A stretch of DNA of 64,000 nucleotides. Origin: Komarekiella atlantica HA4396-MV6 (GTDB lineage: Bacteria; Cyanobacteriota; Cyanobacteriia; Cyanobacteriales; Nostocaceae). The position numbers were made by a program, and so were the translations under genes. Shown here piece after piece: positions 1 to 64,000 of this stretch. Positions within the stretch are counted from its first letter, which is position 1. Every line of letters starts with the position of its first letter. Below the pieces are notes generated by a model. The model saw only the letters and a list, made by a program, of their open reading frames with translations. It made no database searches and was not told where the DNA came from. The stretch lies in NCBI GenBank assembly GCA_019359395.1, contig JAHHHK010000040.1, positions 1 to 64,000 of the forward strand, read 5' to 3'.

Positions 1-253
1 AATCTCTCTGTTCACACTACGCGCAAATCTACTCCCCTCATGCCTTTGCTTCAAAAATCGTCTTAAGCATTACCCCTCAAGGCATTAATTCCTTTCAGTC
101 TTTCAAAATCAGCGAACGGACAGTCATTAGTCATTAGTCATTCAATTTAAAACCACTCTATTTTTGGTAAGTGCCTAAGTATCACTTACCATTTTTTTGC
201 TATTGTGATGATATCACTTTGATAACAAAATAATCAAATTATCGGAGCAAATA

Positions 254-1183
254 ATGAAACAGCAAATTGCAGAATTTTCTGCCTTTAAAGTCAACGGCTT
301 CCTAGCTTTGAGCATAATCCTAGCTTTAGCAATTTTTGGCAGTTGGCAGGTTTGGGCCACAGTACAGGGATTAATAGAAGTATTAGGCAGAAGCCTTAAG
401 GTGGAAGATTTTGCCGATTTAGCAGAAATAGGAGCATGGTTGGGGGCGACATTGCTCATAGTGGTGATTCCTTCGTGGTCTGGTTTCTTTACGGTTGAAC
501 CAAATCAAGCAGTAGTACTAGTCTTTTTAGGGCGTTACGTTGGTACTGTAGAGGAAGCAGGCTTTTGGTGGACTAACCCTTTTACCAATAAACGCCAGGT
601 ATCTCTGAGGGTTCGCAACTTTAACAGCAAAATATTAAAAGTAAACGATGCTCAAGGCAGCCCAATAGAGATAGCAGCCGTAGTAGTGTGGCAAGTAGTA
701 GAATCAGCTAAATCTAGATTTGCAGTTGATGACTACGAGGAATTTGTCGGCATCCAAAGCGAGACAGCAATTCGTGCCCTAGCAATCCGTTATCCTTATG
801 ATGCACCTGATGAGCAATCAATCCCTTCGTTGCGTGCAGTACCCGATGAAATTGCGCTTTTCCTTCAAAAAGAATTGCAAGCGAGACTGGAAGTTGCGGG
901 AGTTGAAGTATTAGAAGCAAGACTTTCTCATCTTGCGTATGCCCCAGAAATTGCTCAAATGATGCTGCGTCGTCAACAAGCCAAAGCAATGATTGATGCA
1001 CGGCGACAAATTGTTGACAGTGCAGTGGGGATGGTTGATGAAGCACTAAAACGAATTAGCGAACGACAAATTATTGACTTGGATGATGAACGTAAAGCAG
1101 CTATGATTAACAATCTGCTGGTTGTCTTAACCTCAGAACAGAACATTCAACCAGTGGTTAACGCTGGCAGCCTTTATACCTAA
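254..1183 (+). CDS. SPFH/band-7 domain membrane protein
   Basis: 309 aa; N-terminal TM segments followed by '[30 protein letters not shown]' and '[30 protein letters not shown]', typical of SPFH proteins. Confidence 0.9.
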
Positions 1184-1186
1184 GAC

Positions 1187-1402
1187 ATGAGCCAGAAAAA
1201 ACGGTTTTTACTGCGTTTAGACCTTAAGTTATACGAAGTGCTGGAGAAATGGTCTTCTGACGAACTAAGGAGCGTTAACGCTCAAATTGAGTATCTTCTG
1301 ACTGAAGCTGCACGCAAAACAGGAAGATGGAAAGAAGATAAGCGCCAAAAAGATACTAAACAGCACAAGGTAGATACACAGACGCAAGATACATCAGAAT
1401 AG
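1187..1402 (+). CDS. Small Arc/ribbon-helix-helix-like protein, probably co-transcribed with the SPFH gene
   Basis: '[41 protein letters not shown]' resembles Arc-type RHH; 3 nt after the SPFH stop codon. Confidence 0.7.
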
Positions 1403-1726
1403 TCGTGAATTATGGAATGGCCGAGGAAGTTGAAAAAGTGCTGACTAGAGACGCGATTAATCGCGTCTGTACAAAACCTGATTAATTGCGTCTGTACAAA
1501 AGTCAGTATTTATTCTCCCCCTGCTCCTCTGCCCCTCTGCCCCTCTGCCCCCTAACTCCTACAGATAGAGTTTTTTGGTAAAAAATTCAGCCTTCCGGTG
1601 CTAGCCAAAAGTATGGCAGACCAACCATTATGCTATCTGGCGTGTTTGTAAACAGTTTGCAATGTATCGCATTTACAGTCATGCCACAGTTCGGCACAAC
1701 ACATGATTCTGATGGGAGGATAGGGC

Positions 1727-3571
1727 GTGAAAATTGGTGCTCACTACTTGGGTAATAAAGAGTGCGAGTTTACAGTTTGGTCTCCAACGTTAAATAGTGT
1801 AGCGGTGCAAATTTTGACGCCAGAGCAACAGGTAATTCCGCTTAAACCTCAAGCAGAGGGATACTGGCAGACAAAAGTGAACGATGTGTATCCGGGCACG
1901 CTTTATCGGTATATCTTGGATGACCAGGATGCTTTCCCTGATCCAGCATCACAGTATCAACCTGAAGGGGTTCATGGCCCGTCTCAAATTGTTGATCAAC
2001 AGTTTGAGTGGACAGATGAAGCATGGGGTGGGATTCCATTGGAGTCGATGATTTTCTATGAACTCCACGTTGGTACATTCACGCCTGAAGGAACCTTTAC
2101 CGCCATTATTTCTCGTCTGCCGGATTTGAAGGAACTGGGAATTAACGCCATTGAAATCATGCCGATCGCTCAGTTTCCAGGAGACACTCATATTGAAGCT
2201 GCTTTAGCATACCGCAACTGGGGTTATGACGGCGTTTACTCCTATGCTGTGCAAAATTCCTACGGTAGCCCAGCCGATCTCAAACAACTGGTGAATGCTT
2301 GTCATCAACACGGCATTGCTGTAGTGCTGGATGTGGTTTATAACCACTTTGGCCCAGAAGGTAACTATATGGGTCAGTTTGCGCCCTACTTTACTAAAAC
2401 CTATAAGACACCTTGGGGCAACGCGATGAATTTCGACGATGCTCTTAGTCAGGGTGTGCGAAACTATTTCATTCAAAATGCCTTGTACTGGTTGCGAGAA
2501 TTCCACATTGATGCATTGCGGCTTGATGCTATTCAGGCAATTTATGACTTGGGAGCCAAGCACTTTTTGTGGGAACTAGCTGAAGCAGTTCATAACTTCT
2601 CACAAGAGCAAAAATGGAAACGCCATCTGATTGCCGAAAGTGACCTGAATAATCCGCAAATCATTCGTCCGCCAGAAATGGGTGGATACGGAATCGATGC
2701 TCAATGGAGCGATGACTTTCACCATGCATTGCACGCACTTTTAACGGGCGATCGCCAAGGGTATTATCAAGACTTCGGGCAATGCGCCGATTTAGCAAAA
2801 GCTTATACAGATACTTTTATCTACGATTGGAAATACGCTCCCCATCGCCTGCGATTTCATGGTATACCTTGCCGCGATCGCTCTCCATCACAATTTGCAG
2901 TCTGCATCCAGAATCACGATCAAATCGGCAACCAAATGAAGGGAGAACGCCTTACCCAGCGGATCTCATTTGAAGGATTAAAATTAGCAGCCGGAGCTGT
3001 ACTGCTGTCACCCTACTTACCGCTGTTGTTCATGGGAGAAGAATACGGGGAAACTGCACCCTTCATGTACTTTGTCAGTCATTCCGATCCAGATTTGATT
3101 CAAGCCGTTCGAGCTGGACGTAGAGAAGAATTTGAAGCATTTCATTATGAAGACGATCCACCAGATCCCGAATCTGCGGAAACCTTCCTGCGTTGTAAAC
3201 TCAACTGGCAATTACACAACGAAGGCAAACACAAAGTTTTGTGGGATTGGTATCGCCAATTAATTCATTTACGTCAGACGCATCCAGCACTGCTCAAGCA
3301 AGACCGTAACTTCATGCAAGCAACTAGCGATGAAGATCAGCAATTGGTTGTGGTACGTCGTTGGTGTGAATCTAGCGAATTAGTATTTGCAATGAATTTT
3401 AATTCTTCTCCAGTGTCAACAATCCTACCAAGTCAGCAAAATGCCCGCAAACTATTAGACTCAGCAGATACGTCATGGTCTGGGCCTGGTTCGCAAGCAC
3501 CTGAACATCTGTCTGTGGAACAAGAGGTGAGACTACAAGCTACCAGCATAGTCCTATATGAAGGAGGATAA
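1727..3571 (+). CDS. treZ: Malto-oligosyltrehalose trehalohydrolase
   Basis: 614 aa GH13 protein: 'VVYNHFGPEGNYMGQFAPYFT', 'DALRLDAIQAIYD', 'FMGEEYGETAPFMYFVSHSDPDLI'; next to treY; GTG start. Confidence 0.93.
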   Translation: MKIGAHYLGNKECEFTVWSPTLNSVAVQILTPEQQVIPLKPQAEGYWQTKVNDVYPGTLYRYILDDQDAFPDPASQYQPEGVHGPSQIVDQQFEWTDEAWGGIPLESMIFYELHVGTFTPEGTFTAIISRLPDLKELGINAIEIMPIAQFPGDTHIEAALAYRNWGYDGVYSYAVQNSYGSPADLKQLVNACHQHGIAVVLDVVYNHFGPEGNYMGQFAPYFTKTYKTPWGNAMNFDDALSQGVRNYFIQNALYWLREFHIDALRLDAIQAIYDLGAKHFLWELAEAVHNFSQEQKWKRHLIAESDLNNPQIIRPPEMGGYGIDAQWSDDFHHALHALLTGDRQGYYQDFGQCADLAKAYTDTFIYDWKYAPHRLRFHGIPCRDRSPSQFAVCIQNHDQIGNQMKGERLTQRISFEGLKLAAGAVLLSPYLPLLFMGEEYGETAPFMYFVSHSDPDLIQAVRAGRREEFEAFHYEDDPPDPESAETFLRCKLNWQLHNEGKHKVLWDWYRQLIHLRQTHPALLKQDRNFMQATSDEDQQLVVVRRWCESSELVFAMNFNSSPVSTILPSQQNARKLLDSADTSWSGPGSQAPEHLSVEQEVRLQATSIVLYEGG

Positions 3572-3833
3572 GGGGAGGAGTTTGAAGCTTCAAGGTTCAA
3601 GCTGAAAGGCTCAATGTTCACCCTAATAGCCAAAAATTTGGGTCAAGAAATTCCTTTTTAACCTCTTTACTCTGTGTTCTCTACGCCTCTGTGGTTAAAT
3701 AAATTACTTTTAAACCGCAGAGACACAGAGAACACAGAGAGAAAAAATGAGATTTTACGAGTCACCTTAAAGGGCTAATTTCAAAAACCTACACTTGTCA
3801 GCCTCCCCACATCCCACCAGAAACAACAAATCT

Positions 3834-6632
3834 ATGCGAATTCCCACCGCAACCTATCGAATTCAGTTTACACCTCAGTTTGGCTTTGAAAACGCTAGAG
3901 CGATCGCCGCTTATTTAGCAGATCTAGGCATTTCCGATCTATATGCTTCTCCTATTTTCAAGGCAAGAACTGGCAGTACGCATGGTTACGATGTAGTAGA
4001 TGCCACTCAACTCAATCCAGAATTAGGAACTACCGAGTCGTTTGATGCCCTAGTTGGCGAACTACAATCTTTTGGTATGGGCTGGTTACAAGATATTGTG
4101 CCCAATCACATGGCATATACTAGCGAAAACCATTATTTGGTGGACGTGTTGGAACACGGCCCAGATTCCAGCTATACCGACTACTTTGATTTAAGTTGGA
4201 ATGCACCATTTGGCGATCGCCAGGAGCGAGTTCTGGCTCCCCTGCTGGGAGACTTCTATGGTGTATCCCTAGAAAAGGGAGACATTCAGCTGCAATACGA
4301 ACAAAACGGTTTAACCGTGAATTATTACAGCTTAAAACTGCCACTGCGATTAGAGTCGTACACAAAATTTCTCACCCACAATTTAGGTAAACTTACGCGC
4401 ACACTGGGACGTAATCATCCTGATTTCATTAAGTTATTAGGGATTCTCTACATTCTCAAAAATGTGCCCTCAGAGGTTGCCGGCAAACAACGACAAGACC
4501 AGATTGCATTTATTAAAGGATTAGTTTGGGAACTCTACACTACAAACGATGCCATCCGCGAGTTTGTTGATGAAAACCTCGAAATTTTTAACGGAGAAAA
4601 AGGCAATTCAGATAGCTTTAACCTGCTAGATGAATTACTGAATGATCAGTTTTATCGTCTCGCCTTCTGGAAGGTGGGCGCGGAAGAAATGAACTATCGC
4701 CGTTTCTTTACTGTCAACGAACTAATTTCTGTGAAAGTTGAAGAACTGCGGGTATTTAATAACACTCATAGCTTGATTCAAAAACTAGTTGAAGAAGGAA
4801 AATTCACTGGGTTACGAATTGACCATATTGATGGACTCTATAACCCATTCCAGTATTTAGAACGTCTTCAAGAAAAGATGGGAGATGTGTATATTACTGT
4901 TGAAAAAATTTTGGAACTCACCGAAGACTTACCAGATAACTGGTTAATTCAAGGCACATCTGGATATGACTTTTTAAATTATGTAAATGGTGTGTTTTGC
5001 CAATGTGAAAATGAATCAAGGTTCGATAGAATCTACCATAACTTTATTGGTTCAAGAGTAGATTATCCATCGCTGGTGAAAGAGAAAAAGCACCTGATTT
5101 TAGAAAAGAACTTAGCAGGTGACATTGATAATCTGGCTCTGTTGTTGAAAAATATTTCTAGCAAATATCGCTATGGCAATGACTTTACACTAAATGGACT
5201 CAAACGAGCGATCGCCGAAGTCCTAACTCTGTTTCCGATTTACCGCACCTATATTACTCCCGATGGCATTCATGATAGCGATCGCGACTGCATTCAAGAA
5301 GTAATTCGCCAAGCCAAAGAACAAACGCCCCTGTTGCAGCATGAGTTGACCTTTATCGAAAAGCTGATGCTACTGGAGTTTGATAACTCTCTGACTCAGA
5401 CAGAACGTGAGCAGTGGATATATTTTGTACTACGGATGCAGCAATACAGCGGCCCACTAATGGCGAAAGGTGTAGAAGACACCACGCTATATGTTTACAA
5501 CCGTTTGCTGTCGCTCAATGAAGTGGGCGGTAATCCTAGTCATTTTGGCATCGACTTAGCCCACTTTCACAGCTTTAATCAAAAGCACCAAGCAAGGTGG
5601 CCCCACACGATGAACACCACAGCCACCCACGATACCAAACGCGGTGAAGATGTGCGGGCTAGGTTAAATGTGCTATCAGAGATTCCCGATGAATGGGAAC
5701 AGCAGGTAAATACCTGGAGCGCAATTAATCGAGGACATCGCAGCGAGCGCCAAGGCTTCGCCATACCAGATCGTAACGATGAGTATTTTCTGTATCAAAC
5801 GCTGGTGGGCGCGTTTCCTTTTAGCGAACAAGAACATGAGTCTTTTGTAGAACGAGTTAAAGACTACATAATTAAGGCAATTCGAGAAGCAAAAGTCCAT
5901 ACCGCATGGTTGCGACCTGACAGCGAATACGAAGATGCATGTACCTCTTTTATCGAGAAGGTACTAGACCCCTCGCTCTCGGCAGAATTTCTAGAAGCCT
6001 TTAGCCCCTTTCAACAACGGATTGCGGACTATGGTATTTTCAATTCCCTTTCCCAAACTTTACTAAAGATGACTGCACCCGGTGTGCCCGACTTATACCA
6101 AGGAACGGAACTTTGGGAGTTAAGTTTGGTTGATCCAGACAATCGCCGTCCCGTGGATTTTGAGCAGCGACGGGCTTATTTGAAAACCATTCAAGAGCAA
6201 GCGAAGACAGATATTCTCGGCTTAATCCAGGAGTTGCTGATCCACAAAATAGATGGCAGAATCAAACTGTTTTTAACGACTCAATTACTGAAAGCGAGAA
6301 CAGAGTATCTCTCATTATTTCAAGATGGCGACTATTTGCCGCTAGAAATTCAGGGAACTTACGCCAATCATATTGTGGCATTTGCGCGGCGACAGGGGAA
6401 TCAAATAGCGATCGCGATCGCGCCTCGCTTTTTAACTAGCCTCATCCAACCTGGAGAATATCCGTTGGGCGAGTCGATATGGCAAGATACGCACCTGCAA
6501 TTACCCGTTGGAAGTTCCTTATCTTGGAAAAATGTCCTGACTCAGCAAGCTTTAGAGGCTAAAGAAACGCTATCCATTGGAGCAGCTCTTGCCCATTTTC
6601 CGGTTGCTTTGTTGGTTAGTAGTGTTGAGTGA
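3834..6632 (+). CDS. treY: Maltooligosyl trehalose synthase (TTG start at 3795 also possible)
   Basis: 'MRIPTATYRIQFTPQFGFENARAIAAYLADLGISDLYASPIFKARTGSTHGYDVVD', 'GVEDTTLYVYNRLLSLNEVGGNP' and 'PGVPDLYQGTELW' are TreY hallmarks. Confidence 0.95.
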   Translation: MRIPTATYRIQFTPQFGFENARAIAAYLADLGISDLYASPIFKARTGSTHGYDVVDATQLNPELGTTESFDALVGELQSFGMGWLQDIVPNHMAYTSENHYLVDVLEHGPDSSYTDYFDLSWNAPFGDRQERVLAPLLGDFYGVSLEKGDIQLQYEQNGLTVNYYSLKLPLRLESYTKFLTHNLGKLTRTLGRNHPDFIKLLGILYILKNVPSEVAGKQRQDQIAFIKGLVWELYTTNDAIREFVDENLEIFNGEKGNSDSFNLLDELLNDQFYRLAFWKVGAEEMNYRRFFTVNELISVKVEELRVFNNTHSLIQKLVEEGKFTGLRIDHIDGLYNPFQYLERLQEKMGDVYITVEKILELTEDLPDNWLIQGTSGYDFLNYVNGVFCQCENESRFDRIYHNFIGSRVDYPSLVKEKKHLILEKNLAGDIDNLALLLKNISSKYRYGNDFTLNGLKRAIAEVLTLFPIYRTYITPDGIHDSDRDCIQEVIRQAKEQTPLLQHELTFIEKLMLLEFDNSLTQTEREQWIYFVLRMQQYSGPLMAKGVEDTTLYVYNRLLSLNEVGGNPSHFGIDLAHFHSFNQKHQARWPHTMNTTATHDTKRGEDVRARLNVLSEIPDEWEQQVNTWSAINRGHRSERQGFAIPDRNDEYFLYQTLVGAFPFSEQEHESFVERVKDYIIKAIREAKVHTAWLRPDSEYEDACTSFIEKVLDPSLSAEFLEAFSPFQQRIADYGIFNSLSQTLLKMTAPGVPDLYQGTELWELSLVDPDNRRPVDFEQRRAYLKTIQEQAKTDILGLIQELLIHKIDGRIKLFLTTQLLKARTEYLSLFQDGDYLPLEIQGTYANHIVAFARRQGNQIAIAIAPRFLTSLIQPGEYPLGESIWQDTHLQLPVGSSLSWKNVLTQQALEAKETLSIGAALAHFPVALLVSSVE

Positions 6633-6639
6633 AAAGATG

Positions 6640-6848
6640 AATCTGTCTCACGCAGAGGAGCCAGTCGCGTGGGCGGGTTTCCCGACTTGAGCGAACTGGC
6701 ATCGCGCAGAGGCGCAGAGAGAAGCTGCAAAAACTCTGCGTTCCTTTGCGATTTCCTTCCCTACGGGACGCTCCGCGAACGCGTTCCCACCGAAGTTCAG
6801 ATCGGCGGAAGCCGCCGCTCCGACTTCTCTCTGCGTTTAAAAAAATTC
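6640..6848. repeat. Mosaic palindromic repeat between treY and treH
   Basis: 'ctcacgcagagga...gtcgcgtgggcgggtttcccgac...gatcggcggaagccgccgctccgacttctctctgcgt'; shares modules with repeats at 9174, 14210 and 35152. Confidence 0.7.
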
Positions 6849-6879
6849 TGAAACACCCCGTAAGCTTGAAAATGATTTT

Positions 6880-8391
6880 ATGACCACTCCACCAGCACTT
6901 GCAACCGCGCAGATTGACGCGGTGCGAACTCACATAAAAAAAACTTGGAAAACTTTGACGCGATCGCACGAACACTTATTGCAATCTGCAAAGGATACCA
7001 AACTAGACCACAAAACAGAGACTCCCTGGATTGTCTATATTTCGCCCCAAGAAGACTGTCCTAATGTTCAAACTGTGTTGGAGCGATCGCTGTCTCCCAA
7101 AGAGATGGAACAAATGCAAATTCGCACTCTACCAACTGAAGTTGAGGCGATTCGAGATCACGGATTGCTGTATCTACCAGGGCCTTATGTCGTACCAGGT
7201 GGGCGCTTTAACGAAATGTATGGCTGGGACAGCTACTTTATTTTGTTGGGGCTATTGCGAGATGAGGAATGGGATCTAGCAAAAAGTCAAGTCGATCAAC
7301 TGCTGTACCAAGTGCAGCATTACGGCACTATTCTCAATTCCAACCGGACTTACATGCTGTCGCGATCGCAGCCTCCTGTCCTCAGTATGATGGTTCTAGC
7401 GCTATTCCAGCATACCCAGGATGAAGAGTGGCTGAGGTCAGCTGTACCACTACTTGAGCAATTTTACTACTATTGGGTAGTACCGCCTCACCTAAATCCC
7501 GCCACAGGTTTGTCCCGATTCTACGCCTTTGGGGAAGGCCCCGCGCCGGAAGTTTTATTTTCTGAGCAGGATGATCAAGGACGAAGCCACTATGATCGCG
7601 TCAAGGAATACTATAAAACGTTTGAGGTTGACGATTATGATGTCAGTCTTTACTATGACCGGGAAAATGACGAACTAACCAACCTGTTTTACAAAGGCGA
7701 TCGCACTATGCGTGAGTCTGGTTTTGATATCACTAACCGATTTGGCCCTTTCAGTGTTGATATCCTCCATTACGCTCCCGTGTGTCTCAACAGTTTGCTG
7801 TATCAGATGGAGCAAGATCTGGCGGAAATTCACACTGTGCTAGGTAACGAAGAACTAGTGCAGCAATGGCACGAGCGTGCAGATATCCGCCGCGATCGCA
7901 TTGATCAGTGTCTCTGGGATGAAGAACAGGGGCTATATCTGGATTATCACTTCCAAAGCGGAGAACGCCGCCGTTACGAGTTTGCCACCACATTCTATCC
8001 TTTATGGATAGGACTAGCCTCAGATGCACAAGCCAAACGCGTCGCTGAAAACCTCTCTTTGTTTGAAGCACCAGGAGGAATCTTTACTAGTACTCGCGTC
8101 ACAGGTAATCAATGGGATGCTCCCTTCGGTTGGGCTCCGCTGACGCTAATTGCAGTTTTGGGACTCCACCGCTATGGATATCATAAAGAGGGCGATCGCA
8201 TTGCTCAAAAGTTCCTTGTCATGGTAATTGAGGAATTTAAGCGTCACAAAACCTTAGTCGAAAAATACGATGTTGAACACTGTTCTGCCAACGTCTCCGA
8301 TGAAATCTGTTTTGGCTACAGCTCTAACGAAGTTGGTTTTGGCTGGACTAATGGAGTTATTTTAGAACTTCTAGCAGCATTGAATTTATAA
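6880..8391 (+). CDS. treH: Alpha,alpha-trehalase (GH37-like)
   Basis: 503 aa; 'PGPYVVPGGRFNEMYGWDSYFILLGLL', 'QWDAPFGWAPL', 'EKYDV'; follows treZ-treY as in other Nostoc/Anabaena. Confidence 0.92.
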   Translation: MTTPPALATAQIDAVRTHIKKTWKTLTRSHEHLLQSAKDTKLDHKTETPWIVYISPQEDCPNVQTVLERSLSPKEMEQMQIRTLPTEVEAIRDHGLLYLPGPYVVPGGRFNEMYGWDSYFILLGLLRDEEWDLAKSQVDQLLYQVQHYGTILNSNRTYMLSRSQPPVLSMMVLALFQHTQDEEWLRSAVPLLEQFYYYWVVPPHLNPATGLSRFYAFGEGPAPEVLFSEQDDQGRSHYDRVKEYYKTFEVDDYDVSLYYDRENDELTNLFYKGDRTMRESGFDITNRFGPFSVDILHYAPVCLNSLLYQMEQDLAEIHTVLGNEELVQQWHERADIRRDRIDQCLWDEEQGLYLDYHFQSGERRRYEFATTFYPLWIGLASDAQAKRVAENLSLFEAPGGIFTSTRVTGNQWDAPFGWAPLTLIAVLGLHRYGYHKEGDRIAQKFLVMVIEEFKRHKTLVEKYDVEHCSANVSDEICFGYSSNEVGFGWTNGVILELLAALNL

Positions 8392-8403
8392 CACAACACA
8401 ATT

Positions 8404-8456
8404 TAGTAGAGACGTTGCATTGCTGTAGAGACGTTGCATTGCAACGTCTCTACATA
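8404..8456. repeat. Palindromic repeat 'gtagagacgttgcattgcaacgtctctac' with a preceding half copy
   Basis: Same palindrome at 19465 and 28002. Confidence 0.8.
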
Positions 8457-9049
8457 ATGTCGTCAAGTTTGAGTTGCAAATTTGGAAACAAATAGGATGT
8501 AATTGCATCTCCTAAGCGATATTGTCGCTGCTGATACGTATTGTTAATTAATTGGCAGACTGTAAAAGTAGGTTGTTTGGGATTACCAATAAATTGCAAG
8601 CCTCCTAAACCACGAAAGTCTATAATCCAGTATTCTGGAATATTTAGAAAAGCATATTCTTCGACTTTTCTAGCATAATCATCTTGCCAATTTGTGCTAA
8701 CAACTTCGGCAACAAGCTTAATTGTATTGCCATTACAAATAATCGGCTCTTTTTGCCAAAGCGGTTCGTTGTTAAGTTCTGCTTTATCTAAAACAATGAC
8801 ATCAGGACGTAGTGCTGTAGCTTCCGCAGCCGGTGGCTTAATTAAACAATTTTTTGGAATCAGACAATTTAAATTAGAACGAAGAATTTCGACATAGATT
8901 CTACCAGCAATACTTCCTGAAACTTCTTCATGAGGGCCTGTAGGCTCTATGTCGCGTAGTTCTCCGTCAATGAGTTCGTAGCGGGGATTGTTCCCATATT
9001 CGGTTATGAATTGCTCGAAAGTTAACAGTTTAGGTGGAGTGTAAGTCAT
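8450..9049 (-). CDS. Uma2 family (DUF820) putative restriction endonuclease
   Basis: 'TFEQFITEYGNNPRYELIDGELRDIEPTGPHEEVSG', 'RPDVIVLDKAE', 'EYAFLNIPEYWIIDFRGL'. Confidence 0.92.
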   Translation of the reverse strand: MTYTPPKLLTFEQFITEYGNNPRYELIDGELRDIEPTGPHEEVSGSIAGRIYVEILRSNLNCLIPKNCLIKPPAAEATALRPDVIVLDKAELNNEPLWQKEPIICNGNTIKLVAEVVSTNWQDDYARKVEEYAFLNIPEYWIIDFRGLGGLQFIGNPKQPTFTVCQLINNTYQQRQYRLGDAITSYLFPNLQLKLDDIM

Positions 9050-9173
9050 CGGTCATGTTTTCAGATCAGACCTTAATCTGTTATTGGTTTATTTTAACGC
9101 CGTTATGGTGGAGCGATCGGACTTAGAGACTTACAATTACAGCAATTTTCAAATGAATAGACTACATTTTTAC

Positions 9174-9314
9174 CTCACGCAGAGAGAAGTTTGAGCGGCG
9201 GCTTCCGCCGTTGGCGTAGCCCGCCGTAGCGAAAAGTTCTGTAGGCGGGTTTCCCGCCGTAGGAAACTTTTCAAGACAGGCATCAAAACTTTGGTGGACG
9301 CGGAGACGCAGAGA
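9174..9314 (-). repeat. ~140-bp palindromic repeat, inverted copy of 14210-14351
   Basis: Reverse complement matches 14210-14351 with about 3 mismatches by direct reading. Confidence 0.9.
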
Positions 9315-9373
9315 AAGAAGAATGCTCTGGTGCTGTGGTTTAAATAAATGAAAACTGCTGTAAATACACATAA

Positions 9374-10615
9374 TTAATGCGAAAGCTCCCAATCGCGGAG
9401 CATCGAAATAGCATCTTTGTACAAAGACAGATCCACCTGATGAACTTCCATTCCCTGGCCGATTCCTTCTAGCAGGGTGATTGTCAAATTTCCACCTAAG
9501 TGTTCACGAAACTCCGTGAGTCCTCTAAATAAACAATGAGGATGATCTGGTTGATGTAATTGCTCTGCCAATTCAGATACGTACAAAGTAAATCCTAAGT
9601 TCTTGAGTGTGCCTAAAATCCTCTTCCATTCTGATTGCAACAGTAGCCCTGTCAAATATGAATAGGTGCTATCTAAAGCAATGCCGATCGCTACAGCTTC
9701 ACCATGACGTAAACTGTAATTTGTTAAATGTTCCAGTTTGTGAGCAGCCCAGTGTCCAAAATCCAAAGGACGCGATGAACCCATTTCAAAAGGATCACCA
9801 CTACCAGCAATATGCTCTAAATGCAACTGGGAACACCGATAGATTAGCTTTTCCATGATGTCCATGTCTCGGTTAGCCAATTTATCGGCATAAGTCATAA
9901 TGAAATCAAAGAAATCTGCATCTTTAATCAGCGCCACTTTCACCGCTTCGGCAATACCCGATCGCCAATCTCGATCATCAAGAGTAGTTAGAAAATCTAA
10001 GTCATTTAATACAGCATAAGGTGGCATAAATGTGCCAAGAAAGTTTTTCTTGCCGAAGGCATTGATTCCGTTTTTTACCCCTACACCTGAATCATTTTGC
10101 CCTAACACTGTAGTCGGTACTCGCAACAACCGAATTCCTCGGTGAGCAGTCGTTGCTGCATATCCTGCCATATCTAGTACAGCTCCACCTCCAATTGCTA
10201 AAACATAGGAGTGGCGACACAATCCAGCTACATTGATGCTCTGATGAATTTGCTCAATGAATTTTGGTTCATTTTTAACTGTTTCTCCCCCCGCAACTAT
10301 TATCGGCTCACTACTCAAAGTGAATACGTCTCCATAACTCTGGGCGTAAACTGATAATTTTTTAAGCAATTCATCTTGATGTTTTAATAGTCCCCCATCT
10401 ACTACTGCTACCACTTTCTTGGGAGCTGTCTCTCCATTTGCAGCAATCACCTGTGCTAATAAAGGATTGTCTAACTGAAACAAACCTCTAGTAAAGTGAA
10501 CATCATAGTTAAAGGTGACGCGGACACATTGGTTTAGTGGTTTTAGGCTAAGATTAGTTTTTTGTTTAGTGTACATTTTCATAGTATTAATTTTTAAATA
10601 ACTGTGACTGTGCAA
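9374..10615 (-). CDS. eboD: EboD-type sugar phosphate cyclase / 3-dehydroquinate synthase-like protein
   Basis: 'AIGGGAVLDMAGYAATTAHRGIRLLRVPTTVLGQNDSGVGVKNGINAFGKKNFLGTF', 'DFGHWAAHKLEHLTNYSLRHGEAVAIGIALD'; adjacent to eboA. Alternative start at MKMYTKQ. Confidence 0.85.
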   Translation of the reverse strand: MHSHSYLKINTMKMYTKQKTNLSLKPLNQCVRVTFNYDVHFTRGLFQLDNPLLAQVIAANGETAPKKVVAVVDGGLLKHQDELLKKLSVYAQSYGDVFTLSSEPIIVAGGETVKNEPKFIEQIHQSINVAGLCRHSYVLAIGGGAVLDMAGYAATTAHRGIRLLRVPTTVLGQNDSGVGVKNGINAFGKKNFLGTFMPPYAVLNDLDFLTTLDDRDWRSGIAEAVKVALIKDADFFDFIMTYADKLANRDMDIMEKLIYRCSQLHLEHIAGSGDPFEMGSSRPLDFGHWAAHKLEHLTNYSLRHGEAVAIGIALDSTYSYLTGLLLQSEWKRILGTLKNLGFTLYVSELAEQLHQPDHPHCLFRGLTEFREHLGGNLTITLLEGIGQGMEVHQVDLSLYKDAISMLRDWELSH

Positions 10616-11027
10616 TTAAAATCGCAAGTTTACACGCAGAAAAATATTCCAGAATTTGAATCTGGAAATGATTTAGAAGTAGTAAATTATGGGTTATAAA
10701 TGTTTTCTACCCAGCGAATAAAGTTAAAAAATAACATTTATTCGCAAATTTATTTGACGCCTAAATTTTTACCACGATGGTTGTAACAGATATCATTATT
10801 GCATAAAGTCCAAAGTTTATTATTAAGCTAACTCTAGATTTACTATAGTTAAAATGACATCTTTACAGTATCTTATTTAAAGTGGGTAGATTTTTATAGA
10901 TTCAGTAAATATATTATCTTAATAATATATTCTGTAACTCGTATAATAAGAAGGTATCAATTTTGATGGCAAGTTTTATACTTGTATTCTTAGGGAAAAC
11001 CGTTGAAAAACTTCTCCTGAATTAATC

Positions 11028-11909
11028 ATGAGTAGGGTAAACAAGTTACTGCATCACTGGCTGTTACAGTCTGCTTCGGAGAAAGCTATTGCCTGGTTAG
11101 AACAGAAACAGGCGCAGATTGCTAGCGGCGCTGCTGAGCGAGTGTTTTTCACGGCTTTTAGTGCTGTGCCGCGTTATCTAGGTAAAGAGGATTTGCAGCT
11201 AACATCCCAAGACTTGAAAGCAGCGCAGGAAGAACTCCCCGGTTGGTTTCCTGGTCATTGGAGTGTAGATCAAGCAGGTCGTACACTCTTGCTTTTAGCT
11301 TTGCCCCATGAGAATGCACAGGAGTACGTGCGATCGCTTGATAAAGTCTTCACTACTGCCGATATGGGGGAGTTAGTTGTCCTTTATCAAAGTTTGCCTT
11401 TGTTGCCACATCCAGAGTTACATCGCCAACGCGCTGCTGAGGGAATTCGCAGCAATATGAGTAATGTTTTCCAATCTATAGCACTACGAAATCCTTACCC
11501 TGCGGATTATTTAGACGATGCTGCTTGGAATCAGATGGTGCTGAAGGCGGTATTTGTAGGCAGTCCTTTGCATCTAATCTGGGGTCTAGATCGCCGTGCT
11601 AACCCAGAATTAGCAAAAATGTTGACAAACTATGCTCATGAACGTTGGGCAGCCAAACGCTCAGTTACGCCAGAACTTTGGCGATCTGTAGGGCGGTTTG
11701 CCGATACTGCAATAATTGCTGATCTAGAAAAAGTGCTAGCTGATGGGGACATAGCCGAGCAAGAAGCAGCAGCACTAGCTTGTGCTCAATCGCCTTTACC
11801 CGAAGCGCAAGCATTACTCTCCCGTTACCCAGATTTACAGTCATCTGTTCAAAAAGGTCATCTGACTTGGAGCAGTTTCAGCCGCGATCGCCTCTTTGTC
11901 CATAAGTGA
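11028..11909 (+). CDS. eboA: EboA domain metabolite-traffic protein
   Basis: EboA-like sequence 'FFTAFSAVPRYLGKEDLQLT...LPGWFPGHWSVDQAGRTLLLLALP' and synteny. Confidence 0.88.
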   Translation: MSRVNKLLHHWLLQSASEKAIAWLEQKQAQIASGAAERVFFTAFSAVPRYLGKEDLQLTSQDLKAAQEELPGWFPGHWSVDQAGRTLLLLALPHENAQEYVRSLDKVFTTADMGELVVLYQSLPLLPHPELHRQRAAEGIRSNMSNVFQSIALRNPYPADYLDDAAWNQMVLKAVFVGSPLHLIWGLDRRANPELAKMLTNYAHERWAAKRSVTPELWRSVGRFADTAIIADLEKVLADGDIAEQEAAALACAQSPLPEAQALLSRYPDLQSSVQKGHLTWSSFSRDRLFVHK

Positions 11910-11967
11910 AAGGGCTGGGGAAGGAGCACAGGAGCACGGGAACAGAGGGGAAAAATGGAAAAATTTC

Positions 11968-12056
11968 TTCCCAATCCCCAGTCCCCATTGCCCCTTATCC
12001 CCAGAGGGGGCCCCGAGTTCCCCAGTCCCCAGTCCCCAGTCCCCAATCCCTAATCT
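11968..12056. repeat. 'ccccagt' heptanucleotide STRR-like tract
   Basis: 'cccagtccccagtccccagtccccaatcccta' tandem heptamers between eboA and eboB. Confidence 0.75.
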
Positions 12057-12075
12057 CCAATCATAAAACTACATC

Positions 12076-12984
12076 ATGATGTACATCGATCCTCACATTC
12101 ACATGTGTTCCCGTACTACCTACGATTACCTAGTAATGCGAGAATATGGTATTGTCGCCGTCATTGAACCAGCCTTTTGGTTAGGACAACCCCGAACTAA
12201 CGCCGGCACATTCAAAGATTACTTCAGCAGTCTTGTAGGATGGGAACGGTTTCGTGCCAGTCAGTTTGGCATCCAACACTACTGCACAATCGGCTTAAAC
12301 CCAAAAGAAGCTAACAACGAGGCGCTAGCAGCAGAAGTTATAGAACTGCTACCACTTTATGCTTGTAAAGAGGGAGTTGTTGCCATTGGCGAAATTGGCT
12401 ATGACGACATGACAGAAGCAGAGGATAAATACTTTTGTCAACAATTAGAATTAGCCAAAGAATTAGATATGCTGGTGCTAATTCATACTCCTCATCGCAA
12501 TAAGAAAGAGGGAGCCAGCCGCAGTATGGATCGCTGCATCGAATATGGCTTAGATCCCTCACAAGTAGTTATTGACCACAACAACGAGGAAACCGTAGAG
12601 GAAGTACTAGAACGCGGTTTTTGGGCAGCTTTCACAATTTACCCAAAGACGAAAATGGGTAACGCCAGAATGGTGGAGATTGTCCGTCAATATGGACGAG
12701 AACGCATCATTGTAGATAGTAGTGCTGATTGGGGTATTAGCGATCCTTTAGCAGTCCCGAAAACGGCTCAGTTGATGTTAGAAAGGGGCATTCCTGAAGA
12801 ACATGTACGAGCAGTTTGTTATGAAAATGCCCTAGCTGCTTATAGTCAAACTGGGCAAATGCAAGCATCAGATTGGCTTAATTCTGCATCCGTTGATCAA
12901 CGTCAGCAGTTCAATGGCAATTCTGTATTACGGGGACAGGAACCAGGAATCAACTCGACTTCAGATTATGTGCTCATTGAGTAG
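12076..12984 (+). CDS. eboB: EboB, TatD-family metal-dependent hydrolase
   Basis: 'MYIDPHIHMCSRTTYDYLVMREYGIVAVIEPAFWLGQPR', 'AIGEIGYDDMTEAEDKYF', 'IVDSSADWGISDPLAVPK'. Confidence 0.88.
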   Translation: MMYIDPHIHMCSRTTYDYLVMREYGIVAVIEPAFWLGQPRTNAGTFKDYFSSLVGWERFRASQFGIQHYCTIGLNPKEANNEALAAEVIELLPLYACKEGVVAIGEIGYDDMTEAEDKYFCQQLELAKELDMLVLIHTPHRNKKEGASRSMDRCIEYGLDPSQVVIDHNNEETVEEVLERGFWAAFTIYPKTKMGNARMVEIVRQYGRERIIVDSSADWGISDPLAVPKTAQLMLERGIPEEHVRAVCYENALAAYSQTGQMQASDWLNSASVDQRQQFNGNSVLRGQEPGINSTSDYVLIE

Positions 12985-13245
12985 AAAATCATATATGCAC
13001 ATCAATTCAAATAAGTAGCTAAGTAGGAGAAAATTTTTCATCAATACTTAGTGTTTTTTTGCCTTGGTGAACCAGCGCTCTCCGGCGGGTTTCCCAACCT
13101 AGGCGACTGGTGTTCGCCTTACAGCCCTTTGGGCATCCTACGGCAGGCGTGCCGGAGGCATCACCCGGAGGGTGGTTCAAGATTTTTTAAACACTAAGAC
13201 ACTAAGACACGAAGAAAAAGGTTTTTATTGGAAGGAGGTAAATGA

Positions 13246-14172
13246 ATGAATGTTGCAAGCTTTAATCTTCAAAGCTGGCGGGGTTATTTAGAATTGATGC
13301 GTCCTGCTAATATTGTTACCGCTTGGGCGGATATTCTTGTTGGCTTTGCTGCCTCTGGCGGGATTCTTTTTGATAAATTAATCAATGGACAGGCAATTAC
13401 AACTCTAATTCCATTAGCTTGGTTGTTATTAGCCACAACTGGTTTATATGGTGGTGGTATAGTTTTTAATGATGTTTTCGATGCTGAATTAGATGAAAAA
13501 GAGCGACCAAGTAGAGCAATTCCTAGTGGTCGCGTGTCTCGACAAAGTGCCACTTTCTTGGGAAGTATGCTGTTTGCAATTGGGATTGTGGCGGCTTTTC
13601 AAGTCTCTTTGTTGAGTGGTGCGATCGCTATCATCATAACTTTTTCAGCACTACTGTATGACTCACTTGCTAAACATCATCCTTTTTTTGGCCCTTTGAA
13701 TATGGGTTTGTGCCGTGGTAGTAACTTACTCTTAGGTGTAAGTGCTGTACCAGCAATAGTATGGGAACGTTGGTATTTAGCTTTAATTCCTGTTCTTTAC
13801 ATTGCTGGTATCACTGCAATTAGTCAAGGAGAAGTTCACGGAGGCAAGAAAATTACAGGAGTATTAGCACTACTCTTAATTGCAATAGTCTTGACGGCAG
13901 TTTTAGCCTTGGGATTGTTAGAAAATTATGCAGTTCTAGCTGCATTACCATTTGCTATTTTATTAGCCATTCGAGTAGTTCCTAATTTTATCCAAGCTGC
14001 ACGTGAACCAGTACCCGACAAAATCCGAACTGCTGTAAAAGTAGGCGTGTTATCCCTAATCGTATTAGATGCAACTGTTGCATCTGGTTTTGCTGGTTTG
14101 TATTACGGCTTATTAGTGCTAATCTTGCTCCCAATTTCGATGAAACTAGCACAACTATTTGCCGTTACCTAA
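13246..14172 (+). CDS. eboC: EboC, UbiA-like prenyltransferase
   Basis: 'WRGYLELMRPANIVTAWADILVGFAASGG', 'GGGIVFNDVFDAELDEKERPSRAIPSGRVS'. Confidence 0.9.
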   Translation: MNVASFNLQSWRGYLELMRPANIVTAWADILVGFAASGGILFDKLINGQAITTLIPLAWLLLATTGLYGGGIVFNDVFDAELDEKERPSRAIPSGRVSRQSATFLGSMLFAIGIVAAFQVSLLSGAIAIIITFSALLYDSLAKHHPFFGPLNMGLCRGSNLLLGVSAVPAIVWERWYLALIPVLYIAGITAISQGEVHGGKKITGVLALLLIAIVLTAVLALGLLENYAVLAALPFAILLAIRVVPNFIQAAREPVPDKIRTAVKVGVLSLIVLDATVASGFAGLYYGLLVLILLPISMKLAQLFAVT

Positions 14173-14209
14173 AATCAGACCAAGAGATTATCTATACAAA
14201 CTCTAAAAA

Positions 14210-14351
14210 CTCTCTGCGTCTTTGCGCCCACCAAAGTTTTGATGCCTGTCTTGAAAAGTTTCCTACGGCGGGAAACCCGCCTACAGAACTTTTCGCTACG
14301 GCGGGCTACGCCAACGGCGGAAGCCGCCGCTCAAACTTCTCTCTGCGTGAG
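14210..14351 (+). repeat. ~140-bp palindromic repeat between eboC and eboE
   Basis: 'cctacggcgggaaacccgcctacagaacttttcgctacggcgggctacgccaacggcggaagccgccgctcaaacttctctctgcgtgag'; inverted copy at 9174-9314. Confidence 0.9.
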
Positions 14352-14359
14352 ATTTAACC

Positions 14360-15586
14360 ATGAAGATTACAACAGATAGCAACCTTCACTTAACTTATTG
14401 CACTAATATTCATCCTGGCGAAAGTTGGTTAGAAGTTTTCGCCAATTTAGAAAAACATATTCCCGAATTAAAGTCACGTTTATCGCCTAAAGTACCGTTC
14501 GGAATTGGTTTGAGGTTAGCAGATGTAGCCGCAAAACAGCTTTTAGAAGGTAATAACTTGATTCAATTCCAAACGTGGCTAACTCAACAAGATTTATATG
14601 TTTTTACCTTAAATGGATTTCCTTACGGGGGATTTCATCGACAGGTGGTAAAAGACCATGTTTATGCACCAGATTGGTCAACTCAGGAACGACTGAATTA
14701 TACGTTAAGCTTGACAAAAATTTTAGCAACTCTTCTACCACAAGGTCTTGATGGTGGAATTTCTACACTACCTTTATCTTATAAACCTTGGTGGGAAAAA
14801 GACCAAGCGAGTTGTGAAACAGTTCTGAAAAATAGCTGTTTTAACATAGCATCAGTTGTAGCAGAAATGATTCGGATCCACGAAACAACAGGAAAATTGC
14901 TGCATATCGATTTAGAGCCTGAGCCTGATGGATTAATTGAAAATACTTCAGAAGTAATTGATTTCTTCCAAAATTGGTTATTACCGATTAGCGGTAATTA
15001 TTTATCAGAGCAATTAAATATTGAACAGAATTTAGCAGAAACTAAATTGCTAGAACATGTTCGCATTTGCTATGATACCTGTCATTTTTCAGTTGAATAT
15101 GAAGAACCAAAGTCTGTATTTACTCGTTTGCAATCAGTTGGAATTAAGATTGGCAAGATTCAAATCAGTGCGGCGATTAAAGTAAAAATACCTGCTGAGG
15201 TTGAGAAGCGTAGCTTAATAGTTGCTCGTCTACGTCCTTTTGCTGAATCTACTTATCTTCACCAAGTAATAGAACGTCGCAGTGACGGTACGCTATATCA
15301 TTATTCTGACTTAATAAATGCGCTACCACATTTAGAGCAATCTTTAGCTGAAGAATGGCGCACTCACTTCCATGTGCCAATTTTTATTCATGATTATCAA
15401 ATTTTACAGTCTACGCAAGATGATATTGCAACTGTTTTACAGTTAATTAAAGCAAATAATGCTTGTCAACATTTAGAAATTGAGACTTACACTTGGGATG
15501 TATTGCCATCAGAAATGAAAATAGATTTGCTGACTTCTATTCAGCGGGAATATGAGTGGGTGATAAAGTTAATTCGTAATTCGTAA
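14360..15586 (+). CDS. eboE: EboE metabolite-traffic protein (xylose-isomerase-like TIM barrel)
   Basis: 'LTYCTNIHPGESWLEVFANLEKHIPELKSRLSP...GIGLRLADVAAKQLL', 'TLNGFPYGGFHRQVVKDHVYAPDW'; ebo synteny. Confidence 0.9.
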   Translation: MKITTDSNLHLTYCTNIHPGESWLEVFANLEKHIPELKSRLSPKVPFGIGLRLADVAAKQLLEGNNLIQFQTWLTQQDLYVFTLNGFPYGGFHRQVVKDHVYAPDWSTQERLNYTLSLTKILATLLPQGLDGGISTLPLSYKPWWEKDQASCETVLKNSCFNIASVVAEMIRIHETTGKLLHIDLEPEPDGLIENTSEVIDFFQNWLLPISGNYLSEQLNIEQNLAETKLLEHVRICYDTCHFSVEYEEPKSVFTRLQSVGIKIGKIQISAAIKVKIPAEVEKRSLIVARLRPFAESTYLHQVIERRSDGTLYHYSDLINALPHLEQSLAEEWRTHFHVPIFIHDYQILQSTQDDIATVLQLIKANNACQHLEIETYTWDVLPSEMKIDLLTSIQREYEWVIKLIRNS

Positions 15587-15630
15587 TACTCGCGCCTGGC
15601 GCGAGAAGCAAGCTACGTAGTTCGTAATCA
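15574..15630. repeat. 'attcgtaatactcgc..gcgagaagcaagctacgtaattcgtaat' element at the eboE 3' end
   Basis: Same element at 46421-46471 and in tandem at 51782-51870. Confidence 0.85.
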
Positions 15631-15729
15631 AGAAAGTCAGATTTGAACTGGGTTTTTGGTTTGAATTTGTAGGGTCGCAAGGTCTTGCGTCTTACTTTTG
15701 GAAAATTGGCATAAGAGAGGATTAAGTTT

Positions 15730-17103
15730 ATGCAGAAAACGGTTGTTCTAAATGTCGTGGGGTTAACGCCTAGTTTACTAGGAGAAAACACGCCGTTTTT
15801 ATCTTCTTGGGTTGCTAAAGGGCAAGTTGTGAACATTGCACCAGTATTACCTGCTGTGACTTGTTCTGTTCAGGCTACTTATTTAACAGGAAAATTGCCT
15901 GATGAGCATGGGATTGTCGCTAATGGCTGGTATTTCCGCGATGAGTGTGAAGTGAAGTTTTGGCGACAGTCTAATAAATTAGTGCAAGCTCCCAAAGTTT
16001 GGGATATAGCTAAATCCATAGATCCAAACTTTACTTGTGCCAACCTTTTTTGGTGGTACAATATGTATTCTTCAGTAGATTATGCCATTACACCACGCCC
16101 AATGTACCCTGCGGATGGGAGAAAATTACCTGATATTTATACTCATCCGGCAGATGTGCGATCGCAAATTCAATCTGATTTAGGTCAGTTCCCTCTATTT
16201 GATTTTTGGGGGCCAAAAACTTCTATTAGTTCTAGTCAATGGATTGCCAATTCAGCAAAATGGATTGAGGAGCGCTACAGCCCCACACTATCACTAGTTT
16301 ACTTACCACATTTAGATTACTGTCTGCAACGATTTGGTAATGATCAAAAACAGACCCAAACAGATTTGCGAGAAATTGATGCTGTTTGTGGTGATCTAAT
16401 TGAATATTATCAAACACGTAATACTCAGATAATTATTCTTTCTGAATATGGAATTACTCCAGTCTCCAAAGCAGTAGATTTGAACCGCATATTACGGGAA
16501 AATGGTTTAATTGTCGTGCGGGAAGAGTTGGGGCGAGAACTGCTCGATTTTGGTGCTAGTATTGCCTTTGCCGTAGCTGATCACCAAATTGCTCACGTAT
16601 ATGTGAATGATCCAGCTTATATCTCTAAAGTTCGCTCTATTTTAGAAGCAACTCAAGGTGTAGCGCAAGTATTAGATGAAGAGGGTAAGCAAACCTACCA
16701 CCTTGATCATTATAGATCGGGAGAGTTAATTGCGATCGCTCAATCAGATGCTTGGTTTACCTATTATTATTGGCTCAATGATCATAAAGCGCCTGATTTT
16801 GCCAGAACTGTGGACATCCACCGTAAACCTGGTTACGACCCTGTAGAACTTTTCCTTGACCCACAGCTCAAATTTCCTCAAGGAAAAATTGCTCTCAAAT
16901 TACTTAAGAAACAACTGGGTTTTCGCTATCTAATGGATGTGATTCCTCTGGATTCTTCTTTAGTACTTGGTTCTCACGGTTGCATTACTACTTCTCCAGC
17001 CGAAGGGCCTATATTTATTACTCATCAAAATCACTTAGTTGAGACAAACCGAATTGAAGCAACAGATGTTTGCTCATTGATTCTCAGACATTTAAATAGG
17101 TGA
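15730..17103 (+). CDS. eboF: EboF, alkaline phosphatase / nucleotide pyrophosphatase superfamily
   Basis: 'MQKTVVLNVVGLTPSLLGENTPFLSSWVAKG', 'PAVTCSVQATYLTGKLPDEHGIVANGWYFRD', 'LGSHGCITTSPAEGPIF'. Confidence 0.9.
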   Translation: MQKTVVLNVVGLTPSLLGENTPFLSSWVAKGQVVNIAPVLPAVTCSVQATYLTGKLPDEHGIVANGWYFRDECEVKFWRQSNKLVQAPKVWDIAKSIDPNFTCANLFWWYNMYSSVDYAITPRPMYPADGRKLPDIYTHPADVRSQIQSDLGQFPLFDFWGPKTSISSSQWIANSAKWIEERYSPTLSLVYLPHLDYCLQRFGNDQKQTQTDLREIDAVCGDLIEYYQTRNTQIIILSEYGITPVSKAVDLNRILRENGLIVVREELGRELLDFGASIAFAVADHQIAHVYVNDPAYISKVRSILEATQGVAQVLDEEGKQTYHLDHYRSGELIAIAQSDAWFTYYYWLNDHKAPDFARTVDIHRKPGYDPVELFLDPQLKFPQGKIALKLLKKQLGFRYLMDVIPLDSSLVLGSHGCITTSPAEGPIFITHQNHLVETNRIEATDVCSLILRHLNR

Positions 17104-17257
17104 AATGGAGCAAAAATACCCACTTTAAAGAAGAAGTCAGAATTCAGAATGCTTGAAGCAGACCTTACGATATCCTCACACAGTATTCCTAATAATTACT
17201 GATGTTTAAATATACATCTAGAAAGGAAACTAGAGAAAGTAAGTTCTTTGTGCATTT

Positions 17258-17560
17258 ATGAAATTAATCCAAATACTAAAAGTAACTGTAATTCCTGTTT
17301 TGACTTTATTTAGCTTTTTGGGAGCATCAAATATAGCATTAGCTGACTATTTAAAGAGCCAAGGGACAGGAGGTAATTACCGTTATGAATTATGGTCTAC
17401 CGATGATAACAACTATTACTACTTGAAAATTTGGTTACATGAAGCAAGTTCAAAAAGTGATCCATACTCTACAACTATAAAATTTACCTCTAGTAGAGAA
17501 GCTCTAATTTATTTTGATTGCAATTACACTGGTAAAAATTTACCAGAATGTTCTCGATGA
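17258..17560 (+). CDS. Small secreted protein of unknown function
   Basis: 100 aa; signal-peptide-like N terminus 'MKLIQILKVTVIPVLTLFSFLGASNIALA'. Confidence 0.6.
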   Translation: MKLIQILKVTVIPVLTLFSFLGASNIALADYLKSQGTGGNYRYELWSTDDNNYYYLKIWLHEASSKSDPYSTTIKFTSSREALIYFDCNYTGKNLPECSR

Positions 17561-17824
17561 AAGTTTTGAAACTCTCTCAAAGCATCCTGAAAGTTAGCAG
17601 TAATATTTAGGAGCGGTTCTATATAATGACTTTAACAAAACCAGTGGCACAGAATTCAATTATAAATTCTGGCTGATTCCTGAATTCTTTTTTGTTAAAG
17701 TATTTCACCTCAATTATCCTACTATTTAAAAAATATCTGCTACATATTCATTGTAGGGGCGCATAGCTAGCTGTGCGCCACTACTGCTGCTTGTTCCAAA
17801 AATACAAAACAAATTTGTTGCAAT

Positions 17825-17873
17825 TCATAGTCATACCGATTATGATTTATATATGAACTCGGTATGACTATGA
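17825..17873. promoter_or_regulatory. Perfect 15-bp inverted repeat upstream of catalase
   Basis: 'tcatagtcataccga' (17825-17839), 19-nt loop, 'tcggtatgactatga' (17859-17873). Confidence 0.6.
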
Positions 17874-17966
17874 TTTATTTAGCTCCAGCTAATGATTATT
17901 CGTCTATTTGCTAACTAAAATGTACTTTGGGCAATCTGAGTAACTCAATGGAGAACTTTTTTACCC

Positions 17967-19457
17967 ATGACTGAACCCCATAATTTGACCACTGCTGACG
18001 GTATCCCTGTTGCTGATAATCAGAACTCGCTCACTGCTGGGCCGCGTGGCCCTGTGTTGATGCAGGATTTCCACCTAATGGAAAAGCTGGCTCATTTTAA
18101 CAGAGAACGTATTCCTGAGCGGGTTGTACACGCTAAGGGTGCAGCTGCTTTCGGTACTTTTACTGTAACCAACGATATCACCCGCTACAGTAAAGCCAAG
18201 CTTTTTTCTGAAATTGGCAAAAAAACCGAAGTTATCCTGCGCTTTTCGACAGTTGGGGGAGAAAAAGGTTCAGCAGATGCCGAGCGTGACCCTAGAGGCT
18301 TTGCCGTCAAATTCTACACTGAAGAAGGCAACTGGGACATCACAGGCAACAATACGCCTATTTTCTTCATCCGCGATCCGCTGAAGTTTCCTGATTTCAT
18401 CCATACCCAAAAGCGCAATCCCCAAACCAATTGCAAAGACCAAAACGCCAAGTGGGATTTTTGGTCACTCAGTCCAGAATCACTCCACCAGGTGACGATC
18501 CTGTTTTCTGATCGGGGAATTCCGAAAACCTATCGACACATGGACGGGTTTGGTAGTCACACCTTCAGCTTGATTAATGATCAGGGTGAACGCGTTTGGT
18601 GCAAATTTCACTTTAAGACGCTGCAAGGACATCAAACCTTGACAGAGGAAGAATCGGCCAAGATCAAAGGAGAAGATCCTGATCATGCAACTCATGATTT
18701 GTTTGAAGCGATCGCTCAAGGGGACTATCCCAAGTGGCGGATGTGTATTCAGGTGATGACAGAGGAGCAAGCCGCAAAACATCAAGACAATCCCTTTGAT
18801 TTGACAAAAGTTTGGAAACACTCTGAATATCCCTTAATCGAAGTCGGGATACTAGAGCTAAATCGTAACCCTGAGAATTATTTTGCTGAAGTTGAGCAAG
18901 CCGCTTTTAGCCCTAGTGCAGTAGTTCCTGGCGTTAGTTTCTCTCCAGACAAAATGCTGCAAGCTCGCATTATGTCTTACCCAGACGCTCAACGGTATCG
19001 CCTGGGTAGTAACTATCAGCAACTACCCGTCAACCAGCCCAAATGTCCAGTAATGCATTACCAGCGAGATGGCTTCATGGCTTTGGGAAACAACGGCGGT
19101 AGCACTCCTAACTATGAACCGAATAGTGCTGAGGGTACGCCCAAACAAAATTCAGCTTACGCAGAGCCACCAATGCATCTGGGTGATGTTGCAGCTGATC
19201 GTTACGATCATCGTCAAGGAAATGACGATTACACCCAAGCAGGTAATCTCTATCGGTTAATGACTCCTGAGCAGCAAGAGCGTCTTGCTCACAACATTGT
19301 CGGTAGTCTTAGTCAGGCAAGGCAGGACATCCAAATGCGTCAACTTTGCCACTTCTTCCGGGCAGATGTTTCTTATGGTCGTCGTGTAGCTGAGGGATTG
19401 GGCATTTCAATCGATCCCTCAATGTTTTCTGCTACTGCTCAACCTGTAGGCATCTAA
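17967..19457 (+). CDS. katA: Monofunctional haem catalase
   Basis: '[27 protein letters not shown]', '[46 protein letters not shown]', '[18 protein letters not shown]'. Confidence 0.95.
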
Positions 19458-19464
19458 CACAGTT

Positions 19465-19494
19465 TAGAGACGTTGCATTGCAACGTCTCTACAT
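19465..19494. terminator. Palindromic repeat / possible terminator after catalase
   Basis: 'agagacgttgcattgcaacgtctct' directly downstream of the katA stop. Confidence 0.5.
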
Positions 19495-19514
19495 GGATGA
19501 AATTTGTATAAACT

Positions 19515-19943
19515 TCAATGACTGGCTTGATTAAACACCTCTAAAATGTGGCGGCAAATCTGTTTTAGCTTTTCCCCAACTTCACTAGAAGGCAAAGATT
19601 CGCCAACAAAACCCCAGTTTTCTACCGTAGAAAGTCGCCATGCTTCGCCACGATGGTCAAATCCAGCGACCTCAACGCCGATCGCACGACGTGAGTCGTT
19701 GATAGGGTCTTGGTAAAATCGGATTTGAATCAAAATACTGCGACTTCGCCAAGATTTGCTAATACCAGGAAAGTGAAAGCCAATATCTATAGAATCTGGA
19801 TCAACCAACTCCCTGGTTTCTGGGTCATTTTTCCAGGGTTTGAGGTCAGATTTGGCATCAGGGAATTCCAATTTGAACAAGTTAACTACCGTAGCAATCT
19901 TGCTGGCGAGTTCAAGGTTGGTTGCCTGTTCAGCTGCGTTCAC
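19515..19943 (-). CDS. Conserved hypothetical cyanobacterial protein
   Basis: 142-aa ORF with normal codon content; no family recognised. Confidence 0.55.
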   Translation of the reverse strand: MNAAEQATNLELASKIATVVNLFKLEFPDAKSDLKPWKNDPETRELVDPDSIDIGFHFPGISKSWRSRSILIQIRFYQDPINDSRRAIGVEVAGFDHRGEAWRLSTVENWGFVGESLPSSEVGEKLKQICRHILEVFNQASH

Positions 19944-20300
19944 TAAAAAACACTCCTATATTGCGTCGGCGTCTGGGGATGTGAAAACAGAAAAACCGCC
20001 AGAAGGCTTACACTATTGGTGTTTCAGCTTATCAATACCTTTGAAATTTAGCAACTCTAAATCTCATTTTCCTCACAATCATTATTTACCAACAGATGCA
20101 AAAAATTGCTTCTTGTTGTGACTGAGTAACACCTATTAAGTAATTGTACTTAAAATTTCTAAAATTGCAGATGAAACTCCGCCGTTTGTGGAAAATATGG
20201 GATTTTCTACAAAATCCTTTGTTAGCAGGAAGGATAAACTGCGCCAGCGATCTAAAATTACACTGTTAATAGGTAAACAAAAAGCAAATAAATTCAGTGT

Positions 20301-20762
20301 ATGGTGCGTCAACGCTCGATTTTGTCATTGATTTTGGTATTATTGGCTACATTTCTCATTAGTTGTGGCGGCCCTGGTGTTGCAGTAGCACCTCCAACCT
20401 ACACAGCATCTCAACTTGAGAAAATTCAGACTTATGTTCCTAAAATTCAGGCTGTGCGCGATCGCTCAGAGGAATTGAAAACCCTGATCCAAAGAAAAGA
20501 TTGGATTGACGTAAGTAACTTTATACATGGCCCCATAACAGAAGCAAGGCTGAGTATGACTTATATCACTCCCAACCTTTTACCCAAAGACCAACCTACA
20601 GCACGTCAAGTAACGCGAGATTTGTTTAACCACCTGGTTAAAGTCAATCAAGCCGCGCTTGATAGGAACTCTCAACAAGCTTTGAGTAATTCCCAAGCGG
20701 CTTTCGTAGATATTGACAAATTCCTCCAGCTGCTTCCTCAAACGAGTAATCAGATTGAGTAA
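20301..20762 (+). CDS. psbQ: Photosystem II lipoprotein PsbQ (CyanoQ)
   Basis: Lipobox 'LATFLISCGG'; 'YTASQLEKIQTYVPKIQAVRDRSEELKTLIQRKDWIDVSNFIHGPITEAR'. Confidence 0.9.
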   Translation: MVRQRSILSLILVLLATFLISCGGPGVAVAPPTYTASQLEKIQTYVPKIQAVRDRSEELKTLIQRKDWIDVSNFIHGPITEARLSMTYITPNLLPKDQPTARQVTRDLFNHLVKVNQAALDRNSQQALSNSQAAFVDIDKFLQLLPQTSNQIE

Positions 20763-20820
20763 GGAGTGAGGAGTGAGGAGTCAAGGATCAAGGGTCAGTA
20801 TTTATTACCCCTCTGCCCAT

Positions 20821-21019
20821 TGGTGTCAACTTCAGCTAAAAATAGCTTTACTGTTGGCCTCCTCGCCCGCCAGAGAATGAATTCTCTGGCGGATGAGCGA
20901 AAGTCTACTTTAGTAGACTCAGGATTTTGGGCGATTTTATAGTCATCTAAAGATGACTTTTGCTATGAGCAAGGAACTTGAGTTCCTCGCGGAATATGGA
21001 TTTCACGTTAAGTTGACAC
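20821..21019. mobile_element. MITE-like multi-hairpin element with short terminal inverted repeats
   Basis: Ends gtgtcaactt / aagttgacac; four internal palindromes with 2-nt loops. Confidence 0.55.
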
Positions 21020-21071
21020 GTGTGCCCTCTGCCTCCTGCCTCCTACTCCCTACCTATACCCCAAAAAAGTT

Positions 21072-22205
21072 ATGAATGTAGTCATCATCGGTTGTGGCGT
21101 AGTTGGGGCTGCGATCGCCTATGAGCTGAGTCAAGTTAAAGGGAGCAAAATCACAGTTTTCGACCGACAACCACCTGCCCAAGCTGCCACGGGCGCTGCT
21201 CTTGGCGTTTTGATGGGTGTGATTAGCCATAAAATCAAGGGTAAGGCTTGGCAGATGCGACAAACTAGCATCCAACGCTATGAAACCTTGGTTCCAGAAC
21301 TAGAAGCCATAACCGACCGCAAAATCCCTTTCAACCGCCAGGGAATTCTCAGTCTTTGCTTGGAAGAAGAGAATTTAGCAGCGTGGGAAAAACTAGTAGA
21401 AATTCGCCATTCTCAAGGCTGGCAGTTGGAAATTTGGGACACTGTTAAACTCAAAAATATCTGTCCTCAAATCAATAATCCCAAAATTACTGGCGCTGTC
21501 TATTCTCCCCAAGACTGCCAACTTGATCCAACTGCCCTGACTTTAGCTTTAGTTGAGGCTGCCCAACATAACGGCGTTACTTTCAAATTTGGCGTGACTG
21601 TTTTGGATGCGCCAGCGTCACCCTCTGAGTCTTCCCCTGAATTTTGCGTAGGCGCAGCCCGTCGTAGACATCAACTAGAGACTACAGAAGGAAAAATATC
21701 AGCGGATTGGTTTGTAATTGCATCTGGACTAGGTTCAACGCCATTAACGGCAAAATTTAACCAAATGGTTGATATCCGCCCTGTGCTGGGGCAAGCATTG
21801 CAAGTACGTTTAGGTTATTCATTGGGAAATCCCGACTTTCAGCCAGTAATCACTGGTAATGATGTCCATATTGTGCCTGTGGGCGATGGAGATTACTGGG
21901 TAGGTGCAACAGTGGAGTTTCCTAGCAATGGCAATGAGATACCGCCAAATCAACAACTGCTGGAGTCTGTTCGAGAACAAGCGATCGCTTTTTGCCCAGA
22001 GTTAGCAACAGCAAGTATAATCCGCACTTGGTCAGGGTTACGTCCCCGTCCCGAAGGACGCCCAGCACCCGTTATCGGTAAGCTACCAGGATTTAATAAT
22101 GTACTTCTTGCTACCGGACACTATCGCAACGGCGTTTTACTAGCACCCGCCACAGCTCATACAATTCGTGAGATGATTATTTCTCAGGGGACTGTTGACT
22201 GTTAA
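21072..22205 (+). CDS. FAD-dependent oxidoreductase, DAO / glycine-oxidase (ThiO-like) family
   Basis: 'MNVVIIGCGVVGAAIAYELS', 'TWSGLRPRPEGRPAPVIGKLPGFNNVLLATGHYRNGVLLAPATA'. Confidence 0.85.
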   Translation: MNVVIIGCGVVGAAIAYELSQVKGSKITVFDRQPPAQAATGAALGVLMGVISHKIKGKAWQMRQTSIQRYETLVPELEAITDRKIPFNRQGILSLCLEEENLAAWEKLVEIRHSQGWQLEIWDTVKLKNICPQINNPKITGAVYSPQDCQLDPTALTLALVEAAQHNGVTFKFGVTVLDAPASPSESSPEFCVGAARRRHQLETTEGKISADWFVIASGLGSTPLTAKFNQMVDIRPVLGQALQVRLGYSLGNPDFQPVITGNDVHIVPVGDGDYWVGATVEFPSNGNEIPPNQQLLESVREQAIAFCPELATASIIRTWSGLRPRPEGRPAPVIGKLPGFNNVLLATGHYRNGVLLAPATAHTIREMIISQGTVDC

Positions 22206-22262
22206 CTGTTAACTGTTAACTGTTAACTGTTAACTGTTAACTGTTAACTGTTGACTGTTGAC
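22191..22262. repeat. Heptanucleotide STRR, about 10 units of actgtta/actgttg
   Basis: 'actgttgactgttaactgttaactgttaa...gactgttgac'. Confidence 0.97.
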
Positions 22263-22360
22263 ATCCCCATCCCTTTTATAAAAAAGTATTTTTTATCTTT
22301 GTGCCTTTTTTTATATTTAAGGCGCGAAACTTTTGCACTCCAAATTCATAGGAAAATAGC

Positions 22361-23209
22361 GTGTCAATAACAGAACATAAAATCAATGTAGATTCACTGG
22401 AATGGTTTTATCGCGAATCTTCACCAATTGGTAGAACTGACTTGCTACCTGTGTTGTTACTGCATGGCATCGTATCACAAAGTTACAGTTGGCGTCATAT
22501 TATACCTGCTTTAGCCAGCCAGGGTACAAGAGCGATCGCTCCAGATTGGATTGGTTATGGCTTTTCTGCAAAACCGGAAAAACGAGATTTTGCTTACACT
22601 CCTGATGCTTTTATCAAAGCTTTAGAAGGATTTATTAAAGCGTTAGAAATTGAACGTTTTTCTTTAGTTGTGCAAGGCTTTTTAGGTTCTGTAGGACTAC
22701 AATATGCATTGCGTCACCCTGAACAAATTGCTAACTTAGCTATTTTAAATACACCGATTTCAACTGCTGCTAAATTGCCCTGGAAAATTAAACAAATGGG
22801 TTTACCTTTAGCTGGTGAAGTGATCACCCAAGACCCCCTGTTAGTTGACCGGACGCTAGAAGGTGGTTGCCGTTACCGAATAGAAGATCAAGATTTAGAT
22901 ATTTATCGCAAACCATTTTTGAAAACTTCTGCTTCTGGGCGAAGTTTATTAGGAACTATTCGCAATTTGCAACTTGAACCAGCAATGACAGAAATCGAAT
23001 CTGGTTTTAAAGAATGGCAGCAACCAGTTCTAATTCAATGGGGTATGATTGACCCTTGGTTGCCCATAGACATAGCACAAAGTTTTGTCGATTCTGTACC
23101 GAATACCGAATTAATCAAACTTAATAACGTCGGGCATTATCCTCAAGAACACTACCACGAGGTGATTTTGCAAGACCTTTTACCCTTTGTGCGTCGTAAA
23201 GATTCCTAA
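22361..23209 (+). CDS. Alpha/beta hydrolase
   Basis: 'LPVLLLHGIVSQSYSWRHIIPALASQGTRAIAPDWIGYGFSAKP', C-terminal 'NNVGHYPQEHYHE'; GTG start. Confidence 0.88.
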   Translation: MSITEHKINVDSLEWFYRESSPIGRTDLLPVLLLHGIVSQSYSWRHIIPALASQGTRAIAPDWIGYGFSAKPEKRDFAYTPDAFIKALEGFIKALEIERFSLVVQGFLGSVGLQYALRHPEQIANLAILNTPISTAAKLPWKIKQMGLPLAGEVITQDPLLVDRTLEGGCRYRIEDQDLDIYRKPFLKTSASGRSLLGTIRNLQLEPAMTEIESGFKEWQQPVLIQWGMIDPWLPIDIAQSFVDSVPNTELIKLNNVGHYPQEHYHEVILQDLLPFVRRKDS

Positions 23210-23439
23210 TGAGAATAGAAATCGGGCAAAAATCGATATTATAAAAATGAAACCACTGTCTTGGAAAATTCTGAGCATTGAAAACTGACACTTAGACTTT
23301 CCACCAATAAACACAGATAAACATCGATAATTTATCTGTCTTGAAAAGTTATGTTCGCCGGAAGCCGGCGCTCATACTTTTCGCTGTGTTTATTGGTGTT
23401 CATCGTGGTTAAAAAAATAAGTTAGAGGTTTTGCTAGCA

Positions 23440-24024
23440 ATGGCTTATTCCTGGTATAAAGCATTTCATATTGTCGGATTTGTAGTTTGGTTTGCCGGTT
23501 TGTTCTACCTGGTACGTCTTTTTATCTATCACGTTGAAGCTAACCAAGAACCTGAACCAGCACGCACGATACTGAAGAATCAGTATCAAATTATGGAAAA
23601 ACGCCTCTATAGTATCATCACCACTCCAGGAATGTTCTTAACGGTAGCAATGGCAATTGGTTTATTAAGCACTGAACCAGATGTTTTAAAAGAGGGTTGG
23701 TTACATATCAAACTACTGTTTGTTGCCATTTTAATTGGCTATCATCATTACTGCGCTCGTCTGATGAAGCAATTAGCAGCAGATGAGTGTCGCTGGAGTG
23801 GTCAGCAGTTGCGTGCTTTAAACGAAGCACCTACAGTCATGTTAGTTGTGATTGTATTGCTGGCTGTGTTTAAGAATAATCTACCTACAGATATCACAGC
23901 CTGGGGCATTTTCGGCTTGATTATTTTTATGGCGGTTACAATTCAACTTTACGCCAAAAAACGTAAACGGGATAAAGAGAAGCTGATGCCACAAATACCA
24001 CAAGTTCCTCAAGAACAAAGTTAG
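23440..24024 (+). CDS. hemJ: Protoporphyrinogen oxidase HemJ
   Basis: 'MAYSWYKAFHIVGFVVWFAGLFYLVRLFIYHVEA', 'IKLLFVAILIGYHHYCARLMKQLA', 'LNEAPTVMLVVIVLLAVFK'. Confidence 0.93.
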   Translation: MAYSWYKAFHIVGFVVWFAGLFYLVRLFIYHVEANQEPEPARTILKNQYQIMEKRLYSIITTPGMFLTVAMAIGLLSTEPDVLKEGWLHIKLLFVAILIGYHHYCARLMKQLAADECRWSGQQLRALNEAPTVMLVVIVLLAVFKNNLPTDITAWGIFGLIIFMAVTIQLYAKKRKRDKEKLMPQIPQVPQEQS

Positions 24025-24029
24025 ACAAA

Positions 24030-24085
24030 ATTGCCTGAGATACTTTAAATTAAGAAATTTTAAAACCTAGTGATATCTCAGGCGT
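24030..24085 (+). terminator. Inverted repeat downstream of hemJ
   Basis: 'gcctgagatac...gatatctcaggc' with a long AT-rich loop. Confidence 0.35.
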
Positions 24086-24236
24086 AAATATTTCAGCTAC
24101 GGCAGTTTGCAATGCAATTAGGTGAGGTACAGAACTAGATTCTAAAGCTAGATATTAAAAAATATTTTACTCTTGCGTCCTAAATTCTGCTATATAATGC
24201 ACCTTTGCTTGCAATGGCGAAAGAGGTAAACCCACT

Positions 24237-25100
24237 ATGGAAAATCAGTCATTATTTAATAATCGAGTGGGCATACTAGCTACAATGCACCAAAAAGAGA
24301 GAGTAATTGCCCCACTATTGGAACAAGAATTAGGAATTAAAGTTAAAGTACCGCCAAATTTTAATACTGATATCTTTGGAACATTTACAAGAGAGGTGAA
24401 ACGTTCAGGTACTCAAATTATAGCAGCAAGATTAAAAGCCGAAAAAGCATTAGATGTTACAGGAGAAACTTTAGCGATCGCCAGCGAAGGTAGTTTTATA
24501 CTTGATCCCAGCTTACCTTATATTTACTCTAACAGAGAAATTGTCATTTTGTTAGATAAAGAAAATGATTTAGAGATTATTGGCGAGGAATTTTCTTTAG
24601 AAACTAATTTTAATTATCAAGTAGTGGACAACCTTGAAGAAGCAGAAAATTTTGCGAGAAAAATTGGTTTTCCCGAACATGGAATAGTTGTCAGGTTTGA
24701 GTTATCAGCCACAAATGATATTAAAATTATCAAAGGTATTACTACAGCAGAAAAACTTTTAGAAACTGTTAATTTTGCCCTAACTAATTCACCAGATGGT
24801 CAAATACACATGGAAACAGATATGCGGGCACTTTATAATCCCACGCGGATGAAAAATATCAACAAAGCTACCCATGACTTAGTAAGAAAAGTTAACAGCC
24901 ATTGCCCAAACTGTTCTGCACCTGGTTTTTCAATAACTAAAAGCATTAAAGGATTACCCTGTGCAATTTGTTATATGCCTACTCCTTTAACTCGTGCGGT
25001 AATTTATCAATGTAAAAAATGCGGTTTTAGTCAAGAAAACTTATTTACTGATGGTCAAGAGTTAGCTGATCCGTCCCAATGTTCTTACTGTAATCCATAG
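24237..25100 (+). CDS. DUF6671-like protein with C-terminal zinc ribbon
   Basis: C-terminal 'HCPNCSAPGFSITKSIKGLPCAICYMPT...YQCKKCGFSQ...DPSQCSYCNP'; N-terminal 'GILATMHQKERVIAPLLEQELGIKVKVPPNFNTDIFGTFTREVKR'. Confidence 0.75.
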   Translation: MENQSLFNNRVGILATMHQKERVIAPLLEQELGIKVKVPPNFNTDIFGTFTREVKRSGTQIIAARLKAEKALDVTGETLAIASEGSFILDPSLPYIYSNREIVILLDKENDLEIIGEEFSLETNFNYQVVDNLEEAENFARKIGFPEHGIVVRFELSATNDIKIIKGITTAEKLLETVNFALTNSPDGQIHMETDMRALYNPTRMKNINKATHDLVRKVNSHCPNCSAPGFSITKSIKGLPCAICYMPTPLTRAVIYQCKKCGFSQENLFTDGQELADPSQCSYCNP

Positions 25101-25133
25101 GCTTTAAAGTGAATGCTAATATTTAGATAAAAC

Positions 25134-25350
25134 CCCCCTCTGTTAGGTAAAAACATGAGGGGAGTTAGAGTTAAAGTCCGGTAGGGTAATCGGGCTATCT
25201 AAGTATTTAATATTTATGCCTTCTTTCTTTGCTCCTCCTGAAGACAGATAAAAATTTTATTGAAATTATGTGTTGGTATCTTTTGAAAAAAATCCCCCTT
25301 TGCTAGGTAGTAAAGGGGGATGTAGGGTTAAAGTTCTTCAGGTGATCGGA
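25134..25350. repeat. Two direct copies of a structured ~60-nt intergenic element
   Basis: 'ccccctctgttaggtaaaaacatgaggggagttagagttaaagtccggtagggtaatcgggctat' and 'ccccctttgctaggtagtaaagggggatgtagggttaaagttcttcaggtgatcggaatat'. Confidence 0.6.
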
Positions 25351-25567
25351 ATATATATTTTTATAATTTATGATGTTTATATTTATTCCTTCATTAGATA
25401 GAGAAACATATTGTCAAAATCCTCAAGAATGTATCTTTTATGACAGAAAGTGAATATTATCCAAAAGTCAAAAAGCGATTTAAACTTATAAAAAGCGATC
25501 GCGTGTTAAATCTGATTTATTATGCTTATAAATATTTAAAGACTAAACTTTAGGAATTAATAAAAAA

Positions 25568-25599
25568 GCTCTCTTGCAATTGACTAGCAAGAGAGCAGC
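25568..25599 (-). terminator. Hairpin 'gctctcttgc aattgacta gcaagagagc'
   Basis: Perfect 10-bp stem flanked by an A-run (T-run on the minus strand), downstream of the ABC transporter. Confidence 0.65.
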
Positions 25600-25716
25600 A
25601 ATATGGTTATGGTGTGAGGAGCAAACTGAATATTTGCTTTCGTTCATAACCTAACAAATCAATGTGACATGTTCGTAACAATTATATGAACATCATGCGA
25701 TCGCTTTATCCCTGAA

Positions 25717-26451
25717 CTAGAGCATTTTTTCCAAAAACTGCTTGGCGCGATCGCACTGAGGACTCTGAAAAAACTCCTTGGGTGTGGTATCCTCTGCTAA
25801 AGTTCCTTGATCGAGAAACATAATCCGGCTAGCAACTTCTCTAGCAAAGCCCATTTCGTGGGTGACGATTGCCATTGTGATTCCGGTTAGTGCCAAAGCT
25901 TTCATCACTTCCAGCACATCTTTAACCATTTCTGGATCTAAAGCAGAGGTGGGTTCATCAAACAATATCATCTCTGGTTCCATCGCCAACGCCCGCGCGA
26001 TCGCAACTCGTTGTTTTTGTCCACCGGATAATTTGGATGGGTAGACATCGGCTTTTGGCTCTAAACCTACTTTACCGAGCAATTCTAGACCCTTCTGTTG
26101 CGCTTGCTGTTTGTTAATTCCTTTTACCTTAATGGGTGCGTAAGTGACATTTTGCAGCACTGTCATGTGAGGAAACAAATTAAAGTGTTGAAACACCATC
26201 ACCAAACGTTGGCGAATCTTGCCGATATTTATTTTAGGATTAGTAATTTCTTGCTCGTGAAAGTAGATTCGTCCTCTGGTGGGATATTCTAGCAAGTTCA
26301 TGCATCGTAAAAAAGTAGACTTGCCCGAACCAGAAGGCCCTAAGATAGCAACTACTTCTCCCTGGTAAATCTCCGTATAAATATCTTTGAGTACATCAAG
26401 TTTACCAAAGGATTTACACAAAAATTCTGTGCGAATTACGGCATTACTCAC
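25717..26451 (-). CDS. Amino-acid ABC transporter ATP-binding protein (GlnQ/BgtA-like)
   Basis: Walker A 'GPSGSGKST', signature 'LSGGQKQRVAIARALAMEPEMILFDEPTSALDPE'. Confidence 0.95.
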   Translation of the reverse strand: MSNAVIRTEFLCKSFGKLDVLKDIYTEIYQGEVVAILGPSGSGKSTFLRCMNLLEYPTRGRIYFHEQEITNPKINIGKIRQRLVMVFQHFNLFPHMTVLQNVTYAPIKVKGINKQQAQQKGLELLGKVGLEPKADVYPSKLSGGQKQRVAIARALAMEPEMILFDEPTSALDPEMVKDVLEVMKALALTGITMAIVTHEMGFAREVASRIMFLDQGTLAEDTTPKEFFQSPQCDRAKQFLEKML

Positions 26452-27922
26452 TTTGCCTTAACCTCCTTTCTAAAGCGGATGCACCAAACGTCAATCCCAT
26501 CACCAGAACGTAGTAAATTAACCCGGCAAACAGCAAGGGTTCAAAATAAATATACTTATTTGCCCCCACAATTTGGGCACTGCGTAAGATTTCCACCACA
26601 CCAATTGTTGACACTAGTGCGGAATCTTTCAAGAGTCCGATAGTTTCATTCACCAACGCCGGTAGAATGTTCTTCAATGCTTGAGGCAAAATCACATCCC
26701 ACATCATCAACCAATAGGGTACACCCATAGACAGCGCCGCTTCACTCTGTCCTTTATCTACCGCCTGAATCCCGCCTCGAATGGTTTCCGACATATATGC
26801 ACCTGAATTCAGGGTAAAAGTTAGTACCCCTGCCTCCAATGCCGAAATATCGTAGCCTGTAAGTTGAGGTGTGGCGTAGTAAACCAAAGCCAACTGTAAC
26901 AGCAGAGGTGTGCCCCGAAATACAGAGGTATAAGCGTTAGCAAGCCAGGTAAGCGGCTTGATACCAGTAATCTTCAATAACGAGAGTACTGTCCCCCAAA
27001 TTAACCCCAAGGATACAGATAATAGCGTGAACAATAAAGTTAAAGGGATTCCCTGAAGAATAAAGGGAATATCTGGAAGAATTCTGCTGAAGTCTAGATT
27101 TAGTCCGCTTTTAGTTGAGGATGCCGTATCAACGGTAGTTTTTTGCGAAAACCACTTGGTTGCAAGTTTTGCCAATTCGCCTTTATCCTTCATTTGTTGA
27201 AGGACTTTGTTAAACGGTTCAACCAGAGAGGAACCTTTAGGAAAAGCGATCGCCGATCCGCTAGCTTCCTCTGAAGGAATAACGTTAAACTCTAAATCTG
27301 GGTTAGCTTGGGCAAATCCCTTAGCAACGGTATCTTCAACAATTGCTGCATCAATTCGCCCAGATTTGATTTCTTGAACTACTTCTGGTACTTTGTTGAG
27401 TTGTTTTAGCTGAATACCCGCAACTTTTTGGGCAATTTTTTGAGCATTTTGCTCTTGGATAGTCCCTAGTTGTACTCCAACCTTTTTCCCTGATAAATCT
27501 TTTGGCTGCTTCAGGTTACTATTTTTAGGAGCGACAATTGTATCTTTTGCTTCGTAATAAATAATTGAGAAATCAACATTTTTTTGACGTTCTGGCGTCG
27601 GAGTCATCCCAGCCATCACAAAATCAGCCCGATTTGCTTGGAGTGCGGGAATTAAACCATTAAAATCGGACTCCATTACCTTGAGTTTGAACCCTAGTTC
27701 TTTGGCAAGGGTATTAGCAATATCAATATCAAAGCCAACAATTTGCCGATCGCCCCCTTTTGTGTCATAAAACTCATAAGGTGGGTAATCTGGTGAGGTA
27801 ATTAACGTCAGCGTGTCTTTGCCAACAGATGAAACTGCTTGTAAGGGATTGCTATGGCCCGCGATGCTGATTACCAGCATCACTGCAAACATCGTCAAGA
27901 GCCATGCTTTTCTGTTCTTCAT
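26444..27922 (-). CDS. Fused substrate-binding and permease protein of amino-acid ABC transporter (BgtB-like)
   Basis: N-terminal SBP domain 'LTLITSPDYPPYEFYD...GFDIDIANTLAKELG', C-terminal permease 'FTLNSGAYMSETIRGGIQAVDKGQSEAALSMG'; overlaps the ATPase gene by 8 bp. Confidence 0.93.
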   Translation of the reverse strand: MKNRKAWLLTMFAVMLVISIAGHSNPLQAVSSVGKDTLTLITSPDYPPYEFYDTKGGDRQIVGFDIDIANTLAKELGFKLKVMESDFNGLIPALQANRADFVMAGMTPTPERQKNVDFSIIYYEAKDTIVAPKNSNLKQPKDLSGKKVGVQLGTIQEQNAQKIAQKVAGIQLKQLNKVPEVVQEIKSGRIDAAIVEDTVAKGFAQANPDLEFNVIPSEEASGSAIAFPKGSSLVEPFNKVLQQMKDKGELAKLATKWFSQKTTVDTASSTKSGLNLDFSRILPDIPFILQGIPLTLLFTLLSVSLGLIWGTVLSLLKITGIKPLTWLANAYTSVFRGTPLLLQLALVYYATPQLTGYDISALEAGVLTFTLNSGAYMSETIRGGIQAVDKGQSEAALSMGVPYWLMMWDVILPQALKNILPALVNETIGLLKDSALVSTIGVVEILRSAQIVGANKYIYFEPLLFAGLIYYVLVMGLTFGASALERRLRQSE

Positions 27923-28001
27923 AGGCTTGCTGATTATATAGATACACCTGATATGAGCAGAATATCAGGGAATTATATAACTGTACCTTTTGAATAAACA
28001 G

Positions 28002-28030
28002 TAGAGACGTTGCAATGCAACGTCTCTACG
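28002..28030. repeat. Palindromic repeat 'gtagagacgttgcaatgcaacgtctctac'
   Basis: Third copy of the family at 8404 and 19465. Confidence 0.85.
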
Positions 28031-28160
28031 AAATAATCGGTTTTTTTGCTTGAATACTGAATCGGTATTCTAGTGGCAGAAAACGCATACAGTACTATGT
28101 TGGTTATCTTTAAGGCAGCGATCGCTTACTTGCAGAAATATCTACATTGACTAAAATACC

Positions 28161-28877
28161 TTAAGTAAATTCTGAATTTTTATTAACAATCAAATGCTGG
28201 ACTTGCTCGTAACAACAATCAATAAAATAACTAAACCAAGTAACTATTCCTAGAAATTTCGAGCCTTCTTCGATTGTGGAATGCAAAAACATTTTTTCTG
28301 GAGTAGCAACATCAACAATAGTTGATATAACAAAAAAGAAAAGTGATAGTAGTAGAATTGTATAATTAGTCTTTTGAAATAGCGATTTAAATTTGAATAA
28401 ATAAACTAAGATTATAATAGCATACATACCAAAGAAAATTGATTCAAAAAGGTTTTTAATCGGACTAGGATTGGTAAAAGTACTCAAGTCGATAAAAGAG
28501 CGATAATAATATTCATGAATTTGAAATAAGTCATCCAAAAGAATAACTAATGTAATGCACCCAGAAAATAGTAAAAATTTCGACCATTTTTTAGATTTTA
28601 ATCCCCCCTTTTTTTGTAAAAGGAAGGAACTAAATATAGAAGTTGCTGCTGACGCACACCAAAACAATATACCAAGCATAGAAATCATGCCTGTGTAAGG
28701 AGGTAATTTCCCCATTTCGTTAGGATCTACAACTAATATATAGAACGGAATGCCCTGAATTTTAACTATAATTTGCGTCACTATAAGAAAAATTGTTGTC
28801 GGCAAAACCACTCTAACCACGATGGCAGGTAGATTTTTAAATAATCGAGAGTTGAACGAATTTGATTGCATGTCCAT
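28161..28877 (-). CDS. Polytopic membrane protein of unknown function
   Basis: About 6 predicted TM segments with 'LDDLFQIHEYYYR' and 'HSTIEEGSKFLGIVTWFSYF'. Confidence 0.6.
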   Translation of the reverse strand: MDMQSNSFNSRLFKNLPAIVVRVVLPTTIFLIVTQIIVKIQGIPFYILVVDPNEMGKLPPYTGMISMLGILFWCASAATSIFSSFLLQKKGGLKSKKWSKFLLFSGCITLVILLDDLFQIHEYYYRSFIDLSTFTNPSPIKNLFESIFFGMYAIIILVYLFKFKSLFQKTNYTILLLSLFFFVISTIVDVATPEKMFLHSTIEEGSKFLGIVTWFSYFIDCCYEQVQHLIVNKNSEFT

Positions 28878-29611
28878 TTTATAATCATTCCTTAAATAAA
28901 AATTCGCGCTTTTAAAAAACAGAGGCGCATATAAATTTGCAATTTTTACCTGTAATGAATTGCGACATGAAAGGCATAAGTGCCATGTCAGATGAAGTAT
29001 GCATCTGATAAGCGCTTTAGAACCATATACATCGACTTTGCCAAAGTGCCTAATCTATATGGGTATTAAAGTTAAGTAAAGATTAAGCTACTACTAAGGA
29101 TATCTTAAACTAAAAAGTCACTGAAGTTTTTTTACTTACAAAATTTTTAAATAAAAAAGTCTACTCACTCTTTTATGTAGTTTTTTGTACATGAAGGATG
29201 AGTAATAGGACGTGGGACATTAGCCTGCATCTAGCACTCCGCTACGCCGTCCAATCTTCCCCAGTTGTTGGATTTGCCGTGGAGGCAAAAAAGAGCATGA
29301 CAAATTTACCCAAGTAATCCTTCGGCGTAAACATCACCTGCTGTTGGCGACTCTAAAGTATAAAAACGTAAGTGTTATTAAGCATCAAAAAGTCATTAAG
29401 ACAGCAAAAAGTGTATCGTGTTGTTTTCTGCCTTAGACTTCTACAGGGATTGTAGTTGGCATTGCCTCTCGTAGAGAAGAAATCTGTTAGCGCAGCGTTT
29501 TGTAGAGAGGAACAATCGTCACTTTTCAAGACAAGACTTCATTGCCTAAATCCTCTAGCTGTTTTCTATGGGCTACAACCCACTGCGCTTAAAGCATTAA
29601 GCACTACTGAA

Positions 29612-30013
29612 CTACTTACAGTTGCCATCTACACAGTATGCTGATTGATAGGTACTAGGACGCTTACCAAAAATTGTATAACGATTATCGCGGACTTGTT
29701 CGTAGAAGCGATCGCCTACCCACTTAACTCCAGGTAAAGCTCGATAAGCATCTACAAATATACTTCCTAGCGGTAATAACCGCCCAATTTCTTCAGCGGC
29801 GTCACTACCTTGCCAACGTCTTTGAGGCGCATTGCCATCAATTAAAATCATGCCTTGTTCGCAATCTTGGGCTGTGATTCCCCATCGTGAAAGTGTGTCC
29901 TCCTCTTGCATAGGGGCGTAGCGAAACAGCTTTCCTTGGTCTAGAGTTTCTAACAATTGCACTAAAGTAACGCAGAGATGACAATTTCCGTCGTAGATCA
30001 CGTAGTAATTCAT
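29612..30013 (-). CDS. DCC-family (DUF393) thiol-disulfide oxidoreductase-like protein
   Basis: 'MNYYVIYDGNCHLCVTLVQLLETLDQG' (CxxC) ... 'LPGVKWVGDRFYEQVRDNRYTIFGKR'. Confidence 0.88.
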   Translation of the reverse strand: MNYYVIYDGNCHLCVTLVQLLETLDQGKLFRYAPMQEEDTLSRWGITAQDCEQGMILIDGNAPQRRWQGSDAAEEIGRLLPLGSIFVDAYRALPGVKWVGDRFYEQVRDNRYTIFGKRPSTYQSAYCVDGNCK

Positions 30014-30068
30014 TTTTTCTGTTGTATCACTACATCTAGTGTAATTATTTTACAGGTTTATTTTCGTC

Positions 30069-32492
30069 TTATTCCGATTTTTGCAAGAAGTCTATTGAAA
30101 TCTTTTGCACTTGTTTAGGAGCTTTAATCTCAGCAAATAGCTGAATTGCTCGGTTAAAGTTTACTTTACTTTCATCAGTCTTGATCATTTTGGAATAAGT
30201 TAAACCTAATTGAAAATAAGCTTCAGCTAAGTCACACTTAGCACCTATTTTATCCAAAAGTTCAATTGCTTCTAGATGATTAGTAAGGGCTAACTTAAAA
30301 TCAGCTTGTTGCCGATGGATTTCTGCTAAACCATTAAGTGTTTTTGCTTTTACCTGCATATAATGACTCTCCTCAGCAAAATTCAAAGCTTTGCAGAACA
30401 TTTCATTTGCCTTGGCGAAATCTCCTAAATTGACGTATGTTTGACCTAAAATCTGAATAAAATAGGCAAATCTTCCGGTTTGTTCTACTTTTTCGTTCGT
30501 GATAGCATGATAAGCTACATTTGCTAGTGAGTAGGAAGCATCACACAAACCTAAGTAGGAATTTACCAAAGCTAAACACACCGAAGCTTTTTCTGCCCAG
30601 CGATGATGATCAGTATTTTGAGCTAGGTAAATGACTTGTTGAAATAACTTTGCAGATGCTTCTAATTCCCACAAGTCGATTTTGTAAAGACCAATGCTCA
30701 ATAGAGAATCTACTTCTAGCATTCTGAGATAGTAGACTGTATGTTTATTTTCTGGCTGAGGTACGAGTGATTTGAGTGCTTGCGTTGCCAGCGTAATAGT
30801 TTTTTTCTGACAGGCGATCGCCTGATTAATTTTACCAGTTATCCAATACAAATCACCTAAAATATTGTATAATTCAATTAAATATTGTTCATCTTGAATA
30901 TTGCTGATAATTTGATTAATCGCAGTCAGTATAGGCTGAATTAAACCCATACGATATAGGGTGCTACCAAGAGTTAAAAACTGTCGCCATTGATTATCTC
31001 TACTTTTTAAAATGACTTTACCTGCTAACCCAAATTCATTAATTTCCACATAGTGATAATAGGCTTCTAAAGCTTGCAAAGCATCTTTAAAGATGGCAAT
31101 TTTTTCAACACTAGCTGTCCAAAACTCTGCGGTTTTGTGGTTGGTAATTTCCCACTCATCGCTATTACGTAAACGAGCGATCGCCTCGGCTCGAATCACC
31201 GGATGCAACCAGTATTCACCTTTATGGCACTCTACCAAAGAACGATTTTTCAAAGAGGTTATGATTTGGCGATGCTCAGAAGATGGGACATCCCACAGTA
31301 AACAGAACAGCCCTTGAGATGGAATAGTGGGTACGTCCTGATAACGATAACATCCCAATCGGCAAAGCAAGCGATATGCTTGCAAATCGAGGGTTTGCAG
31401 ACGGTTAATTTGACTAACCGCTAAATTTTTTAAGTCGGTTGCTGCTAACGGATCAGCATTATTTTCTCGCCAATAGGCAGCCATATCACCCTCAAAATCC
31501 TCTTGAATCGAACCACAGAGAATACCCATTGCTTTAGCATTACCTCCATAGGTGCGATGCATGGTTTGTATAGTTGGTTGGTCGATGGGTATTCCACGGT
31601 TATTAAAAAACTGTTGCCATGCAATTTGATTCAAGCCAGGAAGCCGATAATGCTCAACATTTACCGCCGATTCACAGAGGCGATCGCGACTTGTAATTAG
31701 AGTCACAGACTGCACCCTCGCATCAGCTAAAACCCGCAATAATTCTACATAGCTGCGATGAGGAGAAATCAAGCGTCCTTGCTGATCTAACGCTGGTTCT
31801 AGGTTGTCAATTAACACCCCAATGCGCCGGGTGTGGAGTTGGCGCTTCAGTCGTCCCAGTGTAACCCCAAATTCTACTCCAGGTTCTTCCTGAAAGTCCT
31901 GTTTTAGCCATTCTTCTACTACACGTTCCGCAGATGTAATATTTTGCGTTTCCTTCGCCATCAGTAATTCTAAAACCAACTCAAATTCCTGATGAAGATA
32001 TTGCTGAGCTAAGGTAGTTTTGCCTAAACCTCCCTCCCCTTGAATGACAATCACCTTAGACCCTTGATTTACCAAAGTATTGAGGTGAGCGATCGCTTCT
32101 GTGCGTCCAATAAAATTGGTATCATCTGATTTTGGGGTGGAGTGCTGAGGCGATCGCGAGTAATCAAGCAAGCTTGATATTACACTTGTTTTCCTTAAAC
32201 ACCGCTCTAAAGTGCTTCGACAATTACTTTTGGTAATCTTCTCCCGCAGAGCTTTAGAAAGCAACTTCCACAACTGCGAGCCAACATCCTTGGCGTGTCC
32301 TTCAGTACAACCGTAACAATTGGCGATATCTAAGTATTTTCTACCCAACCAAACTTGCCCAAGAATAACTTTTTGCAGATCGCTCAACCGTTCCCCGGTC
32401 TGAGCAGGAATTATGGTATCCAACCATGCTAATGCTGCTTCAGCGTCCATTGCGTAACGACAAGGGTAGTTTATTTCAAATTTTAGAGTCAA
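30069..32492 (-). CDS. STAND protein: vMAP-type N-terminal HTH + NB-ARC NTPase + TPR repeats
   Basis: 'MDAEAALAWLDTIIPAQTGERLSDLQKVILGQVWLGRKYLDIANCYGCTEGHAKDVGSQLWKLLSKAL'; P-loop 'VIQGEGGLGKTTLAQQYL'; Walker B 'RIGVLIDNLEPAL'; C-terminal TPR-like helices. Confidence 0.85.
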   Translation of the reverse strand: MTLKFEINYPCRYAMDAEAALAWLDTIIPAQTGERLSDLQKVILGQVWLGRKYLDIANCYGCTEGHAKDVGSQLWKLLSKALREKITKSNCRSTLERCLRKTSVISSLLDYSRSPQHSTPKSDDTNFIGRTEAIAHLNTLVNQGSKVIVIQGEGGLGKTTLAQQYLHQEFELVLELLMAKETQNITSAERVVEEWLKQDFQEEPGVEFGVTLGRLKRQLHTRRIGVLIDNLEPALDQQGRLISPHRSYVELLRVLADARVQSVTLITSRDRLCESAVNVEHYRLPGLNQIAWQQFFNNRGIPIDQPTIQTMHRTYGGNAKAMGILCGSIQEDFEGDMAAYWRENNADPLAATDLKNLAVSQINRLQTLDLQAYRLLCRLGCYRYQDVPTIPSQGLFCLLWDVPSSEHRQIITSLKNRSLVECHKGEYWLHPVIRAEAIARLRNSDEWEITNHKTAEFWTASVEKIAIFKDALQALEAYYHYVEINEFGLAGKVILKSRDNQWRQFLTLGSTLYRMGLIQPILTAINQIISNIQDEQYLIELYNILGDLYWITGKINQAIACQKKTITLATQALKSLVPQPENKHTVYYLRMLEVDSLLSIGLYKIDLWELEASAKLFQQVIYLAQNTDHHRWAEKASVCLALVNSYLGLCDASYSLANVAYHAITNEKVEQTGRFAYFIQILGQTYVNLGDFAKANEMFCKALNFAEESHYMQVKAKTLNGLAEIHRQQADFKLALTNHLEAIELLDKIGAKCDLAEAYFQLGLTYSKMIKTDESKVNFNRAIQLFAEIKAPKQVQKISIDFLQKSE

Positions 32493-32572
32493 CTATAGTT
32501 ACTCTACAGTTCCCCTTCCAAATTTTCGGATAATTTTCTGTAAATCCGACTTTTTTCCCGACTTTTCAAACT

Positions 32573-32995
32573 TCATTGAAAATTCATCAGCAAGTTCTCA
32601 AAAGGATGGTTGTTATTCCATCGGTAGGTGCTAAAGTATCGTTGATCAACCGTCAAAATTCGTCCATGTCCAAGATATTCTGCTAGAACAACCAGAGAAG
32701 CATCTGCCATATCCATTGGCAAATCTGCATATTTTTCCATAAGTTCAACCATGCGTCCAACATGGCTACTTCGTAAGTCGAACACCTCGAATGCTTCCTC
32801 AGCAACCTCTCTCAGAAAAATACATTGAGCATTGTTACCACCGCCTCTAGCCAGAAGGTAACAAGTTTCAGTAATAACTGGGTAAGTAGTAATTAGTGGT
32901 TCCTTGAGGTCATTTAAAACTTGTATCGCTAATTGATGCTTTTGATCATTTTGATTACCAAGGGCCACAAAAAAGCCAGTATCAGCGATGATCAT
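32573..32995 (-). CDS. PIN-domain toxin (VapC-like)
   Basis: 'MIIADTGFFVALGNQNDQKHQLAIQVL...VITETCYLLAR...LPMDMADASLVVLAEYLGHGRILTVDQRYF'. Confidence 0.9.
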   Translation of the reverse strand: MIIADTGFFVALGNQNDQKHQLAIQVLNDLKEPLITTYPVITETCYLLARGGGNNAQCIFLREVAEEAFEVFDLRSSHVGRMVELMEKYADLPMDMADASLVVLAEYLGHGRILTVDQRYFSTYRWNNNHPFENLLMNFQ

Positions 32996-33245
32996 ATTTT
33001 TCTGGCAACATGGAGCGCAGAATACTTTGAGAATTAGCAGCTAAGTCAGCTTCTCCTTTGAAACAGCCAATAAATTTACTTTGCTTAAGCTTAGCTAACG
33101 GATCTGTTTTCTGTTGCTGAAGTTGTTGATAGTGCAGGTCAATCGAAGACTTAATTACCTCTACTGTATCTTGGTCAGTCTCTTGTTGAATGTAGGCAAG
33201 CTTTTGAATATATTCTTCATCTAGCTGGATATCAAAATTCTTCAT
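32982..33245 (-). CDS. Cognate antitoxin (RHH-like)
   Basis: 87 aa; overlaps the PIN toxin start by 14 bp. Confidence 0.75.
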   Translation of the reverse strand: MKNFDIQLDEEYIQKLAYIQQETDQDTVEVIKSSIDLHYQQLQQQKTDPLAKLKQSKFIGCFKGEADLAANSQSILRSMLPEKYDHR

Positions 33246-33342
33246 CGTTACTACCTTGGACTGTTTATCTAGAGTATATCGCCCGCGTCGAATCGCTTAG
33301 AATAAAAGCCATAGGTCAGTCATCCTAACACCATCACTAATT

Positions 33343-34026
33343 ATGGTGAAATCCGACCCGCGCCAATCTTTGCCTAGCAGCGCTGAACTTCCCTGTTCAG
33401 ACGATACCCCTGTGGATAACGAAGACCAGAACTTTATTCCGAACTTGCTCCTCTTTTTGCTGCAATATATTTGGGAAAATCGCAATGACTGGTTTTTCAG
33501 TGTAGATATGGGCGTTTATCATACTACAGGGGTTAGTCCACTCGTGCCGATTGTTCCAGATGGATTCTTAAGCTTGGGTGTAGAACGCCGTAAAGCAGGT
33601 AAATCGCGTACAAGCTATGTTGTTTGGGAAGAAAACGAAATTGTACCCATCCTGACTTTAGAAATTGTTTCCTTAACTCCGGGTGGAGAATATGAAACTA
33701 AATTCAATAATTATGCCAAGTTAGGTGTACTGTACTACATTATTTACAATCCAGAATATTGGAAAAGAGACCGTCACCAACCTTTTGAAGTTTATCGTCT
33801 AGTAAATGGCAGCTATCAACTGCAAATTGGTGAACCTTTTTGGATGCCAGAAATTGGTTTAGGAATTGGCAGAGGACAGTATATATCTGGTGATGTCCAG
33901 CGTCAGGTATTGTATTGGTATGACGAACAAGGAAAGCGATATCAGACTCCAGAAGAACAACTGGAATTAGCGCAACAGCAACTTAAGCGTTATCGTCAGC
34001 AATTTGGGGAACTACCGGAAGGTTAA
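33343..34026 (+). CDS. Uma2 family putative endonuclease
   Basis: 'VPIVPDGFLSLGVERR...PILTLEIVSLTPGGEYETKFNNYAKLGVLYYIIYNPEYW'. Confidence 0.92.
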   Translation: MVKSDPRQSLPSSAELPCSDDTPVDNEDQNFIPNLLLFLLQYIWENRNDWFFSVDMGVYHTTGVSPLVPIVPDGFLSLGVERRKAGKSRTSYVVWEENEIVPILTLEIVSLTPGGEYETKFNNYAKLGVLYYIIYNPEYWKRDRHQPFEVYRLVNGSYQLQIGEPFWMPEIGLGIGRGQYISGDVQRQVLYWYDEQGKRYQTPEEQLELAQQQLKRYRQQFGELPEG

Positions 34027-34219
34027 GCAGTGAGGTAATTCGTAATTTTTTTAGTCTTTTAAAGACTAGAAAAAACTGCAATCTGCTTTATTTTAGTACT
34101 ACTTTTTATCAGACTCTTCAAACTACATCACATAAAACTGCCGACTTTCGCCGACTGACAAAAGAAAGTGCGATCGCTTAGGCTATTGGACATAAAGCAA
34201 AAATTTAATGTAAAAAAAG

Positions 34220-35149
34220 ATGCTTAGCCCTCTCGCAGAAGATTTGGCAGGTAAAAACTATCCCCATCCTGATTATTTTCATAACCAGCGTCGTATTCTT
34301 TCTCTTATAGATAGTTATCTCGCCGCAGAAAAGCTACACTATCGCTTGCGGGATTTACAGTTACAGTTGCAAAATCCTCAATCGCGTCCCTGGAAACCCA
34401 TTGATTGGCAGACAATTAATCGTGACCAAATCATTGGTATTGACCCAGAAATATTTTTGTCCATCCTTATAGGTGCAATGGATACAGAAGCTCCCATCCG
34501 AGGTTATACCCAAACCAGTCGGCAATATTTGGAAAAATTACATCCTCAGATGGCCCGCTTTGTTGGCGGAACAGTCGATGAAAATGGCGAACTACTAGAA
34601 CTAGGCTTGTGGGAAAAGGAGGAGCGTCAGCACACACCTGCATTAATCAAGGTCTACACCCAATTAACAGGCGAGAAAATTACCCCAAAACCTCGCACTG
34701 TTAGAGGCTATCTACCTTCTGATGACCCCTACGAAGATTTATATCGCCACGGCTTACACCGCGTTGCTACTGAATACGGTGCTACCTGTCTCTATTTGTG
34801 GCTGATGGCTCATACCACTGGCGCACTCCAGGATGTTTTAGAAGAACTGGCACAGGACGAAATCAACCACATGACAAAGTTCTGGGGATTTGGGGTTTGG
34901 GCTTTCCCTGATACCTCCCTGACGCGAATTGGACGCACATTAATCAAAACGCGATCGCACAACTATCAACGCAACAACCTGCTGCGTACCCTACGCCGCA
35001 TGATGAACACACTCAACTGGAATTCCTGGACTTTGAGCAACAAGACGACTCTCATTTTCACCTTCATCTATGCAATGCGTCGTCTGTGGGTTTGGAACAA
35101 CAGCCTAACACCAGAATATTTACAAGACCTGTTTGGAACTAATCATTAA
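34220..35149 (+). CDS. Ferritin-like diiron-fold protein of unknown function
   Basis: 'WEKEERQHTPAL' (ExxH) and 'LEELAQDEINHMTKF' (ExxH) with intervening Glu-bearing helices. Confidence 0.6.
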   Translation: MLSPLAEDLAGKNYPHPDYFHNQRRILSLIDSYLAAEKLHYRLRDLQLQLQNPQSRPWKPIDWQTINRDQIIGIDPEIFLSILIGAMDTEAPIRGYTQTSRQYLEKLHPQMARFVGGTVDENGELLELGLWEKEERQHTPALIKVYTQLTGEKITPKPRTVRGYLPSDDPYEDLYRHGLHRVATEYGATCLYLWLMAHTTGALQDVLEELAQDEINHMTKFWGFGVWAFPDTSLTRIGRTLIKTRSHNYQRNNLLRTLRRMMNTLNWNSWTLSNKTTLIFTFIYAMRRLWVWNNSLTPEYLQDLFGTNH

Positions 35150-35151
35150 AC

Positions 35152-35276
35152 TCTCTGCGCCTCCGCGTCCACCGTTCGCCTTTGGCGTCTCCCCTTGGGA
35201 GAAGTTTTGATGCCTGCGGCGGGCTGCGCCAACGGCGGAAGCCGCCGCTCAAACTTCTCTCTGCGTGAGCTTTTCA
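35152..35276 (+). repeat. Palindromic repeat related to 14210-14351
   Basis: 'gatgcctgcggcgggctgcgccaacggcggaagccgccgctcaaacttctctctgcgtgag'. Confidence 0.85.
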
Positions 35277-35305
35277 TACTGCTATTCTACAACGCCCAAA
35301 ATCCC

Positions 35306-36055
35306 ATGAATTCAAAATTACCTCCCGATTTAGATCCTCACAAGCTACCCCAGCACGTAGCTATCATCATGGATGGCAATGGTCGATGGGCGACCAGTCG
35401 AGGACTACCGCGCATTGCCGGACATCGCCAAGGGGCAAAGACGCTCAAAGAACTGTTACGATGCTGCAAGGATTGGGGAATCAGCGCCCTAACAGCCTAC
35501 GCTTTCTCTACTGAGAATTGGCGGCGGCCAGCTGAAGAAGTGGACTTTCTGATGCTTTTGTTTGAACGACTGCTGCGCCGCGAATTAGCTCAAATGCATC
35601 AAGAAGGGGTGCGAATCTCGTTTATTGGAGATTTGTCGGTTTTACCCAAGTCTTTACAAGCAGAAATAGAGCGTTCCAGTGCAGAGACACTGAACAATCA
35701 GGCAATTCACTTTACTATTGCAGTTAACTACGGTAGCCGCAACGAAATTATGAGAGCCTGCCGTCAAGTAGCGGAAATGGTGCAACGGGGAGAACTCACC
35801 GCCGAAGAAATAAACGAGAGTTGTGTGGAAAAATACCTTTACACAGCAGACACCCCAGAACCAGATCTACTGATTCGCACTAGTGGGGAGATGCGGCTGA
35901 GCAATTTTTTGCTGTGGCAAATGGCGTATACAGAGATGTACTTTACCGATATTCTCTGGCCAGCTTTTGATAGAGAAGCATTTCATCAAGCTTTATTGAG
36001 TTACCAAGGACGCGATCGCCGTTTCGGTCAAGTTAAAGCTTCACTGTCAGCTTAA
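35306..36055 (+). CDS. uppS: Isoprenyl (undecaprenyl diphosphate) transferase
   Basis: '[41 protein letters not shown]', '[14 protein letters not shown]', '[29 protein letters not shown]'; the upstream ORF extension is repeat-derived. Confidence 0.95.
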
Positions 36056-36132
36056 GTTTAGTTTGACTAAATCTTAACACGGCAGCTTTCATAATAATTT
36101 TTTTATGCTGCTGATTGCACTCATACAATTTC

Positions 36133-36819
36133 TTACAGATGATTTGGTCGATGTCCCCCAAACACAGCAAAGCTAAAATTTTTGTACCAGCAATCCACAT
36201 CTTCAAAACCTGCGGCTTCTAGCCAACTTAGTTGAATATCCAGGGTTGCCATGCGATCGTATTCCATACGTTTTTGTGCAGCTTTAAGATCTTCCTCTGA
36301 GATACCCAAAGCGCGAACAGAATCCAGCCAGTTTTGACGATAGAGTTTTTCTAAATTAGGAGTTTTACCCAAAACCTGATCAGCGTTGACAAACATCCCT
36401 CCCGGATTGAGGACATTGTAAATCCGCTGAGCAAGACGTTCCTTATCAGCATTAGACAAATGGTGAATCGATAAGGCAGAAATTACAAGGTCATAAGAAC
36501 CACCCAAATCAGCCTCAACGTAGTTACCAATCAAAATTTTGGGAGATTTACCCATTTTGCTAAATCGAGACTTAGCTTTCTCCAACATCTCAACAGCTAA
36601 GTCTACCAAGGTGAACTCTGCATTGGGAAATATTGCCTGAACCATACCTGAGAAAAGTCCAGTACCAGCGCCCAAATCTAAAACCTTCAGCGGTGCATTG
36701 CGATCGCCTGGTATAATTCCAACAGCCGTTTTGTAAAAGTCATCAAAACACGGAATTAGAGTACGACGTAGATTGTCGTAATCTGCTGCGGCAGTATTAA
36801 AAGCTTCTTGAATATTCAT
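36133..36819 (-). CDS. Class I SAM-dependent methyltransferase
   Basis: 'LKVLDLGAGTGLFSGMVQAIFPNAEFTLVDLAVEMLEKAK'. Confidence 0.9.
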   Translation of the reverse strand: MNIQEAFNTAAADYDNLRRTLIPCFDDFYKTAVGIIPGDRNAPLKVLDLGAGTGLFSGMVQAIFPNAEFTLVDLAVEMLEKAKSRFSKMGKSPKILIGNYVEADLGGSYDLVISALSIHHLSNADKERLAQRIYNVLNPGGMFVNADQVLGKTPNLEKLYRQNWLDSVRALGISEEDLKAAQKRMEYDRMATLDIQLSWLEAAGFEDVDCWYKNFSFAVFGGHRPNHL

Positions 36820-37148
36820 GTTTTAATTTTTAATAGAGGTAGTACCTTCTGCTTTAATAAGTCAATTAAAGCTGCTTCCATAAATTCATATTCATCTGGT
36901 ATATCCAAACATATAATTTTCTTACCTTTTAGAAAGGGTTGAAAATTGTTTGATAGCTTATTTTTATGTGACTTTTCCATCACAAAAATAATATCAGCCC
37001 ATTCAATTACTTCTGTGGATATTGGTACTTCGGCATAGCGATCTAAACCTGCCGAGTCTGCCTCAAGTCCTTCGTATTCAGAAAACACAGCCTCAGCAGT
37101 AGGACTTCGCAATTTATTCCGGCTACAGATAAATAAAAGCTTTTTCAT
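36816..37148 (-). CDS. Low-molecular-weight protein tyrosine phosphatase-like protein
   Basis: N-terminal C(X)5R loop 'LLFICSRNKLRSPTAEAVF'; 4-bp overlap with the methyltransferase. Confidence 0.82.
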   Translation of the reverse strand: MKKLLFICSRNKLRSPTAEAVFSEYEGLEADSAGLDRYAEVPISTEVIEWADIIFVMEKSHKNKLSNNFQPFLKGKKIICLDIPDEYEFMEAALIDLLKQKVLPLLKIKT

Positions 37149-37292
37149 TAACTAATAACAAATTTTCCCTGAGACTCTCTAGCTGGCTGAGCAAATCTTT
37201 AAGTCACTGCGATGCCTGCGGCGGGCTACGCCTACGCATCCTGTTCAGCTTCAAAAAGTTGCGTTGGGGTATAGTGTTAGACAAAGAGAATT

Positions 37293-37985
37293 TTATTGCT
37301 GTACGTGTAATCCATGAACTATACCACCTTCAGAATCAAATCTAGACTTAATGATAGAGAAAAACCTGCTATCTCCTTTTTCAAAATGTCTGAAAATTGC
37401 GTAAGCGAGTATATCAGCAAGTTGAATTAGTCTCGAAGCTTTTGAGTCTAAAAATAAAGGCACTTCAGAAAAGTTTCTGATAACACCCCAACTATATCCA
37501 ATAGTTCTAAAGTCAGTTGCTAAAGATTGAATTGTTGTCTCATAAGTAGATTTGTCAAAAATTATGATGCCTCTTTGTGTCTTATCATTTTTGTGCAGCC
37601 TTATCAAATACCTATCAAACCTACTAGCCAGTTGTTCAAATGCAACTTCAACAGGATCTTTTGGTGATACTACAGTCTTTTTGATAACACTTGCGAATAG
37701 TCGGTTACTTGGGTGTGACTGTAGGAAAACCTGCAAAATATCTTCAATAGCTTTCTCTCTATTGCTCTTAGGATAGCTCCTCCACTTTCCTCTACCACTG
37801 AGCATAGGACTACCGTGCAATTCGACTGTTACTGGATCAGCAGGATCAAATCTAGCAGCAATTTAATCAAGCTGATCAGAAATCCAATATCCTTGGCGCT
37901 CAAATACACAAAATCCAGCCAGTACAAAATATTGTTGGTTTGAGTCGTAAGTTGTGCCAGACTCATCTGCATACAGCAAGTACAT
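37293..37985 (-). pseudogene. DUF3800-like gene interrupted by one in-frame TAA codon
   Basis: Frame reads M-YLLYADESGTTYDSNQQYFVLAGFCVFERQGYWISDQLD-*-IAARFDPADPVTVELHGSPMLSG...; stop at complement(37863..37865), both halves in the same frame. Confidence 0.8.
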
Positions 37986-38026
37986 GGCTGTTTTATATCT
38001 TTAGACAATAAAAATCAGTCAAGGGG

Positions 38027-38072
38027 AGACCTAGCTCCCGCGATCTGAAAAGGTCAGACCTCTTGACTGCTA
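38027..38072. terminator. Inverted repeat 'cagtcaaggggagacc...gacctcttgactg'
   Basis: Complementary arms; hairpin or terminator candidate. Confidence 0.35.
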
Positions 38073-38198
38073 TTTATATTGTATCAGCTACTTTATAGGC
38101 TAGCTTGTTTCTAGCTGCCTAGTGATTAAATGTAGAATAGCTTACTCTGCGATCGCCTCACAGACAACCCGAAAACTATGCCAAGTAGAAGCGATCGC

Positions 38199-38702
38199 TT
38201 ACAATACACTCAGATAAGTTTGCTCAGAATTCATCGGCAAAACCCGCAACTTCCGGTTTTTCAGGTCTGGTTCTAATCCTAAAACTTCCATTGGCGTGAC
38301 ACCTAAAAGAGCATAGGGTACTTCCGTAAGTTCCAGACAATCAAAGGTTCCTTGGCGTTCTCCAATAGCAAGTTCAACATCTCGAAAAATTCGCCCCTGC
38401 TGCACTCCAGCAGCCGTCTCAACCTGAGCTTCTCCACCTTGAACTAAACCTAGTTGATTAATAATCCTAGCAGGCAAGCACAGCAACGTTGCACCTGTAT
38501 CAACTAAGACATCATCCAAAGTGTAAGAGCGAACTTCCTCTGGAGAAATGAAGCCTCGTTGAGCCAGAACTTGATCAATTCGATTCGTGACAGTAAGGGT
38601 AATTATTACTTGCCCCATTTGCTTACCCTGAAGATTTGGCAGTACCAGTTTACCCATTTCAGCGAACTCCTGAAAATTCAGTATTTTTGAATAATGCACC
38701 AA
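38199..38702 (-). CDS. Retropepsin-like (clan AA) aspartic protease family protein
   Basis: 'DDVLVDTGATLLCLPARIINQLGL...RDVELAIGERQGTFDCLELTEVPYALLGVTPMEVLGLEPDLKNRKLRVLP'. Confidence 0.88.
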   Translation of the reverse strand: MVHYSKILNFQEFAEMGKLVLPNLQGKQMGQVIITLTVTNRIDQVLAQRGFISPEEVRSYTLDDVLVDTGATLLCLPARIINQLGLVQGGEAQVETAAGVQQGRIFRDVELAIGERQGTFDCLELTEVPYALLGVTPMEVLGLEPDLKNRKLRVLPMNSEQTYLSVL

Positions 38703-38752
38703 TATGCAAAAACGCTAAGAAAACTTTCGCCCCGCCCTCTTAAAGAGACTAC

Positions 38753-38845
38753 TCAACTAATTGTCCTAAACACTGCCTGTAAAGCATTAAGACGATTGAT
38801 AGCAGCGAAGTTAATCAAAGGCGTAGCGTTGCAAATAACTGTCAC
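38753..38845 (-). pseudogene. Truncated DUF3368/PIN-like toxin (30-codon N-terminal remnant)
   Basis: GTG start directly after the UPF0175 stop: 'MTVICNATPLINFAAINRLNALQAVFRTIS*'. Confidence 0.7.
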
Positions 38846-38847
38846 AA

Positions 38848-39132
38848 CTACCAAGAACCTGTTTGAATTGACTCAATATCATCTGTTAAATCCATTTCAG
38901 TATAATGGCGTGGAATTTTTTGTTGCGCTAAAAGTTGCTGAAATTCCCATACAGATAGATTAGCCAAGCGGCGTGCTTGACCAAAAGTAAAAATATTTTG
39001 GTCGTATAACTGCAAGGCAATTTCCTGACGAATAGCCTGCTCACCTTGATTTATGGAATCTGGAGATAATTGCAGGTTAATTGAACTCACAAATTGACTC
39101 ATACCCAAAAACCAACATTTTACCTTTAGCAT
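38848..39132 (-). CDS. UPF0175 family antitoxin-like protein
   Basis: 'EQAIRQEIALQLYDQNIFTFGQARRLANLSVWEFQQLLAQQKIPRHYTEMDLTDDIES'. Confidence 0.88.
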   Translation of the reverse strand: MLKVKCWFLGMSQFVSSINLQLSPDSINQGEQAIRQEIALQLYDQNIFTFGQARRLANLSVWEFQQLLAQQKIPRHYTEMDLTDDIESIQTGSW

Positions 39133-39179
39133 AAAACATACGACTGTTTACAATACACTCAGATAAGTTTCCTCAGTAT

Positions 39180-39290
39180 TCATCGGCCTAAATATATGCC
39201 TCGAAATAAACGACGAAGCATCGATAAATCCAAACTAACAACTTCGGGATTTTTGCCTATACGTGCAGAATAATATTGCCGATTAACCAT
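39180..39290 (-). pseudogene. Short N-terminal gene fragment (MVNRQYYSARIGKNPEVVSLDLSMLRRLFRGIYLGR)
   Basis: Protein-like start that ends at a duplicated copy of the aspartic-protease gene 3' end. Confidence 0.4.
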
Positions 39291-39452
39291 ATTACTTTTT
39301 GGAATCTCAAAGGGACTAATTGCATAAAACAAAGACGCAGAAAAAACTCTCTGCGCCTCTGTCTTGGAAAGTTCTGTTCGCCGAAAACCGGCGCACCCTG
39401 CGGGAAGCAAGCTACAGACTTTCCGCTGCGTCTCTGCGTGAAATCTTCTTCT

Positions 39453-42245
39453 TTACACCATTTCAGACGAAGCTTGCACCATCGGCTGAGGCTGCGGCTG
39501 GAACATGAACAACGAGTACACCACATCTCGGCGGATGTTGACCATCATATCCAAGAACAATTCATACCCCTCGCTCTTATACTCAATCAGCGGGTCTTTT
39601 TGACCATAGCCACGTAATCCCACCGATTCGCGTAAGGCATCCATTTGTTGCAAGTGTTCTCGCCACAGAGTATCAATGCGTTGCAAAATAAAAAAGCGTT
39701 CAGCTTGGCGCATGAGTCCTGGCTGAATTTGGTCAATCTGTGCTTCTTTGAGGTCGTAAGCAATCCGCACTTGTTCGTGGAGAAAGAATTTAATCTCACT
39801 AACAGACATATCCTCTAATTGACTAGCTTGTAAGTCTGCTAGCAAATAGACAAATTCTTTGACTTTCTCAACCAACTTTTCTAACTCCCACTCTTCGGAA
39901 GGTAAGTCTGGGTTGATGTAGTAGTCAACGATGTCATCCATCGTTTTTTCGGCGTACTTAATTACCTGTTCCTTTAAATCTTGACCTTCTAACACCCGGC
40001 GGCGTTCGGCGTAGATGGCGCGACGTTGGTTGTTCATGACCTCGTCGTACTCAAATACCTGCTTACGGATGTCGTAGTAATAGGTTTCGACTTTTTTCTG
40101 AGCGCCTTCCAAACTGCGGGTAAGCATCCCAGATTCGATGGGCATATCTTCTTCTACTTGGAAAGCATTCATTAATCCAGCAACGCGATCGCCACCAAAA
40201 ATCCGCAGCAAGTTATCCTCTAAACTGAGGAAGAATCTCGTTGTTCCAGGGTCGCCTTGTCGTCCTGCACGACCGCGCAACTGATTGTCAATGCGTCGTG
40301 ACTCGTGGCGTTCTGTACCAATGACGTGCAAACCGCCGATTTCTACTACTTCGTTATGTTCGCGGGTAGTAAATTGTTCGTACTCCTGCTTGACGCGGTT
40401 ATAAGCTTCCCGCAATTTTTGGATTACGGGGTCATCGATGGGAGCTTTTTCTGCTGCCACAGCTACCTTGTCTTCTGCTTCTAGTTCGGGTAAGCTGCGA
40501 TCGCCATACTCACGCACCGCAATTTCTACTGCTTCTTTTAATAACTGTTCTGTCTCTTTTGTCAATTGGGTAGGGAAAATTTCTGGTGAAGCCCGCCAAG
40601 TTTTGACTTTTTTGCCAGGGACAAAACCTTGACCACCACTACTTGCACTCGGTAGACCACCAGCTCTTTGAACACTAAACGCATCTTCATCTTCTGGCTG
40701 GACAATCCGCGGCATAAAGTATTCTCGCAGCTTCAGACGTGCCATGTATTCGGAGTTACCACCCAGAATAATATCTGTACCTCTACCCGCCATGTTTGTC
40801 GCAATAGTCACAGCACCTTTGCGTCCTGCCTGTGCCACAATTTCTGCTTCACGTTCAACGTTTTCTGGTCTGGCGTTGAGTAGTTCGTGGGGAATTTCTA
40901 GCTGTTTAAGCAGTCGGCTGAGATACTCAGATTTTTCTACACTAGTGGTTCCTACTAATACGGGTCTACCGATTTCGTGCATTTCGGCACATTCTTTGGC
41001 AATTGCTCCCCACTTACCTGGTTCGGTTTTAAAGACCATATCAGACAAATCTTCGCGTCGTCTATCGCGGTTAGTAGGAATTACTGCAACTTCTAATTTG
41101 TAAATTTTTTCAAACTCAGGTTCTTCTGTTTTTGCTGTTCCCGTCATTCCACCGAGTTTTGGATACAGCAAGAACAGGTTTTGATAGGTAATCGTCGCCA
41201 AAGTCTGAGTTTCTGGCTGAATTTCTACATGTTCTTTGGCTTCAATCGCTTGGTGTAGTCCATCACTCCAGCGTCGTCCGGGGAGCACCCGACCGGTAAA
41301 TTCATCTACAATCACGACTTCCCCGTTGCGGACGATATAGTTTACGTCCTTCAAGAACAGTTCTTTGGCTTTAATTGCATTAAAAACAAAGTGTGCCCAA
41401 GGATCTTCCGGGTCAAATAAATCTGTGACTTCCAAAAGATTTTCGGCTTCCGCAAAGCCTTCATCTGTCAGTAGTACGTTACGAGCTTTTTCATCCACCT
41501 CGTAATGCTCGTCTTTTTTGAGAGTTAGTGCTATTTCAGCAGCTTGCAGGTATTTTTCTGTAGGTCTTTCTACTTGTCCAGAAATAATCAGCGGTGTCCG
41601 CGCCTCATCAACTAAAATCGAGTCTACCTCGTCGATTACGCAGTAATTGAATGGGCGTTGTACCACATCTGCCATTGATGTCGCCATGTTATCCCGCAAG
41701 TAGTCAAAGCCTACCTCGCTGTTGGTAACATAGGTGATGTCACACTCATAGTTTCTTTGGCGTTCACTGGGAGTCATGCTTGCTTGAATTAGCCCCACAC
41801 TCAACCCCAAGAACCGATGTACCTGTCCCATCCATTCCGCGTCTCTACGAGCTAGGTAATCGTTGACGGTAACGACATGTACACCTTTACCAGTAAGGGC
41901 ATTCAAATAACTTGGTAAGGTAGCAACCAGCGTTTTACCTTCACCGGTTTTCATTTCGGCAATTTGCCCTACATGCAGAATCACACCACCTAAGAGTTGG
42001 ACATCAAAGTGTCGCAAGCCTAAGACTCGGCGTCCTGCTTCCCGAACGACAGCATAAGCTTCTGGCAAAATATCATCCAGAGCTTCGCCTTTAGCAAGCC
42101 GCCCTTTAAACTCTGTGGTTTTACCTTTTAACTCATCATCAGAAAGAGCTTTAATTTCTTCCTCTAAAAGGTTAATTTCAGTAATGTAAGGTTGGTATTT
42201 TTTAAGCTTACGAGCGTTGGGATCGCCCAACAATATTTTTAGCAT
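39453..42245 (-). CDS. secA: Preprotein translocase ATPase SecA
   Basis: '[45 protein letters not shown]', '[14 protein letters not shown]', '[23 protein letters not shown]'. Confidence 0.98.
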
Positions 42246-42426
42246 GGCAGGTTATGGAACTGAATCAAGGGGGATAGGGATTAAATGAGTGGTATTGATT
42301 ATAAACGTTTAACCCAGCTTAGCCGTCTTATTCGTGAATGGGTGTCAAATGAGAATCAACTCCAAAATAGGAGAAAAACTTGCTAATCAGTTTACTAAAT
42401 GATGGGTTTTAACTCTTATCTTATAT

Positions 42427-42525
42427 TTAGACTTCCTTCATAGTATCATTTTGCCCCCATCTCAGGACACGGAAGGCTACCCATGCTGAGGTAGCGATCG
42501 CCGGAATAGAGAAGTAGGGGATCAT
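42427..42525 (-). CDS. Possible 32-aa single-TM small protein
   Basis: 'MIPYFSIPAIATSAWVAFRVLRWGQNDTMKEV'; just downstream of the diheme cytochrome. Confidence 0.35.
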   Translation of the reverse strand: MIPYFSIPAIATSAWVAFRVLRWGQNDTMKEV

Positions 42526-42556
42526 GGGGATAAGGTAGAGTATACTTACCCTTTTT

Positions 42557-43147
42557 CTATCCTCCCTCTTGAATGCGGCGGAAATTGAACTCACTAGCGC
42601 TGGGATGACAGCTAACACAGCTGCCGACTTGGACAGGACGTGGTAAGTTGACTTTCGGATGCAAAGCTTTGAAATAACGTGAGTTATTAACGCGGTAGGG
42701 TGTTTCTTCGTCTTTTAGCTGGGTACGGGAGAAAGTCGAAAGATATTTCCACACCAAAATCCGCGGCGGATCGACTAAAGGCTGTAGTTGTGCGCCGTAG
42801 TGCTGCGAGTCTTGCAGGAGATTTTTCCAAGTTTGGGTGGGTAAGACTGCTGGTGGCAAAGCAATGTGACATGTAGAGCAGTTTTCCAAATATAGTTGTT
42901 GTCCCAATTGGTACTGTGCAGGCACTATGTCAACAGTACCAACTTCAGAGGTGGGAGTAGCACTGTAGGCGCTAGTTACTGAAGACAGCAGCCAACCCAT
43001 AACCAGACTCCAAACCAAAACTATTAAAAGTAAACCGAAAGGCTGACGTTTGAGCTGGCGTTGGTTATTTTGCTGTAGTAATTTGCGATCGTTGTAAAGC
43101 GGGCGTTTTTCGCCCTCGCGGGTTTTGCGCTTAACAAAAATTGACAT
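42557..43147 (-). CDS. Membrane-anchored diheme cytochrome c
   Basis: Two CxxCH motifs ('CSTCH', 'CVSCH') and an N-terminal TM segment. Confidence 0.9.
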   Translation of the reverse strand: MSIFVKRKTREGEKRPLYNDRKLLQQNNQRQLKRQPFGLLLIVLVWSLVMGWLLSSVTSAYSATPTSEVGTVDIVPAQYQLGQQLYLENCSTCHIALPPAVLPTQTWKNLLQDSQHYGAQLQPLVDPPRILVWKYLSTFSRTQLKDEETPYRVNNSRYFKALHPKVNLPRPVQVGSCVSCHPSASEFNFRRIQEGG

Positions 43148-43352
43148 TCCTCACATCCCCAGCTATTTAAAAGTGGCGCTTGTGCTAATCATAGGGCTTA
43201 CGCAGTATTGGCAGTGAATTAACCACAGATAAACACTGATAAACACCGATAAATACCCATAAATTTGTACCTCAGCCGACTAAGAAACGCTATATTTTCA
43301 CGGTCAGATTTTGAACAAGTATGCAGGTATAATTAAACATAAAAATATCTTA

Positions 43353-43533
43353 GTTCGTAGTGAGCGATTCATCGCTCAAAACAAGAATTATCAGGACTAA
43401 AGTCCTTACCCTTCTCCTAACGGAGACGCTGCGCGTAGCTTGCTTCCCCGTAGGGGTACGGGTTCGTTAGTCGCTCATGGGGGAAACCCCCATCGCGTAG
43501 CGTCTCGTAGAGAAGACCGCGCTAACTCACTAC
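43353..43533. mobile_element. Second MITE-like multi-hairpin element
   Basis: Ends 'gtagtgagcg' / 'cgctaactcactac'; internal palindromes gagcgattcatcgctc, aggactaaagtcct, atgggggaaacccccat. Confidence 0.5.
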
Positions 43534-43651
43534 AAACTTTAATTTATTTACGCCTAGCTACTTAAATCGTTAATAGTAAAATACTTGTAGGTGATTTAAC
43601 TTATCCCTTTTCTATCACTCCCCGTATTAAGTAAGTAGTAAATAAGTTAAA

Positions 43652-44299
43652 CTACAACCCTTTAAGATGTACGCGCAAAATATCCTGAATCATTTGGTGT
43701 ACAGTTTCTTTACTTAAACTGCCATCTACCCGCACAATCCGCGAGGGATTGGATGCTGCTAACTCTGCATATCCTTGCTGGACACGCCGATGAAAAGCGA
43801 TTGTCTCCTGTTCAATGCGATCTAGTTTTGCTTCATCTTTGCGCTTACGAGACAGTCCCAGTTCTACATCGATATCTAGCCAGATAGTTAAATCACTTTC
43901 TAAACCAGCAGTGGCAATATCATTCAGTTGATGAATTAACTTGAAGTTAAGACCTCGGCCATAACCTTGATAGGCAATGGTAGAGTCGGTGTAGCGATCG
44001 CACAAAATATATTTTCCTGCCGCTAGACTTGGCTTAAGTTCTTGTTCAACGTGTTGCGCTCTGTCAGCAGCGTACAACAAAAGTTCTGTCACTTCGGCTA
44101 CTGTGTTCTCAGATTCTAGCAACAGACTACGAAGATGTGAGCCTAACTTTGTTCCCCCTGGTTCACGAGTGAGAATCACAGAAATACCCAGACTTTCCAA
44201 CCACTGACCACAAAGCTGCATTTGGCTAGTTTTGCCGCAACCTTCCACCCCTTCAAATACGATTAATTTGCCACCCATGCTGTTTTTAGTTCTTCGCAA
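43652..44299 (-). CDS. tmk: Thymidylate kinase
   Basis: 'GKLIVFEGVEGCGKTSQMQLCGQWLESLGISVILTREPGGTKLGSHLRSLLL', 'CDRYTDSTIAYQGYGRGL'. Confidence 0.96.
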   Translation of the reverse strand: MRRTKNSMGGKLIVFEGVEGCGKTSQMQLCGQWLESLGISVILTREPGGTKLGSHLRSLLLESENTVAEVTELLLYAADRAQHVEQELKPSLAAGKYILCDRYTDSTIAYQGYGRGLNFKLIHQLNDIATAGLESDLTIWLDIDVELGLSRKRKDEAKLDRIEQETIAFHRRVQQGYAELAASNPSRIVRVDGSLSKETVHQMIQDILRVHLKGL

Positions 44300-44341
44300 T
44301 CGACTTATTCACTGACGTTTTATTACGCTACCAGTTAAATC

Positions 44342-44372
44342 AGTAAACAGTAAACAGTAAACAGTAAACAGT
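44342..44372. repeat. Heptanucleotide STRR (agtaaac)n
   Basis: 'agtaaacagtaaacagtaaacagtaaacagt'. Confidence 0.95.
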
Positions 44373-44528
44373 TATCAAGGGGTGTAGTGGAGGATTTCAA
44401 CCCGTCACGAATCGGCTTTGAGTTATTAGTTTTTAGTTGGAAGTAATCACACCCTGAATAATTCTCCTTTCACCCAATTATCTTAACTGTTTACCGTTTA
44501 CTGATAACTGTTTACTGGAATAGCAATT

Positions 44529-44972
44529 GTGGCAATTCATCAATTACCTTGTACAAGAGAAACATTATGGTTGAAAATTTTAGGTAAGGGAAGAGTTCAG
44601 CAACAAGTAATAGATGAATTAGAAGCACTCCCACAAGATAATCTCTTACGTTCCAAAGCAATAGACTTATTATTGAGTTTAAAGACTACCTTAGAAGTAA
44701 ATCAAAATGTAGATGAAGAGGATAGAAATTTAATTATGCGCTTATCACCTATTTACGAACAAAAATTAGCAGAAGCTAAACAAAAAGGACTTCAAGAAGG
44801 ACTTCAAGCAGAACGTCGTAATGTTCTCGAAAATTTATTGCGGGTTCGATTTGGCTCTTTAGATGCGGAGTTACGAGTAATTGTTGAACCATTATTGGCA
44901 TTAACTCCAGAAGAATTTACTCCTTTGTTATTGCAACTTACCCGTGAACAATTATTAGAGAGGTTCCTTTAA
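44529..44972 (+). pseudogene. 5'-truncated Rpn/PD-(D/E)XK transposase-like gene (C-terminal DUF4351 region only)
   Basis: 'TRETLWLKILGKGRVQQQVIDELEALPQDNLLRSKAIDLL...LLRVRFGSLDAELRVIVEPLLALTPEEFTPLLLQLTREQLLERF'; nuclease domain absent. Confidence 0.65.
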
Positions 44973-45231
44973 AATAATTCAGCTAGAAAAACTGAATTAC
45001 CCATCTTTACTTAAAATCGCGAAATTGGATATTTGAATTTAATATATTAGCTTAATCTCTTACCTAAAAGGCGCGATCGCACCAGATGGAATTTTTCAGT
45101 TAAGCTGTAGGCGATCGCATAAGTTAGCAAACTGCCTAATCAGCATCACATTTTTAACTCTTTGAGTTGAAAATTTTCATTAAAATCTGCTAAATAGGGA
45201 TAAGCGATCGCTAGAGTTTGATTAATCGTAA

Positions 45232-46029
45232 TTATTTGGTCAACTTCGCTAGAAAGTTGAGTAGAAGTGAAGCCACAGTATCCGGTGATTCAACTAACAA
45301 GCCATGACCTCCACGGTTGAGCACTACAATTTCAGCGTTCGGAATACCTTGAGCAAGTTGCTCAGAAAACTTCACCGGAGTGAGAATGTCCTGTTTACCA
45401 ACAATAACCAAGGTAGGACAATGAATATATTTGAGGCGCTCTGTTGTGTCGTTGCCAAGAATAGCTCGGCTGTGATGATAAAGTGTACGAGTAGAAGGCT
45501 GGAAGGGATAGTTGATTGCAAATTCGATTAGGCCTTCTATCATTCCAGGAATCGAGTAAAACTCATCTGTAAATATCCAAGGGAACACGACTTTTTCATA
45601 GAGCTTCAAGTCTACATTGCCAGGGAGGTCGCCCCACGTCTCAATAATGCTATCGAACCGTTCATCACTCTTTGCCCAAGATGATATTAGCACCAGACTT
45701 TTGACCTTTTTAGGGTGTGCCAAAACTAGCTCTTGGGCAATCTGACTACCCATTGAATGACCTAATACATGCACCTTGTCGATGCCAATGGAATCAAGTA
45801 ATAGCGCAACATCACTTGCCATCTGCTGAATACTATAGGGATTGTTAGGTGCAGAACTTCGCCCCATACCCCGATTGTCTAGGCGAATTACCTGATAGTG
45901 CGACAGCGACGGCATTAATAGCGACCAATAAGTATGATCGCAAAGGAAGCCAGCAATTAATAATAAAGGCTCACCCGCTCCCTTAATGTCGTAGAACAAA
46001 TCAATCCCGTTAATCTGAACTTTTGGCAT
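45232..46029 (-). CDS. Alpha/beta hydrolase (ORF extends to 46152, start at MPKVQING preferred)
   Basis: 'VQINGIDLFYDIKGAGEPLLLIAGFLCDHTYWSLLMPSLSHYQVIRLDNRGMGRS', 'HVLGHSMGSQIAQEL'. Confidence 0.9.
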   Translation of the reverse strand: MPKVQINGIDLFYDIKGAGEPLLLIAGFLCDHTYWSLLMPSLSHYQVIRLDNRGMGRSSAPNNPYSIQQMASDVALLLDSIGIDKVHVLGHSMGSQIAQELVLAHPKKVKSLVLISSWAKSDERFDSIIETWGDLPGNVDLKLYEKVVFPWIFTDEFYSIPGMIEGLIEFAINYPFQPSTRTLYHHSRAILGNDTTERLKYIHCPTLVIVGKQDILTPVKFSEQLAQGIPNAEIVVLNRGGHGLLVESPDTVASLLLNFLAKLTK

Positions 46030-46044
46030 AATCAATTGAGCAAC

Positions 46045-46079
46045 AAGATTCCCGACTTCTTTAAGAAGCTGGGAATCTT
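46045..46079. repeat. Palindrome 'aagattcccgacttctttaagaagctgggaatctt'
   Basis: Same family at 49512 and 61991. Confidence 0.75.
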
Positions 46080-46151
46080 GGAAAAATGTGTTAAATATGG
46101 TTGCATAAATTCTTAACGCACCTCGGATAAGTCTACAAAAGAAGATTATCA

Positions 46152-46424
46152 ATGCGGGACAAACTTATGGTCAAGCCTATTCAGGAACAAAAAGACAGCT
46201 TTATTTATCCACGCAGTCGGTATCATGGTGAATTTAAGCCAGAGAACGTAATATTTAATGCCAACCTTCAGGAATTTTCTCAAAAAGTTGGTTACATTGC
46301 AAACTTAGAAACAGGTGGTAAACTCTCTCCTGAAGAAGCTTATAAATATATCCAGACGCTCTGGAAAGAGTTGAAACATAGTAAGCGGCAACTAAAAATT
46401 GGTTTAAAACAGGATAATTTGTAA
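46152..46424 (+). CDS. Small conserved cyanobacterial protein (DUF7219-like)
   Basis: 'DSFIYPRSRYHGEFKPENVIFNANLQEFSQKVGYIANLETGGKLSPEEAYKYIQTLWKELKHSK'. Confidence 0.75.
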   Translation: MRDKLMVKPIQEQKDSFIYPRSRYHGEFKPENVIFNANLQEFSQKVGYIANLETGGKLSPEEAYKYIQTLWKELKHSKRQLKIGLKQDNL

Positions 46425-46556
46425 TTCGTAATACTCGCCAAGGGCGAGAAGCAAGCTACGTAATTCGTAATTCGCTCTGGGGATACGCTCTAAGCGTAGC
46501 TATGCCGCAGGCTTTACGTAATTTGTAATTTGTAATGGTTAGGCTCCGGTTCTCTA

Positions 46557-47750
46557 TCAAAGGCTGCGCGTAGCTTGCTTCTGCTTGACAAGCCAGATGG
46601 AGAGCAAGGCGAGTGAGACACCAGCTGCTATAAAACAAGGAACATAGCCGAAACTATCCACAATCCTACCAAAGGCTGCTGCACCGATTCCCTGTCCGAT
46701 AAACAGGTTGAAGGCGAACAGTGAGACAGCAGTGCCTCTAGCTTCAGGTGTTAATTCCGTGGCTTGAGTCTGGAGAGTACTATGCATCATATAAAAGCCT
46801 AATCCTGTTAACATGCTCAAAGGGATAAATAGCACCCAGTTCTGGAAAAGTGCGATCGCTAAAAAGCCTATGCACATTAAGCTACCTCCAACCCCAATTA
46901 GACCAATCTCACCCAGTCGCCGCACCAACCACTTCACGGAACGACTGTAAATTAATCCACCCAATCCAAAACCACTGAGCATAAACCCGATCACTACATA
47001 GGGTAGATTATATTGCTCTCTCAAAAATGCACCAACGTAAGCAAATCCCCCAAACACACAAAAGCCTTCTATAAATACTCCTAAAATCACGGTACGCGCA
47101 ACAGGTTGAGTCATGAGTTGGTAATAAGGCCGGAGTGTTATCACTACTCGACCTTGGGAACGATTTCCATCACTGAGGTGGCGCGTTCCCCGCCACAGAA
47201 ATCCAGCAATACCAAGAGAGACGATACCAAATAACAGAAAGATGTCACGCCAGCCGATATATTCCCCAAAAATGCCTCCCAAACTACCGCCCAGAATTTG
47301 ACCCAGCACCAGCGCACTCAAATAGCGTCCGATAGCCGTTTGGCGTTGTTCGTAAGGGAAATTGTCGCCAATATAAGCAAGTGTAATCGGGATGATCCCA
47401 GCAGCAGCCATCCCCGTCAAAAACCGCAGCAAGGTAAGTAAAACGATATTTGAGACAAAAGCACAAATAGCTGTACCTATGGCAAATGCTACGAGTGCTG
47501 CTGTAATTACCTTAAGTTTGCCGATGCGATCGCCCAATGGGCCATAAACTAATTGAAATAGTCCGTAGGGAATCGTATAGGCCGAGATAATCACCGCAGC
47601 ACTACCAACGCCAACGTTGAACTCGTCCGCAATGATATGCAACAGGGGGTCAATCACACGCGCATCAGCAATTACCATAAAGGCAGCAGCGCCCAATAGT
47701 CCTAATGAGACAGGTGTTTTGCCTGTTATATCTGTTGCTAACTTGCCCAC
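46557..47750 (-). CDS. MFS transporter
   Basis: 12-TM pattern; 'LVYGPLGDRIGKLKVITAAL', 'GRYLSALVLGQILGGSLGGIFGEYIGWRDIFLLFGI'. Confidence 0.93.
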   Translation of the reverse strand: MGKLATDITGKTPVSLGLLGAAAFMVIADARVIDPLLHIIADEFNVGVGSAAVIISAYTIPYGLFQLVYGPLGDRIGKLKVITAALVAFAIGTAICAFVSNIVLLTLLRFLTGMAAAGIIPITLAYIGDNFPYEQRQTAIGRYLSALVLGQILGGSLGGIFGEYIGWRDIFLLFGIVSLGIAGFLWRGTRHLSDGNRSQGRVVITLRPYYQLMTQPVARTVILGVFIEGFCVFGGFAYVGAFLREQYNLPYVVIGFMLSGFGLGGLIYSRSVKWLVRRLGEIGLIGVGGSLMCIGFLAIALFQNWVLFIPLSMLTGLGFYMMHSTLQTQATELTPEARGTAVSLFAFNLFIGQGIGAAAFGRIVDSFGYVPCFIAAGVSLALLSIWLVKQKQATRSL

Positions 47751-47759
47751 TCACTTCTC

Positions 47760-48335
47760 CTATTTGGTAAGCACAAACTGCTCTAGGTCGTGATACTGCC
47801 CCTTAAAGAAACCACACTGTTTCAGGACACCTTGGCTTTGAAAACCTAACTTTTTCAGCAACTTTTTAGAAGCTATATTGTCCTGCATGACTTGGGCAAT
47901 AACGAAACGCAAATCAATTTTCTTAAACCCAAATTGCAATATGGTACGCACCGCCTCAGTCATGATACCTTGTCTCCAAAAAGTGCTTGCAAGCTCGTAG
48001 CCGACCTCAGCAGAGGGTTCTTGTGTGTTCCACCTCAACCCACAAGAACCGATCAAAATATTGTCTTGCTTATGGGCAATTCCCCAGCGAATTCCATCTC
48101 CTCGCTCAAATTGCTTGGCTCTGCGTTCAGTAACAGCGATTGCTTCTTCAATCGAAGTAAAGGTATCAAGATCATGAAACTGAGTCACGGCGGGATCAGA
48201 GAACACACTAAAGATAGCTTCAGCATCTTTCAAAGTTGTCTCACGAAGAAGTAGCCTTTCTGTTTCTAATTGAGGAAAGGAAGATAATGAGAAGTTATTG
48301 CCCATAGTTGCTTTTGAGTTAGTGATCACCGCCAC
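47760..48335 (-). CDS. GNAT (RimJ/RimL-like) N-acetyltransferase
   Basis: 'ETERLLLRETTLKDAEAIFSVFSDPAV', 'IGSCGLRWNTQEPSAEVGYELASTFWRQGIMTEAV'. Confidence 0.92.
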   Translation of the reverse strand: MAVITNSKATMGNNFSLSSFPQLETERLLLRETTLKDAEAIFSVFSDPAVTQFHDLDTFTSIEEAIAVTERRAKQFERGDGIRWGIAHKQDNILIGSCGLRWNTQEPSAEVGYELASTFWRQGIMTEAVRTILQFGFKKIDLRFVIAQVMQDNIASKKLLKKLGFQSQGVLKQCGFFKGQYHDLEQFVLTK

Positions 48336-48357
48336 AGTAACAAAATACTCAAGATGC

Positions 48358-49056
48358 TCAACGCTGAACCGTATTTACTGACTGGTTAAATAACAAATCC
48401 CGTGACTTTTCGATATCCAACGTCTGATTTTTGAAAGCTTCTGCTTTTTCATAAGCGCGAATTGTTGCTGGACGTGCCTGAATTGTCTCAAACCAGCGCT
48501 TCAAGTTGAGAAAATCCTCTAGCTTCTGGCTTTGGCGCTCATAAGGCACAATCCAGGGATAAGCGGCAATATCAGCGATGGAATAATCGCCAGCCACAAA
48601 CTCTCTATCTGCCAGTCGCTTATTTAGGACTGCATATAAGCGTCCCGTCTCCTTCACGTAGCGATTGATGGCATAGTCAATCTTTTCGGGAGCATAGCTA
48701 CTAAAGTGATGGTTTTGTCCCGCCATTGGCCCTAGTCCTCCCATTTGCCAGAATAACCACTCTAGGGTTGCAACGCGATCGCGCAAATCTTGAGAAATCA
48801 ATTTCCCGGTTTTTTCTGCCAAATACAGCAAAATTGCACCAGACTCGAAGACGGAAATTGGCGCACCTCCGGTTGCTGGTTCATGGTCAACAATTGCTGG
48901 GATGCGATTATTAGGGGAAATCTGAAGAAATTCCGGTTTAAATTGATCCCCAGCGCCAATATTCACAGGAATAATTGTGTACGGTAAGCCGACTTCTTCT
49001 AAGAACATCGTGATTTTATGACCGTTTGGGGTTGTCCAATAATAAAGCTCAATCAT
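48358..49056 (-). CDS. Glutathione S-transferase
   Basis: 'MIELYYWTTPNGHKITMFLEEVGLPYTIIPVNIGAGDQFKPEFLQISPNNRIPAIVDHEP...VFESGAILLYLAEKTGKL'. Confidence 0.93.
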   Translation of the reverse strand: MIELYYWTTPNGHKITMFLEEVGLPYTIIPVNIGAGDQFKPEFLQISPNNRIPAIVDHEPATGGAPISVFESGAILLYLAEKTGKLISQDLRDRVATLEWLFWQMGGLGPMAGQNHHFSSYAPEKIDYAINRYVKETGRLYAVLNKRLADREFVAGDYSIADIAAYPWIVPYERQSQKLEDFLNLKRWFETIQARPATIRAYEKAEAFKNQTLDIEKSRDLLFNQSVNTVQR

Positions 49057-49511
49057 GGGTTTATCCTATTGTGTTTGATTCAGTATTAGCACGGATAGCC
49101 GAGTTGAATTATAACGTCTCTGCTCCTGATGTTTTTTGCTCAACAGCGAACATGAATCAAAAAAACTACGATAAATTGAGAATTAAAGAGCGATCAAGTT
49201 TAGATGTAGGTCAAAACTTCAACCTGTACGAGTAGTAATTATGACTTTAGTGATTTGGCGATCGCTACCCAAACTCGATGATGAATCTGAAGAATCGGCG
49301 TTAGATATTTTACATACTTCTATCTCTAGAATTTCTCAACCCACGGACGTAGTTCAATTTCCCATGTCCAAGCACTGCGCGGTTGACGTAGAATGCTCAG
49401 ATAAGTCTGAGCGATGTCTACGATGGTCACTGAGCCAAGTCGAAGTGCGGGCTACGCCTACGCTTCTGGATCAAGAGTGCGATCAGGATTGTCTACCCGC
49501 TCTGGGCTATT

Positions 49512-49544
49512 AGATCCCCGACTTCTTTAAGAAGTCAGGGATCT
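49512..49544. repeat. Palindrome 'agatccccgacttctttaagaagtcagggatct'
   Basis: Read directly; family also at 46045 and 61991. Confidence 0.85.
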
Positions 49545-49731
49545 AACCACCGCCAACGACCACTAGCTTTTATAAGGATTACCTATTGTGTCTACAGAGA
49601 CGTTGTAGGAGAATGGTAAACGACCAGGATTCAAGCGTGTTACGTAATTTATGACATTGCTGTAGCGCTTTTTATTATCGGACTTAATGCCCTGTAGGTG
49701 TAAAAAGTCGCCGAAAAGCAGATTACAGGGA

Positions 49732-50856
49732 TTAATGATTGGCTACCTTGCTAGCAACCGACCAAAATGGATAGTCTGTATATCCCTTATCAGTACCACC
49801 ATAAAAGGTTGTCGGATCTGCTTCATTCAGTGGTGCATTTAAAGCCAAGCGTCTGGGTAAATCTGGATTTGATATAAATAAAGTGCCAAAGGCAACTAAA
49901 TCCGCTTCTTTTTTTGCCAATACAGCATTACCTTTTTCACGGGTATAACCGCCATTGACGATGAGTGTACCTGTAAAGCGATCGCGCAAATGACTTGTTG
50001 GCACAATCGTCCCACCATGTCTTATGTCTGCGTCTGTGGCTTCAAACAGATGTAAATATGCCAAATCAAACCTGTTCAACGCTTGAGCCGCATAACCAAA
50101 AGTTTCTAGGGGATTAGAGTCACGCATGTCATTAAAGGTTCCACTGGGGGAAAGGCGCACCCCTACTCGGTTAGAATCCCACACACTAGTTACCGCCTCT
50201 GTCACTTCCAACAAAAATCGTGCTCGATTCTCAATTGTACCGCCATATTTATCTGTGCGTTGATTAGTACCATCCCGGAGGAATTGGTCAATTAAATAAC
50301 CATTAGCTGCGTGAATTTCTACCCCATCAAACCCAGCTGCTAGTGCATTTGCAGCGCCCTGACGGTACTGTTCCACAATTCCCGGTATTTCCGAAGTTTC
50401 CAAAGCACGGGGAGTAACAAAAGGTTTTTTGCCCTCAAATGTTGATGCCTCACCTTTGGGTGCAATAGCAGAAGGTGCTACAGGTAAAGCTCCATCCGGT
50501 TGTAAATCAGGGTGAGAAATCCTACCTACATGCCATAGTTGCAGAAAAATTTTCCCTCCTTCTTGATGCACAGCATCCGTTACCAACCTCCAACCCGCAA
50601 TCTGTTCTGGTGAATGAATTCCTGGTGTAAGAGGATACCCTTGCCCTTGAGGAGCAACCTGAGTTGCTTCCGCAATAATCAGCCCAGCCGAAGCGCGTTG
50701 GACGTAGTAAGTAGCGTTAAGTTGGCGTGGAACGTTTCCCTCACCTGCTCTGTTTCGAGTTAGGGGAGCCATAACTATACGGTTGGATAGTTCCAAATTA
50801 CCCAACTGATAAGGAGAAAATAAGTTGATCTCAGTATTCATTGGTTGTATCTCCAA
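49732..50856 (-). CDS. Old Yellow Enzyme-family alkene reductase
   Basis: 'LFSPYQLGNLELSNRIVMAPLTRNRAGEGNVPR', 'LQLWHVGRISHPDLQPDGALPVAPSAI', 'FDGVEIHAANGYLIDQFLRDGTNQRTDKYGG'. Confidence 0.95.
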   Translation of the reverse strand: MEIQPMNTEINLFSPYQLGNLELSNRIVMAPLTRNRAGEGNVPRQLNATYYVQRASAGLIIAEATQVAPQGQGYPLTPGIHSPEQIAGWRLVTDAVHQEGGKIFLQLWHVGRISHPDLQPDGALPVAPSAIAPKGEASTFEGKKPFVTPRALETSEIPGIVEQYRQGAANALAAGFDGVEIHAANGYLIDQFLRDGTNQRTDKYGGTIENRARFLLEVTEAVTSVWDSNRVGVRLSPSGTFNDMRDSNPLETFGYAAQALNRFDLAYLHLFEATDADIRHGGTIVPTSHLRDRFTGTLIVNGGYTREKGNAVLAKKEADLVAFGTLFISNPDLPRRLALNAPLNEADPTTFYGGTDKGYTDYPFWSVASKVANH

Positions 50857-50892
50857 ATGTGTGTAGAAAACTGGTAGGAGACAAGGACAAGA

Positions 50893-50953
50893 GTAGAGAC
50901 GCGATTAATCGCGTCTGTACAAGAAGACGCGATTAATCGCGTCTGTACAAGAG
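50893..50953. repeat. Two copies of 'agacgcgattaatcgcgtctgtacaag'
   Basis: Same palindrome at 1447 and 53924-54066. Confidence 0.9.
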
Positions 50954-51008
50954 TCAAGCGTCAATTGTAATTTTTCTTCCCCTGCTCCCCTGCCCCCACT
51001 CAGCCCTA

Positions 51009-51335
51009 TTATGAAATATGCTGTGCTAAGGTCTTATTTAAGGTGGTCTTTGGCACTGCCCCCACGACAGTATCGACTTGCCGACCACCCTTAAATACCA
51101 TCAGTGTCGGTATGCTGCGAATCCCGTAGTGGCTAGCGACAGTAGGATTTTGATCTGTGTTCAGCTTCACAAATTTCACCTGTCCTTCGTATTCCGTAGC
51201 AACTTCATCGACTACTGGGCCCACCATCCGACAAGGGCCACACCAAGGTGCCCAAAAGTCCACTAAGACTGGAATCTCACTTTCTAGAACTTCTTGTTTG
51301 AACGTGGCTTCTGTGACATTTGTGATGGATGACAT
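51009..51335 (-). CDS. trxA: Thioredoxin (TrxA2-type by synteny with rexT)
   Basis: '[27 protein letters not shown]'; WCGPC active site. Confidence 0.96.
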
Positions 51336-51362
51336 AAATCGTCCTTCTGCTTTAATTCTATA

Positions 51363-51379
51363 ATTCGATAATATCGAAT
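51363..51379. promoter_or_regulatory. Candidate RexT operator attcgata-a-tatcgaat
   Basis: Perfect 8-bp dyad in the 81-bp divergent trxA/rexT intergenic region. Confidence 0.65.
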
Positions 51380-51416
51380 AAGAAAAATATATGCCACTTT
51401 AAGAGATAATGCAACT

Positions 51417-51761
51417 ATGAAATTCTTATATCACCCAGATAGAAAAGACATATCTTTACCAGGAGTGCTGTATGCATTGGGCGACCCTGTGCGGCTAGAG
51501 ATTGTGCGGCTGCTGGCTACTGAGGGGGAACAGTGCTGTGCTGGATTCGATTTTGCGATCGCCAAATCAACTATGTCCAATCACTTTAAGATTTTGCGAG
51601 AGTCGGGGATAGTCTTGACACGCAAAGAAGGAACGCAGCACATCAACAGGCTGCGGCATGAAGATTTAGAAGCGCTGTTTCCAGGGTTGCTAGATGCGGT
51701 GTTGCAATCGGCTCAACCGTTGCCTATTTGCTCAGCAGCTAAACAAACATCACAGATCTAA
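51417..51761 (+). CDS. rexT: ArsR-family redox regulator RexT
   Basis: 'GVLYALGDPVRLEIVRLLATEGEQCCAGFDFAIAKSTMSNHFKILRESGIV'; vicinal Cys40-Cys41; divergent from thioredoxin. Confidence 0.85.
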   Translation: MKFLYHPDRKDISLPGVLYALGDPVRLEIVRLLATEGEQCCAGFDFAIAKSTMSNHFKILRESGIVLTRKEGTQHINRLRHEDLEALFPGLLDAVLQSAQPLPICSAAKQTSQI

Positions 51762-51781
51762 GCACATCTCATTACTTTGTG

Positions 51782-51870
51782 AATTCGTAATACTCGCCTG
51801 CGGTGAGAAGCAAGCTACGTAATTCGTAATACTCGCCTGCGGCGAGAAGCAAGCTACGTAATTCGTAATT
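51782..51870. repeat. Two tandem copies of the 'ttcgtaatactcgcctgcgg(c/t)gagaagcaagctacgtaa' element
   Basis: Direct reading. Confidence 0.92.
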
Positions 51871-52237
51871 AAGAAAGTCTTACTTAGTCTGGGTTTCAGG
51901 GTTTGTATCTATTTCATTATTTTCGTGAAATGGTATGAGATGTGCAAGATAGCCTGTGTATAGCCATGTTCATGGGCTGCTTGGCGATACCTTGATAGAT
52001 GAGTGTCGTAAAATACAAAAAAAATGTATTTTATATCTTAGGGTAGATGAAAAAATTATTTTATTTAGAAGAGTAAATTATGGATAATTTTCAGCCATGT
52101 AATTTTAAGAGAAAATCAGCTAAGCATTAGTTAGCCAAACCCTGTTGCTTGATGAATTTACGACAAATCTAGTTTCGCTACTTGAGGTACAATCAGCTAC
52201 TTTCCTAAAAGGAGAATGAGATGTTAAGACGCACAAA

Positions 52238-53050
52238 TTGCTATCAGCAAAGATGAATCAAGTGTCTCCCGTATCAATTGCTCAGTTAACAGATACGCAT
52301 CTGTTTGCTTTGGAAAAACGCCAGCTGCTAGGAGTGCCCACTACAGAGTCTTTCCAAGCAGTTATAGAGCGGTTAAAGAATCTACAACCTGAACTTGATT
52401 TACTACTGTTAACAGGAGATTTGTCTGGTGATGGTACGCCTGAGTCCTATGAAAATCTCCAAAATCTGCTGAGTCCACTACAAATACTGAGTTACTGGTT
52501 GCCAGGAAATCATGACTGTGCGATCGCAATGGATGAAATTTTAAATCTGGGGATGGTTTCCCGGCGTAAGTCTTTTAAACGCGGCAGTTGGAATTTTATC
52601 TTACTCAATTCTTGTGTGCCTGGGTGCGTACATGGTCATCTTTCAGCCAAAATTCTGGATTGGCTAGACTCTGAATTAAAAATGTTGGGTGAAAACCCGA
52701 CTGTGGTAGCGCTACACCATTCGCCTCTTCTCATCAATTCTCAATGGTTAGATGCAAGTATCCTAAAAAATCCAGAGGAACTTTTTGCTGTCTTGGATAG
52801 TCACCCACAAGTCAAGTTAGTTTTATTTGGGCACATTCACCAAGAATTTCAGTCTCAGCGTTACGGCGTCCATTATCTGGGTACTCCCTCAACTTGCATT
52901 CAGTTTCAACCAGAAAGCTCAACTTTTGCGATCGACCAAACACCACCTGGGTTTCGTTTATTAAAACTATATCCCAATGGTGATTGGCAAAGCTGGATTG
53001 AGCGAGTTCCTTATTCTTACCCACAAGAATTTGTAGCGATCGGATGTTAA
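52238..53050 (+). CDS. CpdA/Icc-like metallophosphoesterase (ATG at 52253 possible)
   Basis: 'IAQLTDTHLF', 'LLTGDLSGDGTPESYENL', 'WLPGNHD', 'LVLFGHIHQEF'. Confidence 0.9.
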   Translation: MLSAKMNQVSPVSIAQLTDTHLFALEKRQLLGVPTTESFQAVIERLKNLQPELDLLLLTGDLSGDGTPESYENLQNLLSPLQILSYWLPGNHDCAIAMDEILNLGMVSRRKSFKRGSWNFILLNSCVPGCVHGHLSAKILDWLDSELKMLGENPTVVALHHSPLLINSQWLDASILKNPEELFAVLDSHPQVKLVLFGHIHQEFQSQRYGVHYLGTPSTCIQFQPESSTFAIDQTPPGFRLLKLYPNGDWQSWIERVPYSYPQEFVAIGC

Positions 53051-53074
53051 GAAAGTTAGGAGATTTCATCTTTG

Positions 53075-53132
53075 TGTCTTAGTGGTCAAAAAATTGACTT
53101 TTGAACCACTAAGGCACTAAGACACAAAGAAA
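53075..53132. terminator. Long inverted repeat downstream of the phosphoesterase
   Basis: 'tttgtgtcttagtggtcaaaa...tttgaaccactaaggcactaagacacaaag'. Confidence 0.6.
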
Positions 53133-53178
53133 ATTACATTACACTTTGAAATGGCTACTCATCACTCCTAACTTATCA

Positions 53179-53775
53179 TTAAGCACTCACTTTCACTTCA
53201 TCAGCAAAATTGCCCCAACGGACAAAGTGAAATGGGCCGGCGATAGAACCCCAGAGATGCTCATCGTTTTCTATATCCCGTCCCCGGTCGAGGCTGAAAA
53301 ATTTCTCAGCGTCAATCTCAAATTCATTGTCAAGATAGGTGTTTTTGCCGTCGCGAACTACGATGCAGGCTTTACCAGGTTCTACTCTGCCTTTGAAGCT
53401 TGTGCCTGTCCACTCTACAATCATGTTACAACCTGGCATTTTCTCTAGTTGGTCAATAGATAGGTCTTGAAGGCGTTCGGGATTCCGAGATGCACCGTAA
53501 AATTTTTGTTCTTCCTTAATTGTGTAGTGTTCGATGAGAATATGGTTTTCTGCCTTAATCAAGTTCATTACCCGCATTCGATAGGGTTGAGTGAGCATAA
53601 AATCATAAGCTTGTTCGAGAAACAAGCTAACCCCTGAGAACAATTCCAAGGGCAAGGGCCGGATACACACACGAATATGGGCATATAAAGGCGGATTTTC
53701 AAAAGCTTGTTCTTGGTTGCTAAAGTCAGCAGCCATCCAACGAGCTAAAGTAGCAATATCCGTAGAATGAGTCAT
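53179..53775 (-). CDS. cpcT: Phycobiliprotein chromophore lyase, CpcT/CpeT family
   Basis: 'LARWMAADFSNQEQAFENPPLYAHIRVCIRPLP', 'AYDFMLTQPYRMRVMNLI', 'DEHLWGSIAGPFHFVRW'. Confidence 0.92.
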   Translation of the reverse strand: MTHSTDIATLARWMAADFSNQEQAFENPPLYAHIRVCIRPLPLELFSGVSLFLEQAYDFMLTQPYRMRVMNLIKAENHILIEHYTIKEEQKFYGASRNPERLQDLSIDQLEKMPGCNMIVEWTGTSFKGRVEPGKACIVVRDGKNTYLDNEFEIDAEKFFSLDRGRDIENDEHLWGSIAGPFHFVRWGNFADEVKVSA

Positions 53776-53923
53776 TACAGATGATCAACCAGTTGTTTGA
53801 AAATTATCTGGGAGTATTGTAGAGCTGAGGAATGGGAACTGGGAACTAGGGACTGGGGACTGGGGACTGGGGAATGGGAACAGGGGAAGAAAAATTATAA
53901 TTGACTAATGACTCTTGACCCTT

Positions 53924-54066
53924 GTACAGACGCGATTAATCGCGTCTCTTGACCCCTTGTACAGACGTGATTAATCGCGTCTCTACTCTTGACCCCTTGT
54001 ACAGACGCGATTAATCGCGTCTCTACTCTTGACCCCTTGTACAGACGTGATTAATCGCGTCTCTAC
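53924..54066. repeat. Array of four 'cttgtacagacg(c/t)gattaatcgcgtctct' palindromes
   Basis: Near-identical units separated by 'actcttgacccc'. Confidence 0.95.
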
Positions 54067-54103
54067 TCTTGACCCTTGACTTTTGACTCTTAACAAATGA
54101 CAA

Positions 54104-55351
54104 ATGCAAGGTAAAGTATCCATGCTAAAGCGATTAATTGTTATTGTTACTGCCGCTACATTCTTTAGCAGTTCCTTGACGCTGGCACAGAGTAAAAAGC
54201 CTAAGGAGCCTGATAAATTTCCTCCGAGTCCGCTAGAAATTGCTACACCCGATCCGCTACTACCACCTTTGCGTGATAAACAGCCGTTAACTGAGGGTGA
54301 AAAGCAGAAGTTGAAGGTGGCGCTGGATGAGTTAAATCAAGAAGCTGCGGCAAAACTGCAAGCAGGGGATAAGATAGGAGCGTTTGAAATTTGGAATCGG
54401 GAACTGCGCTTACGGCGGTTTTTAGGTGCATTAGCAGAAGTGCAAGCATTATCACGAGTCGGTGCGATCGCCTGGAATCAAAACGATCGCCAAGAATTAC
54501 AATATATTACTCAGCGGTTGCAAGCAATTCAAAAGCAGGCACAACCTAAAAAAACAGATACTCAAAAAAATGTCGATGTAGAACTTTTGCGATCGCTAGG
54601 TGAAGCTTACCAAAATGTGCGCTTGCCCAAACTAGCCGTAGAAGTTTATGAGCAAGTTTTGGCAGTGGTGCGACAACAAAATCCAGCAGCGCTAGTAGAA
54701 ACTCTCAAGACGCTTGGGGAATTGAATTTAAGTTGGTTTGATTATCCCAAAGCTGCGACTAACTACGAGGAATTGTTAGGTTTGGCTACTTCTAAAGGCG
54801 ATCGCCTGAATGAGTTAGCATACTTGAAACAACTTGCTTATATTTACAAGCAAGTAAAACAACCCCAGCAGGCAATCAATGTACAGAATAGACTAGCAGA
54901 AATTTACATAACTCAAAATAATCTTACTGAAATACCAGAATTGAAGTTAGCGATCGCCTCAGAATATGAATCCCTAGCAAAAGAAAATCCCAGTTTATTG
55001 CAACAAGCTTTTCAAAACTATCAAGAAGCTTATACTACAGCTTGGCAATTGCAGCAATATGTTCGTGCTGGTGAAGCTTTGCAGAAGTTAATCACACTGT
55101 ACCGTTCTCAAGGGCAAACAGACGAGGCTTTGCAAGCTAGCCAAATTCTTGTAGAAATTGAGGATCGAGCTGTTAACTTTTACGGAATGATGCAAGCGTA
55201 TGACCAAATTGGTCAATTGCATTTAGAACGCAAAGAATATCCTCAAGCATTAACAGCTTTTCAAAAAGGGTTAGAACTAGCGCAACAAATCAAACATCAA
55301 GAAACATACTTTACTGGGCAAATTGAAAAGCTGTCTAAAACAAATTTTTAA
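54104..55351 (+). CDS. Exported TPR-repeat protein (ATG at 54122 possible)
   Basis: Signal peptide 'MLKRLIVIVTAATFFSSSLTLAQ' and TPR-like helical repeats. Confidence 0.8.
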   Translation: MQGKVSMLKRLIVIVTAATFFSSSLTLAQSKKPKEPDKFPPSPLEIATPDPLLPPLRDKQPLTEGEKQKLKVALDELNQEAAAKLQAGDKIGAFEIWNRELRLRRFLGALAEVQALSRVGAIAWNQNDRQELQYITQRLQAIQKQAQPKKTDTQKNVDVELLRSLGEAYQNVRLPKLAVEVYEQVLAVVRQQNPAALVETLKTLGELNLSWFDYPKAATNYEELLGLATSKGDRLNELAYLKQLAYIYKQVKQPQQAINVQNRLAEIYITQNNLTEIPELKLAIASEYESLAKENPSLLQQAFQNYQEAYTTAWQLQQYVRAGEALQKLITLYRSQGQTDEALQASQILVEIEDRAVNFYGMMQAYDQIGQLHLERKEYPQALTAFQKGLELAQQIKHQETYFTGQIEKLSKTNF

Positions 55352-55396
55352 TTGATAATATCCAGTAAAAAATCTGATTAGCTATAACTTTCAAAT

Positions 55397-56389
55397 ATGT
55401 TGGAAAATAAAGATTTTTCAGACGAAAAAAACTCTTCAGTTAAAAATATCTTGCTCCTAGGCGCGACTGGCTATATTGGTGGAGCGTTGTGCCGCAAACT
55501 TCATCAAACGCCGGATTTTTCCGTATTCGCACTTGTGCGTCCAAGCAGTGATATTGAGGCTATCAAGCCATTTTGTCAGGAAATAATCTGCTCTAAAAGA
55601 GTAGAAATTACCAAAAATGATGTCGAGGAAGCAATTCGCAAACACGATGTTAAAACGATAATTAATTTGGCGTGGCACATGCCTCCAGAATTAACTAAAG
55701 AAGCTCAATTTGAAAAAGATCGTATAGCATTAGAAGCCGCTTTACACGGTGCTAAAGCAGTTTCGCCAGATATTCACGTGATCGCAACCAGTGGAAATTT
55801 CTCTTTAATAACCGCTGATGGAGGACGAATAACAGAAACACCTCCGCAAGAAGGTTTTGCAAAGCCTGACTATGCCGCGTGGATTGATTTAATAGTAAGC
55901 GTCAATTTGATGAAGGATGGACTAGTAGAGGAACATATAAGCAATGGAGGTAATGCATCTATTGTTTATCCCTCATCAGTGTATGGTTCGTCGCCAAGCC
56001 GTGGGAGTTTCTGGGATTTTGCAATTCAGCAGTTTATTACGGGGAAACCACACCAGGGTTATCAACCATTTCCACCAGACTTTATGACGGCGTGGATTCA
56101 CGTTGAAGATTTAGCAGATTGCTATATTGCAGCTGCGCGAAGAAGTTGCAAAGGAGCGCATTATCTCGCAGCAGGTGAAAATCTAAGTATTAGCCAGATG
56201 TCAACTTTGTTTGCGGAAGCTGCTCAGATAAGATTTCAGTGGCCAAGATTTGAAAATAAATATAACGTGTCATTTGATGATTCTCATACCCGAAAAATAC
56301 TTCAACTTGAATGGAAGTATAAAGTAGCTGAGCAGATTAAGTCTTGGGTAGAGCGAATTAAAGAGTTAAGAACTTATTTCTTAGATTAG
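55397..56389 (+). CDS. NAD-dependent epimerase/dehydratase (extended SDR)
   Basis: 'NILLLGATGYIGGALCRKLHQTPDFSVFALVR', 'SIVYPSSVYGSSPSRGSF', 'AWIHVEDLADCYIAAA'. Confidence 0.9.
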   Translation: MLENKDFSDEKNSSVKNILLLGATGYIGGALCRKLHQTPDFSVFALVRPSSDIEAIKPFCQEIICSKRVEITKNDVEEAIRKHDVKTIINLAWHMPPELTKEAQFEKDRIALEAALHGAKAVSPDIHVIATSGNFSLITADGGRITETPPQEGFAKPDYAAWIDLIVSVNLMKDGLVEEHISNGGNASIVYPSSVYGSSPSRGSFWDFAIQQFITGKPHQGYQPFPPDFMTAWIHVEDLADCYIAAARRSCKGAHYLAAGENLSISQMSTLFAEAAQIRFQWPRFENKYNVSFDDSHTRKILQLEWKYKVAEQIKSWVERIKELRTYFLD

Positions 56390-56960
56390 ATATGAGTAAG
56401 AAACTTGGCAAAGCTGGGAGATTTTATAGGTAAGTTAATGCTGAAAAAGAATACTTGAAGCTAAATAAATAAAGTCCGCTTTCGCGGACTTTGGACATTG
56501 GATAAGGTTAAGTTTTCACCAAGAGCGTCTATCAAGATGTTAGACCTAATGTTTATTATTCATGACTAAACTTTAAAAATCAAGCTTTGGCAATCAAATA
56601 TTAGGACTTAACTCCTTAATTTATGTCTTTTAATAATGTTAGTTTAAAATAAATTTTGCTTAGTTTGTATTACGTATAGATTTAAGCTAAAAGCCTTTGT
56701 TAATATAAGTATTTGTCAAATATTGAGCGTTATAAATTATCAAACTTTTAGTAACTTATATTACTAAATTATCAGACAAAACTCAAGAATTTATGTCGTT
56801 TTTTCTAAATAAAACAGAACTTATACCATTTCACGAAAACCTTGATACACATAGATTTCTTGTAGGGGCATGGCATTGCCCATTGGTGTCAACTTCAGCT
56901 CAAACACTCAATTTCCCGTAGTTTCAGATCCCCCAACCCCCTTCAAAAGGCAGGGCTGTT

Positions 56961-57497
56961 TCATTCCACAAGGGCAAGTAGTTTGTCAATATCATGAGAG
57001 AGAAATCGTTGAGCACTGGTGATGGAATGATGACCATTTCGACGAAGTATATTGAGAGCGCTCGCTCTCAATATGGAAAGATTTGCAGGAGCATTACCCA
57101 AACAAATTTTTGAATCATCCTGCTTGAGAACCATGTGCTTAACCCAGTGAAGGCTATTTTCGATACTCCAATGACCGCGAATACCGTAAGCGAATTCTTT
57201 GGCTGTAGAAATTAAGTTACTAATGTAACAGGCAATCTAATAATATGGTTTACCCGCTCTGGTTCCAGTTCTTTCAACCCGAATTAAGGACTTAATTCCA
57301 ACCCAGGATAATTCAATTCCATCCAAATCATGAAAAACTTCTACAGTCCGTGTTGCGAGTCGATTACGAGTTTCTTCAGTCTCAATATAACAACTTGTAG
57401 GCTTTGTTTGTGCAGCAATACGTTGAATATGACGATGTAGTTTCGGCTGATTATCTTTAACGGCAATCACGTAATCGTTGCCACTGTTTGAGCGGGA
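56961..57497 (-). pseudogene. ISAs1-like transposase C-terminal remnant, frameshifted and 5'-truncated
   Basis: 'SGNDYVIAVKDNQPKLHRHIQRIAAQTKP...' then, in another frame, 'AKEFAYGIRGHWSIENSLHWVKHMVLKQDDSKICLGNAPANLSILRASALNILRRNG'. Confidence 0.8.
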
Positions 57498-57757
57498 ATT
57501 ACTTCGCAGCTTTGTAGTTTTCCTGAGCCATCAAAAATAGCAGCTATCTCTTGGTAGAGAATACTTTTATTTGTTGGTGCTTGGTTAAGAGGTAATAAAT
57601 TACCGCTATTTAATTCATGCTCCCAGTCGAAAATTATTTGATTTAGACTTCCCTTTTTAAAGTCAAGGTTTTTCTCAATGATGGCGGCGATATGGATAAC
57701 ACCATGTTCTTTGGAATAAACCTGCTTGTTTGCTTGTAACCATTCAGGTTGGGTCAT
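57467..57757 (-). CDS. Hypothetical ORF running into the transposase remnant
   Basis: 96-aa ORF, 3' end chimeric with IS sequence. Confidence 0.3.
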   Translation of the reverse strand: MTQPEWLQANKQVYSKEHGVIHIAAIIEKNLDFKKGSLNQIIFDWEHELNSGNLLPLNQAPTNKSILYQEIAAIFDGSGKLQSCEVIPAQTVATIT

Positions 57758-57939
57758 AAAAAGTTACCTGCTCGCTGTTTTAGCAGGTAGGCGTTAGTCC
57801 AAAGTAGTGGTTTTGGTTATTCCCACGTTAGCTATTGAATCCAACTGGAAAATTGCTAAGTATTAACTGTCAGGACACAATAAAAGTGTAATTTTTTTCG
57901 GTGCATCTTAATTTTGTTTCTTCCATCTATAACGGAAGC

Positions 57940-58032
57940 GATCGCCCGTGAACAGCTGTACTGTCCTCCGGTTGTGGTGGGATCGGCAAGGATGGTGAGG
58001 CAAGAACCAAAAAGCCAGAAAGATTGTGTCAT
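57940..58032 (-). pseudogene. Possible truncated cupin N-terminal remnant
   Basis: 'MTQSFWLFGSCLTILADPTTTGGQ' resembles the start of small cyanobacterial cupins; similarity ends abruptly. Confidence 0.4.
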
Positions 58033-58099
58033 GAGATTACTCCTATTGAATGAATGTGTAATAGTGCGGTAGTCGTTCATGAGACAAAATAGGAATGAA

Positions 58100-60052
58100 T
58101 CAATACACCGGAGTTTGACTAATCACATTTACATTCGGATCGAGATTGTCGCCAGTGCTGTAGATATAATTAAATGCACCTCGATCATCAAGAAGATGCG
58201 ATCGCAAAAATAATCCACTCCAGCGTCCGATCGTCTCAGTTGCCGCGATCTGGCCTAAGGTGGGTCTGTTTGGCTCCCGCTCAGGGTTGTCAACGTTTGT
58301 GATGCCATAGTGGTTCGCACCTTCTACGGTAACTGAGACTTTGGGCGGGTTGAGAATTTGATCGTAAGTTGTTTGACTATTGCTCGATGGAATCACGCCA
58401 TCCAAACTGCCCTGAATCAGCCCGACTGCAATTCCTTCGTTATCGAGCGGCAAAAATTCTCCAGTTAGCTGATCGCGAAAGCTAGTGCCGTAGAAAATAC
58501 CTGCCTGCAACTGGGGCGGCAATGTGTAGTCTTGGGAGCAAATTCCGGGTATGCAAATCTCGTCCTGTGTTGCGCCTAATCCCACGGCTCCGCCAAACGA
58601 GTGCCCCAGGAGTCCTAGTGTTTCGGTATCGGCAATTTCAAAAATCGGTGAAGTCGGATCGGCATCTTCCACTTTCATCTGTTCCAGCACCTCATTCACT
58701 TGCCCTTGCTCAGAAAGTAGACCCGTCACCGTTTCACCATTGGGTGCAGTTAGCGTCCGCTGATTGTTGGGAACCACGACCACAAATCCATAGCTGGCGA
58801 CTTTTTCTGCATAGTTAGAATAGTCTGCTTTATCGACCAAAGCACCTTGCAGCATCAGCGCGATCGGTAGTTGATCCGGTGTTGAATTTGGCAGCACTGG
58901 ATAATACACATCGGCTGGATCGCCATCTGCGGCAATTGTGGTTGTGTAGTGCTTCACCTTGTTATAAATCGGGTCGGGATCGAAGCATGTCTTTTGCTCT
59001 AAATTCAACCGCAGTACCTCTCCCTGTCCTGCAACAAAGCCTTTATTGGAAATGTAAATGTCACCGTCAGCACCAATTTCTAGACCTGTCGGATTCGTTA
59101 GTTCATCGTCTGCGATCGTCGTGCGAGTTTTACCATCGGGAGACACGTAAATCAGCGCACCTGCATCACTGCCATTCAAAATGCCATCCGCATCATATTC
59201 CAGAACATATAAACCGCCAGCGTCATCAAAGGCTAGATCGGTGATATTCGTAAATCCTCCTGCATAGACTTCCGGTTGACCTTCTTCATTGATGCGATAC
59301 ACTTGTGCTGTCTCTGCTTGAAACGGAAACCCAGTTAATTCGCCGACATAGAGAGCGTCATCCGGGCCAACGGCGACTGAGGTGGGTACAGACTGCCGCA
59401 CCACTGCCTCACCCGTGAGCGGATCGGTTGTGGTACGAGTTGGAAAGACTGTTTCTAGAGTCACTTCGCCGCCAAAGGCTTGCTGAGAGAGCAAATCATT
59501 AGCACCTGCATCAATGATGTATGCGGTATTGTCTTTAATCAGCAAGTCATAGAGGTTGGTAATGACATCTTGCCCATCGGGGTTGTTGTTTTGTTCGTAA
59601 GCGCCAAAATCCCGCAGCCTTGTCCAGCCAGCACCGCCGTCAAAGTTATTGATCGCAATTAACTGGCTAAAATCAGGAACTTGTAGCACGTCATCTCGAT
59701 TAGCTGGATTGCTGGCAAGACCCACGATCGCATAGGCGTTTCCATAGGCATCAAACTCAATATCACTGACACCTGATGCATCCGATCCATCGGGTAATGC
59801 CAGCGACGGTAGTCCGGTTACAACTTGTTCTGCAACACCGTTTTGAATTCGAGTAATCGCACCCGTTGCACCATAGAACAAAAACGCGCCCGGTTGACTG
59901 GGAGACGGAATACTAGCACCTGTTCCCCCTCGTCCGGCTTCGGCAACATACAGCGCCCCATCTGGGCCAAAGCTCAGCTTGCGCGGACTATCCAGACCTG
60001 ATGCTAGCACTTCAATTTCTGATATCTGTGGCATTTTTACTGTTTCAGACAT
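58100..60052 (-). CDS. ScyD/ScyE-like beta-propeller fused to C-terminal alpha/beta hydrolase (chlorophyllase/PAF-AH-like)
   Basis: N-terminal 'VLASGLDSPRKLSFGPDGALYVAEAGRGGTGASIPSPSQPGAFLFYGATGAITRIQNG'; C-terminal 'LGLLGHSFGGAVGLGATQDEICIPG' nucleophile elbow. ORF extends to 60163, start at MSETVKMPQ preferred. Confidence 0.85.
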   Translation of the reverse strand: MSETVKMPQISEIEVLASGLDSPRKLSFGPDGALYVAEAGRGGTGASIPSPSQPGAFLFYGATGAITRIQNGVAEQVVTGLPSLALPDGSDASGVSDIEFDAYGNAYAIVGLASNPANRDDVLQVPDFSQLIAINNFDGGAGWTRLRDFGAYEQNNNPDGQDVITNLYDLLIKDNTAYIIDAGANDLLSQQAFGGEVTLETVFPTRTTTDPLTGEAVVRQSVPTSVAVGPDDALYVGELTGFPFQAETAQVYRINEEGQPEVYAGGFTNITDLAFDDAGGLYVLEYDADGILNGSDAGALIYVSPDGKTRTTIADDELTNPTGLEIGADGDIYISNKGFVAGQGEVLRLNLEQKTCFDPDPIYNKVKHYTTTIAADGDPADVYYPVLPNSTPDQLPIALMLQGALVDKADYSNYAEKVASYGFVVVVPNNQRTLTAPNGETVTGLLSEQGQVNEVLEQMKVEDADPTSPIFEIADTETLGLLGHSFGGAVGLGATQDEICIPGICSQDYTLPPQLQAGIFYGTSFRDQLTGEFLPLDNEGIAVGLIQGSLDGVIPSSNSQTTYDQILNPPKVSVTVEGANHYGITNVDNPEREPNRPTLGQIAATETIGRWSGLFLRSHLLDDRGAFNYIYSTGDNLDPNVNVISQTPVY

Positions 60053-60107
60053 AATTTTCTTCCTTATTTTAAGTCGCGATCGTCCATGTTCATGCGAGCC
60101 TGGACAC

Positions 60108-60467
60108 CTAAACAGGTTCCATATACAAGCGTGCCCACTCGATTTGATCGGCTGATATGCCAAGACTGCTCACTCCACGCATCCCAAACGGTGTGCCATC
60201 GCGACGAGTGCTTAACCAATGCCACTCAGCCCAAGCTGTGTCACCCTCAACTGCCGAACGAAGCAACTCTGAGTGAAAGTCTGGGATGTCGTGGAACATG
60301 GCAGACCAATTCTTACGGACATGCTCAACTCCGTGTACAGCCTTCTCAAGATGGGCTGGCTGACCACCCTGAAAGTTAGGTGTAAAACAGGCTAAAAACG
60401 CTTCCAGGTCATGTGCGTTCTGTGCTTTTTGCAGTCGCTCTATGACAATGCTCTGACGGGTTTTCAT
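60108..60467 (-). CDS. NTF2/SnoaL-like protein, copy 1
   Basis: 'RLQKAQNAHDLEAFLACFTPNFQGGQPAHLEKAVHGVEHVRKNWSAMFHDIPDFHSELLRSAVEGDTAWAEWHW'. Confidence 0.85.
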   Translation of the reverse strand: MKTRQSIVIERLQKAQNAHDLEAFLACFTPNFQGGQPAHLEKAVHGVEHVRKNWSAMFHDIPDFHSELLRSAVEGDTAWAEWHWLSTRRDGTPFGMRGVSSLGISADQIEWARLYMEPV

Positions 60468-60559
60468 GATTTTTCCTGTGAGTGCTACATATAGCGGTAA
60501 AAAAATGAACTTGTTTCGATGTCAGGTTGTGTTTTGAATGAGGTGTGGACAAATGCTCC

Positions 60560-61933
60560 CTATGGTGTGAGATGTCCAACTGTTGAACGAAATATATCGT
60601 CAGGATCGTATCTCCGTTTGAGGTCGAGCAAGCGTTCATAATTCGACCCGAAGGCAAGCGGAACCCGCTCCTGCTCTTGCTCATCCAGGAGACTGATATA
60701 TCCCCCTTTGAAAGCGAATGGTGCAAGTGCCTGCGAGATGTTCTGTGCCCATTGAATGTGCCGCCGATCTTCGTCTTTTGACTGAGGTTCCCAGGCTGCA
60801 ATTAACTCAACCATTAGATGATCCTGACGCAGTGCAAAAGCCGTCTCAGACACACCCACACGACTCGCGGCTCCATGAAAGTTATGAATGTTGATCATCG
60901 AAAACGGGGAAGGTAGTGGCAACCCCTGTTCGATTAGCGCCTCGATTGTCTCAGTTTGGAAACCCTTGAGTGACTGGGTTTGCAGGTAGTAATGGCGACC
61001 TTTCGGAGTAAACGCATCTGCACCATGAATCAGTGCGTGATACGTGACAGGTTGCACCTGATCGACCAGTACAGTACCAAAGGTTCGCAGGGGGGCGATC
61101 GCCTCCTCACCTGCTTCTAGAGAACCACAATAAGTAGGTGAAAGCAACAAAACCGTCTGACCGTCTGGCGTTTGGATGAATCCAGATTGAATCGTCAATT
61201 CATCGGGTGCGGTGGCGATAAACTCGTTGAAACGGTGTAACACTGCTCTCGCCTGCTCCAGAGGATACAGCAGCATCCCTGATAACACCGTCGTCTGTGG
61301 ATGCAGGCGAAACTCCAGGGAAACCACAACGCCAAAGTTGCCACCGCCGCCGCGCAGCCCCCACAGCAAGTCTGGGTGTTCTTCAGCGTTGGCTCTCACA
61401 AGTTGTCCATCGGCAGTGACGACTTGGGCTGACAGCAGGTTATCGGCGACCAGTCCATAAGCACCGATGAGTGAACCATAGCCTCCCCCCAGGGTAAGTC
61501 CTGTCATGCCAACGCTGGAGATAGTCCCTGTGGCTGTTGCTAACCCATATTGCTGTGCTGCTTCGATCAGGTCGCCAGCTGTTGCTCCACCTTGAATTTT
61601 GGCTGTGCGTGTGTCCGGATTAATGGTGACGGCTCTCATCTGCGACAAATCGATCGCAACGCCATTCTCAAACAGCGATCGTCCAAAAATCTCATGTCCT
61701 GCACCACGAACTGAGAGTGGCAATCCCTGCGATCGTGTCCAGCGAATGGTATGAATGACATCTTCCACAGTCAAGCAACGAGCGATCGCGGCGGGTCGAG
61801 TCTTCACTCTGCCGTTCCAGAGTTGGCGCACCTGTTCATAGGCAGCGTCATCCGGGAGAAGAAGCTGATCTCCTCTGAGTACTGCTGCAAGTTCGTTGAA
61901 CAAAGTCCTGTTCTGACTAGGCGTAATTGTCAT
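60560..61933 (-). CDS. FAD-binding (BBE-like) oxidoreductase
   Basis: 'GLPLSVRGAGHEIFGRSLFENGVAIDLSQMRAVTINPDTRTAKIQGGATAGDL', 'LTLGGGYGSLIGAYGLVADNLLSAQVVTADG', 'NYERLLDLKRRYDPDDIFR'. Confidence 0.93.
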   Translation of the reverse strand: MTITPSQNRTLFNELAAVLRGDQLLLPDDAAYEQVRQLWNGRVKTRPAAIARCLTVEDVIHTIRWTRSQGLPLSVRGAGHEIFGRSLFENGVAIDLSQMRAVTINPDTRTAKIQGGATAGDLIEAAQQYGLATATGTISSVGMTGLTLGGGYGSLIGAYGLVADNLLSAQVVTADGQLVRANAEEHPDLLWGLRGGGGNFGVVVSLEFRLHPQTTVLSGMLLYPLEQARAVLHRFNEFIATAPDELTIQSGFIQTPDGQTVLLLSPTYCGSLEAGEEAIAPLRTFGTVLVDQVQPVTYHALIHGADAFTPKGRHYYLQTQSLKGFQTETIEALIEQGLPLPSPFSMINIHNFHGAASRVGVSETAFALRQDHLMVELIAAWEPQSKDEDRRHIQWAQNISQALAPFAFKGGYISLLDEQEQERVPLAFGSNYERLLDLKRRYDPDDIFRSTVGHLTP

Positions 61934-61990
61934 AGTTTCTCCTTATCCCTAGTGGTTTGTATCATTAATTCTGAGTGGTTAGCAGTGGTC

Positions 61991-62023
61991 AGATCCCCGA
62001 CTTATTGAAGAAGTTGGGGATCT
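61991..62023. repeat. Palindrome 'agatccccgacttattgaagaagttggggatct'
   Basis: Same family at 49512 and 46045. Confidence 0.85.
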
Positions 62024-62117
62024 AGCAACCCATCAAAATTAATGCGATAGACCAATAGTTTCAAATACTTAAATACGGCTTGGATCTGCTCTAAAACATA
62101 TTTGTGACAGAATCTGG

Positions 62118-62477
62118 TTACACAGGTTCCATATACAAGCGTGCCCGTTCAATCTGATCCGCTTGTATATCAAAAATGGTCACTCCGCGCATACCAAACT
62201 GCTTACCATCACGATGGGTGCCGAACCAATGCCACTCAGCCCAAGCTGTATCACCCTCAACTGCTGAACGAAGCAACTCTGAGTGAAAGTCTGGGACATC
62301 GTGGAACATGGCAGACCAATTCTTACGGACATGCTCAACTCCGTGTACAGCTTTCTCAGGATGGGCAGGCTGATCACCCTGAAAGTTAGGTGTAAAACAG
62401 GCTAAAAACGCTTCCAGGTCATGGGCGTTTTGTGCTTGTTGCAATCGCTCTATGATAATTCTCTGGCTAGATTTCAT
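62118..62477 (-). CDS. NTF2/SnoaL-like protein, copy 2 (ORF extends to 62513)
   Basis: Near-identical to 60108..60467 over the N-terminal two thirds. Confidence 0.85.
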   Translation of the reverse strand: MKSSQRIIIERLQQAQNAHDLEAFLACFTPNFQGDQPAHPEKAVHGVEHVRKNWSAMFHDVPDFHSELLRSAVEGDTAWAEWHWFGTHRDGKQFGMRGVTIFDIQADQIERARLYMEPV

Positions 62478-62531
62478 GATTTCTCGTTTGTTACCAATGC
62501 GATCGCTATCCATGTTAGAGCGATTGGTGGA

Positions 62532-62930
62532 TTACTTCAGTGCTGCTGTTGCCTCAATCTCAACCAATGTTTCTTTTGAGGCAAGTGAGGCAACGCCAAT
62601 GCCAGTAACAGCGGGGCGCGATTCTGCCAGAAATTGCGCGAGAATTGGTGCGATCGCCTCCATATGTTCTCCAAGTTCACCCCGGACATAGATGCGAAGG
62701 TGAAGCAAATTCTCTACAGAACTTCCCGCTGCATCCAAGACGATGGTTAGGTTAGTCAGCGCATTAGAGAGTTGACCCTCGACGGTATGGGAAGATACTT
62801 GATGGTTTGTATCCCAGTCAACTTGACCAGAAATGTAAACGATACCGCATCGGGTATCGATAACAGCATGGGACAGTCCGTGCGGTCTGCCATCATAACG
62901 TTGTGGCGGATTGATCAGTTGCTTTCTCAT
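62532..62930 (-). CDS. RidA/YjgF family protein (ORF extends to 62990)
   Basis: 'AVIDTRCGIVYISGQVDWDTNHQVSSHTVEGQLSNALTNLTIVLDAAGSSVENLLHLRIYV'. Confidence 0.9.
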   Translation of the reverse strand: MRKQLINPPQRYDGRPHGLSHAVIDTRCGIVYISGQVDWDTNHQVSSHTVEGQLSNALTNLTIVLDAAGSSVENLLHLRIYVRGELGEHMEAIAPILAQFLAESRPAVTGIGVASLASKETLVEIEATAALK

Positions 62931-62967
62931 GGTATCTATTGTGTAGGAAAGAGCGTTGTAATCGAAT

Positions 62968-63441
62968 TCACGCGATGAATTCGATGCCATACTTGGGGGC
63001 TGCTGCCAAAACTCGCTCGATCGCTTCCGGGGTGGCTGGGCGTGATGAAGCCTCTGGGTCGTCTACTGGAACACCGACTTCGGCAAAGTATTTCTCAATT
63101 CCCGCAGGCATATACCAAACCAACATCTTGGCGCGTTGGTTCGTGATGTTCTTAAAGGTATGCAGGTGTCCCTTCGGCGAATATAAGAAGGTTCCAGGAG
63201 TAGCAATCACAGTTTGATCGCCGAGTTGAAACTCCAGTTCGCCCTCTTGGATATAGAACGCTTCATCTTCTCGATGGTGAATGTGTGGCGGCGGCCCGAT
63301 TTCAGGATCAACTTGCAACTCGAAGAGCGTGTATTGCCCATTGGTATCTTCGCCCACTGCCTTGAAGGTAAGAATATCTCCTACAACTGAGAGGGAATGT
63401 CCTTGACCTGGCTTGAGCAATAGTTCACGAGAGGTAGTCAT
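62968..63441 (-). CDS. Cupin domain protein
   Basis: 'PPHIHHREDEAFYIQEGELEFQLGDQTVIATPGTFLYSPKGHLHTFKN'. Confidence 0.92.
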   Translation of the reverse strand: MTTSRELLLKPGQGHSLSVVGDILTFKAVGEDTNGQYTLFELQVDPEIGPPPHIHHREDEAFYIQEGELEFQLGDQTVIATPGTFLYSPKGHLHTFKNITNQRAKMLVWYMPAGIEKYFAEVGVPVDDPEASSRPATPEAIERVLAAAPKYGIEFIA

Positions 63442-63589
63442 TGTATTTCTCCTAATAGTTCAACAGTTAGTCAGGATTGAGTCTTTGCTGATTGCTGTTC
63501 GATGTATCTAAAGTGTAGTGAGTTGAAGTACCTGATTTCTTTCAGATTCTTACGATGATTTGTCAGATGCCTGTGATGAAGTTTCGCAG

Positions 63590-64000
63590 CTAGTCGCGCC
63601 CTGCGACAATAATCTTTTCTGCTAGACCGACTGGATTAGAAAACATCACCTCATGACCACCCGGCATTTGCACGAGCCGAAATAGTCCCAAGCGACTAGA
63701 CATCCTGGGATGCCAACCCCATTCCCCTTGAGGTAAGGCATTGTCTTCTGTACAGTAGAGGTAACTTCTAGGGATGGGCAGCGAGTAAAACTGCTTCAGG
63801 TCTAATTTGTCAATAAACGGTTGATACGGTTCAGGTGACAATTGTGCATAACTCGATTTCGCTAGGTCGAGGTCAGCATCGTTGAGGAATGTTTCTCGCC
63901 AAATATCCAACGGCAGCATCATCGTATTATCGCCCGATGCTTCAACTAGATTGTCGATGAGCTCTTGAGTGGGAAATGAAAGGTTATCTCTGAGGTTCTC
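63590..64000 (-). CDS. Alpha/beta hydrolase, partial (5' end beyond window)
   Basis: Open frame continues to the window edge; 'RSYLYCTEDNALPQG...LFRLVQMPGGHEVMFSNPVGLAEKI', typical C terminus of EstC/salicylate-esterase-like hydrolases. Confidence 0.75.
   Translation of the reverse strand, partial: ENLRDNLSFPTQELIDNLVEASGDNTMMLPLDIWRETFLNDADLDLAKSSYAQLSPEPYQPFIDKLDLKQFYSLPIPRSYLYCTEDNALPQGEWGWHPRMSSRLGLFRLVQMPGGHEVMFSNPVGLAEKIIVAGRD

Follow-up and report, generated by a model that had tools for sequence, protein, structure and literature searches.

Among the closest described counterparts of the locus analysed here is XylS/Pm of the TOL plasmid, in which an AraC-family activator is combined with two direct repeats beside the promoter, and in which aromatic catabolism is plasmid-borne; the AraC/XylS arrangement is one of direct repeats in pairs (PMC5481539). 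The regulon proposed for our locus would resemble this system in these respects, and it differs from it in that the repeat sequence is another one, many dispersed putative promoters per island are found instead of one operon promoter, the host is cyanobacterial, and araC is directly followed by the promoter that it would regulate. A functional analogy only is offered by the MhqR-type quinone/electrophile regulons of Staphylococcus aureus, where a dioxygenase, reductases, and hydrolases are under one regulator; MhqR is a MarR-type repressor with other genes than those of the islands described here.

The locus consists of seven genes at the right-hand end of the window (the whole 64,000-nucleotide stretch analysed, from Komarekiella atlantica HA4396-MV6). 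With a probability of roughly 0.7, we interpret these genes as part of an accessory-enzyme island that moves horizontally and is under common control, as an AraC-activated detoxification/catabolic regulon.

Gene content of the locus

A preliminary description had listed seven consecutive genes on the minus strand. All of them were found, in the same order, between positions 58100 and 64315 when the open reading frames were re-checked and searched against Pfam and NCBIfam. The fold assignments are clear of chance (Pfam E values from 1e-6 to 1e-29; NCBIfam ScyE family, E 1e-108). From left to right, the features are as follows:

57237..57757, minus strand: remnant of an ISAs1-type transposase at the left edge (NF033564, E 3e-9, for 57237-57470; 57467-57757 has no family match and is counted here by adjacency to 57237-57470)
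57856..58080, minus strand: remnant of another cupin gene (88% over 41 aa to the Desmonostoc cupin located after the fusion gene)
58100..60052, minus strand: fusion of a ScyD/ScyE-type propeller and a PETase/chlorophyllase-like alpha/beta hydrolase, 650 aa (NF033206, PF12740, PF07224)
60108..60467, minus strand: NTF2/SnoaL-like protein, copy 1 (PF12680, E 5e-17)
60560..61933, minus strand: EncM-like FAD oxidase with FAD_binding_4 and BBE domains (Pfam; PDB EncM, E 1e-80)
62118..62513, minus strand: NTF2/SnoaL-like protein, copy 2 (PF12680, E 2e-20)
62532..62990, minus strand: Rid-superfamily protein that lacks the catalytic arginine of the RidA type (PF01042, E 1e-18)
62968..63441, minus strand: cupin, the first gene 3' of the element (PF07883, E 1e-16)
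63499..63577, minus strand: 81-base promoter-like element (match to the own-genome model, E 3e-19; alignment)
63590..64315, minus strand, past the window end at 64000: esterase-like alpha/beta hydrolase (92% relative in Nostoc MG11)

The view that this is an accessory set free of housekeeping genes was borne out. So was the suggestion that the locus might run past position 64000: the hydrolase gene reaches 64315, and rightward extension stops at the contig end at 64532, which is 217 bases beyond the last of the seven genes and 532 beyond the window. The locus also goes on to the left of 58100, where the cupin remnant lies beside the transposase remnant. The two NTF2 genes form a 300-base direct repeat, 89% identical, on either side of the oxidase gene. 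A repeat at about 61980-62060 is a dispersed, interspersed one with dozens of matches across the genome. Scans for consensus promoters and terminators gave site numbers not above those of shuffles, and a PADLOC check for a defence role returned nothing beyond a weak match to the Rid domain.

The folds named in the preliminary description hold, and two of its labels have to be changed. The nearest PDB protein to the oxidase is EncM, not plant BBE: it matches EncM-type FAD oxidases (PDB 4xlo and relatives) over its full length, with both the FAD and BBE domains, and keeps the region of the FAD-linking histidine in the alignment to EncM. Unlike EncM, it is encoded without a polyketide cluster, and the likeness is one of sequence only; its relatives are found at 77-84% identity in six sampled genomes. 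The Rid protein, labelled RidA, has a valine where the catalytic arginine of RidA, Arg105, aligns in a comparison with solved Rid proteins, and it is thus not assigned to the RidA enamine deaminases; it also scores under the NCBIfam TIGR00004 cut-off.

The start of the fusion protein was placed at the ATG at 60052, which is kept in relatives; the TTG listed at 60163 would overlap the NTF2 gene. The propeller half scores 361 bits against NF033206 (cut-off 80), which places it in the ScyD/ScyE family. Unlike ScyD/ScyE, it is fused to a hydrolase and lies outside a scytonemin cluster: scyA-scyC-type genes are absent around it, and contig C20 carries what is likely to be the scytonemin cluster of the strain. 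The hydrolase half is narrowly over the cut-offs of PF12740 and PF07224, has PETase-like relatives (6scd among them), and contains the predicted catalytic triad Ser485-Asp551-His581. Compared by motif and spacing alone, it agrees with the GHSxG motif and Ser-Asp-His spacing of cyanobacterial chlorophyllases, sharing GHSFG with OaCLH (PMC7802212) at a triad spacing of 66/30 versus 67/32. Unlike OaCLH, this hydrolase is a domain of a fusion protein, and the resemblance was read from the sequences. This domain raised the idea of an island for chlorophyll breakdown, which was dropped, as nothing else in the islands speaks for it. Relatives of the fusion protein occur at 89-94% identity in Desmonostoc and Nostoc MG11, and it is also found outside islands, in Dulcicalothrix and Calothrix NIES-4105.

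The element and its probable AraC-type regulator

The 81-base element is intergenic and lies upstream of the cupin gene. It is built of two direct repeats with a period of 21 bases and, after them, a -10-like box:

63563..63573, minus strand: distal repeat CAGGCATCTGA, 21 bases upstream of the proximal repeat and the same at 8 of 11 positions (from the sequence)
63542..63552, minus strand: proximal repeat TAAGAATCTGA (period 21 by profile self-comparison)
63512..63517, minus strand: -10-like box TACACT (kept in the element alignment)

Column conservation is strongest in the repeats and in the TACACT box, which may be part of a promoter; paired direct repeats with a -10-like box beside them correspond to the layout of AraC/XylS-type promoters. 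In this 7.8-Mb genome, a search with the own-genome model finds the element on three island contigs and nowhere else, and it is present in 59 of 292 cyanobacterial genomes, often in several copies per contig. Among the 106 copies read, which were counted individually with kinship among them uncorrected, 98 point towards the start of a gene on the same strand, three have the opposite orientation, and none lies within a gene. Alignment folding revealed no RNA structure, there was no Rfam match, and in a comparison by stems with the attC-type sites of integron cassette arrays, the element, unlike attC, has no conserved stem.

The element is tied to one AraC subfamily. All genomes that carry the subfamily also carry the element (27/27; Fisher p 5e-22), and 39 of the 47 subfamily genes have an element within 400 bases 3', usually adjoining the araC stop codon to the exact base. 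An eroded araC tail is kept at 20 further copies. The element occurs without a strong AraC match in 32 genomes, where few candidates were scored per genome; several of these have araC fragments. The contig of the window, C36, is itself without an araC gene, and the nearest full copy in the genome is on C27, at 69460-70242. The regulator has a C-terminal double HTH (Pfam HTH_AraC, HTH_18), and its predicted fold, with a cupin as the sensor domain, matches CuxR, ToxT, AraC, and BgaR. Identity is 85% in the DNA-binding domain versus 62% in the sensor domain. The element is probably operated by this AraC-type regulator.

Some islands also hold a giant sensor kinase and a response regulator. The element might thus be the target of this LuxR-type response regulator, with AraC a mere neighbour: the pair stands at the head of several arrays, and elements lie upstream of the kinase gene on contig C71 of the same genome and in genome G116. 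However, four genomes (G112, G270, G149, and G061) have stretches with araC and elements but no kinase, and it is araC that the element follows so exactly. LuxR/NarL-type sites are usually inverted repeats, and the paired direct repeats fit the AraC/XylS layout rather than theirs. We therefore consider this assignment unlikely.

Related islands in this genome, in other cyanobacteria, and on plasmids

Two further contigs of the same genome carry one-strand accessory-enzyme islands of the same kind. No overlap was found between the end of C36 and the island end on C71, so a single island split by assembly is possible rather than demonstrated. These two additional islands go beyond the preliminary description, as do the common promoter-like element, the regulators (AraC and giant kinase), and the carriage on plasmids.

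Members of the island family are spread over many cyanobacteria that are not related to one another, and some lie on conjugative plasmids, with plasmid-borne copies in the culture-collection strains Trichormus variabilis ATCC 29413 and Oscillatoria nigro-viridis PCC 7112. Island enzymes are 92-99% identical to those of the Oscillatoria plasmid; GyrB is 70-86% identical outside the family. Co-occurrence of the genes, which had been proposed as a check, was found in three named relatives, with scars where the set is not intact: Desmonostoc HA7617 has the hydrolase, cupin, oxidase, and fusion genes, all on one strand; Nostoc sp. MG11 has the hydrolase, Rid, NTF2, and fusion genes, with cupin and oxidase left as scars; and Phormidium FACHB-886 has Rid, fusion, and hydrolase together. 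Since the genes co-occur in other genomes, the objection that they might not do so falls away.

The suggestion of a small, self-contained natural-product tailoring cluster fared less well. SnoaL-like proteins and EncM-like oxidases are common among tailoring enzymes, and one condensation-like protein is encoded in two relatives only. Yet no biosynthetic core (PKS, NRPS, or terpene synthase) is found among the labelled genes of the neighbourhoods read. In these neighbourhoods, and in a census of genes downstream of the element, content is freely shuffled from island to island among catabolic and detoxification-type enzymes: reductases, hydrolases, dioxygenases, and GST dominate, and the types include intradiol dioxygenase, quinone oxidoreductase, azoreductase, GST, dehalogenase-like hydrolases, and pirin. 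A tailoring cluster is quite improbable.

A model of the regulon

The regulon as such is well supported. In our model, a ligand-binding AraC-type activator encoded in the islands would bind the two direct repeats, 21 bases apart and 5' of a weak promoter, and turn on many short transcription units, each with that promoter. In the window, a single promoter would drive the cupin, Rid, NTF2, oxidase, NTF2, and fusion genes. The enzymes may act on a compound that is aromatic, quinone-like, or electrophilic in some other way, modifying it and clearing it; this is the chemistry that we favour, tentatively, and the enzyme set does not point to one pathway.

The regulon may have grown by tagging, a proposal that we find plausible without giving it even odds: the 3' end of araC and its trailing promoter would be copied ahead of incoming genes, which join the regulon while the regulator part erodes. 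Tagging would assemble one-signal detoxification-type arrays, traded among cyanobacteria, partly via conjugative plasmids. The element does move with gene ends, both with araC tails and with the hydrolase 3' end in MG11, as would a repeat that is mobile or serves recombination and that marks points of insertion without acting as a promoter. However, the element keeps a fixed direction towards gene starts, is found neither within genes nor in the genome outside the island contigs, and has its conservation concentrated in the two repeats and the TACACT box, all of which makes such a repeat highly improbable. That the seven genes are unrelated neighbours sharing a strand by chance is scarcely credible: island membership varies and the fusion gene is also found alone, but co-occurrence is repeated, order is kept, and deletion scars are seen in the named relatives and the Oscillatoria plasmid.

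Significance

AraC/XylS-type catabolic control is itself well known. No description of this regulon was found in the literature searched, and a widespread cyanobacterial regulon of the AraC/XylS type with one 81-base element appears to be undescribed. Some one in five of the sampled genomes have the element. It can serve as a signature by which dozens of uncharacterised islands are delimited, and it predicts which genes would be switched on together. The plasmid carriers ATCC 29413 and PCC 7112 are where the signal and the chemistry can be sought, and the araC tail relics make the gain of regulon membership directly testable.

Gene content and limits of the locus

The seven minus-strand genes listed in the preliminary description (a propeller-hydrolase fusion, NTF2, oxidase, NTF2, Rid, cupin and alpha/beta hydrolase) are present as stated, at 58100-64315. 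The expectation that the locus may continue past 64000 held for the hydrolase gene, which runs on to 64315; contig C36 ends at 64532, so rightward tracing stops there. We place the fusion start at the ATG at 60052, because the longer frame, opening with TTG, runs into the NTF2 gene and this ATG is kept in Nostoc sp. MG11 and Desmonostoc. The two NTF2/SnoaL genes form a 300-base direct repeat (89% identity) flanking the oxidase. Other features in and around the locus are:

49732-50856, old-yellow-enzyme-type gene, isolated, at a distance of about 7 kb from the cluster, and lacking the promoter-like element described below; 56% identity to one in an island (a one-strand accessory-enzyme array) of sampled genome G086
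57856-58080, further cupin, remnant only, adjoining an ISAs1-type remnant
61980-62060, imperfect inverted repeat separating the oxidase from the second NTF2 gene; about 50 genomic matches, many of which occur on both strands
63499-63577, minus strand, 81-base promoter-like element upstream of the cupin gene
63590-64315, minus strand, last alpha/beta hydrolase gene, complete on C36

Relatives of these genes occur together in other genomes. Desmonostoc vinosum HA7617 carries, on a single strand, hydrolase, QOR-like, condensation-like, cupin, second hydrolase, oxidase, cupin remnant, fusion, cupin, SnoaL and thioredoxin-reductase-like genes; the order in Nostoc sp. MG11 is SDR, hydrolase (92%), condensation-like, Rid (94%), NTF2 and fusion (94%); and Phormidium FACHB-886 has Rid, SDR, fusion, cupin and hydrolase. 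Between Rid and NTF2 in MG11, 125 bases of NTF2 gene are fused to an 83-base piece from the 3' end of the oxidase gene, a scar indicating that the NTF2-oxidase-NTF2 layout was formerly present there and later deleted. MG11 has a truncated and Desmonostoc a broken version of the cupin. The shared gene company is real, despite gene gain and loss.

Properties of the encoded proteins

The propeller half of the fusion belongs to the ScyD/ScyE family (NF033206, 361 bits), and its hydrolase domain scores narrowly above the Pfam PETase and Chlorophyllase cut-offs. The triad Ser485-Asp551-His581 has a spacing of 66/30, near the 67/32 seen in OaCLH, a cyanobacterial chlorophyllase for which mutagenesis points to a triad of the same residue types (PMC7802212). 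In two fusion homologues (L043:1710-3743 from G067:C90 and L047:8839-10791 from G116:C1) this domain is probably inactive, because the GHSxGG and NHYG motifs are missing. The nearest PDB relative of the oxidase is EncM; a second oxidase subfamily (38-39% identity) recurs in five of the stretches read (L077, L085, L087, L084 and L078) as a unit with a nearby AraC-type gene, cupin and SDR. The Rid protein has valine where the RidA catalytic arginine aligns, and from its sequence we class it as a Rid-superfamily member only, assigning no RidA activity. Elsewhere in this genome (G000:C20:10001-29999, L053, about 8183-15395), two adjoining ScyD/ScyE-type genes are followed by genes with scyC, scyB and scyA-like lengths, probably its scytonemin cluster.

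A promoter-like element marks related islands

The element was first noticed as a short recurring BLASTN match upstream of the cupin between the window and relatives, and a search aimed at it then brought up over 25 copies in the islands covered at that stage. Its consensus from alignment A1 is CACCATAAGAATCTGACAAAnCATCGTAAGAATCTGAAAGAAGTCAAGCATTAGAACTCAnTACACTTnAGATA; when the profile is compared with itself, the maximum lies at a shift of 21, corresponding to the repeat TAAGAATCTGA. A -10-like TACACT lies 24 bases past the second repeat and a good -35 box is absent, a combination that fits an activator-dependent promoter. The element matched no known RNA and showed no conserved structure. 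When the window's genome was scanned with a sequence model, matches fell only on C36, C27 (four strong, two weak) and C71 (two), the best match elsewhere having an E value of 0.03.

The element is present in 59/292 cyanobacterial genomes and 37/131 genera, with up to 15 copies, often several per contig; its occurrence in just 2 of 17 genomes from the window's own family makes the distribution patchy. Of the copies that lie in the stretches read (n = 106), 98 stand upstream of a gene start on their own strand, 3 fit an opposite-direction gene and none is intragenic. The first downstream genes (n = 90) are SnoaL/NTF2 (18), SDR (12), alpha/beta hydrolases (7), Rid (6), cupin and TetR (5 each), pirin, oxidase, AraC and CAAX-protease-like (3 each), and OYE, azoreductase-type and GST (2 each), a census that describes islands rather than an unbiased sample, because stretches were picked for holding elements or island genes.

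The window's genome has two further arrays, on C27 and C71. At the head of the one-strand C27 array stand a kinase of 2366 aa (Pkinase, AAA, GAF, several PAS, HisKA_3 and HATPase domains), a response regulator of the LuxR type and a DsbA-like protein. Behind them come SDR, dehalogenase-like, GST, hydrolase, QOR, a fusion copy (83% identity, ending before the hydrolase part), intradiol dioxygenase, lipocalin-like, pirin, cupin, SnoaL, Rid and other genes. Similar arrays occur in Nostoc CHAB 5824, Atlanticothrix, N. desertorum, Nostoc T09, Symplocastrum, Tolypothrix and FACHB-892. Within 10 kb of C27 (L010:441-10111), three Rid-type genes with 85-90% mutual identity and repeated NTF2 pieces point to recent local duplication.

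Island genes and the element also reside together on plasmids: plasmid C of Trichormus variabilis ATCC 29413 and pOSC7112.02 of Oscillatoria nigro-viridis PCC 7112, both typed as conjugative, and a plasmid of Gloeocapsopsis dulcis. On the Oscillatoria plasmid, a collinear stretch of 840 bases (86%) spans the window's hydrolase and element; after it come a 136-base segment that matches the cupin-Rid junction and a Rid gene. Eight of the C27 enzymes share 92-99% identity with enzymes of this plasmid, from another order, whereas GyrB of the window's genome is 70-86% identical to that of 14 sampled genomes outside its family (Oscillatoria not among them). Lateral transfer is the simplest reading.

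An AraC subfamily is the putative regulator

One AraC subfamily stands well apart from its paralogues (full-length matches 274-642 bits versus at most 149). It occurs in 27/292 genomes, all 27 of which also have the element (Fisher p 5e-22, a statistic that ignores kinship), and 39/47 of its genes have a same-strand element within 400 bases downstream. In the loci read, the element starts no more than a few bases from the araC stop codon, and the extended consensus opens with CTAA, the araC end. Across 22 proteins, identity is 85% in the DNA-binding domain versus 62% in the sensor domain. The predicted structure (moderate confidence, mean pLDDT 74) comprises a cupin-type barrel, helical linker and DNA-binding domain; in the PDB it matches regulators of the AraC family, among them CuxR, ToxT, AraC and BgaR. 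The element resembles the XylS site at Pm in its two-direct-repeat layout (PMC5481539) but differs in sequence.

Islands with the giant kinase pair often have just a short AraC protein (107-144 aa) limited to the DNA-binding part, whereas full-length AraC (~300 aa) is typical of kinase-less arrays; C27, with kinase and full-length AraC together, is an exception. The giant kinase may replace the AraC sensor domain in kinase-headed arrays. Short AraC proteins in such arrays are:

L114:19504-19854
L049:15915-16349
L048:14946-15350
L050:3680-4114
L074:7959-8282

Proposed mechanism and growth of the regulon

We propose that a small molecule bound in the sensor domain would lead AraC to occupy the two repeats and recruit polymerase, so that many element promoters would fire together; some islands may also receive a second input through the giant kinase pair. 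In the window, the genes from cupin to fusion would all be transcribed from one element, because there is no second copy in between.

Directly after an araC-type ORF lie 31 of the 106 elements, and 20 more (17 at E <= 1e-6), including that before the giant kinase on C71, follow an araC C-terminus remnant without an intact gene. These araC tails without araC suggest that the regulon grew by copying: the araC end plus its trailing promoter would have been inserted ahead of other genes, and araC then decayed. The window's element, about 12 bases after the hydrolase stop codon, has no araC tail; in a parallel case, MG11 has a hydrolase 3' end plus element ahead of an SDR gene.

The preliminary description proposed natural-product tailoring or xenobiotic degradation. 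Its observation of the gene cluster is confirmed, and its interpretation is upheld in part. Tentatively, the enzymes (dioxygenase, quinone and azo reductases, GST, hydrolases of dehalogenase-like and esterase type, Rid, pirin and oxidases) could serve to clear compounds of an aromatic, quinone-like or electrophilic kind. The broader result is a mobile, promoter-tagged regulon, whose regulatory logic is strongly supported by sequence comparison and whose binding partner, signal and chemistry are putative.

Follow-up and report, generated by a model that had tools for sequence, protein, structure and literature searches.

One reading frame in the window, by which we mean the whole 64,000-nucleotide stretch of Komarekiella atlantica HA4396-MV6 DNA that was analyzed, joins a ScyD/ScyE-type propeller to an alpha/beta hydrolase of the chlorophyllase/PETase type. 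Our best explanation, which we consider on balance probable when the propeller role and the history are counted in, is that the gene product is a serine ester hydrolase of two modules located in the cytosol. The C-terminal hydrolase, with its intact triad Ser485-Asp551-His581, would be expected to act on a bulky hydrophobic ester by way of an acyl-enzyme, and the N-terminal six-bladed propeller, which stands where the standalone enzymes have a hydrophobic leader, probably binds a substrate or a partner. The fusion would go back to a single event that joined two proteins otherwise exported and in which both signal peptides, as well as the C-terminal tail of the propeller, were lost. It would then have spread patchily among cyanobacteria, and relatives would repeatedly have dropped one of the modules.

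Gene and domain architecture

The open reading frame (60052→58103) has 650 codons plus a stop, an ATG start and no internal stop, so that both domains lie in a single polypeptide, as the initial annotation had it. A scan for promoters and terminators returned sites no commoner than in shuffled sequences. The features of the gene are:

58100..60052, minus strand: fusion gene, 650 aa, ScyD/E-type propeller plus chlorophyllase/PETase-type hydrolase (ORF, Pfam, NCBIfam, orthologues)
60059..60065, minus strand: Shine-Dalgarno sequence AAGGAAG, 7-13 bases 5' of the fusion ATG (sequence)
59000..60025, minus strand: propeller domain, residues 10-351 (NF033206, AlphaFold2 of the propeller only, Foldseek)
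58973..58999, minus strand: short linker, residues 352-360 (pLDDT <50 at 353-355)
58103..58972, minus strand: alpha/beta hydrolase domain, residues 361-650 (PF12740, PF07224, Foldseek, identity to OaCLH)
58598..58600, minus strand: Ser485 codon in the nucleophile elbow GHSFGG, aligned with OaCLH Ser159 (alignment; OaCLH mutants, PMC7802212)
58400..58402, minus strand: Asp551 codon, aligned with OaCLH Asp226 (alignment)
58310..58312, minus strand: His581 codon, aligned with OaCLH His258 (alignment)
58538..58555, minus strand: Cys500...Cys505 pair of the hydrolase, conserved where hydrolases bear a signal peptide and missing from several that have none

Profile searches recovered both domains that had been called by eye. 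The NCBIfam profile NF033206 (ScyE_fam; curated cut-off 80 bits) matches residues 14-349 at 361 bits (E=7e-108), over positions 1-332 of its 333, in agreement with a ScyD/ScyE-family propeller in the first ~350 residues. In Pfam, NHL (PF01436) matches the propeller, and PETase (PF12740) and Chlorophyllase (PF07224) match residues ~381-498, each above its curated cut-off. This bears out the alpha/beta hydrolase proposed for the last ~300 residues, together with its GHSFGG elbow (residues 483-488) and its late histidine (GANHYG, residues 578-583). A PHROGs search gave no match.

AlphaFold2 predicts two confident domains for the whole fusion (mean pLDDT 91), separated by a low-confidence three-residue linker at 353-355. 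Foldseek finds the propeller model, which reaches a pTM of 0.90 when computed by itself, to resemble six-bladed NHL/SMP-30-type propellers, and the hydrolase model to resemble PETase/cutinase (TM ~0.77). The pTM of the whole chain is 0.64, which means that the predicted packing of the domains is not reliable and that the model lends no support to cooperation between the modules.

Occurrence and selection

Full fusions of 70-94% identity are present in at least eight other cyanobacterial genomes from several families. They were found in Nostoc sp. MG11 (94%), Desmonostoc vinosum (89%), Phormidium tenue FACHB-886 (81%), Dulcicalothrix desertica (75%) and Calothrix sp. NIES-4105 (74%), and in genome G175 (80%), whose assembly consists of two contigs, with the fusion on the one of 5.7 Mb. 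Outside the order of the window, they occur in G574 (two copies), G663 and G620, the last of which has an extra copy with an internal TAG. Some of the genomes given by G numbers are probably the organisms of the named records, so their counts are not additive. The fusion is rare: of 391 genomes sampled from the order, three have it in full, and plasmid records contained the separate halves and not the fusion.

This rarity is what might speak for two genes joined by an artefact of sequencing, assembly or gene calling, an explanation to which we give next to no credence. Full-length homologues in at least eight other, independent assemblies, including the large contig of G175, refute it and exclude an error confined to a single strain, the outcome that the initial annotation had named as fatal to the fusion. 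The low dN/dS ratios of both halves also stand against it: among full fusions, Nei-Gojobori estimates range over 0.10-0.16 (propeller) and 0.11-0.26 (hydrolase), and both domains are under purifying selection.

Between the fusion of the window and its relative at L036:5001-6947, dS is 0.16 in the hydrolase but 0.48 in the propeller, and the trees of the two domains differ on the nearest relative. From this contrast and the conflict between the trees, recombination or gene conversion inside the fusion gene is probable.

The hydrolase domain

The hydrolase is 53% identical to L018 and nested among cyanobacterial homologues. L018 matches OaCLH, a chlorophyllase from Oscillatoria acuminata PCC 6304 that has been assayed (PMC7802212), in the published length of 325, mass, pI, GRAVY and positions of Ser159, Asp226 and His258. 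Judged by sequence family and clade, the fusion hydrolase is a member of the cyanobacterial chlorophyllase family. It has the triad (Ser485, Asp551, His581), the GHSxG elbow and the GANHYGITN motif in common with OaCLH. The two differ at the N-terminus: OaCLH is a standalone protein with a 28-aa hydrophobic leader, without which >95% of its activity is gone (PMC7802212), whereas the fusion is leaderless and has the propeller in front of the domain. By analogy with this leader dependence, the fusion hydrolase could be weak.

The propeller domain

ScyE is required for scytonemin, and the genome holds a complete scyABCDEF locus on contig C20 (scyA, scyB, scyC, two ScyE_fam genes and scyF). The earlier remark that no scyABC is present is therefore right for the window but not for the genome. 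In the tree, the propellers of the fusion family form their own clade (100/100), apart from the scy-locus ScyD/E of the same genome. By its sequence, the propeller is thus placed in the ScyD/E family on a branch separate from the scytonemin-locus proteins. An identification of the fusion as the scytonemin-locus ScyD or ScyE itself was rejected, as the gene lies outside the scy operon and in a separate clade.

The fusion and the ScyD/ScyE family share the full-length profile match and conserved propeller motifs. ScyD/E proteins are exported, most of them with a PEP-CTERM tail, whereas the fusion has no signal peptide, no PEP-CTERM and no propeller Cys pair, and carries an appended hydrolase. 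ScyE acts in the periplasm (PMC6282210).

Cellular location

Signal peptides were judged by hydropathy. The fusion has no hydrophobic N-terminus (15-residue Kyte-Doolittle maximum 0.54) and no PEP-CTERM match. A hydrophobic leader is present in most of the standalone homologues of each half, and a PEP-CTERM tail as well in most ScyD/E; full fusions, in contrast to these exported relatives, have no hydrophobic N-terminus.

The cysteines show a related pattern. Every fusion-family propeller examined is missing the Cys pair of the nearest exported ScyD/E. Because three deeper, exported ScyE_fam proteins (L096-L098) are also without it, the propeller pair is supporting evidence and not a strict marker of export. 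A Fisher test on this pair was dropped, since a single loss on the stem makes its rows dependent on one another and its sample omitted L096-L098. All leader-bearing homologues examined have kept the hydrolase pair; those that lost it are all leaderless, L038, L039, L040, L101, L011 and L034 among them.

Together, the missing leader and PEP-CTERM and the Cys-pair pattern suggest that the fusion protein is probably cytosolic. The protein of the window retains its hydrolase Cys pair, as do L036, L037 and L062, and this counts against a cytosolic location.

History of the family

A single origin of the fusion is supported, since the hydrolases of the fusions form one clade (100/99) and the propellers of the fusion family another (100/100). 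The fusion, and not its propeller-only relatives, is the ancestral state of the family. A parsimony count gives no direction by itself; the direction from fusion to loss follows from remnants of the hydrolase in propeller-only relatives. L002, encoded on contig C27 of the same genome, and its clade end ~35 residues into the hydrolase; L008, L055 and L093 have kept the beginning or end of the hydrolase around a deleted core; and L079 has kept a frameshifted C-terminal piece. Scars of the opposite loss are also present: in L010, the first propeller repeat is joined to the last, L065 retains a middle piece of the propeller, and L080 and L081 retain its end. The propeller tree calls for eight or more switches in the state of the hydrolase and rejects the grouping of all hydrolase-less members in one clade.

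In the stub clade, the propellers are constrained (dN/dS ~0.14-0.26), and the remnant tails are relaxed (0.55-0.88) in all pairs except one very close pair. The propeller thus has value without the hydrolase, as it has been kept under selection in relatives after the hydrolase was deleted. The L002 gene (G000 C27:43096-44280, context L052) encodes a propeller plus hydrolase stub that is 84% identical to the fusion over residues 1-395, and lies in a cluster with intradiol dioxygenase, DUF981, lipocalin-like, pirin-like and SDR genes.

Two full-length fusions have no nucleophile serine, L104 of G574 (elbow GDGFGG) and L107 of G620 (elbow GHGLGG). They are sisters (97/99), and the dN/dS of 0.11 between their hydrolase domains at a dS of ~1.1 indicates that constraint outlasted the loss of the nucleophile. 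G574 also encodes a fusion with an intact elbow, L101. In G620, two tandem fusion-family genes occupy 6634-9792 of L124 (G620:C1); the nucleophile of one is dead, and the other is shortened and has its GHSLGG intact.

Other members have exchanged domains. In L049 and L050 (Dulcicalothrix, Calothrix), a different C-terminal extension replaces the hydrolase; it looked Calx-beta-like by eye, which Pfam did not confirm. The clade sister to the fusion hydrolases contains L119 and L120, in which a DUF7453/NxxGxxAF repeat domain precedes a 66%-identical hydrolase. Like the fusion, they carry a repeat domain at the N-terminus and show no obvious signal peptide, but their repeat family is unrelated to the propeller of the fusion. 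In L118, the same DUF7453/NxxGxxAF domain is joined to a ScyE_fam propeller; L118-L120 thus display module swapping within one protein family.

An old, patchily distributed and unstable fusion family is a better description of these proteins than a one-off recruitment. Tentatively, and with somewhat more doubt than belief, we propose that a ScyD/E-type propeller entered the cytosol when it was joined to a chlorophyllase-type hydrolase, and that this fusion has been a repeated source of propeller-only, hydrolase-only and dead two-domain proteins. L104 and L107 would then represent a pseudo-hydrolase that is conserved for binding or regulation, next to intact-elbow paralogues in the same genomes.

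Gene neighbourhood

The fusion is the last gene of a same-strand run of alpha/beta hydrolase, cupin, RidA, SnoaL, BBE-type FAD oxidase, SnoaL and fusion. Its upstream members are:

60108..60467, minus strand: SnoaL-like protein, 55 bp upstream of the fusion (Pfam, blastp)
60560..61933, minus strand: FAD-linked oxidase of the BBE type, with counterparts next to fusion-family genes in L036, L084 and L085
62118..62513, minus strand: SnoaL-like protein (Pfam)
62532..62990, minus strand: RidA-family protein, with counterparts close to the fusion in L037, L038 and L124
62968..63441, minus strand: cupin; also beside family genes in L036, L055 and L085
63590..64000, minus strand: alpha/beta hydrolase, truncated at the window end; blastp groups it with the Abhydrolase_6 protein of L037, the cut piece itself having no Pfam match

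The two SnoaL-like proteins, which flank the oxidase, are 84% identical, a local duplication. In related genomes, shuffled sets of SDR, cupin, FAD oxidoreductase, alpha/beta hydrolase, RidA and AraC regulator genes surround the fusion-family gene. A uniform neighbourhood was sought and not found: the enzyme set recurs in shuffled form in the core clade and is absent in Calotrichaceae. Judged from these neighbours, which name no substrate, the fusion is suggested to act in small-molecule metabolism. A PapA-like/condensation-type acyltransferase recurs near fusion genes in L037, L085, L124 and L126, and is possibly the ester-making partner of the fusion.

Alternative explanations

The main rival holds that the propeller is the selected part, that the hydrolase is dispensable and often decaying in a family undergoing fission, and that the common function is a non-hydrolytic activity of the propeller, be it binding, scaffolding or a chemistry of its own. 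The repeated switches in hydrolase state along the propeller tree, the constrained propellers with mostly relaxed stub tails, the stub L002 in the same genome and the two fusions without a nucleophile serine are all consistent with it. Against it, the hydrolase of full fusions with an intact triad is under about the same constraint as their propeller, and in at least three lineages (L010/L012, L065, L080/L081) it was the propeller that disappeared and the hydrolase that stayed, even if some of these look decaying. We regard this explanation as rather unlikely, though as one to be taken seriously. The initial annotation saw a propeller recruited for a hydrolytic step, which is plausible, and the propeller is indeed of ScyD/E descent. 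That reading misses the loss of the export signals of both parents, the selection on the propeller after hydrolase deletion and the nucleophile-less branch.

The protein might instead work like the S9 (prolyl-oligopeptidase) enzymes, with a propeller that caps the active site and filters substrates by size, a convergence from unrelated domains. Acylaminoacyl peptidases and prolyl oligopeptidases have the same order of N-terminal propeller and C-terminal alpha/beta hydrolase, and acylaminoacyl peptidases top the whole-chain Foldseek search (E ~1e-15), ahead of PETases. Yet these matches have an rmsd of ~26 A and a TM of ~0.25, so that the fusion model, itself of modest pTM, shows no placement of the domains in common with S9 enzymes, and no N-terminal element is built into the hydrolase. 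Propeller gating would thus be an analogy drawn from domain order, and we consider it improbable. Membership in the S9 family is rejected, as the domain families are unrelated and the fusion protein (P0001) has no Peptidase_S9 (PF00326) match in Pfam at E up to 1; the homologue L101 scores 18.6 bits for PF00326, below the cut-off of 22.6. More improbable still is that the fusion serves as an additional ScyE in scytonemin or scytonemin-like metabolism. Its profile match to the ScyD/ScyE family and the scyABCDEF locus in the same genome would fit, but the fusion lies outside that locus, its clade is separate from the ScyD/E encoded there, and it has no signal peptide, whereas ScyE acts in the periplasm.

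Significance

Both halves of the protein are known families, and their combination was not found described in the passages covered by a limited literature search. Within the same limits, the search returned no mention of the fusion, of the apparent move to the cytosol, of the repeated module loss or of the nucleophile-less branch, nor was the phrase “ScyD ScyE family” found. The family amounts to a natural experiment in gene fusion and fission, in which either half has been lost several times, the scars can still be read, and one branch without the serine has been conserved. For chlorophyll research, it is relevant that the cyanobacterial chlorophyllase family occurs here in an apparently cytosolic, leaderless form. 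A relative of ScyD/E joined to a testable class of enzyme also offers a handle on what such propellers bind.
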